From: Branchiostoma floridae
Taxonomy: Eukaryota > Chordata > Leptocardii > Amphioxiformes > Branchiostomatidae
Length of the DNA: 64,000 nt
Assembly: GCF_000003815.2 (NCBI RefSeq)
Contig: NW_023365777.1
Location: 523,790-587,789 of the forward strand
Direction of reading: 5' to 3'
How positions within the stretch are numbered: position 1 is the stretch's first letter; the number at the start of each line of letters is the position of its first letter. Below, piece by piece: positions 1 through 64,000 of this stretch. Both the position numbers and the translations under genes were made by a program. The notes beneath the pieces are model-generated. The model was not told the DNA's origin and ran no database searches. It saw only the letters and a list, made by a program, of their open reading frames with translations.

Positions 1-1394
1 ACTTTTTCAGAGTTTTTTTATAATTTAGATATTGCGTCACAAGTAAAAGTATGAGTTAGAAGACAAAAAAATACACAAAACGGAAGAAAATTCGTTGTCA
101 TTGTGTCATTGCGCGATCGCTCCGTTTGGCAAACGCACCAAAATCAATAAATGACATATTTCCCCAAAATAAAACGCTTTATTGTTATGATTTTAATGTA
201 TTTAAGGAAATACATTTCACTGCAATCGAAGTAAATGGTAAAAACTTTTTTCAGACCAATACATGATGACGTACTTTACCAATGTACGAGTATAACAACA
301 GAAAAAACGACATACATTTTGCACCAGATCTAATCCAATATACCTATTCTACAACTACTTGTACTTCCACCCATACTATTTATGTAATCAAGCCCATGGG
401 CGTCATATCGTAGTAATACATCTACACACACAAACCCATCAAACTGAAATCACTACCATCTATCCTAAGGTTGAAAAGACGTTGTTAATGAGTGCAACAG
501 CCATTAATGACATCGGCGACGTTACTACAGTATAGAAGGCCTGTCCCGGTTATTTGAAAAACTCACATACCAAAACAAAAAATCGGAGATCCTCCTTGAA
601 ATATTTGCATACAGATAATGCCCTTCCCTTTTTCCTATACTTGATCCCAACTACCTATCACCTTCCTATAGGGGGTTATTCCTACGGAAATGATTACCAT
701 GGACTATTCCACACTACATTTAGGAAGAGGGTGGTTTCCTGTAATGCTGCAGTACCAGAAAATGTTGCTAGTTTGGCCCCGAATCTACATGTTTCTTTGG
801 GACATCATACTAAAATCCATTGACTTAATATACCTGCGATACACAGACGAAAATAAGAAAAAAAGAAACCCGGGGCCCCTCACAGGTAAACCTCCTTCCC
901 GGAAGTAATAAGTCATATGTATGGATTTGCAATAATAAGTTATTCATTTTAAGCGTTTTATAGTTGTTGTTTCTTGTTTTCAAACAAACGGTACTACTAG
1001 CCTGTTCTCGTTTACGTAGCATGGTTTCTTGGATATGAGGTAAAAGATTGACAACTATTCACACGCACACACAGGCAAGTTCTCTACCTACTCTACTCTA
1101 CTTCGCTCTCCGTTTCATTTAAGAAGTACAAAACTTAAACAGCATTTCAATGTATGAGAAAGAAATACGTTATGCCACGGTCTCCTCCAAGAAAAGATTG
1201 TAGTATACATAGTAGATAGCTGAATTTTTTTCAGTACATGAAATGCACATGCACACGTGCCAAAGTTTCGGTTGATCAAACATGATGTCATTAATTGGTC
1301 AAATGTGCCAGGAAATTTCGTTGTGTACTAGTATGTTTTCTCCAGAGAAAGATATGCTACCTACAGCAAGGTTGTTTTGCTAACGTTTTGATGT
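1..1394. other. 3' flank of the lipoxygenase-like gene; no coding exon seen
   Basis: AT-rich sequence downstream of the minus-strand lipoxygenase-like stop codon. The short open frames here lack coding character and do not match any exon phase. A minus-strand AATAAA (TTTATT on the plus strand near 178-183) could be a polyadenylation signal, but it is about 1.2 kb from the stop and unproven. I see no RNA gene and no recognisable mobile element. Confidence 0.5.
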
Positions 1395-4300
1395 TTAAAA
1401 ACAACATGAAGTCTGGATGACGTCAGGGTCCAGGTATGAGAAAGGCGGGGACCTTTCCTTCTTCTTGTTGCTTGCTGAAATCGTGGCCATATCTTCCCGA
1501 AAACTATAGTAAAAAAGTTACATAATGAAATAACATAAACAAAAAAAAAAACATTTAAAAAAACCAAATAACATTCATGGGCACCTCACAATATGTACCG
1601 TTGCTATATTATGAAAAATAATATATTATACTACGAGTATATGGAACACATAGGAAAGTGCATATAGACAAAAGGGTGAACTAAATTCCGTATGATTTAC
1701 TCTTAACTACGTATACATTTTGAGATAATTGTATGAGATTTACGTAGCAGTGAATCTGTATAACGATGTATATTTCATTGAACTAACCTAAACAATAAAT
1801 CCAATTCTCCAACTCGCAGAGTATGCCACTGCACCACTTTCACATAACATACTGCTATTTTCACATCACCGCGGACCCACACCAAGACAATATCTCGTTT
1901 CCATAAAGGTAATAAATGAACGTCTTGCAATAGCTCATTTCTATAAACTTTAAAGGAATAAGCGAATGTTTTACCGTCTGACCGCGGCCTTCCCCACTGG
2001 TGAGAATAGGAAGTTGTTTTTGAAGTCGCCCAGTGTGTCCCTCAAGTTTCCCTTACAACTCAGCAGCCTTGTCATAGACATCATCCGCAGGGTCTCCTGC
2101 TTGTTTGGTACGTACTTCAGCACATCATCTATAGTTAGACGGGTCTGGACGGAGAATCCACAAAAAGAGATGAGTCCTTAATGTCAAAATGCACGTTTTC
2201 TTGTCTAAATAGAATATTTGACACCCAGGAGGCCATGTTCATGACATCCACGCAAGTCAACTTTTGGCCGTCTAAAAACACGTTTTCAACCATGCTTTAT
2301 ATCGTACAAAGCAACTGCAAAATGAGCAAATTTAAGCTGGAGATTGCAAAAATGATATGAGGCCAATTCCAAGGCCAAAGAAGATGTGAAAGACCAAAAA
2401 TGAAGTATCTATTGTACTTATACGATATACATAAAATAGACCAACAACAATACCTCCCCTTAAATTAGTAGCCTCTTCCATTGACCCCATGACCCGGAGA
2501 GTCTTGCCTGATTAACGACTAGTTCTACCAAATCTGACCTGTACTTCCTAGTTCCTACTGATCCTGCAAGTCTGATATTTGCGGTAATCTTCTGTCTCTG
2601 ACAGTGCTTTTAAAACGGAAACACACCACCCCCTTAAAAAAACTAACGTAATACATGAAGTTAAAAGCAACGCCCGACAAAGTGTTAGCGTAGCCAAAAC
2701 GATGTGATTTGTTAGATACCTTGTCTGTGATTGGATTGCCGACGAGGTTGAGAGGGTAGTTGGGTGGGAAGGCACACTGGCTGTACATCTGTAGGCTGAC
2801 AGCACGCGACACCGTGCTGGTAAAGATGACTGACGTCACCGTTGCAATGACGTCATCGACAGTCTTGAACTCACCTTCACCGGGAACCCCCTGTGGCACA
2901 GAGGCAACGTTTCTGTCATTAGCGTCATTTTCATTTCTGTATTTGAGCTTCACGGAAAGATTGGAAGTAGGGCATTCCTATACACGTTACGTCACATAAT
3001 TGCCTCTAGCGAAATAATTGCAAGGACACTAATTTGGGGTTGGCAGTATACTTAAGGAGAGGGCGGGATTTTTTATGCAGATTTTGTAAGGAAGGGTCAC
3101 GCTATGGGTCACGTTATATAACCCTAACCCTAACTCAACCTTAATCCTATTACTTAACCCTAACCTCAAACCCTGCCCTAGCCCCAACCATGACTATGAT
3201 TTAGTAGCTTTTCTAGCAATTATTTGGCAACGCAATGATATCTGACGCGACACTGGTACCTCTAGCGGAGTACAGGTGATTATAGAGTATGCAAGTAAAA
3301 TCATACAACGAATAAGAAATGATAAAAAAAGAACAAATATCAACTATCGTAATAATTAAAAAGCAAACCTTCCCAACCTGCCAGTCTCCGGCTACACCAT
3401 AACATGTGCATCCTGCTAATCTACAACGCTGAAATAACTACAGACAAACACCTCGACAAATAATACACCCATTTTCATGGCAATGGTCTGCTTGATCGGT
3501 CATCATGTACCTGAATGCCTGCACCACCCTCGGCAGCTGCTTTAGTCATCTCCTCTCTCCAGGCCCTTAGCTCCTGGTCCCCTGAAACTTTATCCGTGTC
3601 ATCTGAATTTGGTTAAAAAGACGGAAGAAAAAAGATATGGAATAACGTATAGACCAAACGTAAATCATTCATATAGTAAAACGAATGATTTGCATATCAC
3701 TTATGAGGCAATTGTCATCGTCAATGCAGTCCCAAATGTGAGTTTACACTCCCATTGTTCCCTTTCGATAAATGCACTTAGTTGTGTATAATAAACTTTG
3801 CTGTTCAGCGGCGTAAAAGCTTAATTTTACCGTAGTGGGCCTTCAGCACGCTCCTGGTGTATTTCTCGATGGCGTACCAAATGGGGAGGGCGTCGTCTCG
3901 GTAGTGGTAATTCGGAAGTGCAGTTGTGTCATCGACCTAGTAAAAATGTGTAATACACAATAGCTATTGTTACATTTGTATGAAATGCACATGCTTTAAA
4001 CCTGCTGTAAAATGTGTTATGTCTCTTAAATATACTGTATGAACACGTTAAAAATGAAAAAAAAAACGTTTCAGTATACACTGGGTGACATTGTCAAAGC
4101 ACATAACCAAATAATTCATTCAAGTACTTTAGATTTGGACTGCATTGTAAGTACTATCTATTTTCATTTACTGTCTACATGCCTTACATTTAGGACCGCA
4201 ATTGTTAGCAGCGACACCTATTTGCAGTTCGTAACAGAACCAGCCACAATTGCATTCACTGAGGATGGTGACAGACGGTCTTGAAATAAGTATTTTGTCG

Positions 4301-7300
4301 AACAAAGAATCAAGCCCTGTCCTTGGTACTGAATTGGCCTCACCTCTCGATTCTCCAAATCACGAGGCAAGTTCCCTTCCACGTTCATTCTCCAATGGCT
4401 TTTCCACCTACAAAAAAGATTATCACAAATTATAAATTTACACTGTGATTTATATAGAGCAAACAACGGGTAGTACAGCACGGTAGTGAAAGACAGTTTG
4501 GTCCATCCTATAGCATTTAGATGTGTCCATATTGAGTTATACTAATATAGTATCACCAGTACAATGCCTTGATAAAATGACTCACCCTCTTTGCAGGATG
4601 TCGATAAATCCATCCCTGCCGATCCTAGTGGTTTCGTCCATCCACTGCCCCGGATCGAGCATACGAAGCGTTTCTCTGCAAATATATGTTGCAAATACTG
4701 ATAACTCTTTTTTTTAAATGACCATCTTAACGTAAAGATGACATGGCCAATGTAACCTCCATCTGATGATTTTTCTCATGGAAACCTCATTAAGGATTCT
4801 TGTCTACATGGTAACCACCTGTCCACATAGACTAACTTCATTGGTCTCTTGAGTGGTCTTCTAGGGCAGGTTATGGCTGTAGGTCCATGACTTGAAGGTA
4901 TCGCTACCATGTACCGACAATGTAGGGAATAGGGAAGAAACGTGTTAAAGATAGATCTAAATTTGATAATAGCATAGCCTTATATGTTTAAAATTGTGTA
5001 AATGACAGAATTGTAGTGTAGTGTAAATGAAAGTGTAGCATAAAATATGTTGCTTTGTTTACACCACTGACACTGTTCAGGGCCGCTACAGGACTGTTCA
5101 GGACACACGTGCGTATATATTCAAGTCCGTATGAAGTCCGTACGGACGTCTTAGCCTCTACTAGGCTCCACACGTTGCTGGAAAAAGAATAGAAATTGGA
5201 TAAATATGATACATAATATGTCAGACGAGTTAGCTGGCTCACAAACCGTACTCCTCGGTCAGCTACTCCTTTGGCATATTATGCATCTATATTTGCCCAA
5301 TGTGTACTACTATTACAGTGACCTGTGAAGCCTGGTAGAGGCTAAGAATTCCATACGGACGTCATGTAGATTTGACTATATACGCAGACCCATTTACGTA
5401 AACGTGAAACAACTGTATTTTAATAGCCCATATGAGCTACGTTCGAATAAAGATCATTATTCTTGAAATAGTTGAACTGTAATTTCCAACACAAAAATTG
5501 GACTCACCAATTTTCGTCCGCATAGCATCAGTATTTGTCAAGGATTGAACAATCCACTGCTGTCGTGACGTCACGTTATGCAGATAGAACACGTGACTCA
5601 GTGAGCAGTGGATTACAGGTTGCAGGAGTGAGTGCATGGGCGAGTCCAATATTTGTGTTGGAAATTACAGTTCCACTATTTCAAGAATGACTTCTACCAA
5701 CACAGATTAACTTTTAAGTAGAGATCATCATTATTAGGAAATGTTGCAAGAACAAAATTTAAATGTTTACTGACGGACCTGTTTGCCGGGATGAGCTGGT
5801 TGAAGTGCGGCGCCAGGAGACGGGAGACGGGGTGAGACACGGACAGATTCCGGTGGGCACACAGGGCGACAGACTCCATGGCCAGACGAGAGAACCCTGC
5901 AACATATGCGTAACGTTACGTTGTTAAAATATTTATGGAGGTTATATTTCACTAGCGTTTGTGTGTGTGTGTGTGTGTGTGTCTATTATTGTGTGTGTGT
6001 GAATGTGACAAGATAACTCAGGAACGGCTAAGTGGATTAATTTCATAATCAGAGTGTTAGTAGGGCGTGATAAAAGCTGGAAAGGATTAGATTTTAGCCC
6101 CCAAGCGTCTTCCCTTGGTACTGCATCGTAGCTTCAGGTTTTGCTATCTCGTGTTCTGAACAAGCTATGGTCACGATTTTTAGGTGTTGGGTAGCTCTTG
6201 TGCTCAGAAAGACGTCACAGAAGTTTTGGCTCCCTAGTTTCATTTCTTTTCTCATCAACATGATTTATGTTAACATTTTTAGTCAAGTTTCATAGGAAAC
6301 TAGACGGCTCAATCCTTAAGACATTTCTTTCTTTCTGACTTTAAAAGCAACCTGTCATCAAATAACAAAACCCTGCAGCATGTCCAAGACAAAATACACA
6401 AACGCTAGACGTTTTTTGCAGTATCAAGGTCGGTCGCCAGGAGGCCCATATTCGATCTACACCGTCGTAGTCTATCATGAAGTCCCTTCATCCATTCAGC
6501 ACCGTCTCACAACTTTGCCGTCGTCCACTCGCCAACCAGGATTGGTGCAAAATTGGGCTAAGATTCACCCTAGACTAACTCCATAACGCTCCCCTGATTG
6601 TATCCAAGTAGAATATGATCTTTCCAACTTTGATTTTTCAAACTTCGTAGCCGCCGACAATTTTAAAGACTAGCAGTAGGTAATCTCGCCGAACAGGGTC
6701 AAGAGGTCATGGCCGGCTACATGTGACAGGGTCTTAACAGTAAATGCGGTATCTCACTGCACTTGCGTCATCCTTGCGTCACTACGGGACTCGAAATATA
6801 CTCAACGAATTTTAGAGATAAATAAGGAATTTTCTTACACTGTGTGTATTTTGTCGTCTTCTGAAGTCATACTTTTACATATTATGCAATATCTAAATTA
6901 TGAAAAAAAATCAGAGAAAATAACAAAACAGTGAACGCAGTGAACGAACCCCGCGGTGACGCTATCTTGACGCAAATGCAGTGAGATACTACCTTTAAGG
7001 AAGGCGGCACCTACCGAAGTTTGCGCACGCCAGGTGCCAAGAAGCCTCGGCCAGGTTGTACCACATCTTCACCAGCAGCCAGGTGTACGGTGGGTCCGTC
7101 GGCAGGAATACCTGGACAGCCTGGACAGGTAAAGGGGTGAGATGAAACTAAAACATCACGATTACATTACCAAAAACATACCGCTTACTAGCAGGTAAGC
7201 AGGAAACAGGAACTTCTCTAAAAGCGATACTAAGTACCAACAATCTCGTTAACAATCATCCTGAAAATCTTAGTAATTGCGTTTAATCGACAAAATCAAT

Positions 7301-10300
7301 GATATAACATTCGTTCGTCCGTTGGCACATACGTTAGCAGATTTCCTTGCTGTTTCAGTGTCAGGGTATTAACATTACAGGAGTGGTTTGCTAGCCATTC
7401 TGTTTTAACGTGCTAGAGGTACCTCCTAGAATATGAAACTCCCATTTTACGTTCCTTCCAAAAAAGGCATACAGCCCTATAATCAAGTGGTGTCTTATCA
7501 GGATTCCAGGTTTTCCCAGTCACCAATTAATTGGAATCAGCAGCGTAACTGTAAGGCTGCTACCAGTTGCACTACAAGGAAATCCCCATTCAGCAGTATG
7601 TATATAATATATATATATATATATCTTTGACTTTCTATTGGAGAAAAGATGTATTGTACATGTACAGTCGGTAAATATAACGTATCCATTAGGCATATAC
7701 ACTTCTTACCTTGAGCTCATCAGGGAACAACTGGATGGCTATCGGCATGAGATCTCCTTCGTCATCCACGAAGAACAAAGCCATTGGTGCACATAGCTGG
7801 AGAAAATACATGCAAAGTATTCATAGGTATAGCTAGGATCATATTTCAAAACCGGGGCCCGAACGGGCTGTTTGGGGAAATGAAACGAAAATTAAAAATA
7901 TATACCTAGAAATAAACACAAATCATGCCCACGACTCCCATGTTTACGTTTTGCGTATTTTGGTGCCTTTTTGTGTGGTATTTATCGTTCCCGAAAGCTG
8001 TCCGGTCGCGGCCCGGTTTTAAATGTGACCTATATTATACTATATGTTACGTGAGCTCACCACCGCACAACTAGGAAGCAACTTAAACCAAATACATGAT
8101 GGGCATCTTCACATGGTCTAGCCAGACAAACTACTGTTCTGTCTATTCATACTAAAAGTTAGTAAAACATAGTCATATGTATGGTGACCAGCCCCTCCAG
8201 TTTTGTCCTGCCACTTGCTACATTATGTAATGTAACACCAAAGGTTACTGCTGCAACTTCAGTGACAATGATGACAGCCGCCAAGTCCAAGTCATTGACT
8301 TGATTTGTTCGAATAAGAATAAGAAAAGGTAGCCGAAGAGAAAGAAACGGAACAAAATCAAATCAAGTGTTTCTATTCGGTTAAGGTTGACATATGATAA
8401 TACATGTACATGTAAAAAGAGCTGCATTTGTTGTTACGTTTTCCTAAGAATTTGGTTGTCGTTCTGTATCCATATTTTATACAAAATGTACTGACGCAGG
8501 TTGGGGCTCCACACGTTCAATCACTTACCTTATACAGGCATGAGAAACAAACTTATCATAAAAATGTATTTTTCAATATTCGTAATATTTGTAAAGGAAA
8601 ACAGGGTCCCTACCACGTTGCCGTCAATGCATTTGACCCCCTTTAGCATGGTGAGGTCAGTCAGATACAGCCGCTTGTCTTGTATGGCCTGTTTCAGGGA
8701 CACGTCCTTTAACACGTCCTTCACCATCTCTTCTGTCACGTTGAGACTTGAAATTAAAAGATCGTGATAACAGAAAGTCAAAATGAAGGTGCGACTTGCA
8801 ATACGGTAGAATCTATTAACATGTAAGGCTTTTGAATTACAGCAACAAAAGGCCATACATAACCAGGAAAAACACAACAAAAACGATACCAACACTCCGT
8901 TAATCAGTAGCCTATTAGACTCTTTACGTCGATGAAGGTTAGACATCCAGGTAATAAGATATGCCAAAAAGTAATTACTCAAGCAACTGGATATGATTTT
9001 GGAAACGGTCAGACGTTTCGCATAGTATACACTATCCTTCGTCAGTGACACTGACCGTTTCCAAATCATATCTAGTTGCTTGAATAACTGCTTTTTGGCA
9101 TATCTATCTCCAGTGTCACTGACGAAGGATAGTGCTAGTGGATACTATCCGAAACGTCTGACCGTTTCCAAAGTCATATCCAGTTGCTTGAGTAACTACT
9201 TTTTGGCATATTAGACTCTTTCATGACCTGGACTGCCATGACTAAAGAACGATTTGTTCTACCACTTCTGACCTAAGCACTTCGGCAAAAGCAACAATAT
9301 TGGTTATTCGAAGAGGCTATTTGAGAAAGACGAACTACCGTACTACACTACTTGTACGTGTATAATCAACCACTGGTTTGACATAAATTTGTCCCAGGAA
9401 GCCACGTAAACTATTTACAACTAATTCGGGAGTATAGAAGTGTCATCGGATACCTTGCTGGGATTTCCTTGCACAGTTTGATGAGGTTAGGAACCAGACC
9501 CTGAAGCCTCTGCTGTCCGAACATCTTATCGAACCACCAGTTCTCTATTCCCTGTGGTAAAAGGTTAAATAAAAAACATGGTACATCCCGCATCACTCAA
9601 TGTACCAGCCCTCCCGCGGGTCGGAGCGCCTGACGGCCGAAGTCCGGCGGGCGATCAGACCCGCGGGAGGACTGGGACCGAGGCTGTGATAGGGGCTATT
9701 GACAGGGATCTACGACACTTTCCGTCACAAGACAGTTAACGTTTATACAACACATCCAAGGCACTCAGGAGAATGATGTTGATTTGTTGTCGTATACCTG
9801 CCGTGTGGCAAATATGACTGGGCTCCAGCAAAAGCAAGTACGAAATCAACAGGCAGGATGTACATTGTATTTATACGTGCGTCAAGTATACATCAAGTAT
9901 GCACCAAGTATGCATAAAGTATGCGTCAAGTATGCATTAAGTATGCGTCAAGTATGCATCAAGTCTGCATCATAACAGATATACACATGGAAAGTGTATA
10001 ACACAAATGGAATTTCTATTACAATATTTGATTAACAACTTCCAATCTCTTTTTCTATGAAAAAATTGCAGCTACCAAGAAGATTATACATCTAAAGTTA
10101 TTCAACTACAGCTTCCTTGCTACTACAAACGGCGTTGAAATCTTTGCAATTGTACAAAAAGTTGACAAACACCTGAGGGACTTTAAAGCCAAGCTCGTAC
10201 AAGTCTGCAAAGTGGCTGAGTTGCTTGACCTGTCCCCACTGTGTCAGGCGGAGGAGAAGCTCATCGCTCTTGCATCGGTCTCGAATGTTGAAGTATGTTT

Positions 10301-13300
10301 TCTACAGAGATTGGAAAAAATGAGAACACGTATAAAGAAATACAATTTTATCACTCTACGTAACAAGCTATAGTAACAGTCTCAATGCCACCTGTTAGAC
10401 TTGAATGGGGCTAAACCAGTCGACGGTTTAGTTCTTGACATTTTTGCAAGCGCCTTATACCCACGCCGATTATAAGCTGACATTTTTCTTGGCTGCGCCG
10501 ACAATACCTTGTATTCCTGTGCCCACATTGCCTGTCTTGGTGATCCGGCAACCTGTAGAAAAGGGTAAAAACACAAAACATCAAAACCGGATATTCCGCT
10601 GAACTTTTGTTTTACCTCCCCGACAGAGTACCCAATGTTTTTCACAAGAGCCGCAGGGGGAGGGGCGATCCCTACCCACTCACCAAATATAAGGATCCAC
10701 CACAACTTCTCGAGTTATTCTGTCCACTTCCCCATGGGGTACAATTTGAAACTGTTTAAGTCAAGTGTTAACAGACATCTTTCTTCACAATACAGTATTG
10801 TAACCCCAAACGCTTGAGTGGCTCCATGAGCCTTGTTTTGCGGTGAGTCCTAAGTAAACAACAACAAAAAACTGACAGAAAGATAAACGGCACAAAAACA
10901 TGACCTTCTTGGCAAGGGTAATAAGCTATGACCTGTACGGGACACCCGTCAGCCAATGATGTCATTTGGAAGTCCTTCTTCTTGTCGTTGAGCTCCCGTC
11001 GTCGCTGTCCCGGGTGGGGGTCGTTCTGCGGTAAGCAGCAGTTGAAAGGCGGGATGAAGAGTCTTTTCCCCGGTCCGGGCTTCAACCACCTGGCGACGGA
11101 AGAAAAACAAGACTATCATCTAGCATGACAGTTCATCCTCGTCTTGGTAAGTGGCATTATGAAGAAACTTATCACTTTGAACCTTTGTCTAGTGTTGAAA
11201 AGTTCATTCTTCTTATGCGTTTTGATCAAACGACATTACAAACACATCTCAAGCTACATATTTAACATTACTGAGGAAGGAGAAAAAGCCGAACAAATGT
11301 ATTAGACTAGTCTTAGAATCCATGTTTTAGATTAGACTTAGAAACTATGTTTACTGTATTACCACCCTTTGTATCTATATGCCTGTACTTAGCCCGATAG
11401 GGCACGAATGTCTAATAAAGGCTATTACATTTTTTTCTATTTTGCTTTTGGACAGACGAGGACAATGTGGCACTGCACTCAAGTTAGTTACTTATATTAA
11501 CAGTGACACATACAAAATACAGACAGAAGGTAAAGGAAGACTTTTGTATGACCTCACCGACCGAAGTCAGGTACCCATTTTTATACATGTGTGGAGTCAG
11601 AAAGTTCGTGTTAGGTGCCTTTCCCAAGCGCTCGACGTCGGCGGCATGGCTAGTATCGAACTCAGGACCACTAGATTCCGAGCCGAACGCTCTACCAGGT
11701 ACGCCACATACAACTAAATTGTACCTAACTAATGCTGGAAAAAAATAGTTTTTAGAATGTGATGCACGAACCTCTGGACTGGAAAGGTGTACAGCTCCAC
11801 ATCGGAAAGCGAAGAAATCTTGACGGTATCGACGAAAGTGTCGCCTTTCCCCTCGCTCCAGATCTCCAGTTCTTTAACCTATATATGGACGTGAATTGTC
11901 TGTAAGTATCAATGAGTGAGTGTTCGCCTTACATTCGGTAGGTCGTGAGTTCGATTCCAGGCCGAGTCACATCAAACCAGTTTTTACAAAATGGTACCAT
12001 GGTGAGCACTGTTTTCCCTGCTTAGCATTTATGGGAAAGAGTATGGTAGTTGCAAAAACTATATTATCAGTGGACTAGTCCCCTACTATCTATACGTAGC
12101 GACTTAATTAAGTTGTGTATACGCAGCCCAATGTTCTTTAATTGGGAGCTGGTGTGGGGAGTGGGGAGACTTTAAGTTTATTAACTAACTGCATGAAGGA
12201 CATAGATGGCTTTTCTGTACACTTGTTAATTATGTGGAGCATCATGCTACTGTATTTATTTGGAAGAGAGAACTTTCTTTTGCGACGATTGTAACAGGTG
12301 CAGTGTATGGCAACTTATAGTGTCTGTACTTGCAGTTTTGTTTCAAACCGCTAGGCGATGTGCATGTAACGACTAGTGGTCTTCACGTAATGGATATGAA
12401 CACGCCTTATCCTCCTGAATTTTGGTAAATTTGGATATGCTAGTGAATGGGCATAATGTGTGTATAATCCTTGACATAATGTGTGTATATTCCTTGACAT
12501 AATGTGTGTATATTCCTTGACATAATGTGTGTATATTCCTTGACATAATGTGTGTATATTCCTTGACATAATGTGTGTATATTCCTTGACATAATGTGTG
12601 TATATTCCTTGACTTTTAATTTTCGTTTCCACAAACATCCCGGCCGGGCTATGGTTGGGAAAAGGGATCTTAGCATTCCCCAAGCATCCCGACCGGACCC
12701 CATTTCAGAAAAGGGACCTAAGCCTAACACGTACCTTTTCACGCAGTTGAACGTTGCTCGGCGTGACGCTGCTTTTCGATGCGGAAAGTTTGATGGTTTC
12801 CGTCCGATTACCGGCGATGTCCTCCAAAACGATGAAAATGGGGCTGGAACGTCATAGAAGATTGATTTCCATGTTCGTGCCCCAAAATTTAGATTGCAAG
12901 AGGTAGAGACATTGGTAACATATACAAGTAACGGGAACAATCGTTGGGATGTAACTAGAGACTAATCGAATCTATCTTAGAACAGCGACATCTATGCTGC
13001 AGTGCACTATCTCTATCTATTTATCAAACTCAGTGTAGTCCAGTATTGTAGCAACTGAAATTGTAGTGATATAATGTATATGTGTAGTATGAGACTGTGC
13101 CTTTTGTTGTCTATACATTGCCATACATTGTCACTGATACAATTGTTGTGCAATAAACCATCTACCTATATATTTATCTAATAGTATGTATTATTACTCA
13201 AGTGGCAAGTTCACTCCAAACGATTCTGCTTTGTCTATCCTTTTTGACACCCTTTAACACTACGGCTTTCTCTATTTTGTGAACCAAATGTGTATACATG

Positions 13301-13567
13301 TATATGTGCATGATTGAAAGACCCTTATTGTAAATTCATACCTACGGCTACGACATAGGGCTAGGTACAGACATTTATCTTATGAATTATAACAAACATA
13401 TGACAAAAGAAAGTAAACACGAGAAGACAAGGGTGTTGTAAAAAGCTACTGGTGATCCTTATACAAGGTTTGTCTAACATAAAAAGTGTAAACGACTCTT
13501 ACCCGCCCCTTTCCTTCTCCGTTATGATTTGGCAGGTAGGGCCTGTTGAAGACGAGTTGTTGCCCAT
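1395..13567 (-). CDS. lipoxygenase-family protein lacking most iron ligands (probable pseudoenzyme)
   Basis: Eighteen coding exons join in phase (1947 nt, 648 codons plus stop; animal lipoxygenases are about 660 residues). In transcript order: 13503-13567, 12735-12843, 11772-11878, 10933-11089, 10508-10552, 10173-10301, 9454-9551, 8614-8746, 7710-7796, 7015-7111, 5779-5896, 4586-4675, 4344-4407, 3831-3936, 3511-3602, 2720-2890, 1975-2144, 1395-1503. The start MGNNSSS follows an in-frame stop. Residues of about 20-110 form a shortened PLAT domain, then the catalytic-type domain follows with family landmarks WWFDKMFGQQ, APMALFFVDDEGDLMPIAIQL, HRNLSVSHP, LPNYHYRDDALPIWYAIEKY and FPPNYPL. Lipoxygenases oxygenate polyunsaturated fatty acids using iron held by His, His, His, Asn/His and the C-terminal Ile. 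Aligned without gaps, only the first His remains (SWHLACANF, second is Asn); the third His is Arg and Asn is Leu (FTSTVSRAVSLQ); the C-terminus is SCCF, not SxxI. Dioxygenase activity is therefore unlikely. Intact frame and splice sites argue against a pseudogene. Confidence 0.88.
3115..3190. repeat. short degenerate CCCTAA-type (telomere-like) repeat
   Basis: Within a lipoxygenase-gene intron, ACCCTAACCCTAACTC is followed by decayed CCTAA-like units up to about 3185. Only two units are perfect, so this may be a tiny interstitial telomeric repeat or chance low complexity. Confidence 0.4.
5459..5688. mobile_element. foldback MITE with ~45-bp terminal inverted repeats
   Basis: Left arm ATTCTTGAAATAGTTGAACT... 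and right arm ...AGTTCCACTATTTCAAGAAT are inverted copies over about 45 bp with two mismatches. An inner inverted pair (AATCCACTGCT / AGCAGTGGATT) lies between them. There is no coding capacity. It sits in the intron between the exons ending at 5779 and 4675. Confidence 0.75.
7836..8030. mobile_element. GC-ended MITE (family A copy 1)
   Basis: Inverted ends AAAACCGGGGCCCGAACGG and the reverse complement of CCGGTCGCGGCCCGGTTTT flank an AT-rich core. The same end type recurs at 15441-15625. Non-coding; lies in a lipoxygenase-gene intron. Confidence 0.6.
8958..9212. mobile_element. palindromic foldback element in lipoxygenase intron
   Basis: The segment reads as a long imperfect hairpin. ATGCCAAAAAGTAATTACTC at the left is mirrored by GAGTAACTACTTTTTGGCAT at the right. 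Inside, GAAACGGTCAGACGTTTCG, ACTATCCTTCGTCAGTGACA and their complements recur three times. ATTAGACTCTTT occurs on both sides (about 8914 and 9210), possibly a flanking direct repeat. No coding capacity. Confidence 0.75.
9588..9700. mobile_element. GC-rich hairpin element, related to 58436-58575
   Basis: CAGCCCTCCCGCGGGTC is mirrored by GACCCGCGGGAGGACTG around a GC-rich loop. The flank CCCGCATCACT resembles CCGCATCACT of the hairpin at 58436, and both share the core CAGCCCTCCC-CGGGTCGG, so the two are probably relics of one family. Confidence 0.55.
9877..9970. repeat. 12-bp tandem repeat
   Basis: About eight copies of a 12-bp unit close to AAGTATGCGTCA. Intronic in the lipoxygenase-like gene. 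A short open frame here is an artefact of the repeat. Confidence 0.85.
11640..11705 (-). repeat. tRNA-derived SINE-like unit
   Basis: On the minus strand a pol III A-box-like TGGTAGAGCGTTCGG is followed about 20 bp later by a B-box-like GAGTTCGATAC (11653-11663). A complete cloverleaf with mature acceptor stem is not evident, so this is a SINE head or tRNA relic rather than a functional tRNA. Confidence 0.55.
11909..11975 (+). repeat. partial tRNA-derived SINE-like unit
   Basis: GTGAGTTCGATTCC (11945-11958) is a good B box with a weak A-box-like stretch before it. It lies just outside a PLAT-domain exon. Probably a degraded SINE. Confidence 0.4.
12450..12617. repeat. 23-bp minisatellite, about 7 copies
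   Basis: Near-perfect tandem copies of a 23-bp unit starting CATAATGTGTGTATATTCC. Because 23 is not a multiple of 3, all frames cycle, which creates spurious repetitive open frames on the minus strand. Intronic in the lipoxygenase-like gene. Confidence 0.9.
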
Positions 13568-13584
13568 TTTGCTTGTGTACTAGC
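13503..13584 (-). other. first coding exon and start region of the lipoxygenase-like gene
   Basis: A pyrimidine-rich tract and GCCGCAG acceptor (ending at 13585 on this strand) precede GCTAG and the ATG at 13565-13567. The in-frame TAG just upstream fixes this ATG as the start and implies at least one non-coding 5' exon further right, not located with confidence. The N-terminus Met-Gly-Asn-Asn-Ser-Ser-Ser fits the N-myristoylation pattern (Gly2, Ser6). The usual first beta strand of the PLAT domain is absent. Confidence 0.6.
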
Positions 13585-14494
13585 CTGCGGCAAACCGGAA
13601 AAAAATTAAAACACGCACAAGCTTTATTGACAAGACATAAAGTAAAGTTACTTTTGTATGGCCAACTATAAACTACAACAAAAAAAGAGAGAAAGAATAC
13701 AGAATATATCTTACAATTCTACTAATTAAACAGTATATAGATAAGATTCTACTAATTAAACAACATAGGATAATAAGGAAAAATCTGTCACAAGGCATTA
13801 AGGAATGCTAACCTCCTTTGCAGCCGGCGGCGGTATTATTTTTTGGGGAGAGCTTTTGGGAGAGCTTATTCGCGATTTTGGGGAGCGCTAGATTGGCGAT
13901 CTGCAACATAGAGAGCATTACGTCCGGGAATATTACATTTGATATTCCCAGCATAAGAATCTGTCTCATATGTTGAAAATCGTGGATCAGCTAACCCCTT
14001 CCCAAAACAGAACCACTCCTAGAAGGCTGCGAATGAGGCTAAACAAATGCATGAAATTTTCAGCAAGCTTTCAAGACTTCTTCACATATTGTCGACACCC
14101 TGAAATGCGTTTCCGATCATGTATTGCTACTGTATTACAGGTTTTTTTTTCAAACGCGCGAACGTAAAAAACACAGCGAACATTCCATGATTTACAGTAC
14201 TAGTGATTACTTAGATAACACATCATTGTTTTCAACATCATCTAGCAAAATTATGCGTACTTTTTCTACAACGTATAGTGTATTCCTAGTTCAGTTGTAT
14301 TCTACTAAGGAAACTGGCGCCTTGATAATCTCAACATAACGTTAAATATGCTGCTATATATTCTACATTTCCTTTTCAGTGTGTTTTTTTGATGTACAGG
14401 ATAGCAAATCACGTAGAGTGGCAGCTGTCACATTTTGCTCTCGTTGAATTTAGATAGAATGCTTAGTCCGACATGAAAGCTTTGTTTAGTGCAT

Positions 14495-14698
14495 AGCTTA
14501 TGTTTAGTGTACAACCTACGTGTGACCTATGTTCATTGTATAACCTATGTATCGTGTGCAACCTATGTCTGGTGTAGAATCTGTTTCGTGTATAACCTAT
14601 ATATAGTGTATAACCACTGTGTATACATATACGTATAACCTACGTGAAGTATATAAGCTATGTATAGTGTATAACCTATGTATAGTACATAACCTGTG
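14495..14698. repeat. degenerate ~19-20-bp tandem repeat
   Basis: About ten diverged copies of a unit near GTATAACCTATGTATAGT. Intergenic, no coding capacity. Confidence 0.75.
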
Positions 14699-15440
14699 TG
14701 TTTGTTATGAATTGCTCGAAGTTGGCCATTACTAATCCTAAAACCGTGAAAACGTAACATTCACACATAAGCAACGAGGTTTCTCCCGCATGTATCAAAC
14801 TGTATGTGTGCCAAATTCTCTTAACACAGCGCACGATACTCTAACAAAAAATACAAAATATGTGCACACTCGCAAGAATGCAGTTTTCGGATAAGTTGGG
14901 CAGAAGATTGACAACCTCGAAGAACCAGTGTGACCCTATGTGACACCAAGAAAATGGGGGGCGTGTCTCTCTAGAGGCATAATTTGCAAGTCTTGTGGTA
15001 GACGCTTCCAGACACACGTTTAGGTACCACGAAAACATGAATCAGATGCATATTTCAATCTTCCAAAAGAGGCAAATCATCAAATAATTTTGTTACTAGT
15101 ACTACAGCTTGTACGACGTTTTCTGGGGCAAGTAAAATGTAACGCACTGTCAAACCAAAGTTGAGCCAAATCCTGCCTATAAGGGTGCTTACATATACGT
15201 TTCTGAGATTTTCACTAACTACAGAATAACATGACCTGTAACTTTTGATATGTAAATCCTTGAGCATTTCTAAAACACTTCTAAACTTTCTGCAACTGGT
15301 AAAAAACCCCGCACGTACCTTGTTCTTGTTGTGCTGGTGATTATTTGTGGCAGGTGTTCGCACTACAAACTTCCCAGTGGACCGCAGCAGCACTTCGAGC
15401 GCGAACAAGTCTAACCGGTTCTTTTGTCCCATTGAGGACT

Positions 15441-15625
15441 ACGTCACATTTCCTATCCGGGGCCCGGCCGGGCTGTTTGCGGAAACGGCATGTTTATGGC
15501 AATAAATATGCACAGGGCATGCTACATGTTGAATAATTTTTGGTCCGTTTTGTGTTTTTGGCTGTTTTTAATATCGTACTTTCTGGTCCCCAAAACTGCT
15601 CGACCGGGCCCCTTTGTGGTGACGT
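15441..15625. mobile_element. GC-ended MITE (family A copy 2)
   Basis: Left end ACGTCACATTTCC...GGGGCCCGGCCGGGCTGTTT and right end AAACTGCTCGACCGGGCCCC...GGTGACGT form terminal inverted repeats around an AT-rich core. The CCCGG-rich ends match the element at 7836-8030. Confidence 0.65.
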
Positions 15626-16223
15626 TAGTCTAAAATGGCTTCTGTATTGCAAGATCATGTTAAACGGGTACCAATATGTCTCCCTCCATGTGTCTTTATT
15701 CATGAAGGGGAGAGGCAGGTTTGAAGGAATTTTAACTACTACGAATATTAAACAATAAAGAAAATCTAATAATTTTAACAGACATTAATGTTTAGTGGAT
15801 CATGGAAGGACGAAAAAAAAACAAACAATTTCAACGTTTCCATGACTACTACCTCTCTAAAAAGGAATTGTTTCGCAACATAATTTTGAAATCGAACCAT
15901 ATATTCCTGAGATAATGTAGTGCACCTAGACCTAGAGCAGACTGCCGTACCTCCTTTTTTGCCGAACTTTGATTGGTTAAGCCACCTAGGGCACCTTGCA
16001 CCTGGTCAGGGCACTATGAACCTGGCCTATAAAAGCGAGAATATGCTGTACTGTGCTCATTCGAGCCCACAACACTAAGGAAGCCACACGGTGAAATATG
16101 TTGGTGTGTACTGGTTCGAATTAAGTTCCTATACGGGGAACATGCGGCTCCAGCGTCTTTTCTGAAGATGTGGCGTAAGTGTGTACGGTTGGCTTGAGGT
16201 TGTCCTTCCCCACGTACTCATGC

Positions 16224-17142
16224 ACGAGGGGCGTTCAAAAAGTAATGCCACAGGATTTGTCGCAGAATAATTTTTTTCATCAAATGAGTTGAAATTTGGC
16301 ACAAAGGTAAAGGCATCTAGAGATTTAAATGTCTCAGTTAGTTGTTCAGGTTTTTATGAGTGACTGAGTTGAGTTCAAGATGACCGCACCCTTGGAAGCT
16401 TGTCAGGAGAGCAATTCCTCTAAAGCTGACCCTTTTAAAACTATTGTAGGAAGCTAACGTTTCATCTGTATGATAAAAAATGTCTCAATAGACTACATGC
16501 CAAATTTCATGTCTGAACTCTCAATGGTTCATCTTTTACAGCCACTAAAATGGAGCGAGTTGCTATATTACATGCAATTTCATTAATAGCCAAATACGTA
16601 AACTGTTGACTTAAGATTTTCTGACTGCTTTTCTGCTGGCCAAAAGATACGATTTGGCACAATTACTAACTGTTTCAAGACCAAGAAGTGTGCTATAGGT
16701 TTGATACCTCTTAGTTAATAAAAAAAGTCGGTTACGGAAACTTTAAGCAGCCGACCCTTGATCTACGACCCCTCATACCTCACATCATCCCAGGATCGAA
16801 AATATAATAAATGATTGGATCTAAAAGACGAAAAATAGGAATGTGACTTATAGAGAAATGCAACTTGATACTTGTGTAGTTTCAGTTTCGTACAATAGTT
16901 ACTAGTAAGTCATGGAGATTATCAATTGCACGTTAATTTACCCTCCAATTTCTTCCGACGGGATAACAAGGGTGTGGTCATCTTGAACTCAACTCAGTCA
17001 CTCATAAAAACCTGAACAACAAATTGAGATATCTCAATCTCAAGAAGACATATACCTTTACCTTTGTGCCAAATTTCAACTCATTCGATGAAAAATTAGC
17101 CTGCTATAAAACCGGTGGCATTACTTTTTGAACGCCCCTCGT
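16224..17142. mobile_element. non-autonomous mariner-like element (copy 1)
   Basis: Ends ACGAGGGGCGTTCAAAAAG and CTTTTTGAACGCCCCTCGT are inverted. The subterminal TGAGTTGAAATTTGGCACAA is mirrored near the right end, and further internal symmetry (GTGACTGAGTTGAGTTCAAG and complement) extends inward. The 919-bp element has no transposase frame. Its ends match the element at 36721-37643, which has TA at both flanks as expected for Tc1/mariner transposons; here the flanking TA is not preserved. Confidence 0.75.
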
Positions 17143-17547
17143 CTTCCTGACTTGAAACGTTCCGTGTTTCCCCTTAGCTTATTCAGACTAATAAAAACCA
17201 ATCTGGTAAAGCGTGCCATACGTGAGTACCTGGCGTTAAAGAATGTCTCTGTTGTTGTTACGACGCAACTCCGCTATATATATGAAAATGCTTGAAATAA
17301 CGGAGACTTAATCAAGTGGGGCGCTGGTTGTTGCAAGATCCGGTGCGGTTAGTGCGCTGTTGCGCCACCGCAGACAACACGGCTTTTCTCTGAGCTGCTT
17401 AGCTGAAGTCGTGGGAGAGAGAGACTAACGGTAAGAATTTTGTAGAGCCATCACATTTTAGCTCACCCTTCTTTGGTAAGGATATGTATATGCAAATGAT
17501 ACTATAGGAAGCAGCTATCCATGTGCATGGTGTGTTGACTAACTATC

Positions 17548-20500
17548 ATGGCTACGAAGTTGACGGTAAAGGTCTGCTTGTTGCTGCTCTCGCAGCTGCT
17601 AGTGCATAGTGTGGACGCCGGTAGCTGGCAGGGCTGCCGTGAGGTGTCCGTGGCAAAGTGTGGTGTAGGTGATAGCGGTCTGGATGGTCGTGAGTACCGG
17701 TACGACACTGGAGCGTACCGGTACAAGTGGACCAAATACCCGCGTGAAGTAGCCAGTTACGAAGGCCCGTTTCGAACCGTTGCTTTGAGTCAGAAGTACC
17801 AATCCTGTCAGGTCTGCTCAAATGAAACAACGCCTACTAAGGGGGGTCCCACTCGGAACCTATCCCCACAAGGGACAACCAACATCATGATCGTTGACAC
17901 TAACGTGGGCAAGCTTGGCACTGAAAAGGCAGAGATCCTCTCTCAGATCCCCTGTGGTGGATATTGTAAGCTGTGGTTTGTGGGTTGTAACCTAACGGAG
18001 ATAGAGGGAGGGGCGTTTGCTAAGTTGCCACAGGTCTCCACCCTGGTCATCTGGCGGAGCAATGTCCAGACTCTGAGGAACGGCACGTTTGCTGGGATGG
18101 AAGGTATTAAACGTCTTCTGCTGTTGGAGAACAACCTGACACATCTGGAGGTAATTATATTTCACAACACGCAATTCTTACAAATATTCTTCAGATCTGT
18201 TGTTATTGATTTTTACTAATGATCATGTCATTGTTTGTGTTCAGGGATTCCTTCGCGTATTTTATTTCACCCCATATGCCATAAAATAGGAGGAATTTAG
18301 GAAGTACATGGTCTTAAGCTTTTGAAAACAATTTTCCCCTATTATGCGCTATGGCATACGCTTTACTGTAGTTTATAGTTCTATAGTACTGTTGACTGTT
18401 GTGCTGTGTAGTGTTGATGTTATCAAACTGGACTGTCCACTGTTCTTGTCCACTGTTGTCTAGCGCTAGTGTAAAGGGCCTTTATAATCGTTATGATATG
18501 ATATTATACATATTTGTAGTAATCTTTTTTGTTTTGTTTATTACTATGGTTGTTTGCACACTTCTATTCAGTTGTTATATCATTGTGTTCTTGAAAAAAA
18601 AAATAGAATTGAATAAAAAAACTTTCTGTTGCAGGATGGCTGCTTTGATGGGTTGCCCAGCTTGTCCTTGCTCATCCTCGTGGACAACCGAATCCTGACG
18701 CTGTCACCTGACACGTTCCGGGGAGTGCAGCTGCAGTGGTTGGACGTAAGTGCAAATCACCTCACTAGCGTAGCTGCTGGGACCCTGCAGGCGATCAAGT
18801 CCGTAGAACATGTCCACGCCGCCGAGAACAAACTGCGAGCGATCGGCGCCGGAATGTTCCACGGTCTTGAGCGGCTGCGGATCGTGATACTGGAGGGTAA
18901 CAGAATCTCCCACATCGCTGCATGCGCGTTCCACTCAAACACGAAGTTGTCGATGTTAAACCTGGCAGGAAACAGGCTGACCTTCCTGTCCGGCGGTTGG
19001 TTCAAATCGTCATTTCCATCCACATTCCTCGTGCGTGGAAATGCGATTGCCGCAATGGCGCTGGAAGGGAAGTCGCTGAAGTTTAGACGTGTCGTCCTGG
19101 ATAATCCGCCGCGCTGTACGTGTGCTAATGATTGGCTGTACGATCATGAAGGGCTCGGCCCGTTCAAGTTCGGGCAGCGTCATTTCCTAATGGCAATACG
19201 AGTGCCCTCGAGTGCAAGCTGTCCCGGCTCGCCTGCCACTCCTAGCGCACTGCCCTGCCCGGCGCCACTGGTCGAAATCGCGAATGTCGAACGCAATGCA
19301 GCGCAGAAGTACGAAGCCCTTGGCAGCGTGTATTGGGAGCAGTTGCCCCGATTGTCGTGTGCCTTCCCTAACGGGTCACGCCACGCGCTCAACATAACAT
19401 ACGACACAAACACGACCACACACGCCCGTCTGCCGACAGGCAACCTAACCGTAAGCGTGGTGACCGACCTGAAGGCTGAGGGCTGGGTGAAATGCACGGG
19501 GCCAGCAGAGCACCCATTTTGGCTATCAGGAAATCACAGCCTGTGCTCTAACTACATGGGAAAGTCCAGCTTCACAATGTGGCTAAAGAGTACCGAGCCC
19601 TTGGCCTTTGCAAACACCACTTGTACTGCCTCTTCTAAAACTGGCACCCACACTGCTGTTTTCATGGTGAGCGAGCGCGCACACTCTGGCATAACCACAC
19701 CACACGCCACAGAGCTCTCACCCATGAACACGACACCACCAGTCAACATCACCACCACACCGTTGCCTAGAGTCATCAGCACTACACCAGTCGTGTCCAC
19801 AAGCGCCAACGCCTATGTAGACTTGACGTGGTACATCGTGTTTGCAGCTATTGGCCTGTCGTCTCCAGTTGCTGCGCTAGGGGTTTGGGGATGTGTCAGC
19901 TGTAACAAGCGAAGGCTCGAGCGTAAAGCGCTAAAGAATGCTGCAGGTCCAAACCACAAAGCCAAAGGCATTCAGATCACTGCCTGCTCCAGGTGGCCTG
20001 TTGGAGATCATGGCAATGTGGATGAGTCAGTGATCAGTCCGTACGCTGAAGGTCGTTTCGAAGATCACGACAGCCTGAATGATTCAGAATCAGTCATCAA
20101 CCCTTATGCTGAGGGTGGTTTCCAGGACCACCCTGATCTGTGCAGCGCAGAGTCTTCTCAGTCAGAAATCGTCCCGTACGGACTGGCAAAGATTTGCGCA
20201 GCGTACGCAGGCCGCGCCCGCGTGCAGACACACCCCGTGTCGTCCCGCCCGTACAGCACCGAGCGCCCTCGTCAGACACCAAACAGGGCAGGGGCAGTCG
20301 TGGCTGCCTATGGCCAAAATGGTCGAGAAAACGCTGGCAAGTCCGGTCGAAACTGCTACCGGCACCCAATCATTCTGCCTAACCCTGGCGCAACCCTAAG
20401 TCCTCTGCCTACCAGCAGAGTGCCAGGGCTGCCCATGGTTCTCACAAGGCACCTTGCTACAACTCCCCTGCCCTGGCAAATGACCGAGAGCGCACCCTGT

Positions 20501-20584
20501 CCAGCACATATGACCAGCATGACCCCAGAGAGGCCGCCCAGGGTTCCCGCAAAACACCTTGCTACAATGCCCCAACCCTGGTAA
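17548..20584 (+). CDS. transmembrane leucine-rich-repeat receptor with tyrosine-rich tail
   Basis: Exon 1 is 17548-18150, exon 2 starts at 18635 after TTCTGTTGCAG; the junction is phase 0. As read the protein is 850 residues, ending at 20582-20584. It starts with a signal peptide (MATKLTVKVCLLLLSQLLV), then a Cys-containing N-terminal region, about eight LRRs (exon 1 end to about residue 335), a C-terminal LRR cap with CTCANDWLYD and later Cys, and an N-glycosylation-rich ectodomain that may hold a divergent Ig-like fold (LSCAFPNG ... WVKC). A Thr/Pro-rich stalk precedes a transmembrane helix at about residues 599-622, followed by basic CNKRRLERK. The cytoplasmic tail repeats ESVISPYAEG and ESVINPYAEG. 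The last ~60 residues are probably out of frame: from 20383 a different frame continues the repeat style to a stop at 20914-20916. It is likely a surface recognition or adhesion receptor; ligand unknown. Confidence 0.85.
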
Positions 20585-20916
20585 ATGACCGCGAGCGTGC
20601 CCAGACCAACACATACGGCCAGCATGACCCCAGCGAGGTAGTCTGCAACTCCGCTCGGTCCCCTACGGGCAATAGCTATGAGCCTGCCGTCTCGCCCAGT
20701 AGCGAGACGGGTGCCCAGTCTGCCATCTATGATGAAAACCATCGTAGGCAGCCCACCACCGGTCGGGGAGACAGTTACGTCTGCCCCTCCCCTGCGGCCA
20801 GTGCTGACAGGTCTCCGGCAGCTACCTACAGCCAAAATGACCGTAGGGAGGCAATAAATGACACCCTAGAGTCCCCCAAGACAAACACCTATGAAGCGTC
20901 CTCCCCTGACACTTAG
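20383..20916 (+). CDS. likely true C-terminal tail of the LRR receptor, after a one-base frameshift
   Basis: A frame offset by one base from the upstream reading frame opens at 20383 and ends at TAG 20914-20916. It encodes two tandem copies of a ~36-residue unit (CYNSPALANDRER ... STYDQHDPREA and CYNAPTLVNDRER ... NTYGQHDPSEV) and further tyrosine sites (NSYEPA, AIYDEN, DSYVCP, ATYSQND, NTYEAS). These match the style of the upstream tail (PYAEG, AAYGQNG), so one missing base between about 20345 and 20400 is the simplest explanation. The corrected protein would be about 961 residues. Confidence 0.7.
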   Translation, partial: PWRNPKSSAYQQSARAAHGSHKAPCYNSPALANDRERTLSSTYDQHDPREAAQGSRKTPCYNAPTLVNDRERAQTNTYGQHDPSEVVCNSARSPTGNSYEPAVSPSSETGAQSAIYDENHRRQPTTGRGDSYVCPSPAASADRSPAATYSQNDRREAINDTLESPKTNTYEASSPDT

Positions 20917-21161
20917 ATTCACTGATTTGCTCACATTTCCAAACCGGAGCCCGGACAGGTAGCTCAGAGGCACTACACGTTTTATATCACTCTCTCTCTC
21001 TCACACACACACACAAATATTAATGAGCACAATTTGAAAATCCTTGATAAGCACTTTTATTTCTTAATTTTTTGTTTCCACAAACATCCCAACAGGGCTC
21101 TGGTTTCAAAATGTTTGGGATTAGAGAAGGCGAGGATTGTTGAACAAAATTTCACTGCCAC

Positions 21162-21370
21162 TAACGCCAGTTCACCTTTATCCGCGGGGTTACCTATATC
21201 CGTTGTTTTTCAAAACAGGATATTTAGGCACATCAACCCGACAGGTAGTAGTTTTAGACTGAAAATATTGCAATTTAAAACCAGCGTCCGTCGACCTGGC
21301 ATCCCCAAATACCCTGTTTTTAAAAGCAACGGATATAGGTTACCCAACGGATAAAGGTAAACTAGCGTTA
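21162..21370. mobile_element. MITE with ~43-bp terminal inverted repeats
   Basis: The left end contains CACCTTTATCCG and GGTTACCTATATCCGTTG; the right end carries their complements (CAACGGATATAGGTTACC, CGGATAAAGGT). The outermost bases are TAACGC and GCGTTA. Non-coding, about 209 bp. Confidence 0.8.
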
Positions 21371-23559
21371 AACACCATGTGAATATAAAACATCCCTTTC
21401 ACCAAGGACATTATTTTGCATAAAACGTCCTTGGTTTGATGGAAGAAACAATGTTTCTGGCATATTATTTGGAGAATAGAACATCTCCCCTCTGTTTTCT
21501 TTCTTCTTCTATGCTAGATTTCAGTCTGATATTCAACCTATCAACCTGAAAAAAAAAGAACTTGCATCTTGGATGAATTATGCTTTCTTGTAGAACAAAA
21601 TATGCCATTTGTTGATGGAGTGAAAAGAAAAATAGCCAAAATTCTGCATTCTACTGAGAAACTGCAATGTTTCAAAAGTGGATGGACTATACCACGTATT
21701 GCTACTACTACCATTTATTTTGCATGGTGGGGACCAAAGGTATTACTAATTACATGTGAAGCACATGTCAAGATCGTGTGTGAAACAATGGGAAATTGAT
21801 ATACACGAATCTGAAATAAGACAAGAAAGCATAGTACTGTGAATTGGAATTTTACATGAAATCTACCATATCCCCTTGAAAATTCTGGTCCAAGAAACAA
21901 AATAAATATAAAGATAATCATTGTATAAACCTCTGGTCAAAGGAAATATTTATCTCCAAGCAGATGTAAAGGATCCGTATTTCATGCCAGGCCCTGTACA
22001 TTAGGTAGTTAACTACATACTTTTTTAGTAGTGAATATTTGTAACTCCCTATACTTTGCTTATTTTTTGAGGTAGGTGTATGAAGAAAAAATATATTAGT
22101 GGTGAAACAAAGTACACAAAAGATTCCACAAAATAATGATCTTAGTTGAATATGGCAAACAAAACACACAAATTTCATTAAGCTAAATGCATTATCTCTC
22201 ATTACTCTCAAGATGCTACTATACCAATTGGTACATTTTTATATGTAAAGAAGATGTTACGTCATACTAAAATGATTATCAATGTTTGTGAAATTGAAAT
22301 AATGTGTCTTCTCCGCTGACTTTATATACATGAAATAGCACTGTACAACACTTATGTTACAATTGTATCGGATAAATATTTATTGGTTAAAGGAAAGGGA
22401 AGTGATCTGAAATCCCACAGGCAAACCGTCATGCCTATCATGAAAAATATGAAGTATTTGTATTATACCAAATGAATGTCAAGAAATGTGTGAAAAAATT
22501 GTTGAATGATTAAGATTGGTCATATCTATAAGACAGGAACATTTGAAGCTACAATGATATTGTTGAGCAGTATGTAGAATAGATGCATGACTGAAGCTTA
22601 AATGTAGTCAGAACCATGCAAGTGCTCTTGCTAGAAATGGTTAACGAGAAGAGAAGTACATAAATGTGGTCAGATACATTTTATTCAGCCTGCATTTACA
22701 CAATCTCCTACTGGTTGTGGCTACATTTTATTGAAAAGAAAAAAAAGAAAAAAAACAGAAATCTTATGAGCTTAAAAGACCAGGATTTCTCCTGCAATAC
22801 TGCAGTTCCAAAATATGTCTTAAAACAGCTTAAATTCCTTTTACCATAAGGTCTGCAATTTAAATCTGATTCAGTTCTTCACAATAATATTTTTCCAACA
22901 TCATGCAAGAGACAAAGAATCTCAGTTAACTATGGGACATCCTTGAAAAAAAAAATTCTAAATTTCACTGACAGTGTGCAATGAATATATGCATAGCAAC
23001 CAAGCTTCTGATCTTCGTATTGAACAGTTTGCTGCTGGCACCAGTAACAACATTTCCTATGTGCAGTGTATAAAGACTCATGTTTTGGGGGGAAATCTCT
23101 GAGACCTTATTTGTCCAATACGACTGCCACAATGGTTAAGCAATTCAGTGCTGTGCGGACTGCAGTCACTGTGTCACACAGGGATTTTACAACAGCTGGG
23201 ATTCGAACACGGAACTTTCAAGCTGATCTGACTGCTTTATGAATGATGGACGACAACGTATGGCGACTGATTCTGAAGAAACAGTTCACATGAAAAACTT
23301 GCCCTGACTTGTACATTAAGGCCACAGCAAGTAAATGTTATGGATGACATCCCCTGCAGACTGCAACTCTGATGCGAGCGCACAAAAACAAAACAAGATG
23401 GATAAAAACAAAGAACATGCCTAAATTCCAAACAAGTTTCAAATACGAGTCTTTTATTGTGATTTTCAAGAAGTGCAGAGTGCCACTAGCGTGATAGTCG
23501 AGTATGACTACAAATTAAAGTACAACCAAAGCTACTATTGACACAAGTGTCAGATTACA

Positions 23560-24735
23560 ACAGGCTACACCAGTGTTGCAAATACAACTAACACTCATTG
23601 ACTCAAGTCTACCAAACTAGTGTCACTTCTAAAACCATTACTACAATGTACACTCAAGGCTACTACACTAGTGTCACTTCTTCAACAGTGTACACTCAAG
23701 GCTACCATACTAGTGTCACTTCTACAACTACAACTACAATATACACTCAAGGCTACCACACTAGTGTCACTTCTACAACCACAATGCACACACGAGGCTA
23801 CCACACTTAGTGTCACTTTTATAACTTCACTCAAGGCTACCACCTGTACACTAGTGTCACTTCTACAACTACAATATACACTCAAGGCTACCACACTAGT
23901 GTCAGTTCTACAGCTACAATGTACACTCAAGGCTACCACATGAACTAGTGTCTCATCTACAACAACACTCATCAAGGCTACAACACTAGTGTCACCTCTA
24001 CAACTGCAATGTACACTCAAGGCTACTAAGGCCCAATCTATACACAATTTTTACCGATATCTGTGGATGTGTCGGGAGGGATTTGGAACGTTGGCCGCGG
24101 GACAGCCATGGGGCTTGCAGTCATAAACAGCTATATAGCCTAATTAGCCCGCGTTGTATACTTATGAGCCTTCCCGAAGTCGGGACACATCTACATGCGC
24201 GCGGAAGCTGTCAGGAACCCCTGCTAAGCTATCGTACGAATGGTCCGGACCTTTCGGGAGAAATTTTCCTGATATCTTTATGGCGATATTGCAGTTCCAT
24301 CTAGACGCTGAAAATTGCTGTCGGCGAGAGGTTGTTGGCTCGCCGATATCGGGAAAAACCGTGTCTAGATCGTGCCCAAGTACCACACTACATAGTGTCA
24401 CTTCTACAACTGTTACAGTTACTGTACACTCAAGGCTACCACCCCTACAAAAATGTGTCCTCTCACCTCTACAACTTCAAATAATATGAAGACACTACAG
24501 CAACAGTAGCACTTCTACAACTACACTCAAGGTTAACATACTAGTGACTACTACAACTACACTCAATGTTTAACCACTGTGACACTATATAGTGTCACTT
24601 GTTCTAAAACTACTCAATGCTACCTGTAACCCTTTAAACGCCATTTGACTGATTTGTATGTAATACTCAAGACTACCACACCAGTGTTACTTCTACAACT
24701 TAACTAAAATTGCTACCACCCTAGTGTCATTACAA
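23560..24735. repeat. degenerate minisatellite, Ser/Thr/Tyr-coding by chance
   Basis: Many diverged copies of a unit containing GGCTACCACACTAGTGTCAC, TTCTACAACTACAAT and ACACTCAA. Spacing is irregular, roughly 40-60 bp. The array is split by an inserted element at 24030-24377. Open frames across it change frame from unit to unit, so I do not regard them as genes. Confidence 0.8.
24030..24377. mobile_element. MITE inserted inside the minisatellite
   Basis: Left end GGCCCAATCTATACACAATT and right end (complement) GGGCACGATCTAGACACGG align as terminal inverted repeats, each followed by a pyrimidine/T run and CCGATATC. Sequence composition (GC-rich, no CACTAGTG units) differs from the surrounding array, which resumes on the right. 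The target duplication is not clear. Confidence 0.7.
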
Positions 24736-26468
24736 AAATTTTATGTCATTTTTGATGGAACAGATAGAATTTCAGAAAATTTATCCAAAATTTGGTATGT
24801 CTTGTGATGTTGTCCACAGCTCCATTTATTTTTAGAACAAAAAAATAATATACAAAATGTATAATATTTTCGAGATAAAGCTAAAATCCACGCACGCAGG
24901 TCATCCATGCAATTCACTTGCCGTGGCTTAAAAGTACATGCAGATGTGACAGTCAGACTTTCCAATGACATCTACCGATTTCTAGGACTACTACAACACT
25001 CCATGCATTTGGATGACACGGAATCATCTTCACAAAAAAGGCTGATTAAAATGAATTATAGCAAAAAAAAAACCTGCTTATTGTTTTTTTCAAGAACCAG
25101 TAACTATATACATTGTGATGTACATCATATTGTGTAATACTGTCATATAGACGTGGAAAATGAAAAAAAAAATGGAAGTTGATGATGATATAATGTTCAC
25201 TCTTGCATGTCAAGGATTTAAATGGAACTATAATAAGTAGAACAAAAATGAAAAACGTGGTAATTTGGTAATTGGCAATGTTCTTGTCAATGACCATGTT
25301 AGCCACACACCAGTCTACCTTCACTTTTGTTTCTTATCTATTATTGTAATTTGGTAAGTGCATTTTAGCCTTGGTGCCATCCTAACTTGAAAGTTCATCT
25401 GTATTTTGTAGACTCTCATTCTGAGTCATTTTGAACACAAAAATTGGACTTACCCAAATTTGCTCATTCCTTGACGAAGACCCATGACTTGAACATTCAA
25501 TCAAAATTTGGATAAGCCAAGTTTTTCTGTTCAGAAATTACATTCAACTTTTATCTAGAATACATGCATTTCTTAATTAATAATACTTAACTGGGGTTCT
25601 CACATTTTGTACCAGTACCTCCTTCACAAAAATGTGAAGATAGGACCAATGTATTTCTGTTGGACATTTAATGTAATCATTTGAAATATTTGCATCAGTG
25701 TGTATACTATATCAGTAGTATCTTTATCATTGATGCTTTGTATTATTTATGTATCATTTTTTAAGTTGAGCAGGGGTTAGAAAAGGAAGTTACCCTGCTC
25801 TGTTACATTTTCTCTGTTGTAACAATCTTTTTAAGCTGAAATAAAATGTTCTTTCAATGTAAACCTGAGTGGTGGTATTTACCTTTGTGATCATTGATAC
25901 AAATATATTCTTAAATGTATGTTCTTATAATAGAAGCTATTCTTGGAAGTCAATCTATCAATATTACCAATGAATGAATCAATCAATCAAAATTAATGGT
26001 TTATTGATAAAACAAAGAACTTGAAGCCAGAGGCTGAATTGTGTCATGCTTTACATGAAAGAATCCCTGCATTGACAATCTTAATCAAACATTGATAAAA
26101 ACAGTTTTATTGATTACTGTAACAAACAAGATTATTTAGCCTTAACACTAAGCAAAGCATTGGAGATGCCACAAGAAACCAAATTTAAGGGAATGTTGAG
26201 AGGAACAAATTTCGGCACTTATCTGGTAACAATGATAACCTTTGGCTAATAGTATCTAGATAGTATCTAGATTTTTAAAGGCTACCTAATATAGTATAGT
26301 GGTCCTTACATCACTTAACAATTACTTTGTACTTCCATCCTGGATCCAGAGATGTAATCCTCATGACTGATAACTAGTTTGTGAAAGTTAAGAACAAAAT
26401 TGATTAAAGATGTTTTCCCCACTGAATCAAATATAAAACGGTTCGACCAATGTGGCCAACATTTCTTA

Positions 26469-26582
26469 GCCTGGGTATCATCCTATGTAGTAACCGCTGG
26501 CTGAATCTTTTTGCTTGCGATGTCCCGTGGCAAATAGCAAGCATGAAGATTGAGCCAGCAGTTTCTATGGAGGCTCCAAGGC
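26469..26582. mobile_element. short inverted-repeat element
   Basis: GCCTGGGTATCATCCTATGT...CGCTGGCTGAATC is mirrored by GATTGAGCCAGCAG...GGAGGCTCCAAGGC, with GCTTGC near the centre on both arms. About 114 bp, non-coding. It generates a spurious minus-strand open frame. Confidence 0.6.
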
Positions 26583-27949
26583 TACAACATTTCAAGTCAC
26601 CTGGGTCACTGGAATAATGCAGAAGTACTTCATTCTGCAGTTCTTCGAAAAAATGGTCAGGGCATCTGACCAAGTAAAACTCAACATTGTGACAGTAACT
26701 AATATAGTCACTGTCACAATCATGACATATTTACACCACTGTCAATTCATGCTTAGTGCTAAAAGTGATAATGGAATGTCTGTTTTGAATATACACTCAA
26801 AAAGGAGAAAGCTCCTGCTACTTCAGCCACGCTACACATGCCCAGAACATCTCAACACACATCCTGCAAGTAGCTTTCAGAGCGGCAGTGTTTTTAGGGG
26901 GAGCGCAGATTCTGTGTTTTTCAACATAGGAGTTCTCTATGCTGAGGAAGAGCGTTAGCTGAGAGAAGGAGTTTTACAAGTCTGTGTAATGCAAACTCTG
27001 CTGTCCGGCGCTGAATTGGCCCCATGTACACAATGTAGAGCAGCCGTAAGAGGCACGATTGAATCAGGCTAGAGTTTTATTGCCCCTGGGTAACACTGCC
27101 ACTCTGAATGTCTGTGAAGGCTGCTACCCTGCAAGGGAGGATCAGTGGAACCAGACGTAGAGGGATCCAGAGGCCAAGTAAGAGATGAAATCAGAGACTG
27201 GACAGGCAGGTCATAAGCTGACTGCACACATGCAGAAGGCGAATGATAGAGAAGGAGGAAGCTTGTGCTGGAAGTGACCATGATGGTCCCCAACCCTCTA
27301 GTAGAGGATGGCACTAGGTGAGGTGAGGTGAGTTTTATACTCTCTACCAGACTATAGGGAGAATAATAGCCCGGGGAGTTTGGCCACCATAGTTACTTTC
27401 ATTCGCAGGGGAACATCAACCTTAGCGTGGACTCACTGCTCCTCTGGCCACCTGGCCAATTATTCCCTTTTTTTCTCAAATCTTATAAGGCAGTTGATGC
27501 TGGGTGTTATTTCTGTTCAAGAGTAAATGCATTAGGTTTACCAAGGACATTATAACGTCCTTGGGTTTACATATTAAGGCACATTCTTAATGTACTGCGG
27601 AGGTTGTGATACAATTCATGTATAATATATATAATGACATTTGCTTCATAGGCCAGGGGCAGATTAACAGTAACTTTTTGCATGACAACATTCAAACAAC
27701 ATTTGTAATCATACAGACTAAACTCAATTTTACAAGAAGTTGAAGTTCAAGAACAGGTCAGCAACAAAGAAACAAACTACTTGTAAGTTGCATCATTGCC
27801 ACTCCAGTTATGAGAAGATTAAAGTAACTACTGTTACAATATTATAAAATAAGTCCTCTGAGTCTCCTGTGCTTCGATATTCTAAAATCCAACACACAAA
27901 TGTCTGGATAATTGCCCAATCCAATATGTATACTGTGTTGCCAGACACA

Positions 27950-30900
27950 TCAGTTTTCTCTGCACTTATTAACTGGCTTTCTGCAGTTAGGACAGCTGTC
28001 TGTCTGAAATCAGAAAATGGCAAAGCATAAGTTATAATCATTATGTTTCCCAATAGTGAAAACAAATTGTTTTTTCCGGTGTGCTCTTCTTCTGAAGTTC
28101 TGTTGCTTCAATGGAAGCAATTCATGCAATTCTCAATCATAGCTTAGAACTGCCAGTGATGTTGATGTCAGCATATTAATGACAAACAAGAGGGAGGTAT
28201 AGCTGTTGCACCAAATAGCTTTTCCATTTTAGCCTACTACACGTTACTGAGATATATTTTTTTGGCAACACCTCAGGGGTGAGACTAACTGACACTGTAG
28301 TATTGTGTGCGAGTAGATTCAAATTGACAAAAGGCAAATTACTGGGAGTGAAACATCCTGCATCTAAAAGAACTGTTGCCAAGAAATAGTTTCTAGTTAT
28401 CATGCAACTTCTCATACATTTAGTAAGCCTTAAGTTCTTATCGAAAGGAAAACTAGCAACATTTCCACCCAAAAAGATCATTAAGAACTGTGTGTAGATG
28501 TCATTTTGTCAAACTTGGAGAAACTGTGAAGGAAAGAAATCCGCAGAGGGTAATACTGCAGCTGCTGTAGTTTGGCAGCTAGATTTCACTACAACCTTAA
28601 GTTTGTGTAAATCGAAACCTTTGTCATCTAGTGAAAGATGACAGTTTGAGTGCTTTATCATACATGTCAAGTGCTTCTGTGGTGTTGAGTAATTGTGTGG
28701 CTAGGCTAGTGGACAATTGGCACCAAGTGCTCACAGATTCAATTTCTGGCATCCGTGGCAAAATATTGAGAAAAAAATTTGTCACTCCACCAAGGTGTAA
28801 AAATGGGTACCTGACTTTGGTTGGGGAGGTAAAAGGTGGCGCAAGGAGAGGGATGGGTTCTGCTTTCCTATACCTACTGCATCTAAAACAAGAAAGCTTC
28901 TGAAAAAAGCTGGCCGGTGCATATTTTGGAAAAAGCCTGGATGTTAAACAAAATCACACGAAAAAAGAGTTTTTAAACATCGAATTACTGAATTGTTCTT
29001 TCTTCTATTAAAAAAACACTACATGAGATTTGTCTAACAAAGAAAAAAAAAATTTGGCAAGTGGGGTTCGAACCTACGATCTACGACTGGAGAAGCCAAC
29101 TAAGATAGGTACCGTGCTGTAGACTGCTCGGCCACACTGGCTCGATTATGCAATTGCACGTATAGAAGGGCTATTGGGTTAAATTGACCGATCCATGCAT
29201 CCATGCATCCATGCAACCGCTTCTCCCGTCTCATAGCCGGTGCTATGCACCGGCAAAAAGGCTATGGACCCTTCATCTACACTACTGGAACATCTCTTCA
29301 ACATCTCAATAAATAAGAGTGTTTAAACTTACTTCAGCTAACCAATGATACAGGCAGTCGGGATGGAACAGATGACGGCAAGGTGTACGAACCAATTGAC
29401 CTCTGACCTCTTTACAGATGGTGCACCTGGAGTCTCCACATTCTACAAAGAAAAAACAGCAATTGTTAACTAGATGGCAACCAAAATCTGCTTTATGCAG
29501 CCGTTGGTTTCATACTAATTCATTTGGTTTATTTTGCTCAATATAGAATGTATGATTTAAAACACAACAAAACAGAGCTAACACCTCCCCACATGTACCA
29601 AATGTCATTTCATCCATCCAGAGGTTCTAACATAATGCTGATCACAAATATTGGGAAATACAGAGTCTGACACACCGACACACCAAAAACTATACCTCCA
29701 TTTTCCATGGAGGCAACAAGTACACATGTACGTACCTTGCTCTCCTGCAGTGTCTGGCTGGACACTCAGTGGTTGGGCTTGACCAGCTTGACCGCTCTGT
29801 GCCGTTGATGAAGCCTCCTGCTGCTGACCATGGAATCCTTCCAACAAACACGCCTGTATATTGCTGTCATCAGTATTCTAGTAGAAATCCATTATGATAA
29901 AAGATGTTTAGAATCAAAAAGACAAATCTTTGAACAATTTTCATTTTATAATGCCAAAGTTTGTAGTAAGCGCAGAAACGCTCAAAAGGGCCTAAATCAT
30001 ACGTTTTGAAAGAAATTATCGGGTCTATTTGCATTACCAATGGCATTTTTTCAAAACTTTTTTTGTCATTAAAAAGTCAAACTTTCACAGTCACAGTCAC
30101 ATACATTTGTGCTCAATAGTAAAAAATATATATACTAGGCAAAGTCAAATGTACATTTTTATTCAGTTTGCAAAATTATGTTCCTATGTATGAATATGCC
30201 CCGAAATTCGAGTGTTACACCTTATTTCTTGGTGAAGCTCAGAACTTATCAATCATCACTCTTAGTCTTACTTCATGATCAGGTACATTGTACGTAACTA
30301 TGAATTTCAAAGTAGTACACTAAATGCTTTGCTAGTGCAGTGCCTGAGTATAGCCTTACAACTTCTAAGCTACATACCTCTTCCTGATTGTCTGGAGGTT
30401 GCAAGATGGGGTCATGGCCCTCAGTCTACAAATAGAGAGGAGAGGACGAAAAACATTAGACACTATAAAGCCTACCCCAGTTCAGTTCAGTAAGCCTACC
30501 TGACACCTTAAAAAACTTTAAGTTAAAATGAACGATAGTCACTGATTCTTAATTCAATTGTGACGTTTTTTAGGCCTAGGAGTAAAAATGGTGCGTTTCC
30601 TGTTACCTGACTGCATGACCCTGGCAAAAAGCTAGTCTATTTTTAAGTAATCTGCTGGCAAGAAACATACAATTTTTGATCTAAGATCTGAGTGATAAAA
30701 TCATTCATGATGAAGAATTGTATAGGAAAATTCGTGGGTATGGTTATGCAGGGGTTCAGTGAGTTATTCTAACACACCTCATCACCACAAGTGAAATTCT
30801 GCAAAACGTTTGCTGATTGTGAACCCAGTGAATACATAATCTATTGGAAAATGGCACAACCTTGGAGTTTAGTACCCCTTAAACTGGATTAGGGCTGATG

Positions 30901-33900
30901 TTCTTTTTTTTTCAATTTTCTATCACGCTTTTTTTTGTAAAAGGATTGACGTAACCGGTGACTAACACCTTTTCAAGATGTCAACCCGGAGACCAGTCTG
31001 TAGGATTGATCCACTCACACCAGGAAGGTCCCCTACTCTTTTCGAGTAAACTCACCCAGTGGACTCTCCATTCTCCCTCCCCATCTTGAGCAGGTTGAAC
31101 CTGTACTGTTACAGTAGTTGGACCTGAACTTGAACCCTGGTCACTGGGCACCTCCAGAATGGTGTTCCAGGGAATCAGGTCTCCTCCCGGCCACCTCAGG
31201 GTGAAATCTCTCAAGCCAGATCGCTCAACAACCTGATTGGAAAACAGGTAGTGAGAACTGAAATTCACTAACTTAATACATTTGATAGTTCTTGTAGTAG
31301 CTTCACAATTCTTACGTAAAATATCTATTCCATCCATATATGTAAACCACTGTTTTGTTGGGACGTATGGTTAACCCATTGGGTATGTACAATAAAGTTC
31401 ATAGACTGATAGAGGAATAAGATTAATTTTGAAACTCTTGTGGTTAATTGAGAATTTATTGATGCAATTTTGGCTACATGTACAAACAGTTTATACAATA
31501 TTGTACAAGTTGACATCAAAATGTCAAATAAAAGATAATACTGTACAGCATTCACTTCAACAGTCTTGATATATCATTAAAGGTACATTGTACCTTTCTT
31601 TCAGAAAAGTCCCAGAAGCTTGAAAGAAAGAAGAACCAACATGAAGAGAATAATAGTCTAAGAGTAAGAGATTATGAGTCTGTTAAAACTGTTGCATCAA
31701 ATGGGTCAAGGGCAATGTTGTTTTTTTAAGCCATGAATCATATTTGTGATGATGTCAAAATGAACAGCTTAAAGGTGTTATCTCTACTCAATTTGTCATT
31801 ATATATATATATATAATTATTCTACAAGATGTACAGCTTTTTGAGTATTGTGAAGGGGTACCAAGAATGGCCTTTGAGTTGATTAGGCAGTATGCACTAA
31901 AATTTAGCATTTCAATGAGGTACATACATGTACCGTAGTACCCAGATTATTCAGGGCAAGAAGGGGGTCATAACAACTTGTTTCACTTTGAATCAGTACT
32001 GACTATTGAACAACTTCAAGTACATGTAAATACAAAATAGATTTGGGATTAAATTCAGCAAAAATATTCTGACACACCCTACTGTGTTAACCTTAATAAA
32101 ATAAATGTACATCAATGTATTATATAGGACTTTCTCTACTAATTGTACATCAATTTGAGTTTTCAAAAATACTGTTACAGTAGACTTACTCTGGATGCAA
32201 TCTGCAGAGCCTGGTTTTGCACCAGTCTTGGTCCTGCCAACAGTGTGTTCAGGAGAGTGTGGCCATCTGTGTCAAGTATCTCCACCCTGCATACTGTGTT
32301 TACAAAAATAATATAAGTACATGTATATATCAACTTCAAGTATGGGGTTGGTAGGTAGGAATTCTTTTAGACTTCTGGTGAAGAGATCCCAAAAATGCTG
32401 TTTAGCAGTAAATAAAAAAACTAAAATGCATCATTATTTAATACTATGATTCATACACTAATACTACCAATGTGTTATACACAATAGTTATTTTACCTAC
32501 ATGTACCTACCTACCTACCTATAAGTCCCTTGACCTCCTGTAATTTTACAGATAATACAAATGTCATGTACAATGAACATGTACATGTACAAGCACAAGT
32601 ATAGTACTAGTATATGTAAACTAAACAAGGATTTTTATTTCCTAAGTATAATTTCAAGAAGTAAACTTCCTGGCACACTTGACTAGTTGCTTACGTCAAA
32701 AATGAGCAAGGTCATGTGTTTTGACTCTCGCAAGTTTTCTTCTCGCAGTCTACTACTTATTCATAAAAGTGACTTTTATACTGCTTAATTATTTTGGATT
32801 TGATAAACAACAGTTTTAAAGTGAGTCTGTAAGCTTTTATCTTACAAGTATGAATAGAAAATAAAATATTTCCCTGACCTTGAGCATGAAACCGTGTCAA
32901 CTGTTCCTCCAATTCAAGAGATGGTGGGGGTGATGGAGCTAAGAGAACATTAAGAACATAAGTAAAAAAAAAAGTAATGGTCCAGGACTATAAGAATGTG
33001 CATGGTTGAGTTTTATGCTCTGTCTATAGAAATTCTGAATAAAAGTATCCTTATACACAATTGAGCTTTTAAGTGGAAGACTGTGAAGACAGACCATTTC
33101 ATCTATGACAGCATAGAAATCAACAGCTTGTCAAATTGGAAAACATATCAACACCATTATAGGATTTAAATCATAATTGCTATCTTTCTTCTATGATGAA
33201 AGCTTAAGGGGATATTCCAAGCAAGCAACCAACAAATCAAACAATCAACCAATGACTCACCAATGAAATTTAGGACTAACAAACAATTACAAACAAACAA
33301 ACAAAAACATGCATTTTCCCTTCTAAAGGTAAATAAATTATTTGCAAAATCTTGACTTAACCAGTATGAGGAGAAAATAAAATAATCTTTACCAGATAGC
33401 TCGTACAACTCCTCAGGTCCTTCAAAATCATATAGGTTGCATCTTGGATAACTGTCATTCTAAAAGAATGGGGAAAACATTTGTTTTAAAAATGTACAAG
33501 TATGACTATAGTTATTACAAGTTGAGAACATTATAATGATACATTCTTAAATCCCTTCAAGTCTTGTCTCCAACTTAATTTTTTTTGTTTCATGTTAATT
33601 TGTAAAAGTCATTTCAAGCTTAATGTACACTAATGTCATAAAATGCCATTGTCAATGCCAAGACCAAAGAAGCTGTGATTTTATTTTAATATAACTATTA
33701 TTATTAATTTAAGATCAGTACATTTACTGAAGTGCAGACTTTTAGTCGACAGACGGGACAAAATAGATTTGTAAACAGTCCAACATTTCAGATACCATCT
33801 ATGATACCTTTCGTCAGTCACTGACTAACTTCTGCATTTCTATTTACAATAATTTTAGAATGACATACCTCTAGATGTATAAAGGCAGGTGGTCCATAGG

Positions 33901-35857
33901 GAGCGAACTGTGGGGCAATTGTTAACTCTTCATCTTGTTCCTGAAACCGAGACATATATGAATGTATTATGAACTGGTCAATACACAATGTTAAGAACAA
34001 TCTTCGTATTGCTCTAAGAAAAACCAGAGGGAGCAAAATACATGTACATGTTTCTTTCTTTCTACCAAGAGATAGATCAAAATAACAAAGCATTAAGCTT
34101 CACTTTGTTACTAGTAAGCAACCCTACTTAAATGTCAATTGCCCCTTACTAGTACAAAACTCTTTTTGCATGGATTTCATAGAGATATTTATCTACATGT
34201 CTTACCTCTACTATCAGTTCACCAATGGAATCTCTCTGTGTACTGTGGGCCTGGTTGCTGGTTGGGTCTGGACTCCTGCGGTAGTCAGTTGGGTCATTCA
34301 CACCTGTACAGCCGCCTCCCTGTCCTGATGGACATACTACCCCTCCCACAGTCCCTTCTTCCTCCGAAGGCTGCCCTGCATCAGTAACTGTACCACACTG
34401 TGTCATGACTGACCGGTAGTTACATATAACATTACTACACCTCCCTAAGAGATCTTGTTGACTGGTTTGCGTTGCTGCTTCTGCCTTGTTTTCTTGGCGT
34501 TTGTGAGCCACCGCATCATCACCATTTTTCTCTTCCGGTGGTCGCCCAAAGTGCAACTCTTCATAACTTTTGTGAGGCCCAATTTGTAAAGAAAGTCTTG
34601 TTTTTGGGGTTCCATGTCTGACACTGTCATCACGGTAAAATGCATTGGAGGGGAGACTTTGACTGTACTGTGAGGAAGAACCTGGAAAGTCTTTTTGTCC
34701 ATCAGAGTTGTTTCTGAAATCCTTGTCAAAATCTCCATCCTTCTTATTCTGATTTATTTCAGATATCTCTTTCTGGGAGGGATCGCTCGTTTCTTGTGCG
34801 AATGCAGGCTTTGTAATCCTGTTAAGTTCCTTTTCCCAGTTTGAATTGTCAGAATTGAGATCCAGCTTTAGCGTATCTGGTATGGGTACAACACTGCAAC
34901 CAATTGTTGCAGACAAGGAACTCACCACAGGCGTGGGGAATTCTCTCTTTGTCAGTGATGTATCCCCTGTCATCTTCTCCTTGTCTATAGCTGACAGCAC
35001 TTTTTCTGCATGGAATGTCACACTACCTTTGTCATCAGTTTCATTGGCTTTCTTCTTGGAATCCATAAGATGGACTTCTTCATTAAAGACATATTCTGAA
35101 GATGCAACTTGGTCCTTGTCTTCCTCGATACTGGTTAACATTGTACTGGTTCTTGAAACAAGGTCTCTGCAGTACTTGTGGAGTTCTGACACCATATTCA
35201 AATCCATTTTCTTCTTCCGATCCTGGGCTATGGAGATCGTCTTTCTAGACTGACCATCATGTAGCTGCGCTTTCAGGTCACTCTCCAAAGAAGCCACATC
35301 GTCCGTCATCTGTACCGCAAGCGCTATGATGTTACTGACACGACTGTCAATGGTTGGTGCAGATGCGGCCACCACTTGCCCGCCGTTCCCCATTTGTCCT
35401 GGGTAGCGCTCTTTTAAGGCAAATTGAATCATGCCCCATAATCGCGGACGAAGTTCGGCAAGCTGACGGAGATCATTCTGTGAGAATGGTCCACTTTCCT
35501 GCGAGTCCCTGAACGCTNNNNNNNNNNNNNNNNNNNNNNNNNNNNNNNNNNNNNNNNNNNNNNNNNNNNNNNNNNNNNNNNNNNNNNNNNNNNNNNNNNN
35601 NNNNNNNNNNNNNNNNNGTGGACATACTGTGAGTCTGCTCTTTTCTTCTTCAGAAAGGCCAAATCTTCCAGATCTATTTAGGATCAGGTCCTGTTCAGTG
35701 ATATTTGACCGACCTTGTCCACGCACACTAAGACCAAGTCCCGTAAGGTGCGATGTCAGATCCTTGTTGCATGTAGTTAATGGCACAACAGACTGGTCTG
35801 ATGGGAGGTAATACGTGGGACCTGCTCTGACTCTTCACTCTCAAATGAGCAACTCAT
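27950..35857 (-). CDS. RING-H2 finger protein, probable E3 ubiquitin ligase
   Basis: Ten coding exons in phase, transcript order: 34206-35857, 33869-33940, 33393-33459, 32879-32938, 32190-32293, 31056-31232, 30378-30425, 29736-29877, 29333-29442, 27950-28003. The RING is split over the last two exons: CTIC, then CRHLFHPDC with YHW, then SCPNC; this is the C-x2-C ... C-x-H-x2-H-x2-C ... C-x2-C zinc pattern typical of ubiquitin ligases. The protein ends eleven residues after the last zinc cysteine. The first exon encodes a long hydrophilic, Ser/Asp/Lys-rich region with a weak LSEEEKSRLTVCP motif interrupted by the 100-N gap (35518-35617). The middle exons encode an acidic segment and a compact region (LRDFTLRWPGGDLIPWNTIL ... 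EWRVHW) that I do not recognise. The start at 35855-35857 (MSCSFESEESEQ) requires a one-base correction near 35820. A 5' non-coding exon may lie at 36178-36266. Substrates unknown. Confidence 0.78.
29058..29146 (-). repeat. tRNA-like sequence (type II arm), probably SINE head or tRNA relic
   Basis: The minus strand reads GTGTGGCCGAGCAGTCTA (A box) and GTAGGTTCGAACCCC (B box) with spacing long enough for a tRNA with a variable arm, and an oligo-T run follows as a pol III stop. The 5' and 3' ends do not form a clean 7-bp acceptor stem, so a functional tRNA-Ser/Leu is doubtful. It lies in the last intron of the RING gene. Confidence 0.5.
29186..29220. repeat. CATC/CATGCATC microsatellite
   Basis: GATCCATGCATCCATGCATC then CATGCAACC, three units of an 8-bp repeat, beside a hairpin AGCCGGTGCTATGCACCGGC. 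Intronic. Confidence 0.7.
35518..35617. other. assembly gap (100 N)
   Basis: One run of exactly 100 N inside the large 5' exon of the RING gene. The reading frame is the same on both sides only if the gap length happens to be correct modulo 3, so the missing protein segment (after LTVCP) is unknown in length. Confidence 0.99.
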
Positions 35858-36720
35858 TTCAATCCTTCTGTAATTCAATAAAATACAAAAGCATATCACA
35901 CATTTGAAATAAATTTTACAAAAGGATATCCACAAAGATCCAAAATTCAAAGTATTAGCGCTTGAAAGCTAGCTTTGAAAATGATAAGCTTTGTATCCAT
36001 TAGCATACCCTGTCACATTACTTGAGTATTTTACACTTTTACATAAGTATTCTCAGGTCGCGAGAACTTAGGACTTAACAGCTTGGTAGCTGATATAACA
36101 CATGTACAATGCTGGCAAAATACGTTAACCTTCAGACTGAAGTTTGAAGCCAAATGAAAGTACTTACGCTGGTGTTCTGCATGGCAAAAACCTCTGACTG
36201 CACTGTGATATCTGGAAGAAGTCTCATTTGGAGGATCTTTTGGGGTATTTTTTGAGGATCCACATTCTATATGTACTTTTTGTTGCAAGTAAGAAGACCT
36301 CTACATGCACGTTGTATAACAAATTTACACAATTTCTTACCGTTCTGTAATGCTTAGGTTAGAGAAAATGTATTTCGAATGAAAATGGTACTTTCCAAAT
36401 CCCCTGCTCTACCCCCAGAACAAGCCATAGACTGGGCCAGGGGAAAGCCTGATCCTTATCTCTAACATGTCTGGATCAGGTAGGAAGAACCAGAGAAAGT
36501 CCCAGACAGGGGAAGTGTAGGAGTACTTATGTTACACTGTGACCTAGTTCTTGTCATTCATCAGAGCTACATGTACATGTCAGTTGGTTTGGCACATGAA
36601 TCATTGACAAATTTATAGAACATTACTTACACTTTTGTTTGGCGATTTTATACATTATATATATATATACACATACACACATACACATATATGATATATA
36701 TATATATATATATGTATGTA

Positions 36721-37643
36721 CGAGGGTGAGTCAGAAAGTAATGCAAGTGGTTTCATAACAGAGTCTTTCTTTGATCGAATGAGTTGAAATTTGGCACAAA
36801 GGTTAAGACATCTCTCCTCTTGAGATTGAAACATCTAAATTTGTTGCTCATTGTTTTATGAGTGACTGAGCTGCTTTCAAGGTGACCATACCCTTGGTAT
36901 CTCGTCAAATGAAAAGTGGGGTCCAATTAACGTACAATTAAGAATTTCCCTAAACCATTTTTTTTATTGTGGGAGACTAAGCCAGTACATGCAATAAGCT
37001 GCATTTCTCTATAAGCCACACGCTTATTTTCAACACTGAAATCCGAGCAGTATTTCTTTTTTCGTTGCTGGTGTAGAGTGAGGTATACGCGGTGTTCAGG
37101 GTCATGAGATCTGCAGTGTTATGATTAAAACTTTCTCTAGCCTACTTTTTCATTAACAAAGAGAAATGAAACTTAGCACACTTTTTAGTCTTTAAACAGT
37201 TAATAACTGTGTAAAGTTTCGTTTCTTTTGGTAAATGGAAAAGTAGTCTTTTAACCAACAACTCACGAATTCGTGTATAAATCCAACCGCTCTATAACGC
37301 AACTTACTGCATCCTAGCAGCTGTAAATAAAGAACCATTACGAGTTTAGAAATGAAAATTGGTAAGCAACCTATAGAGACATTTGTTATCATACATATAT
37401 AATTTCAACCTCCTACAGTGATTTTCAGTGGGTCAGATTTAGAGGAATCGATAGTCTGACAAGCTACCAAGGGTGTGTTCATCTTGAAATCAACTCAGTT
37501 GCTCATAAAATGATAAAGACCAAATCTAAAACGTTCAATCTCAAGAGGACATATATCTCTACCTTTATGCCAAATTTAAACTCAATTGATTAAAAAACGA
37601 GTCTGTTATGAAACCACTTGCATTACTTTCTGACTTACCCTCG
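36721..37643. mobile_element. non-autonomous mariner-like element (copy 2) with TA target duplication
   Basis: Perfectly flanked by TA (36719-36720 and 37644-37645). Ends CGAGGGTGAGTCAGAAAGTA and TACTTTCTGACTTACCCTCG (approximate) are inverted, as is the subterminal TTGAAATTTGGCACAAAGGT. The interior shares GAGTGACTGAG and CTACCAAGGGTGTG-like stretches with copy 1 at 16224-17142. About 923 bp, no transposase. Confidence 0.85.
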
Positions 37644-38600
37644 TATATATTTATTTATTTGGAATTGGATACAATTTGAAGGGAGTCGGCAACGAAATCT
37701 AGTTCCTTTACGAGGCTGACTCCCCAAAAAGATCATATAAATATATATATATGTATATAACATATGCGTGCGTGCGTGTGTGTGTGTCCCATGGGGATCT
37801 ATAACATGCAAAGTATGCGCAGAAGATTGCTGACCCAGTTCTTCTCGCTTCTGCTATGTTTTCTAATCTAATGAGTATATCAGTACGTGGAGACCTGATT
37901 ACCCCCATGAAAAGCCACATGGAGAATACACTATGATTCTGTAACTAAGTGTAAGAAATGTTACAGTAATAATTGAGCACTTACAGAGCAACAAAAGTGA
38001 GTAAAACCAGCATAATTCCATTTCAAGTATCCTTATATCCCCCATACAGAGCCTAAATGAATGGCAGTAATTAGTTGTAGCTTTTTGTGACAATTAAGAA
38101 TTGTTCCTATGCAGAGACACAAATAAATGACATAACCTACCCAGTAATGAGCAGTTATTACCTGATTTAACATAGTCAATTAGACGACGCTTGTTTTTCC
38201 ATCTGTATATATTCCTCTATGCAGTAAAGGTAAAACCATTCATTTAACTTGCTGGGTGTCGGAGTACAAGCCCTTTAAAGATCACAGAAATTTAGAGAGT
38301 TGAAAATCGTGTTTTCATTGGTTCTGGTAACACCCTCTTAATTTCAGAACTTCAGTAAAACTTAAGACCACATGGAATATGAGAATATAAAACTTTTTTT
38401 CGTACCTTAAGCAGTAACATCAGAAAAGCCATCGCAATTTCAGTAATTTTCAGTCATCAATTGTTTGATTTGGAGGGTCTCCGAGGGGGGCCCCAGAACG
38501 CCATAACGAAAAATAGCTGGAGGGTTTTAATCATATGGCTGTTCATAGGTCCCCATACCTATCACACATACAAAGTTTGAGTTGATTTGGCCCACCCCCG

Positions 38601-39776
38601 GGTTGGCGGAAACGGCTGCCCGGTCGGTCGGAGGAAACCCCTGCCCGGTCCGGTCCGGAGGTTGGTTTTGGGGTTTTTGATTGTACCGAATGTAAACAAC
38701 ATGGCTTGCTGTCGCAACAGCGATTTAGGTGCATTTCTCTTGTAGGCTAATCCTACGTTGAACAGTAGCACTAATATCGTAAAACATTACCGTAATTACC
38801 GTAATAACAGTGTAATTGCGATCTTATACACGTTTGCGGTAAACACCAGATTTCGGTGATGCCAGCTCACTCAGTAGCGCTTATAAGGTCGATAATGAGC
38901 TGCGTGTCCTTTACCGTCAGAACTGATTAGCACCTCGATTTTTTTTTTGCGAAAATGTTATCCCCAACACTAGTTTTATACTTTGAAATAAGAAAACTGT
39001 AGGTTGGATTGATTGGATTGTGTTATTCATCGGATATTTTTGCATTCCATGCGGCGCACATTAGGTCGTTGACCCGAAATACGCAGTGTGTGTAGACACG
39101 TGGATATGTGTGAGGCGCTTCTAATAGGGGACAGTAGTAAACTTTATCGTTACTTGCTCTTCGGAATAGCTTTAGACAAATAAGATGTGGGCATTAATCA
39201 GAGTATGAGTCATGATGGGATTCTGCTGACTCTTGGTGCTTTGACCACGAACACATTTTCTTAAATCCTTAGTTAAATCTTTATTATCTGCGGGTCTCTT
39301 CATTTCCGACATGTGAGAAAATAGTATCGTGATCAAAGAATTGCAGTTTCAGGCTGTTTGTTTAATAATCAACTATGTTCTTATTAATAATCCGTCTACA
39401 CGGTATTCAAAAGACGACTATTCTTCATATTACCGACCGTTCTCCACGTGATATCGCCCCGTAAATACGGCCGTACGATCGGATTTACAACATGTACATG
39501 ATTACCCTAAGGCTTGTCGTAATTTAGATACAGAATAATACCAGCCGTTTTCCAACCAAAACCCCGTCCAAAATTTCGACACGGTTTTTGTATACATTTA
39601 TTCTATGATGAGTGTATGTTTAATATTGAGATTACTGCTTTCTGCTACAAGAAGGCACAGCTGCACTAGATACCTTACTCTGCTGTATGCAATACTGGAA
39701 ACCCCCAAAACCATCCTCCGGACCGGACCGGGCAGGGGTTTCCGCCGACCGACCGGGCAGCCGTTTCCGCCAACCC
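38601..39776. repeat. 1.2-kb interval bounded by ~76-bp GC-rich inverted repeats
   Basis: The left arm 38601-38676 begins GGTTGGCGGAAACGGCTGCC and the right arm 39700-39776 is its reverse complement with only a few changes, including the CGGTCCGGTCCGGAGG block. The AT-richer interior has no coding frame. It may be a DNA transposon derivative; no target duplication is clear. Short open frames on both strands lie in the arms and are artefacts. Confidence 0.75.
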
Positions 39777-40075
39777 CATCTTCCGACCTCTGCCTGGTTT
39801 TGCCTGCTTTTCTCCTGCATTGAAGGACTCTTAATCAGAAATCCCTAGATGGCGCTGTTGTATGTTTGGGAAGTCGGTAAACTCTCATCCTGTGACAGCC
39901 GTAATGTCCATACTAGTATTCTCTTAGTCCAACAATGTAAAGTCTACTTTTGTGAAGATCTTTACTGTAAAAGTCCAAGGCAGTGAAGTCCACCACTCTA
40001 GAAGTAGAAGTCCACGTGCAAGCCCCCCGGCCTATGCGAATGGTATGGTCCAATAATAGATGCTATAATTTAAAG

Positions 40076-43000
40076 ATGGCGGCGCGCAGTGGTCATCAGA
40101 GAGGAGGTAACGACATATTTCTCTTCTTTACATGTCTTCTGTACTTAAGACATCTTCAGCAACGTCATATTTAGATGTAAGAATTGAGCAAGCTCATAAG
40201 TAATTCCATGAGAACTTATATTCGTTGTTGTTGTTGTTATATTCGGATGCAGAACATCGGAAAAGCGACCTGATTTTGAGGGAGGGGAGGGGGGGTTGGA
40301 TGCTGGTCACGCTTCTTGTAGCGCTCCGTGCCAATTTTGAAATGATCAAAGAAGACCTGATTATAAGTGCATGCCCTGTAGCTAGAGGAGGTCTTCATTA
40401 CGGATATCAGTAAAATTAAGGCGTCCAAAAACATCTACCAATTACGTGATTATTCAAAGAAATCAGATGCTAGCTGGAAGCAGAATAGATTGTAAATATT
40501 TTGGGCTGTTCCAAAAATGTAGAGGGGAGGGAAGAGACCAAATCATAGCTGTCCTACACCACATGCCTTAGCACAATGAGGTTATATAGACACATATTGC
40601 ATATACACTACATAACCACATTGCTTAGCACATATGGCAAACAGGAGAGAATCCTACAGAAATGAAACATTACCACCGTGACCAAGATAATAATATGTAT
40701 ATAGTAACATAACTATATATGTTACCGATCTAGACATATCACCTTTCCAGCAAAAATAAGGAAGAAAATTACATGAGAACTGGCTGATTTTCAAGTAATG
40801 AAAGGTAGATCATAATCATTTAATATCAAAATAAACAGTAACTGTTAGTATAGTTTTGAGTATGTATATTATCTTTATAGATTTTAGATGACAGTAGTAA
40901 TTGCATGCAATGTGATGTTACTTGCAGGACATCACAAACGCAACTATGGAAAGGACAGGGTAAGCCACCAGAAAATCTCCCGCCGGGAGCCAAAGGTAGA
41001 CGAGAACTCCCCCATCATAGCCTCCTTCCGCACGTATCAAGCCTTGCTGGACAGGAAGAACGATAAGTACGAACGTTTGGTGAAGATGAGCAGAGACGTG
41101 ACCATACAGAGCAAGAGAGCCATCTTCCACATCCACAGGATCAATAGGTGAATTTACAGGTTGGGCTTCAGACTGACCCTTGATGCTGTGCTGTGTACCT
41201 CTGTGTATGACGGTTTTTGTTTTGATGTGTTTATCATATATAGATGCTGTATATCAGGGCAGGTCTCATTACAGTGTACTAGTAATATATATATTATATA
41301 GATTTTGAAGGGTAACAAGGACATGGTTGATAGAAGTGATAGAAAATTGATTCCACAGATGGTAAAGTTACATGTAGTTGATCTTGGCTAACTAGTAACA
41401 GCCAACAGACTTTACAGGTCATGAGGTCAATGGAAGAGACTACTAATTAATGGGGAAGTGTATTTTTTGTTCTGTTAAGTCTTTGTTATTATATTTATAT
41501 ATTTTTTCAATATAGTCATATTCTCCGAAGAGTAACAGGAAGTAATCAATATATACAGTGATAATACTAATATTGGAGACAAACAATTTTGATCAAAACT
41601 TTATTTGGACGATCAAGAACAAGACCATATCAGAAAAACATGTGTAGGAGTCTAATCTATAGCTGGTTTCTTGCAGTGGTGTTGACAAGGCCACTGTTCT
41701 GGGAGAGGCAGATGAAAAGTTGATCGCCGTACGTGAGAAGTTATGTCAGATTGCATTGGAGCTGCAGGGGGAAGATCTATACCAGTTCATTAGGGCTGTC
41801 TCACCTGGACTACAGGTAAGTACATGTACTAGTACAATGTTAAGTACATGTACCTCACTTACCCCAATGGCACTTAGAATTAGATACTAGTAGTCTAGTA
41901 CATCTGTTCAATGAAATTAAACTATGTAATTGTGCTACCAATACAAAAGTCGCAATACATGTACAAGGATTAGCAGCCTAACAGTTGGGTTCCCGGTTCC
42001 AATTTGTATGTAAATGCAGACCTCAGGTCAATCCTGGGCAGGGCATCTGGTTGGGGTTGCACCCGTCTTTAAGAAGCGACGTAAAATAGGGGTTCTTTGT
42101 TCTAGGAAGTGCCTTGACCATGTTAAAAGGGAAGCACTATATAATAGTGACCCCTCTCTGTAAAGATAAACCCTGCTACTGAAACAGCAAGGAATCTTGC
42201 TGTCCTTACTGCCACTATGCACTACAACTACAAGGATCAGCTCTTATTCTGAAGAAATAGGTAAATGCCACCAATGACATTAAGAGAACATCTACATCAC
42301 ATCTGGATACCCCCAAATGACCCCGCAAGGGGCAATCTTGTCAAATACGATCCACTCTACAAGCGGCAGCCTGTAAGTCTACAATACTAGGTCACAATGG
42401 TTTTAATCGCTTCACATATGGTGACACATTATGGAACAGCATTATCACACCAAGCCTCAACTACGGTTGCAGTATCTGGGTTCCATCCTCGATTAAGGAC
42501 AAAAACCACCTGGAAAGTACTCAATTCCAGTTTGGTAAATTTCTATTCAGGGCTCCTAATGGTACAAGTAAAGCTACAGTGCTCGGAGAACTAGGTTGGA
42601 AATCTATATCAAGCTTACAAGACAGACTCAGACTAAAATTTTACGATAGACTCATTAAAATGGAAGAGCACAGATGGCCAAAGATGATACTTCTTCAACT
42701 ATTTGGCATGATCAGGACAGGGAAATCTATAACATGGTCCTGGGTCAAACACATGAAGAACCTTCTCACTTCCATAGGTTTGGACCATATATGGTGCAAT
42801 GATTCACCCGTTAACAGACACTGGATAAACTCAGCAATAAGAATACACAACTCTCAGCAATATGACATTTTCCTAAGTAACATGACCTCTTGTAAAGCAA
42901 TGGTATTTAGAAACAAACATGAGCTCAAGCTTGAAGACTATCTTAAAGACCCCATTAGCCCAGAGGAAAGCATATTAAAGTTCAAGGCTAGAGCAGAGGT

Positions 43001-45853
43001 ACTAGAAATGGAGGGGAGGAAACTATCCTGGAAAAGTTACAATGGAAATGGAAACTGTACTAACTGTAACCTGCAAGAACAAGAAACCGTAACTCATTTC
43101 CTACTTATATGCCCCAGTTATTCGAAAGAAAGAATCTCCCTTTTCACCAACCTTGAAGATGAACTAACACGTGCAGGGGGAGTCTTTCTATGGGAAACAT
43201 TCATGTCATGCAATGCCGAAAGAAAGAAAGATCTCCTCTTAGGTTACAAAGGCCCATGGGAATCTATTATAGATATAGGCATGTTAAGAAATTCCTGTAT
43301 GGTCCACTAGAAATTGTAACAAAAATGGAAGTCAAAGTACTCAACACTAGCTTCTCTCAAGATCACTGTCCTCCAACTCCACTCTATTACACTACTCAAC
43401 GTTATGTTTACCATTACGCTTTCGTTCATTTATGTCCATAGCTATACCATAACAATACTGAACCAGTGTTATGATTTGATCTGTTATTATCGATTATCAT
43501 TTATTATGCTATTTTCGCCCATGATCTGGACATGATTTGTCGTCTTAACGTATTTATCTATCTACGTTAACTTTTCCTATAGATAGGCATTGTTAAGAAA
43601 TTCCTGTATACTAAGGCATCATCACTCCACTAGAAAATGTACCAACAGCAATGAAAGTCAAAGTACTCAACACTAGAAAATGTACCAACAGCAATGAAAG
43701 TCAAAGTACTCAACACTAGTTTCTCTCAAGATCCAGCTCCACTCTACTACACTACTCAACGTTATGCTTACCACTACGTTTTTCGTTCAGTCTTATGTTA
43801 ACATACACTTATGTCTATAGCCATACGCTGACAATACCGAACCATTGTAAAGATTTCATTTGTTACCATCCACTATCATTTTGTTATGCTCTTTCTGCTC
43901 ATAATTTGGACATGATTTGTCACCTACTTATTTATTTATATATTTTAACTTATCTTCATTAGAGTTAAGTCACTCTTATGTTATTTGATTTACGTTACTA
44001 CGTACTTGTACTCCCTGCACGCGGCAGTGCCGAATGTGCCGCCGTTTTTAAGGCGAATAAAGTTCAAAGTTCAAAGTTCAAAGTACAAAGTTTTGGCATA
44101 TTGATGTAAAGAAATTTCCCCACATTTATCAGAGTTATTATTTAATTTTCTTTGTTTACCTAGAATAAAACCATCTTGTCATGTTTTCTTCTTTCTTACC
44201 ACAGGAGTACATTGAAGCTGTTGCTTTCCACCACTACTGTCTGGGGCAGGGGCTGGTCAGCTTGACACAAGTGCAGAGTGCCCTGGAGTTTCCAGCCACA
44301 GAAAAGGTCAATACCCTCTAGATCATAGTGCTAGGGAACATTTTTACGCCAAAAAATTATTTTGAGGAGAGGTGTCAAATACTTGTAAAATGTACAATAA
44401 ATTCAAAATTTAAAACTGAATTTATTGCATGTCAGATACTGTAAACGCATTTAAGTTCGCGGGGATTTAATTTCGCGGTAGCAGGAAAAAGGACTTTTTG
44501 TGGTGGTTTTAAGTTCGCCGTAGCACCATGCACTGTAGTCTCTTACTGCCATAGACATTTCTGCATTTACAGTATTTGAAACCTCCCCTTAATACACTAA
44601 GTTCAAGGAATAAGTGATTTTTTATGGAAAAAGTAGTAATTGTGCTGTGTAACTGTTTTAATTATTGTAAGATAAACAATATTGTATTCTGTCTTCTCCC
44701 CTTGACCTCCCCAGACATCTTCACCAGAAGATGGAGACTGCCCGTCCCACCCTGCGGTGACGCTGTACGTACCCCCCGTGGAGTACATGCTGGGCGTGGC
44801 AGACTTCACAGGCGAGCTGATGCGGCTGTGCATCACCAGTGTGAGCAGTGGGGACATGGAGCTCCCCTTCCAGCTGTGTCAGTTCATGCGGGAGGTTGGT
44901 TGGTTTCAACCTTTATTTAGGCCATGTTGATTTAATTATATGGATTACATAGATTCTTCATTCTTGTTCGTTGAAATTAGTATATGTTTTTCGATATTTT
45001 TTCCACAGTATATATTTGATTTTATCAAGCTGCTTTGTACAATTTAGAGTATGGTTGAAAACTTTTTTATTTTGGGAAATTGCCAAACATTGATGCGCAC
45101 GTGGATGTCATCCATATTAATCAAATCAACATGGCCTTATTCAGGAGAATAAGGCCTGCAGGTTGCTTTTCATTGAGGTCCTGAGGGAGGTAGGGGTCAG
45201 ATAAAATGAATGCGTATAACAGAAATACATTACATTGAGTCCAAATGAATCGATCAAGATATGTCACTACGTATGCATGGTACAAAACATTAGTAGGGGG
45301 AAAGCTCAGTGTTGTCCATGTCCGTTTGTTTTGGTCATTTCTTTTACTTCAAGAGTCTCTTAACGCAGTCTTCAAAGTGGCGTTGGTGTGGCACAACTGG
45401 TAGAGCATTCAGCTTGGAATCAAAAGGTCCCGAGTTCGATACTCGACCTTACGGTGGAATGATGCCCACGTGGCCACTGACTGAGCCTCTTTGGCTAATC
45501 TGTCTGCATCAATGTGGTGTGTGCGCGGTTAGTTTGACGTCGTCCTTTCACAGGAAGTCTAATTTGCCAACATCTGCACATTGACTTCCACCAAGAACCG
45601 TTGAATTTTTTTTATTAACTGGTATTTGTTTTTTCTAACACAGGTGTACCATGGCTTCAGCTCCTTCAGCCATGCGGGGTCCTGGGAGCTGTCTCGGAAG
45701 ATGCACACCCTGAGACAGAGCCTACACAAGGTGGAGAATGCCTGCTACACCCTGCAGGTGCGCGGACTGGAAATCCCCAAACACATGCTGGCTGACGTCT
45801 TCGGCTCGGCAGACTCGGAGGACACAGGGGAGAGAAGGAGTGACATATCATGA
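40076..45853 (+). CDS. TSNAX: translin-associated factor X (TRAX)
   Basis: Six exons in phase: 40076-40106, 40928-41147, 41677-41815, 44205-44306, 44715-44894, 45644-45853 (782 nt plus closing to 260 codons plus stop). TRAX partners translin in the C3PO complex, an octameric endoribonuclease that removes the passenger strand in RNA interference and trims tRNA leaders, and it has DNA/RNA-binding roles in cytoplasm and nucleus. Diagnostic stretches are [26 protein letters not shown]-like [36 protein letters not shown] (which supplies acidic nuclease residues in the family), [19 protein letters not shown] and [20 protein letters not shown]. Length is slightly under the ~290-residue vertebrate protein, mainly at the termini. 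The start [10 protein letters not shown] is in a short GC-rich first exon. A poly(A) signal AATAAA is at 46721-46726. Intron 3 hosts a LINE fragment. Donor GTTGGT at 44895 is weak but keeps phase. Confidence 0.93.
42260..44090 (+). mobile_element. 3' end of a non-LTR retrotransposon (LINE) in TSNAX intron 3
   Basis: An open frame from about 42355 to 43310 encodes the C-terminal part of a LINE polyprotein: [32 protein letters not shown] and a late CCHC-like cluster CTNCNL ... [13 protein letters not shown], as found after the reverse-transcriptase domain. The reverse transcriptase itself is missing, so the copy is 5'-truncated. A non-coding 3' tail contains an imperfect duplication (GAAAGTCAAAGTACTCAACA repeated at about 43330, 43645 and 43695) and ends in short tandem TTCAAAG repeats (44055-44085), typical of self-priming LINEs. 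Same orientation as TSNAX. Confidence 0.8.
44436..44576. mobile_element. MITE with TACTGTAAA-CGCATTTAAGTTCGCGG ends (copy 1)
   Basis: Starts TACTGTAAACGCATTTAAG and ends CTGCATTTACAGTA, with internal GATTTAATTTCGCGGTAGC shared with the element at 58106-58306. Lies in TSNAX intron 4. Confidence 0.75.
44918..45140. mobile_element. MITE with TTAGGCCATGTTGATT ends (copy 1)
   Basis: Left end TTAGGCCATGTTGATTTAAT and right end AATCAAATCAACATGGCCTTAT are inverted, enclosing TATGGAT...ATCCATATT. It begins 23 bp after the end of TSNAX exon 5. A second copy is at 50291-50660. Confidence 0.8.
45378..45450 (+). repeat. tRNA-derived SINE-like unit
   Basis: A box ACTGGTAGAGCATTCAGC (from 45397) and B box CGAGTTCGATACTC (45431-45444) with tRNA-like spacing. 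The preceding GTGGTGTGGCACA lacks a matching acceptor stem. Lies in TSNAX intron 5. Confidence 0.6.
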
Positions 45854-48800
45854 TTGGGGGGGACAGTCCCATTTTCTGACACCTTTAACTTCAAGTTTAT
45901 GTTCCCACACTCCTATGTTCTGCAACCATATGTTCCGTCACCCATAGGTTCTGACAACCCTATCTGGCACCTGAGTGTGTTCTGACACCACTTTGTTCCA
46001 ATACCCCTATCTAAAGGCTAGAGGTGTGGAAACATAGAGGTGTAACTTACACCTCTGTTTCCGCACCTCTAACCTTTAGATAGTGGTATTGGAACAAAGT
46101 GGTGTAACCATCATGCTTTACATTGAATTCAGTCTTCCAACTGTAACTTAAGCTTCATGAGGCTTTTTCTTTTGAAGCCTACATAAAAAAATTTAGGCTT
46201 GCATATTGAACTTGTAATGTAAATACACTTTTATAACAGGTTGGTTCCCTGTAAAATGCTTGTTGAAATTGGTACATGGCTCTGCAGAGTAGTTTTAGAT
46301 GTTGAGATTGACCATATATACATGTACACTCAGTCTGATACATTTTGTATGTTTCACTTTGATACCAACCCATTGGCTATTTTGCTCTGTTGGAAAGACA
46401 AAACTTTTGGGTACGATTTGAAAGTATAATTTATGTACATTTATACAGTTAAGCTCCTGTTAAGAATACTATCAATATTAATGCTGCCAAGGAATAAGTA
46501 ATTCCATGGAAAGAAGGTATCGTTATGAGGGATTTTTCATCCACTATACTGTACATGTATTGTTGTATCATTTTTTTTTTTGGGGGGGGGGAGAAACTGC
46601 TGTAATTTAATCTCCCAAAAATGATGTACCTGTTTTGAGATTTCTTGATGATAACTTTTAGGTAGTCTGAAATTGAGTGCCCTTGGTACACCATGTTATT
46701 TTGGACTGCATTCTGCATACAATAAAGAAAGGTCAAGTTACATGTAAAGGTAGTTCCATAGTCTTTTTGAAGCCGTATGGGTTGTTATTCCACTGTTTGG
46801 AGGGGATGGTATTGGAAGGTGGAGCTCATCACTCCTCTAGGAGTAGTATCAGTTTCATACTATTGGCCGAGTATAGAAAGTTATGATTTGAAAAAAAAAG
46901 TTACAATTTGATATAAAAAAATTCCAGTGAAGTAAAATAAACAATGAAGAATGCACCTCACTGTAGGTAACAATACTGCTTTTTAATTTTATTACCAGGG
47001 TATGTTTTCTAAACAAGTGGAATGTACCGATCAGTACACACAATCATCATGCTCTATTTCTTCTTACAAATCTGTAAAACGAACACCATCATTGTCAAGA
47101 AAGCACAGAAGTTGCTCAATACATTGATAAGGGTTCTAGGTCATAAAAAGGATAATCAGTAGAGCAGTACATACAACCCCTTCTTGTAAATACATGTACA
47201 TGTATAACCTACTACTGACATGGCAAGGAAACTTGCTGCCTTATGTGCCACTAGGCACTATGAGGGTGGAAACAAACACATTGCCAAAAGTGGCAAAGCC
47301 GCATCCTCGCAATACGGGGTACATCACGATCACGCTATCTCTGTAATGTATGCTGAAATGATGATACACCTTACCCTGTAACTACTTGTTACATAATGTC
47401 AGAAACACACAATCATGTACTATGGCTGCAGTTTTGCTATCTCCCTCTAGAGGGCCCCCCACGTTTGCCCTCACAGTCAGACCATTGCTGTGCCTTGTTC
47501 AATCATACGGACTTCGTATATGTCACATGGGTAGCATATTTATTGAGAAAGTAATAATTGTAAAAAGGGAAGAAACTCTTGTTGAAAGTTTTGGCTCTGT
47601 CTGATACAAATTCTGTGAGCTATACATGAAGCGGGAAAGTAAAAAAAAAATCAAAACTCAATGAGTCAAGTAAATCGACGCTGTCACATTTTCTGAATAC
47701 AATATAAAAACTGCGTTATCTGTTTTGAGCCAAAATCTTGAAAAATCTTTCGGTTTTGCCAAGCACAATGCTCTTCCTGGAACAGTCAACGTGTTAAAAC
47801 ATTACATTTTCCAATTACTGTAATTCACTTTATCTTCACGGTACCAAATTTTCACGGTCTGAGAAAATTGAACTTGTTCTCGGAACTAAATGTTCACTGT
47901 CGAGGCAAGTGCACATGAAAAAAGTCTGTGAATTATTTTTTATCGGTAATGATAAGTTCACGTTACAGTCGTCACCGTGAAAACCGTGAACATAACTGCT
48001 TACAGTACATTGAAAAAATCAGGAATTACAGTATAGTTTAACCTGCTCTCTAATCTTGTCCTCTAGAGCTTAACATGTTGCTTGAGTTGGTGCATACACA
48101 GTCATGTAACTCTTAGATCCTTCTTTAAAATACCATGGACTCTATGTACACAGAAAATCTCATCTTAATGTTAGATACATGTACTGTCAAAAAACACAAA
48201 AAAGTCTGCCAATAATGTTCTTATACAACTTTTGACACAATGTATGACCAGTAAACTGGAAATATGCATAAAATTCACAAGGGGTTTGAATAATTTTCTT
48301 GTTAACTGTAAATGACTGTATTGGTCTGAAGGTCCTATGCAGGTAATCTCTTCGCTATTATTTTACTGCTGGGGTTTAGTTTAACATCTAAAGTTCACTC
48401 ACAACACTGACCTGACAGACTTTTCTACATAATACAAGTACAAAGAACTGACTACAATAATTATCTACATTGTGCACTATAGTCTTATACCTTCAGAATT
48501 CACATATCTTGAATTTTTTTAGTTTTTGTAGCTGTAAGCTGCCAGATATGATCTGTCATAGCCAACTTCAAGTTGATACAAACTAATGTTGATATGAATG
48601 GAAAGTTATGTGGATAAACATAGCTTATTTGTGGCCACTGCGTTGACATGTATTTCATTGCAGGGCTACCCCCAGTTTCCACTTTTTATACCTCCTTCTC
48701 ATTTGTGATGTGTGGGGATGTTTGAACAAAACTTGTTGCTGTCACTTCTAACTGTAAGCTTAAAAGCTCATGAAAATATATTTTCCTGTCATGAATTAAA

Positions 48801-49444
48801 TTCTTTGGATGGACATGGTGAAATATTTCTCTTTCCCAACAAGCAAATTTCTGCCTTTCAAAGGAGGGATGGGACCTGGAGACAACCCTGCTTTGTGGCT
48901 ATCCTCAACCTGTTTACAGAAAACGACCAGCAAACAGGTTTATTGCAGTAGTACGGCACGGGTACAGTGGTCATACATCTTGTGATATGAGGCTAAGGAA
49001 ATTTCTACAAATTTTTATATACGGGGAAGGTGAGTAGATGTATTCCGTATGTACTATTGTCCATTGACTAATACATGTACATGATTGTATACTAAATACA
49101 AATGTACATGTCAAAGTAGAGATTGCAAACTGGCAGAATCAGTGATTCTGCCGATAGAGATCACAGTTGGAGTCTCTGTGGACTGAGGTTGCAATCACGA
49201 TCTTTGCCAGTACAATCAGCAATTTTACCAGACTATGCTGTTAACTGAGTCAGAGTTTCTTCTGATTGCTACCTCTACCGATAATAGTGCTGATTCTACC
49301 AAATTGCAATCTCTACCAAAACAGATACAAACATGACTGTATAATGTAGTTCATCATAAAATATCAGTAGTGCACAGAAAAGATAGTGTTAAAATCAACG
49401 AAACAAAATCTCATACAGTACCACATTCCGAGCGATAAAAAAAG
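45854..49444. other. convergent intergenic region between TSNAX and APLF
   Basis: Contains the presumed TSNAX 3' UTR (AATAAA at 46721-46726), a palindrome at 45990-46103, and a 47815-48010 stretch with repeated TTCACGGT / ACCGTGAA words that looks like a decayed inverted-repeat element. A short repeat (GCAAGGAAACTTGCTGCC ... CACTAGGCACTA, about 47225) resembles one at about 42180. No coding exon or RNA gene is evident. Confidence 0.5.
45990..46103. repeat. long hairpin/palindrome in TSNAX 3' region
   Basis: CCTATCTAAAGGCTAGAGGTGTGGAAACATAGAGGTGTAA is mirrored by TTACACCTCTGTTTCCGCACCTCTAACCTTTAGATAG, extending outward to TTTGTTCCAATACC / GGTATTGGAACAAA. Arms are about 55 bp with few mismatches and a negligible loop; likely a foldback MITE that would form a stable RNA hairpin if within the 3' UTR. 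Confidence 0.8.
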
Positions 49445-52400
49445 CTAGGTGGGCTGTTGAAGTTTCTTGCTGGTGACGAATCGTCTTGCTTCTTTCTTCA
49501 GATGCTTCAACTCTTCTATCTCTTCATCATCGGGTTCCCAGTCAGAGTCCTCATCCTACAGTAAATTGAAAGGCTTGAAATTCATTTTGAGGAAAACGAG
49601 GGGTGCACGTTCAATAAGTTTGTGGCCTGATCCTGAAAAAAGTTGCACAGTTCAAATTTCAGGGCATTATTATGTCAAATAAAGTCTTACACCAAATTTC
49701 AAATCGTTGTGATAATTACTTTCCAGTAGGAATCCTTTTGAAAACCAGTATTGTGTATTAAACTTGTGATAAGAAAAACGAGGATAAATTGTGTGGGTCA
49801 TGTTCCTCATGCCATAAAATAAAGAAGACATTGTCGAGAAGTTTGAAGAGGATCCCTGCATTCAACTAGAAAGAAGTGGGTATTTGACTTTCAGTAGATC
49901 AAGTTGCCCTGCACATTTCTTTTTGTTGCCTGTAAAGTAATGACCATGATTTGAATTCAGTTAGACATTTTTAAACTTAAGGCTTTATAGCATACGATTA
50001 TGCCCACAAATTTGAGTTGTGTACCTTTCTTCTTTGTGACTTGTGTCTTATGACTTGACAAGTGCTTCAAGGTGTGTAAGATGCATATCATGTTATACAC
50101 AGGACTCTAAGATGACACTCATCAATATTTGATAAAGATGACTTGCATGATAATGGCTCTACGACAATAACGTTAATGACCCACTTTCCTTTGGTGTATA
50201 CAGTGTCTCTCATAAGGCATGGTTGGTTCCTATAACCACTAAATAAACAGCCGTGTTTGCTTCGCTCACTTGGTAGTTTTATTCTGTGGTTAGGCCATGT
50301 TGATATATGGATGCCAATTTGTATCAAAGCAAATGCAAGTGTGCAAAAGAAAAGTTTGTCATGATGAACTCTAAGTGGTCAGGAAGGTTGACTACATGTA
50401 TGGTATACCTGCCAATTGAGTTAAACTTTTCATTTCGTTTTTTTTCTTCCTCTTCCTCTTTGACTTTGGAATTGACTTTGGCACTATACAACATTAGCAT
50501 TCAGTTTTCCAATATTTTCTTTCTCTTTGAGGCATATATTTTGCCATTTTCAGCTGCTTTGTTTGTTTTAAAGTATGGTAAAAAAATTCTGTTTTCTGAA
50601 TTGTTGAAAAATTGAAGCATGCACAGATGTCATCCATACAATCCAGTCAACATGGCCTTATATGACCAGCCTTATGAAACCATATACACCTCTGGCAGGT
50701 TAACAAAGCATACATTGTTCACCTGTCCAGCCCCATAACTGGATTGTTCTGAAGCTTCCTCGTCTTCATCAGCCAGGAAACTGTCGTTGTAGTCGTAAGT
50801 GTTGGGCAGACCATCATCATCGCTCTCTCTCTTCTGTCCTGCACCTCCTATAGAGTATAATGAAAATCATGGTTTATTCAGTTGAGGATATCTGTATCTG
50901 TATCTGTATCTATATAGCCGGTATAACCGCCGTTCGGCGTAACACACCAGCTTCGCAGGCACGCGGCGCGGCAGCAGCTGGTTATATTACACCGAACGAC
51001 TCATTACATCTACCTTTTGCACATCTATCTGCAAGCGTTCTTTAAAACTACCCAGAGAAGATGCCGCTACTGTACTTGGTGATAACAAATTCCACTCTAC
51101 GATAGTTCTGGGAAAGTACGAATTTTTGAACACATCAATCCTAGGTTGGTAACTCTGGTATTTGAATGCATGACTCTTTCTTGTTCTTTTTTGAGCTGGT
51201 ATTAGATACTTATCAGTTGGTACGTCCACCAGTTTATTGGTCATTTTGTACATCATGGAAAGTCTGGACATTTTCCTTCTATCTTCAAGTGACATCCACT
51301 GCAAATCTGTTTTCATTTTGGTAACACTAGAATCCCTGTTATAGTTGTTTGTGCAGAATCGGGCAGCTTGGTTCTGTACCCTTTCAAGTTTATCTTTGTC
51401 TTTCTTTGTATACGGGTCCCATACTGTAGCGGCATACTCAAGGTTAGGTCTTACTAGTGACGTGTATGCAAGTGATTTTACCCTGGTTGGGCATGCCCAC
51501 AAGTTGCGTTTGATTACTCCCAATGTCTGTTTAGCCTTGGTTGTTATTTTGTTAACATGGACACCCCACTTCAGTCCAGTTGTTAATGTAACACCCAGGT
51601 ATGGGTGGGTTTTTGTGGTTTCTAATGCCTGACCACAAAACTGGTAAGGGGAAACTTTTGGTGTTCGTTTGTTCGTTATGTGCATGATATAGCACTTATC
51701 AGGATTGAACTGCATAAGCCATTTCCTTTGCCATTCTTCCAGGGTGTTCAGATCTTTCTGAAGAACTTGTGAATCATTTTGTGTGGATACCTCTATATAT
51801 AACAGACAATCATCGGCGAATAACCTCACACTTGAATCGAGCTGGTCTGGCAAGTCGTTTATGTACAAGAGGAAGAGCAATGGTCCCAGCACAGTCCCTT
51901 GTGGAACTCCCGACGCTACTTTAACTGGAGCTGAGGCCTTCCCTTCCACCACTACCGTTTGCTCTCTATTCGTCAGGAAAGCCTTCAGCCAGTTAAGTGT
52001 AGTACCTTGAATTCCATAGAACTCCAGTTTTGATATGAGTCTGCTATGTGGGACTTTATCGAAGGCTTTAGTGAAATCGAGTATTGCTAGATCCACCTGT
52101 CTTTTATTGTTCAGTGCCCCAGCTATGTCGTGAACTGTTAAAATAAGCTGTGTTTCTGTGGATCGCTTTGCTCTGAAACCATGCTGGTAGTCCGTTAGTA
52201 TATTGTGGCCTTCTAAGTGTTTCATGATATGGCTGTGGATAATGTGTTCCAGTAGCTTACAGGAAATACTGGTGAGTGAAACAGGTCTGTAGTTACTAGG
52301 GATCGCTCTATCTCCCTTTTTGAAAATGGCGCATATATTTGCATCTCTCCAGTCTTTGGGGATTTCTCCTGTGTCAAGCGATTGTTGGAAAATGTTGGTT

Positions 52401-55400
52401 AAAACAGGTGCGATTTCACTGGCTGTCATTTTGAGGAACCAAGGAGGTATTTGGTCTGGCCCGGATGCTTTGGAGGGATTGAGGCCTTGCAACATTTTTT
52501 CAACACCATAAGTAGAAACTTCTATTTGTTCCATAGGAGGGGTGCAGGGATGCCCGAGGGATGGCATGTCTGTAGTGTCTTCTTCTGTGAATACACTTTT
52601 AAACTGTGAACTGAGTGCCTCTGCTTTTTTCTCACTGTCACTGATAATGGTACTCCCCACCTTTAGAGTGGCTACCCCGACAAGGTCTCTCCTCAGGCCT
52701 TTTATGTATGACCAGAATGTTTTGGGTTTGTCAGTTATTGCTTCTCCCAGTATGTTTGCCACATATTTTGAGTGTGCTGATCTAATGCTTTTCTGAACTC
52801 CTTTTTTTACTTTCTTATATTTGTTCCAGTCTTCCTCTTGTCCTGTTCTCTTAGCTTTATTGTAAAGACGTTGCTTCTTCCGACAGTGCCTTCTTAAGTT
52901 TCTGTTAAACCAAGGTAGATTGTATCTGCTTGATGTCATTTTACTAGGAATGTGCTTGTTCATTGTGTGCTTCATTTTGCCTTTGAAGTCATCCCATTTC
53001 TGTGTCACTGACATGTCTTTTGTTCTCATGTTAAAGTTTGTTGCATAGTCTTCAAGGTCATTCTTGATAGCCGGCTCGTCAGATTTGGTGCGAATATACA
53101 CTTTGTATATATCATATACTTCATGATTGAAGGTGTTATACACTGAGTGGAGGTGCTAAACACTGGGTGGAGGTGTCATACATGTACATTGTACACTGAT
53201 GTGTTATGCACTGACTGGAGGTGCTACTAGTATACATGACTTGTGCATACAATGACCAGGAGTTGTTATGCACTGAATGTAGGTCTTATACACTGAGTGT
53301 AGGTGTTATTCACTGAGTGGGGTTGTTATAATATAATGAGTAGAGTTATAATACTGCAAAAGTTGTAACACTGAGTGGAAGTGCTATACACTGTGTGGAC
53401 AAGTTATACACTGGGTGGAAGTATTATACACTGGGTGAAGGTGCTATATACTGAGTGGAGGTGTTTAAGTCACTGAGTGGAGTTGTTTAATACACTAAGT
53501 GGAGTCATTTAATACACTGAGTGGAGGTGGAGTGGAGTGGGCTAATGTTACTTTGAGCTATCATTTAACTCTCAGAGATTTTGTTCTCAAACTTCGTCAA
53601 CATCAACGTGATGTACTCATATTCGATCCTTAAAACAGACATTCAAGTGGAAAATGAAAGACTATTTTCACCAACCCGTTCTCTGTGCAACCTTTCGCTT
53701 GGGTCTTTCTTCTTCTTCATCTTCATCTGGATCCTGTGTGTGTTTGAAGTCTTTCTTGTGCTGGGGATTTTTCCTGCAAGAGCAAGATGTGATTTAGGTT
53801 ATGATTTATTTTGTAATTCTCTTCCTTTCAGTGACAATAAGAAGAAACTTCGTCCTGCAAATGCAGTAGCCTTTTGGAAGATCGACCAAGACCAAATACC
53901 TCATCTAAATTAGAAGTTCTTATTCATCTTCTCTCATTGATTTTGCAAATAAGGCCAAAATTAGCATCTATTTCAGATTATGTAACTATGTACCACAGTT
54001 AACATAATGATTTAGAATATGTTGGCAACACCTGTTGGCGATCTGAAATTCTGCTGTAAAATTGTAAATTTGTTAGTGTCTACAATATTTTTTTTCATGT
54101 TGAATGTGAAATGTGAATAATAATAATTTTAGTATATACATAATATTTGTGACTGAGAATGTTGGGCCCCTATCCGACGAAAGAACAGCAAAAACAGCTA
54201 TGTCATGGGCACCCGTCCCAGGGGTAGGCCAAAAAGTACACTAAGATGAACTGAATGATAGAATGTAATTGGGGCAGTTAACAACATGGAAAGCATGGCA
54301 GTAGCTGCTCAAAACCGCACCCTATGGAGAGAGTACGCTCACTGAGTTGACCAATGCAACTACAAGTGTTGAGGGAGGATCTAAGGCAAGGTAACGTAAA
54401 GTGTATGATAAAAAAAAAATTATACTAAAATAAAATCATTAGAACCTTTTCAATCAATTACACTATTGCATGTAGGTGCACTGACATCTTCAATTTTGGG
54501 AGCACAAAAGTGCACATGCATGCATCCAGTATTTTGAGCCCTGATTCACTAAACATAGTACACTGTTAGTGCTCATTGTGTGTTTGCAAGATCCCATATC
54601 CGTTTCAATAATATCATGAGGTAATTCAGGGCCCCTCACAATGCACTAGTACACCTCATTTGTCTTCTAAATAAAATCATCAGATTTCTGATATAATGTT
54701 AGAGTTTGGGTAAAAAAAATACAAATTGGTTACTAATAGATTAATCAATTATGAATCAAAATCAGTTGTGCTATGTCTGAAATGTCTAATGTTCAAATGA
54801 AAATTGAGGTCAAACCTGCTCCTGACCCCTTATTCTATGCAGCTAGACTGGTCTTTTGTTATGCTAATGAGGAAGGTATCAATTACACAATCATTATTAT
54901 GGCTGTATAGATAAAGTTCACTTGGTCGCACATTGTATGTTAAATTATACCGTAACAACAATGATAACAATTATGTCATTATCATTCTGTACTGGAAGAA
55001 TGAAATATATGCCTTGGATAACTTGCTTCTCTGAAAAAGAAGCCAGTGAGTGTTGAACTTCTCTTTTCTGCTTCAGCAGATGTATTACGTCATGTTACTG
55101 AAAGCATATGCAAATAAAGGCCTGGGACTTTCCACCCGGTTGAGTCACTGGAACATGTGACTATGTGCTTGGGACTTTCCACCAGTCACTGGAACATGTG
55201 ACTTTGAGTTCCTCTTTTCAGTTGATAAAATTCAGCCAAAGGACCTGGTGACTATTTCTGCAGATTTCTTAAGGCTGTAGCTATGGAGTGTGCAGGTAAA
55301 GACCAGGTAAGCATAATTTTTTTAGTGACCAGTAATGCACAAAGGGGCTAAATTGGTACTGAAAAAGGTAAGGTCTACTTTGCACCTACTTCTTTTTGGT

Positions 55401-58400
55401 CACCAAATGGTTGCCACTCACTCACTGAGCCTAACAACCCTACAGCAGCTAAAGATTTCTTTATGTTCAAGTTAGAGACCAGGTACTAGTATAAAAAAAA
55501 TTGGCAAATCAACATTCCATGAAAGGCAGAATCTTGGAACTTCAAAAAACAGACTACACAATCACATTTTAGAATTTCAAACTTCAACTGTGTCATATGG
55601 AATTTTTTGAAAAATAATTGAAATTAATGTAGATTCAGAAGCACTTTGCTGCTTGCCTTTGTGCGATTTTACTAAATGGTAACATCCATTGGCATAATAC
55701 CGGTCAGTTTACTGCAATTTCTCAAGCAATGCTAATTTGGCAAATGATCAACGCATCATTTTCTAATAAGTTACATGTTGCTGTTACAGCTTACCTTTGC
55801 CACTTCTTCTGTGTAAATTATTTTGTCTCTCAGGTCCTGCTAAAAACATAATATCGTAATTGGAACACACCGCGGAATTGCACGGAGAACGGGCGCGTGG
55901 TTGGAAGGGGGTGCACTATACCGGCCGAACGAAACACGGCACAATTAACTGCCGCTATGTACCTTTATACATCCTCTGTTGTTCCTTTCTTTCCTGTTAG
56001 TAGTTGCACAAAACAAAAATCTGCATGAGCATACAAAAAGTCATGAGAAAATGGGCGTATACTGACAAGAATTTTCATTTAATTTTGGTCCGTCACAACC
56101 GCTATGACGTAAAACTTTACTGCTGGCCGTAGCATTAAAAATGGCGGGAAAATGGCGGCGTACGTTCAATTTGACCCATTCAGCCATAGATCCGGGCGAT
56201 AATGCAACGGTTCCTCACACTTTTACACGAGTTGTAGGTCACCAAAAGAAATTCAAGATTGCTGTTGAATCATGCTCGTCTTGTGCCGTGAGCACATGTG
56301 ATTATTATCTACAAATCTGGCGATGAACGTGACAGTGTGTTTGTCCCACGACGAGCTCGCCTGCCCCGAAAATGACCTGAAAACTTTTGGCCTTGTTGTC
56401 TTCGAATGCATTGTTATCGATGCTTTGTAAATTATGTATTGGACACCTAGATGTCTGAAGTGTGCATACCTCAGAAATAACTATTGTTGCATGTGTAGAT
56501 CTCTTTAAGTTCCACTATTTTTAATCGACCGGTATAAGGCTTATGACCGGTATTATGCCAATGCATGTTATACATGCTACTGTATACTGATACATACTGC
56601 TGTCAGAGTAACGTAACATATGGATTGGCCCAGGCAAAATTCTGGTTAGACCAGTGCAGTACTGTACAATCTACATTGTAGCTGGGGCCCATTTGACTGA
56701 CGTGTGACTATTACTATTAGTAATTTGCCTGCCACATTCACGGTGTGCATGACTAAGTTCCTACCTATAAAGACTGTGGGTGAAATTTGCATTTATCTTA
56801 ATATCATGATTCAACTAGTATGTCAACCTGTAATGTCATGTGCAACAAAGAATTGGACATATTTTTTTTACTTCACTTTCAGGTTTCACCTGGCGTGACC
56901 ATCAACAAAACAACTGTTGAAGGGGATGGAAATATAGTTGCCAATGCTGGTAGTGGCAGTATAATCAACATTACCACATGTCAAAATGTACAAGAGGAAA
57001 ATAACCCTACTGAAAAATCTAGACCAAAGGTAAAATAATGTAAAAATAAGTGTTTAGTCAGTCCCAGACAAAACTGAATGCTTCTTTATTTGTGTATGAA
57101 AATGTTTTAATAGGATCTTTCCTTTGGGATTTTGAATTGCTCTGACTGTAAAAATATGATCTGGACAATTTTCTGTGAATCAATTGAGCGCCATGCTGAC
57201 CACATGAGTCAGTGCATGAAGTTAAATTTAAACCAATCTGGAAACTGAGCTTACTACTGGTTTCTTGATAATTCCAACAAAAGTTGCATCAATTTTGTTA
57301 AAAACTGTATCTTGAAAGTATTTGACACAAAGAAAACTTAACAGTGACACAAATATGCCCAATGTCATGCCTGTCTGCATAGATCAATCATAAATACATG
57401 TGTATAACTTCTAGTACATGTTTTTGCCAAATTTTACTAAACATTAGGAAAACTAAAATATTTGATTAGGCCTAGGAAAAAAATGTTGTGTTTCCTGTTT
57501 TCCTACCTACCGTAGAAAAACCTGCTGACCCTAGAGTTTTTTTCCAGCTTTCAGTTAGAATTTTTACTCAGATTGCTTCTTATTGATTGCTTGTCCTATC
57601 TAAATAAAGCATAAAATGTATCACGCACAAAATTTAACTTTGACATAAAAGTTTCTGTCCTCATTCTCATGTTTACTTTATTCAACAGTTACTGTACAGT
57701 ATTGTAATATGTATCACTATAGAGATTTGGCTTAGCCTAAAAAAATCAAAGAAAAGAAAATTTAAGGTAATCCCTACCTACCAATCTTTTTCAGGACTGA
57801 AACAGGAAACACATTTTTTTTCCTATAGCCGAGTATAGGCCTTATGAGTGCATTCCATATGCTATGGATTGACAATGAAATGCACACGCCACAAAATATT
57901 ATTATAAATTTTTTAATAATAGTTGGTGTGGTACAAGTATTTATGTCATACTTAGGCCGTGATAACGTTTACGATACAAGTGTTGCGGACCGTGTGACAA
58001 AAAGCCGTATCTCACCCTGGCTTCGAAGTTTTTAATCACACAGGCTTCTATCAAACACTTTGAATGTACTCTAAAGATGCCAGTGCGGCGCAGTCAAAAA
58101 TGGAATACTGTAAATGCATTTAAGTTCGTGGGGATTTAATTTCACGGTAGCGGGAAAAAGGACTTTTCGCAGTGGTTTTAATTTCGCGGTAACACCATAG
58201 ACTGCAGTCTAATGCCATAATAGAAAAATGTTGACTTCGCGGTGGTTTTAAGTTCGCAGTGAAGTGGTCACCGCGAAAACTGCAAACATTTCTGCATTTA
58301 CAGTACCTGATTCAGACTTTGGAACATAGATGTTCAGTTGTAACAAAGTTTGTTCGAGGGCAACAAATTTTCTCAACTTCTATAGCGTATTTTGAATTGA

Positions 58401-61400
58401 AACATGTGTTTTATCAGGTGGGTATGACATATATAAAATACAACACGGTGTATTCCGCATCACTTTCGGTCCCAGCCCTCCCACGGGTCGGATCGGCCTT
58501 TGGCTGTCGGGCGATGCGACACGTGGTTTGGCTGGGACCTCGGGTGATACGGAATACACCGTGTTGTATTCTATACAGTACACAACATTGTAGATACATT
58601 GTGGCTGTTGAATACATTATGATCTTGCTTTCAGATCAGACCACAGATTTTGCAGTGTTCTCCAGCTGAAACCATCAATGTGGCAGCTGTAGGAGGGGAC
58701 GGAAGAATACAGGTATTTGGTACTGGTAATATAGTCAATATTACCACATATCCTGACAATATAGCTAATATACCAGAAGGAGGTACATCCACTGGAGAAG
58801 AAGCATGTACATGTACATGTACATGTAAATGTACACACCGAAAGCCATCTGTTGAAAGTTCTCAAAATGGGAATAGCAGAGCACTTATTACCTGCATGTA
58901 TGCAGGTATGGTTTTGATGCTGGTGGAAACTTTTCGGTAGCCGGGGATGTAGGGCGCTGTATCTCGTGAACGGATGGTGCGAGCACGACGATTTTTGGTA
59001 CGTGGGTTGGGGGTGGTAGCCTGACACTCAGGTGTGATTTTGGGCCTCCTGGCGCTTGACCTTGACATTGAAGGTGGCATTTTTGGTGTTTTTGGGGCAC
59101 TTTTGGCGCTGTGTGTCCGGAACGATACGCGCGATTGCGACGATTTTTGGTGCATGGGTGGGGGGTTGTTGCCTGTTGCCTAGGATTGACTTTGGGCCTT
59201 GTCGCGTTTGAACTTGACCCGGCAGGTCGAATTTTGTGTCCGGGAGGGGTGTTTCCGGAGTTATATCTTCTGAACGGCTGGTGCTGGCGCGATGATATTT
59301 GGCACATGTGTCGGCGGTGGCTGAATAATGCTCAATTTTGATTTTGGCGCCCTTGGTGCTTGAACTTGACATTTTAGGTTACCTTTTGTGCGGGCACGGG
59401 GCGTGCGCTGTATCTCCGGAACGCAAGGTGCCATTGTGTTGCCATTTGGTACGTGAGTTGTTTGTGGTGTCCTGGTGGTCAGGTTTGATTTTGGGCCTCC
59501 TAGTGCTTGAACTTGATACTGTATAGGTTGACCCTGTTTTAGTGTGGTTGGGGCATCCTCCCAATATCTGCTTGGTTTTAAAAACAGATTATGGTTGGGT
59601 GTAGAACCATCATCTGGCCTGGGCCACCTTCAATGTATCAGGTTACTTAGTGGCACTGACAGTTTGCCAGATGACGGGAGTGTGCCAGATTATATATCTG
59701 TTGGTCAGGTATAATTGGAGTTTGCTTATTACTCTTTGTGGTGTTTCTAGAGCTGTAGAGTTTTAAGTTCCGGTACAAGTTCCTTTACCCTGTTGGCAAT
59801 CATGGTTGAACTTGAACTTAAACAGAAGAAGATGCAATTTTCTAATGTGGAGGAGAACTGTATAGAGTGTGGGCATAAGAGAAAGGTATGTGTATGATTT
59901 GTCCTGTGTTTCTTTTTGTTTCTTTGGTAATGCCATTTCCATACTGTATACAGGTAATTTGTTGTTTTGGGCTAGTCATATTAGCTTGGTTTTTGGGCCT
60001 GCTTAATCTATGGTACAGGCAGGGTTAAGTGGTGGAGGCTTAGCTTTGTTCTGTTTTAAATTCAGTATCGTTTGTTGCATTTTGTCGCGGCAAATATATG
60101 ATGAAATTCCCCTTCTAAGCAACTGCTCATTGGTTTGTGGGGATGTTTGCTGGGTGTTTGCTTTCACTACAACAGCTTCTGAACTTTTCAAAGCTTCCAT
60201 TGCCAGCAGCTTGCCATCTATAAATGGGATTGACAAGGACATTTTTCATAGTAAATTATGCTGTTAAATTTGGCTTAGATACTACAGGAGATTTAGGTTT
60301 GGGTTGGATGGATTGAATGAAAATATCATACCACCCTGGGGACTAACTGTTGCTGCTGCATGGGGGCTACCACTATTCATGTTGTCTAATGTCTATGGAA
60401 CTACAGATAAAAGTATCATTGGTCAAATTATGCGAGTAACATTCCGATGTCAAGTGAATAACACCCCAGAAATAAATCTTTAATGAATATCATTGGAAGA
60501 ACACAAACCAAGGAGACTTAGCAGCTGCATTAGGTCAGTACATTGAAATAGGAAGATATTAGTATATCATGTGACAGAGTAACTACATGTGCATGGGCCA
60601 TCTGAGACAAAAAAAGGTAGCGTCTCAACAACTTCAAAGTACTGTGGTTGGTTACATACTTAAGAAATCCAAAATAAGTAATGTTCATCCCTGTCCAAAC
60701 TTACAAATTCAGAAAATGGAATTTCAGAGTCAGACTTTTGCATGGTGCACAACCAACACAGTAAAAAGCTCATTTTTCCAACCACGTACCACAGACAAAA
60801 AGGCAAAAATACACAATAGGTCTACAGAAACCCAATACATTTCATGCAGGCCTGAGGTCTACGAACTCTTGTTCCAGTTGTGCCCAAACCTATCGGTAAA
60901 CCCACAAGGAAGAACACAAAAACACAGAAAACCTGTCGCATGCTCATTGACAACTTGTGCATGTTATCTGTAGAGGGCAAGATCCTGAAATGTGAAAGTA
61001 TCATTGCTAAGCTGATGAAGACAAAGACAGATCCAGATTCTCAAGTGTCCCTCCGCCACGCAGCAGGTTTCAATGCTATCAATGGGCGAGATTTCAAGAA
61101 GGCAAACAATCTTCTATGTGAGATACTAGCATTCCTTCCTGACACAAGAAATGAGGAAGAGCACAGGCTTTGGTGGTGGAGCCTAAAGTCTCTGGTAAAG
61201 TTGCGCGAAGGGAGTCATGATGTGGGGATCGCCCTGGCAGAGGGGGCCCTCTCCCTTTTAGACACTGTGTCACCTAGTTGTACAACAGCATGGTTGCTCA
61301 TCAACCATGCCTTTCTCCTAATGGAAATCGCCGCAGGCCAAGATGACGAGAACGACAGAAGATTCCTGATGAAGAAAGCTGAGACAGAGTACCATCACGC

Positions 61401-63866
61401 TATTGAGCACGCAGAAAACGAAAACCCTAATCCCTTACTCCCTTCACAATCACGAGTTCCACTGTTTGCCAAATTGGGTATTGCCCTACTGTACCTTGGG
61501 TGCAAGGAATCAGCGGACAGCTCCCGACTGGGAGTAACTACCATCCCCTTGGAAGACATAAGGAAGGCCAAGACTTTGATTGATGCACAAGACAAAGAAG
61601 GAGCTACTTGTATCTCATCTGAGTTCCTGTTAATGGAGGCTAAAATCTTCCTCCACTATAGGCTGGGTAGTTATCAACAGGCCTATGATTTGGCTATGAA
61701 AGCAAAAGCTTTTGCCACTGAACATGCTTTTGGGGGGTTCCTTGCCACTGCAGACAGCATTCTGCATTATCTACAAGGCTATGTTAAACTCCAGGAGTGA
61801 CATGGCAAATAATAAGTAGATTGGCCCTCACTAATACACCATGCAGTTTGATTTACATTCCATGGTAAAAGACATTGTATGATGAAAATATTGTACTTTT
61901 TGAGTCTTTTGATGTCAGCAATTCATTACTAAGGCAGTGATAGCTGCCAGCTGTTTACTTGACTTTTGTTTAAGATTCTCCAATAATTATAACAAGATAG
62001 TACGTGTATTAGACAGTACATTTATATACCACATGCATTGTGCACTATATGTTGTGGTACATGTATGTATTACAGTAACTGAGAAACCAGTGGTAACTTT
62101 TGATTGCCTTGACTCGAGTAAATAAAGTTTAATGTTAACTAATTAATACACAACTTTTACAAGACTGAGGTAGTTACTAAGGTTGGTAAAACAGTAAGAA
62201 GTTCAACTGAAATGAAAATGTCACAAAATACTTAGAGATCCGAATGACGCTTACTTACAATTTTACATTTTGTATTTTATCACATGTACTAATTCATCAA
62301 AACATGATCTGTTGTGTTTGTGTGCTTTTGTCAATTTCAACAGTTCCATATTTGAATAATTGTGTGTTAAATGATGTAATGTAACTTGGCAAATTTATAA
62401 GAATTATTGTGTTGTGGATTTGGCTTTGGGTTTGCTTGGTATTTTCTTGGTGTTTTGCATTTTTAGAATATGTAATCATGCCAAGTAGTTCCTCATGCAG
62501 TAACTGTACAGATTTTTGGAATAATTGTACATGTACAATTTGGATGTCTTTATTTGACTTTTGGCCAGTTTAACATTTACTGCATGGATGTGATGAGTTG
62601 TGTCTACTCTGCAGCAGCTGCACAATCATGATTTAAATATCAAACAAAAGACCAGTAATGCGCAGCCTTATCAGACCGTCTGACTGTACACTTTTGTATG
62701 ATAGTTAACATATAGCATCAGAAATAAGTACTTGGAATAGCTATGGTGTATGTTTACAAAAGGTCCATTGGGTTCAATTTTGCTTCAGAAGGTAGAAAGT
62801 TGTGATTTTATCATTAAAGTTTTATTCTGGACTGGTTTCATACACAGTGTCCTACTTTGTTTGACTGAAAGAGGGCTTGTGTCCTTTAACCTTACACATA
62901 AATCAAAGTTTGTAAAACATTTATAATTCAACAATTTAAGAAAACTGTTCCCGCTAACCTGTAACATTTGATGCCAAATTCACACTCAGGTCTGTCGTCA
63001 TCCTCTCCATCGTCCCTGTCCTCGGTCTCAGAGTTGTAGTCAGAATCACCGGGGTGAGAAAACTCCTTGAAGTGGGCCACGTTCTTCCTGAAGTAGCAAC
63101 ATAAACAGTGTTACACACAGGACAATGAAAAGATAACAAGCAAGCCCCAAAAAGGCCTTGCAAAGACATCATGCAAACTGAAAAGGTTATTCTTGGAGAA
63201 GGTCCAGAAAATAAAGACGTTTTCAATTTACCATATTTAGGCCACACCAATTTAATTTCTTGGTTCACGGATTTTTTCACAGAAAATATGGAGCGAGAGG
63301 GCGAAATAAAAATAAAAACAAAAATTGTAAAATGGTTTGGGTAAAGGTAACGGCTAATCCAAAACATAAAGATAAAAAGTTTTCAGCTTGAAAAAAGTAC
63401 AAAAACACTAGTATTGTACAGTAACAGCACCTGTACCCACACTTTAAGGAGCTTATAATATAGTGGCCAATTTGCTACACCAGAAAGTTGGTGAATGGTT
63501 TCATTAATGGTGAAAATTTGGTGAGTGGTAATTTTTATTTTTATTCATTTTTTTTTTAAAATAGGAGCGAGCGAATCCGTGAACCAAGAAATTAAATTGG
63601 TGTGGCCTAATAAATAATTATTGTAATTTTCACCTTTCCAGGCCTTTGAAGTACATACTAGTTACTATAGACATTTCCAGCTCTACAAGTATGTATGTAA
63701 GTTCTGTTATTTGTTGTAGACTCCTTTATTTTGAAATGAACTCTGACCTGTAGCAGTTCTTGCCATAAGAACAAGGTCGCCTGCCTGTATTCTTGGCCGG
63801 GGTTCTTGTCTTCCGTGGAGTATCTTCTTCACTGTCGTCACTCCCACCTCTCGTCCTTCTCCGTGT
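49445..63866 (-). CDS. APLF: APLF (aprataxin and PNKP-like factor), 3' exons; gene continues beyond the right edge
   Basis: Five exons in transcript order: 63748-63866, 62959-63086, 53676-53773, 50723-50847, 49445-49555 (stop TAG 49445-49447). They encode two tandem PBZ zinc fingers, CSYGKNCYR + KNVAHFKEFSH and CEFGIKCYR + KNPQHKKDFKH, each split by an intron at the same place, then an acidic tail NDSFLADEDEE and DEDSDWEP ... IEELKHLKKEARRF. APLF uses PBZ fingers to bind poly(ADP-ribose) at DNA breaks, supports non-homologous end joining with XRCC4/Ku, and uses the acidic tail as a histone chaperone. The N-terminal FHA domain and middle region must lie right of 64000. The exon 62959-63086 is one base short: after KEF the frame is lost unless a base is restored in the A-run near 63059-63063. 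The 9.2-kb intron 53774-62958 contains a whole gene on the other strand. Confidence 0.85.
50291..50660. mobile_element. MITE with TTAGGCCATGTTGAT ends (copy 2)
   Basis: Left end TAGGCCATGTTGATATATGG and right end CAGTCAACATGGCCTTA, with ATCCATACAATC near the right as in copy 1 (44918-45140). About 370 bp, AT-rich, in the last APLF intron. Confidence 0.75.
50887..53143 (-). mobile_element. CR1/jockey-type LINE with uninterrupted reverse transcriptase, 5'-truncated
   Basis: A single open frame (50987-53143, about 718 codons) encodes a linker rich in basic residues (RHCRKKQRLYNKAKR), a full reverse transcriptase with NYRPVSLTSISCKLLEHI, GFRAKRSTETQL, LDFTKAFDKVPH (catalytic Asp), SGVPQGTVLGPLLFLLYIND and LFADDCLLY (catalytic Asp pair), a thumb region and the C-terminal FKNSYFPRTIVEWNLL. 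The apurinic endonuclease domain expected N-terminal is absent, and the frame runs into a minisatellite at about 53140, so the copy is 5'-truncated and cannot initiate on its own. The 3' end shows a GC-rich tail and (ATACAG)n repeats at 50887-50915. No stop or frameshift suggests recent insertion. It lies in an APLF intron, same strand as APLF. Confidence 0.88.
53131..53535. repeat. ~20-bp minisatellite abutting the LINE 5' end
   Basis: About 18 diverged copies of a unit near TATACACTGAGTGGAGGTGT. Non-coding, between the LINE and an APLF exon. Confidence 0.85.
53774..55080. other. APLF intron, left part; decayed LINE tail inside
   Basis: AT-rich intronic DNA. At 54175-54345 a plus-strand stretch reads, with interruptions, TRPRGRPKSTL and then NMESMAVAAQNRTLWREYA, which matches the typical C-terminal end of LINE reverse transcriptases (a GRPK motif followed by Ala-Gln-Asp/Asn-Arg-x-x-Trp-Arg). 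This is an old LINE relic with stop codons. Otherwise nothing is seen. Confidence 0.55.
55084..55203 (+). promoter_or_regulatory. predicted inducible promoter: CRE-like, octamer, two kappaB and AP-1 sites
   Basis: Perfect words upstream of the nested gene start (55283): TTACGTCA (CRE/ATF) at 55085-55092, ATGCAAAT (octamer) at 55108-55115, GGGACTTTCC (kappaB) at 55124-55133, TGAGTCA (AP-1) at 55141-55147 and a second GGGACTTTCC at 55171-55180. A ~47-bp module (kappaB, then GTCACTGGAACATGTGACT) is duplicated; the second copy has lost about 6 bp, removing its AP-1 site. No clear TATA box. Binding is inferred from consensus words only. Confidence 0.6.
55283..61800 (+). CDS. nested gene: duplicated G/N/I motif plus helical TPR-like region; family unrecognised
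   Basis: Exons in phase: 55283-55306 (MECAGKDQ), 56883-57029, 58635-58905, 60878-61800; about 454 residues, stop TGA at 61798-61800, poly(A) signal AATAAA 62121-62126. Exon 2 and exon 3 each carry one copy of a repeat: TIN-x3-V-x-GDGNIVANAGSGSIINITT and TIN-x3-V-x-GDGRIQVFGTGNIVNITT, like short stacked beta turns. I see weak similarity to amyloid-type signalling motifs such as RHIM (core I/V-Q-V/I-G-x-x-N), which is speculative. Exon 4 encodes about 300 residues of paired helices (AAGFNAINGRDFKKANNLL, ALAEGALSLL, AYDLAMKAKAFATEHAF) resembling tetratricopeptide repeats. The whole gene sits antisense in one APLF intron. Uncertain points: the exon 4 start, a possible extra exon at about 59765-59886, and a frame at 60587-60973 that may join exon 4 if one base is missing. 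Confidence 0.6.
58106..58306. mobile_element. MITE with TACTGTAAATGCATTTAAGTTCG ends (copy 2)
   Basis: Starts TACTGTAAATGCATTTAAG and ends TTCTGCATTTACAGTA. Internal GGGATTTAATTTCACGGTAG and GGTTTTAAGTTCGC match copy 1 at 44436-44576. Intronic in the nested gene and APLF. Confidence 0.8.
58436..58575. mobile_element. near-perfect hairpin MITE
   Basis: AATACAACACGGTGTATTCC is mirrored exactly by GGAATACACCGTGTTGTATT, with the inner arms GTCCCAGCC / GGCTGGGAC. About 140 bp total. It lies about 60 bp upstream of exon 3 of the nested gene and produces mirror-image spurious open frames on both strands. Confidence 0.85.
58936..59530. repeat. ~150-bp tandem repeat, four copies
   Basis: The block GATTTTGGGCCTCCTGG-GCTTGAACTTGAC recurs at about 59035, 59186, 59338 and 59487, each preceded by TCCGGAACG and ATTTTTGGTACGTG-like words. 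GC-richer than its surroundings. All three minus frames are open for several hundred bases because the unit lacks stops, so these frames are not taken as genes. Confidence 0.8.
61801..62958. other. 3' flank of the nested gene within the APLF intron
   Basis: Likely 3' UTR up to the AATAAA at 62121-62126, then AT-rich intronic sequence up to the APLF exon at 62959. No other feature seen. Confidence 0.5.
63237..63610. mobile_element. MITE with TTAGGCCACACCAATTTAAT ends
   Basis: The left end TTAGGCCACACCAATTTAAT...TTGGTTCACGGATT is mirrored exactly at the right (AATCCGTGAACCAAGAAATT...GGTGTGGCCTAA); arms about 37 bp. About 374 bp, non-coding, in the APLF intron between the two exons of the first PBZ finger. 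Confidence 0.85.
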
Positions 63867-64000
63867 CTGAACATGGAGAATTGAATGTGTTGTACTACTG
63901 AGAATTGTGGTAATGCTAGTTGACCTTAATCTACTGGTAAGAGTCAAGTGACAATTCTTAAGGTATAAACCTACTCTGCAACAAGATCTGTTGAGTGGTA

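Follow-up and report, generated by a model that had tools for sequence, protein, structure and literature searches.

A putative maintained pseudo-lipoxygenase gene in the lancelet Branchiostoma floridae

The gene, its exons and its family

The window, i.e. the whole 64,000-nucleotide stretch of Branchiostoma floridae DNA that was analysed, contains a lipoxygenase (LOX)-like gene on the minus strand, running from 13567 to 1395. The 18 exons and matching phases described in the initial annotation were recovered, with a length of 1956 nt (651 codons plus stop) in place of the 1947 nt given there. All 17 introns are GT-AG, the exon phases join, there are no internal stops, and no lesion was found in the 18 exons or in the 34 splice sites. 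The exons are:

13503..13567, minus strand, exon 1, N-terminal PLAT-like part, start codon ATG at 13567-13565
12735..12843, minus strand, exon 2, PLAT-like
11772..11878, minus strand, exon 3, PLAT-like
10933..11089, minus strand, exon 4, corresponding exon found in a relative (L024)
10508..10552, minus strand, exon 5
10173..10301, minus strand, exon 6
9454..9551, minus strand, exon 7, where the well-conserved LOX part begins
8614..8746, minus strand, exon 8, matched in relatives
7710..7796, minus strand, exon 9, matched in relatives
7015..7120, minus strand, exon 10, HX4HX4H helix with the first (non-ligand) His and the first ligand position
5779..5896, minus strand, exon 11, second ligand position
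4586..4675, minus strand, exon 12, altered, presumed substrate helix region
4344..4407, minus strand, exon 13, matched in relatives
3831..3936, minus strand, exon 14, matched in relatives
3511..3602, minus strand, exon 15, matched in relatives
2720..2890, minus strand, exon 16, helix equivalent to that of ALOX5 H550/N554
1975..2144, minus strand, exon 17, matched in relatives
1395..1503, minus strand, exon 18, stop codon TAA at 1397-1395

The window protein matches PF00305 at 151.6 bits (curated cut-off 23.6) and thus belongs to the lipoxygenase family by descent. A PLAT plus LOX fold had been proposed earlier; the LOX part stands, while the PLAT region is weak, with 14.3 bits against a cut-off of 23 and as compared with 49.6 for the same region of a relative on C10 (our label, as for the other places and genes below). 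Exons 2 and 3 are fused without an intron in relatives on C10 (L024) and C13 (L030). A missing small PLAT exon was considered and rejected, there being no GTD-like motif in intron 1. The presence of a near-identical second copy in the assembly was likewise rejected from a protein search in which the best candidates were scored (56-97% on C219, 27-64% in every other place). The window had no match to Rfam and none in a tRNA scan, and the NCBIfam search gave one chance match only.

The iron site and relatives in the same genome

According to two reports, the iron ligands of ALOX5 are H367, H372, H550, N554 and I673 (PMC5113960, PMC13014066). In the HX4HX4H motif the second and third His are the ligands, and the first His is not. 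The equivalent positions in the window gene are:

7034..7036, minus strand, retained His codon (SWH), first His of HX4HX4H, non-ligand
7019..7021, minus strand, ligand 1 (ALOX5 H367) replaced by Asn, codon AAC
5886..5888, minus strand, ligand 2 (ALOX5 H372) replaced by Arg, codon CGT
2804..2806, minus strand, ligand 3 (ALOX5 H550) replaced by Arg, codon CGT
2792..2797, minus strand, ligand 4 (ALOX5 N554) replaced by Ser or Leu, or lost, depending on where the gap is placed
1398..1400, minus strand, C-terminal residue (ALOX5 I673) replaced by Phe

As judged by alignment, all four side-chain ligands are replaced: where a catalytic LOX has His, His, His and Asn, His or Ser, the window protein has N, R, R and S, L or a deletion. 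It also ends in Phe instead of Ile, with the carboxylate still there. Since the I673 ligand is the terminal carboxylate, this last change, which the initial annotation had placed correctly (codon 1400-1398), need not by itself abolish the ligand. The H550/N554 helix, for which a gapless alignment had been claimed, is in fact shorter by one residue than its counterpart in the 10 modelled relatives through a one-codon deletion that preserves the frame, and the N554 equivalent therefore depends on gap placement. The Leu named earlier at this position is one option, Ser and a deletion being the others; a Ser there would not alone disqualify the site, since Ser is accepted in ALOX15B. The initial annotation had also counted four of five ligands as lost and the His of SWH as the one kept. 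The loss itself holds, but this His is the non-ligand first His of the motif, and because of that mis-assignment the site is more fully lost than was claimed, all four side-chain ligands being gone in addition to the exchange of the terminal Ile.

The best solved relative of the window protein is human ALOX15B, whose LOX domain matches residues 201-649 (E 7.6e-60), and the LOX domain of coral 8R-lipoxygenase matches residues 65-645 (E 1.7e-58). Both are catalytic, with His at the first three side-chain ligand positions and Ser or Asn at the fourth; all four are replaced in the window gene. When the last chain residue of ALOX15B, 696, is numbered as what we take to be 676, the three helix His fall at 368, 373 and 378 and the later His at 553, with H373 and H378 presumably being iron ligands. 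No ALOX15B ligand names were found in the accessible part of PMC11726667.

The window gene belongs to a many-exon LOX family of which this genome contains at least 12 other members, on C10, C3, C4, C12, C13, C14 and C19. The exon phases of the LOX part are common to the window gene and its relatives (110 of the 120 exons 7-18 were found in 10 genes), and identity to the ten modelled relatives is 40-47% over exons 7-18. All 12 of the relatives examined, the 10 modelled ones and two on C19 covered at exons 10, 11 and 16 only, keep the four side-chain ligands (HHHN), and the C-terminus is NAISI in all six relatives whose exon 18 was obtained. It is extremely unlikely that the gene model is wrong and that alternative exons restore the ligands: the boundaries and phases equal those of the ligand-bearing exons of the relatives, and a scan for HX4H, HX3N and an Ile terminus in the stretches around introns 9-10, 15-16 and 17 and in the 3' flank gave nine matches, none of them LOX-like by eye.

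The window gene is the most divergent member of the family, keeping 0.68 of the constant columns (90 of 133) as compared with 0.82-1.0 in the other ten; such columns required at least 6 of the 10 modelled relatives to be present, with both C19 genes excluded. The losses are concentrated around the iron site, with 11 of 15 non-ligand constant columns lost within 8 residues of a ligand versus 27 of 113 elsewhere (P 0.0003), and the clustering fades with radius (P 0.03 at 12, 0.06 at 15). A different metal chemistry, in which new ligands hold a metal and a redox or isomerase activity is kept, could be argued from the persistence of the first His of the motif. Arginines are, however, poor metal ligands, and with replacements reading N, R, R and S or L we regard this explanation as very unlikely.

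Selection on the window gene and other broken iron sites

In the codon model, omega on the window-gene branch is 0.060 with an upper limit of about 0.16 (fixing it at 0.15 costs 2dlnL 3.2, and at 0.20, 6.4), averaged along the entire branch that follows its divergence from the C10 genes, on which synonymous change is saturated (dS about 5). Neutrality on this branch is rejected (2dlnL 51.8), and its omega is indistinguishable from the family's own 0.16 (2dlnL 3.7). The lowest omega among 100 neutral simulations was 0.417 and the LRT was at most 9.7, as against an observed LRT of 48.6 by the same short method. The alignment omits exon 9 of the C4 gene, which was cut short by the model, and the split codons at exon joins; also missing are exon 12 of C13b, exons 17-18 of C10b and C12, exon 18 of C14b, and exons 7-9 and 18 of C4b. 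The window gene adjoins the C10 genes in the tree with weak support (UFBoot 49 and 60), and with two other topologies neutrality is still rejected (2dlnL 59 and 140). Placing the window gene next to a two-way root lowers the neutral test to 2dlnL 3.8, which we interpret as an artefact of the layout, the sister half of the branch absorbing constrained change; this case was also handled as a partly neutral branch.

A dN/dS test had been suggested together with the earlier claim that the gene is maintained in a non-catalytic role and not decayed, and with an intact frame and a branch omega well below 1 that claim is upheld. A pseudogene is recognized by disabling lesions or by neutral evolution. 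The window gene exhibits no such lesion, and neutrality is rejected as an average over the branch, with which a very recent neutral phase is compatible, of at most some 0.06 substitutions per site when the codon model is taken alone. The gene could accordingly be a young pseudogene, released from constraint so recently that no stop or frameshift has arisen yet, given that omega averages a long branch, that letting the branch end with 0.05 substitutions per site of neutral change costs just 2dlnL 3.2, and that the PLAT domain and the C-terminus are eroded. On the other hand, at the best neutral age the probability that at least three of the four ligand codons change while all 651 codons stay free of stops is about 1.6e-4, and 2.6e-5 once 68 splice bases are counted. 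Exons and splice sites are moreover free of lesions and the deletion in the ligand helix is in frame, and we therefore hold a young pseudogene to be quite unlikely. What the sequence contains, a family identity that is kept, catalytic residues that are lost and a coding sequence under constraint, is what would be expected of a pseudoenzyme.

Side-chain iron ligands are lost also in LOX genes on C11 (L018), C12 (L019) and C7 (L021), in which the LOX part is open in the models. As compared with the window gene they belong to another LOX clade, nearer coral 8R-lipoxygenase, they have different replacements, and none of them lacks all four ligands. Given the different clade and replacements, their loss is a separate one, and on this comparison of sequences ligand loss in lancelet LOX genes is placed at two occasions at least. 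Saturation is far advanced on the fitted branches of L019, L020 and, to a lesser degree, L021, so that the omegas of these three genes indicate only that they are not near 1 (413 columns; tips C12, C14b, C13b, ALOX15B and coral left out).

Possible function and comparison with known systems

We consider it likely that the window gene encodes a maintained pseudo-lipoxygenase, with a PLAT-like part and a LOX fold, that has given up its non-haem iron centre, in which case fatty acid oxygenation by the LOX mechanism would be impossible. Since the ligands are lost and the coding sequence has apparently been kept by selection, the protein probably works in another way than as a LOX enzyme. Most likely the folded LOX body is retained and the protein acts through binding, not chemistry; lipid binding, a scaffold and regulation, the roles named in the initial annotation, would be candidates. 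The two replacement arginines may substitute for the charge that the metal supplied and make contact with the C-terminal carboxylate.

Tentatively, and with slightly less than even confidence, we propose by analogy that the protein pairs or competes with intact sister LOXs, or for their lipid or membrane sites, and so tunes them. A variant that we find somewhat doubtful is a non-oxidising lipid sensor or carrier, which would bind a fatty acid or phospholipid and relay a signal without a partner LOX. In its favour, large parts of the LOX body are conserved, including the HP..LL.PHF and YRDDAL stretches, and omega is low. Against it, the exon 12 region, which we take to be the substrate helix, is one residue shorter and has exchanges at family-constant residues (I to A, A to T, L to M). 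Over the whole part after exon 11 several family-constant residues are changed, and so is the PLAT domain. These changes weaken the view of an unaltered lipid pocket that merely lacks iron, and make it uncertain that lipid binding or membrane docking is retained. In a wider and equally tentative reading, perhaps just short of an even chance, lancelets would possess an enduring group of iron-less or iron-poor LOXs that arose at least twice and were selected as regulators or lipid sensors beside active sisters, with arginines replacing iron in the window gene.

Pseudokinases and other pseudoenzymes illustrate that dead enzymes can be regulators. A literature search, with most subscription journals outside its scope, gave no description of a pseudo-lipoxygenase that has a gene of its own and is kept by selection, and among the matches listed for lancelet LOXs no title or abstract opening had iron-site loss as its topic. 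If real, a pseudo-lipoxygenase would set apart what the LOX fold does by binding from what it does by chemistry.

5-LO-delta-13, an inactive human 5-lipoxygenase splice form, is reported to reduce the amount of leukotriene that the active form makes (PMC4501781). It resembles the window protein in being an inactive LOX protein, but is a splice variant without exon 13, whereas the window case is a separate gene with replaced ligands. In the hypothesis of ALOX15 dimer allostery, one monomer is proposed to be a regulatory partner (PMC12993299). The ALOX15 dimers differ from the present case in consisting of two structurally identical, catalytically able monomers, and that model is disputed; the window protein, if real as a pseudo-lipoxygenase, would be a natural setting in which to test whether a LOX partner can serve purely as regulator.

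An intact gene with a replaced iron site

The lipoxygenase (LOX) gene was read exon by exon; it and the other features of the window are as follows.

1395-13567 (-), LOX gene of 18 exons, start codon ATG at 13567, stop codon TAA at 1395
11879-12734, intron between exons 2 and 3 of the LOX gene
12452-12613, tandem repeat in intron 2, seven nearly perfect 23-base copies
17539-20581 (+), two leucine-rich-repeat open frames (PF13855), facing the LOX gene head to head on the opposite strand
20427-20638, 105-base repeat, two copies
35518-35617, assembly gap of 100 N
50990-53155 (-), LINE-like open frame of 722 residues; reverse transcriptase domain at 134 bits (PF00078)

All introns of the LOX gene are GT-AG and all phases join, in agreement with the intact 18-exon gene of the initial annotation, while the coding length is 1956 nt including the stop (651 residues) and not 1947 nt as given there. 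The protein matches the Pfam lipoxygenase domain with 151.6 bits (cut-off 23.6), and its top match among solved animal LOXs is human ALOX15B (E 7.6e-60). Its PLAT region reaches 14.3 bits, short of the cut-off of 23, while the corresponding region of a relative on contig C10 scores 49.6.

LOXs carry the helix motif HX4HX4H. With its last residue, 696, set to residue 676, which we take to be the chain end, the ALOX15B chain has the motif histidines at 368, 373 and 378 and a later His at 553; since H373 and H378 are presumably the ligands, these are the second and third His of the motif, and the first His, previously regarded as a retained ligand, is not one of them. The spacing of five between H367 and H372 in ALOX5 fits either His pair, so the assignment depends on the ALOX15B numbering and the HX4HX4H motif. 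In the portions of two sources consulted, the ALOX5 iron ligands are H367, H372, H550, N554 and I673 (PMC5113960, PMC13014066). The window gene has Asn at H367, Arg at H372 and Arg at H550. At N554 it has Ser, Leu or a deletion depending on gap placement, on which BLAST, HMMER and MAFFT disagree, because its H550/N554 helix is one residue shorter and several gap positions are possible; with Ser, that one position alone would agree with ALOX15B. The proposed His to Asn and later His to Arg replacements stand, Asn to Leu is only one of three readings, and the alignment is not gapless as had been stated. The C-terminus is QTSCCF, compared with NAISI in the relatives with the last exon covered (6/10), which confirms the Ile to Phe replacement; this is a change and not proof of ligand loss, because it is the terminal carboxylate that serves as fifth ligand. 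His, His, His and Asn were found in all 12 relatives examined, and on these alignments the four side-chain ligand positions of the window gene can firmly be called replaced.

Family membership and selection

The genome search covered an assembly of 513 Mb in 431 contigs, with the window at C219:523790-587789, and found a many-exon LOX family in the same genome. Ten relatives were modelled by exon, guided by the exons, phases and lengths (+/-36 nt) of the window gene; the guide imposes the phase, but it does not impose that the exons with those phases be open, score well and have AG/GT borders. For exons 7-18, 110 of 120 were found, the remainder being outside the examined stretches or not found, and identity to the window gene was 40-47%. 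Two further relatives on C19 were seen in exons 10, 11 and 16 only. Trees with outgroups place the window gene within this family; its probable position beside the two C10 genes is weakly supported (UFBoot 49 and 60). Changes specific to the window gene are one-residue deletions in exons 12 and 16 and the intron at 11879-12734, absent from relatives on C10 (L024) and C13 (L030).

A dN/dS comparison, suggested in the initial annotation, was made with our own script (GY-type codon model, F3x4, 441 codons, 11 genes). Omega was 0.060 on the window gene branch versus 0.16 for the remainder of the tree, a value best taken as well below 1 given the length of this branch and the saturation of its dS. 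Neutrality was rejected (2dlnL 51.8 with omega fixed at 1). Setting the branch to the family omega cost 3.7, and the omega profile gave an upper limit of about 0.16 (0.15 costs 3.2; 0.20 costs 6.4). In 100 simulations with a neutral window branch the minimum omega was 0.417 and the maximum LRT 9.7, compared with an observed LRT of 48.6 by the same short method. GC3 is ordinary (0.67; 0.63-0.80 across the ten relatives). For a neutral phase limited to the end of this branch, lengths above about 0.06 substitutions per site are disfavoured, and within the shorter phases allowed, at least three of four ligand codons would change without a stop arising with a probability of at most about 1.6e-4.

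The window gene retains 90 of 133 columns constant in its relatives (0.68), versus 0.82-1.0 for the other ten genes on leave-one-out, and is clearly the most divergent of the family. Non-ligand constant columns were lost at 11/15 positions within 8 residues of a ligand versus 27/113 elsewhere (P 0.0003; for radii of 5, 10, 12 and 15, P 0.0008, 0.003, 0.03 and 0.06). The iron centre and its surroundings are lost, and the remainder of the protein is better retained.

A second clade with broken iron sites in three of four genes

In a different LOX clade, four genes with 39-42% identity to coral 8R-LOX were modelled for the LOX part with a purpose-written spliced aligner that permits GT-AG introns; their open frames are partly by construction, because it bars frameshifts and heavily penalises stops.

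Iron-ligand positions of the second-clade genes (ALOX5 numbering)
L018 (C11), L018:5065-9016 (+): H550 to R, N554 to A; C-terminus P
L019 (C12), minus strand: H367 to Y, H550 to N, N554 to T; C-terminus P (last exon read by eye, not chained)
L021 (C7), L021:1178-9623 (+): H367 to N, H372 to Q, H550 to Y; C-terminus V
L020 (C7), minus strand: all four side-chain ligands present; C-terminus R (PNSISR), not Ile

All four lack a C-terminal Ile. Neutrality was rejected for the L018, L019 and L021 branches (2dlnL 50.7, 88.6 and 65.6), on which synonymous change is saturated. Because the 12 relatives of the window gene are canonical, there were at least two separate ligand losses. At nine other LOX loci (L009-L017) the two helix ligand histidines are present throughout, and H550/N554 is present in the eight with that exon matched. 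A broken side-chain ligand set was found in 4 of the 26 LOX genes examined, a count that includes three genes seen in part (two on C19, and L010) and omits one further Pfam match, C12:6564946; the Pfam matches listed are a lower bound.

Possible function of the window protein

The LOX radical mechanism is unavailable without the iron ligands, and since the gene is constrained, a binding role is needed. Our tentative first choice is a regulator that acts on sister LOXs as a heteromer or as a competitor, a role the protein may have. In the portions of the sources consulted, 5-LO-delta-13, an inactive human form, reduces how much leukotriene the active enzyme makes (PMC4501781), and the regulatory-monomer model for ALOX15 is under debate (PMC12993299). 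An independent lipid sensor or carrier, which we rank second, is possible. The last part of exon 11 and exon 12, presumably the substrate helix, have substitutions at family-constant residues (I to A, A to T and L to M) and are one residue shorter, which argues against simple keeping of the fatty-acid pocket. The two Arg at ligand-His positions may supply the charge of the metal and contact the terminal carboxylate, a guess from their positions only.

No maintained pseudo-lipoxygenase gene was reported in the literature searched, which is weak evidence as most subscription journals fall outside its coverage. Pseudoenzymes in general are already known.
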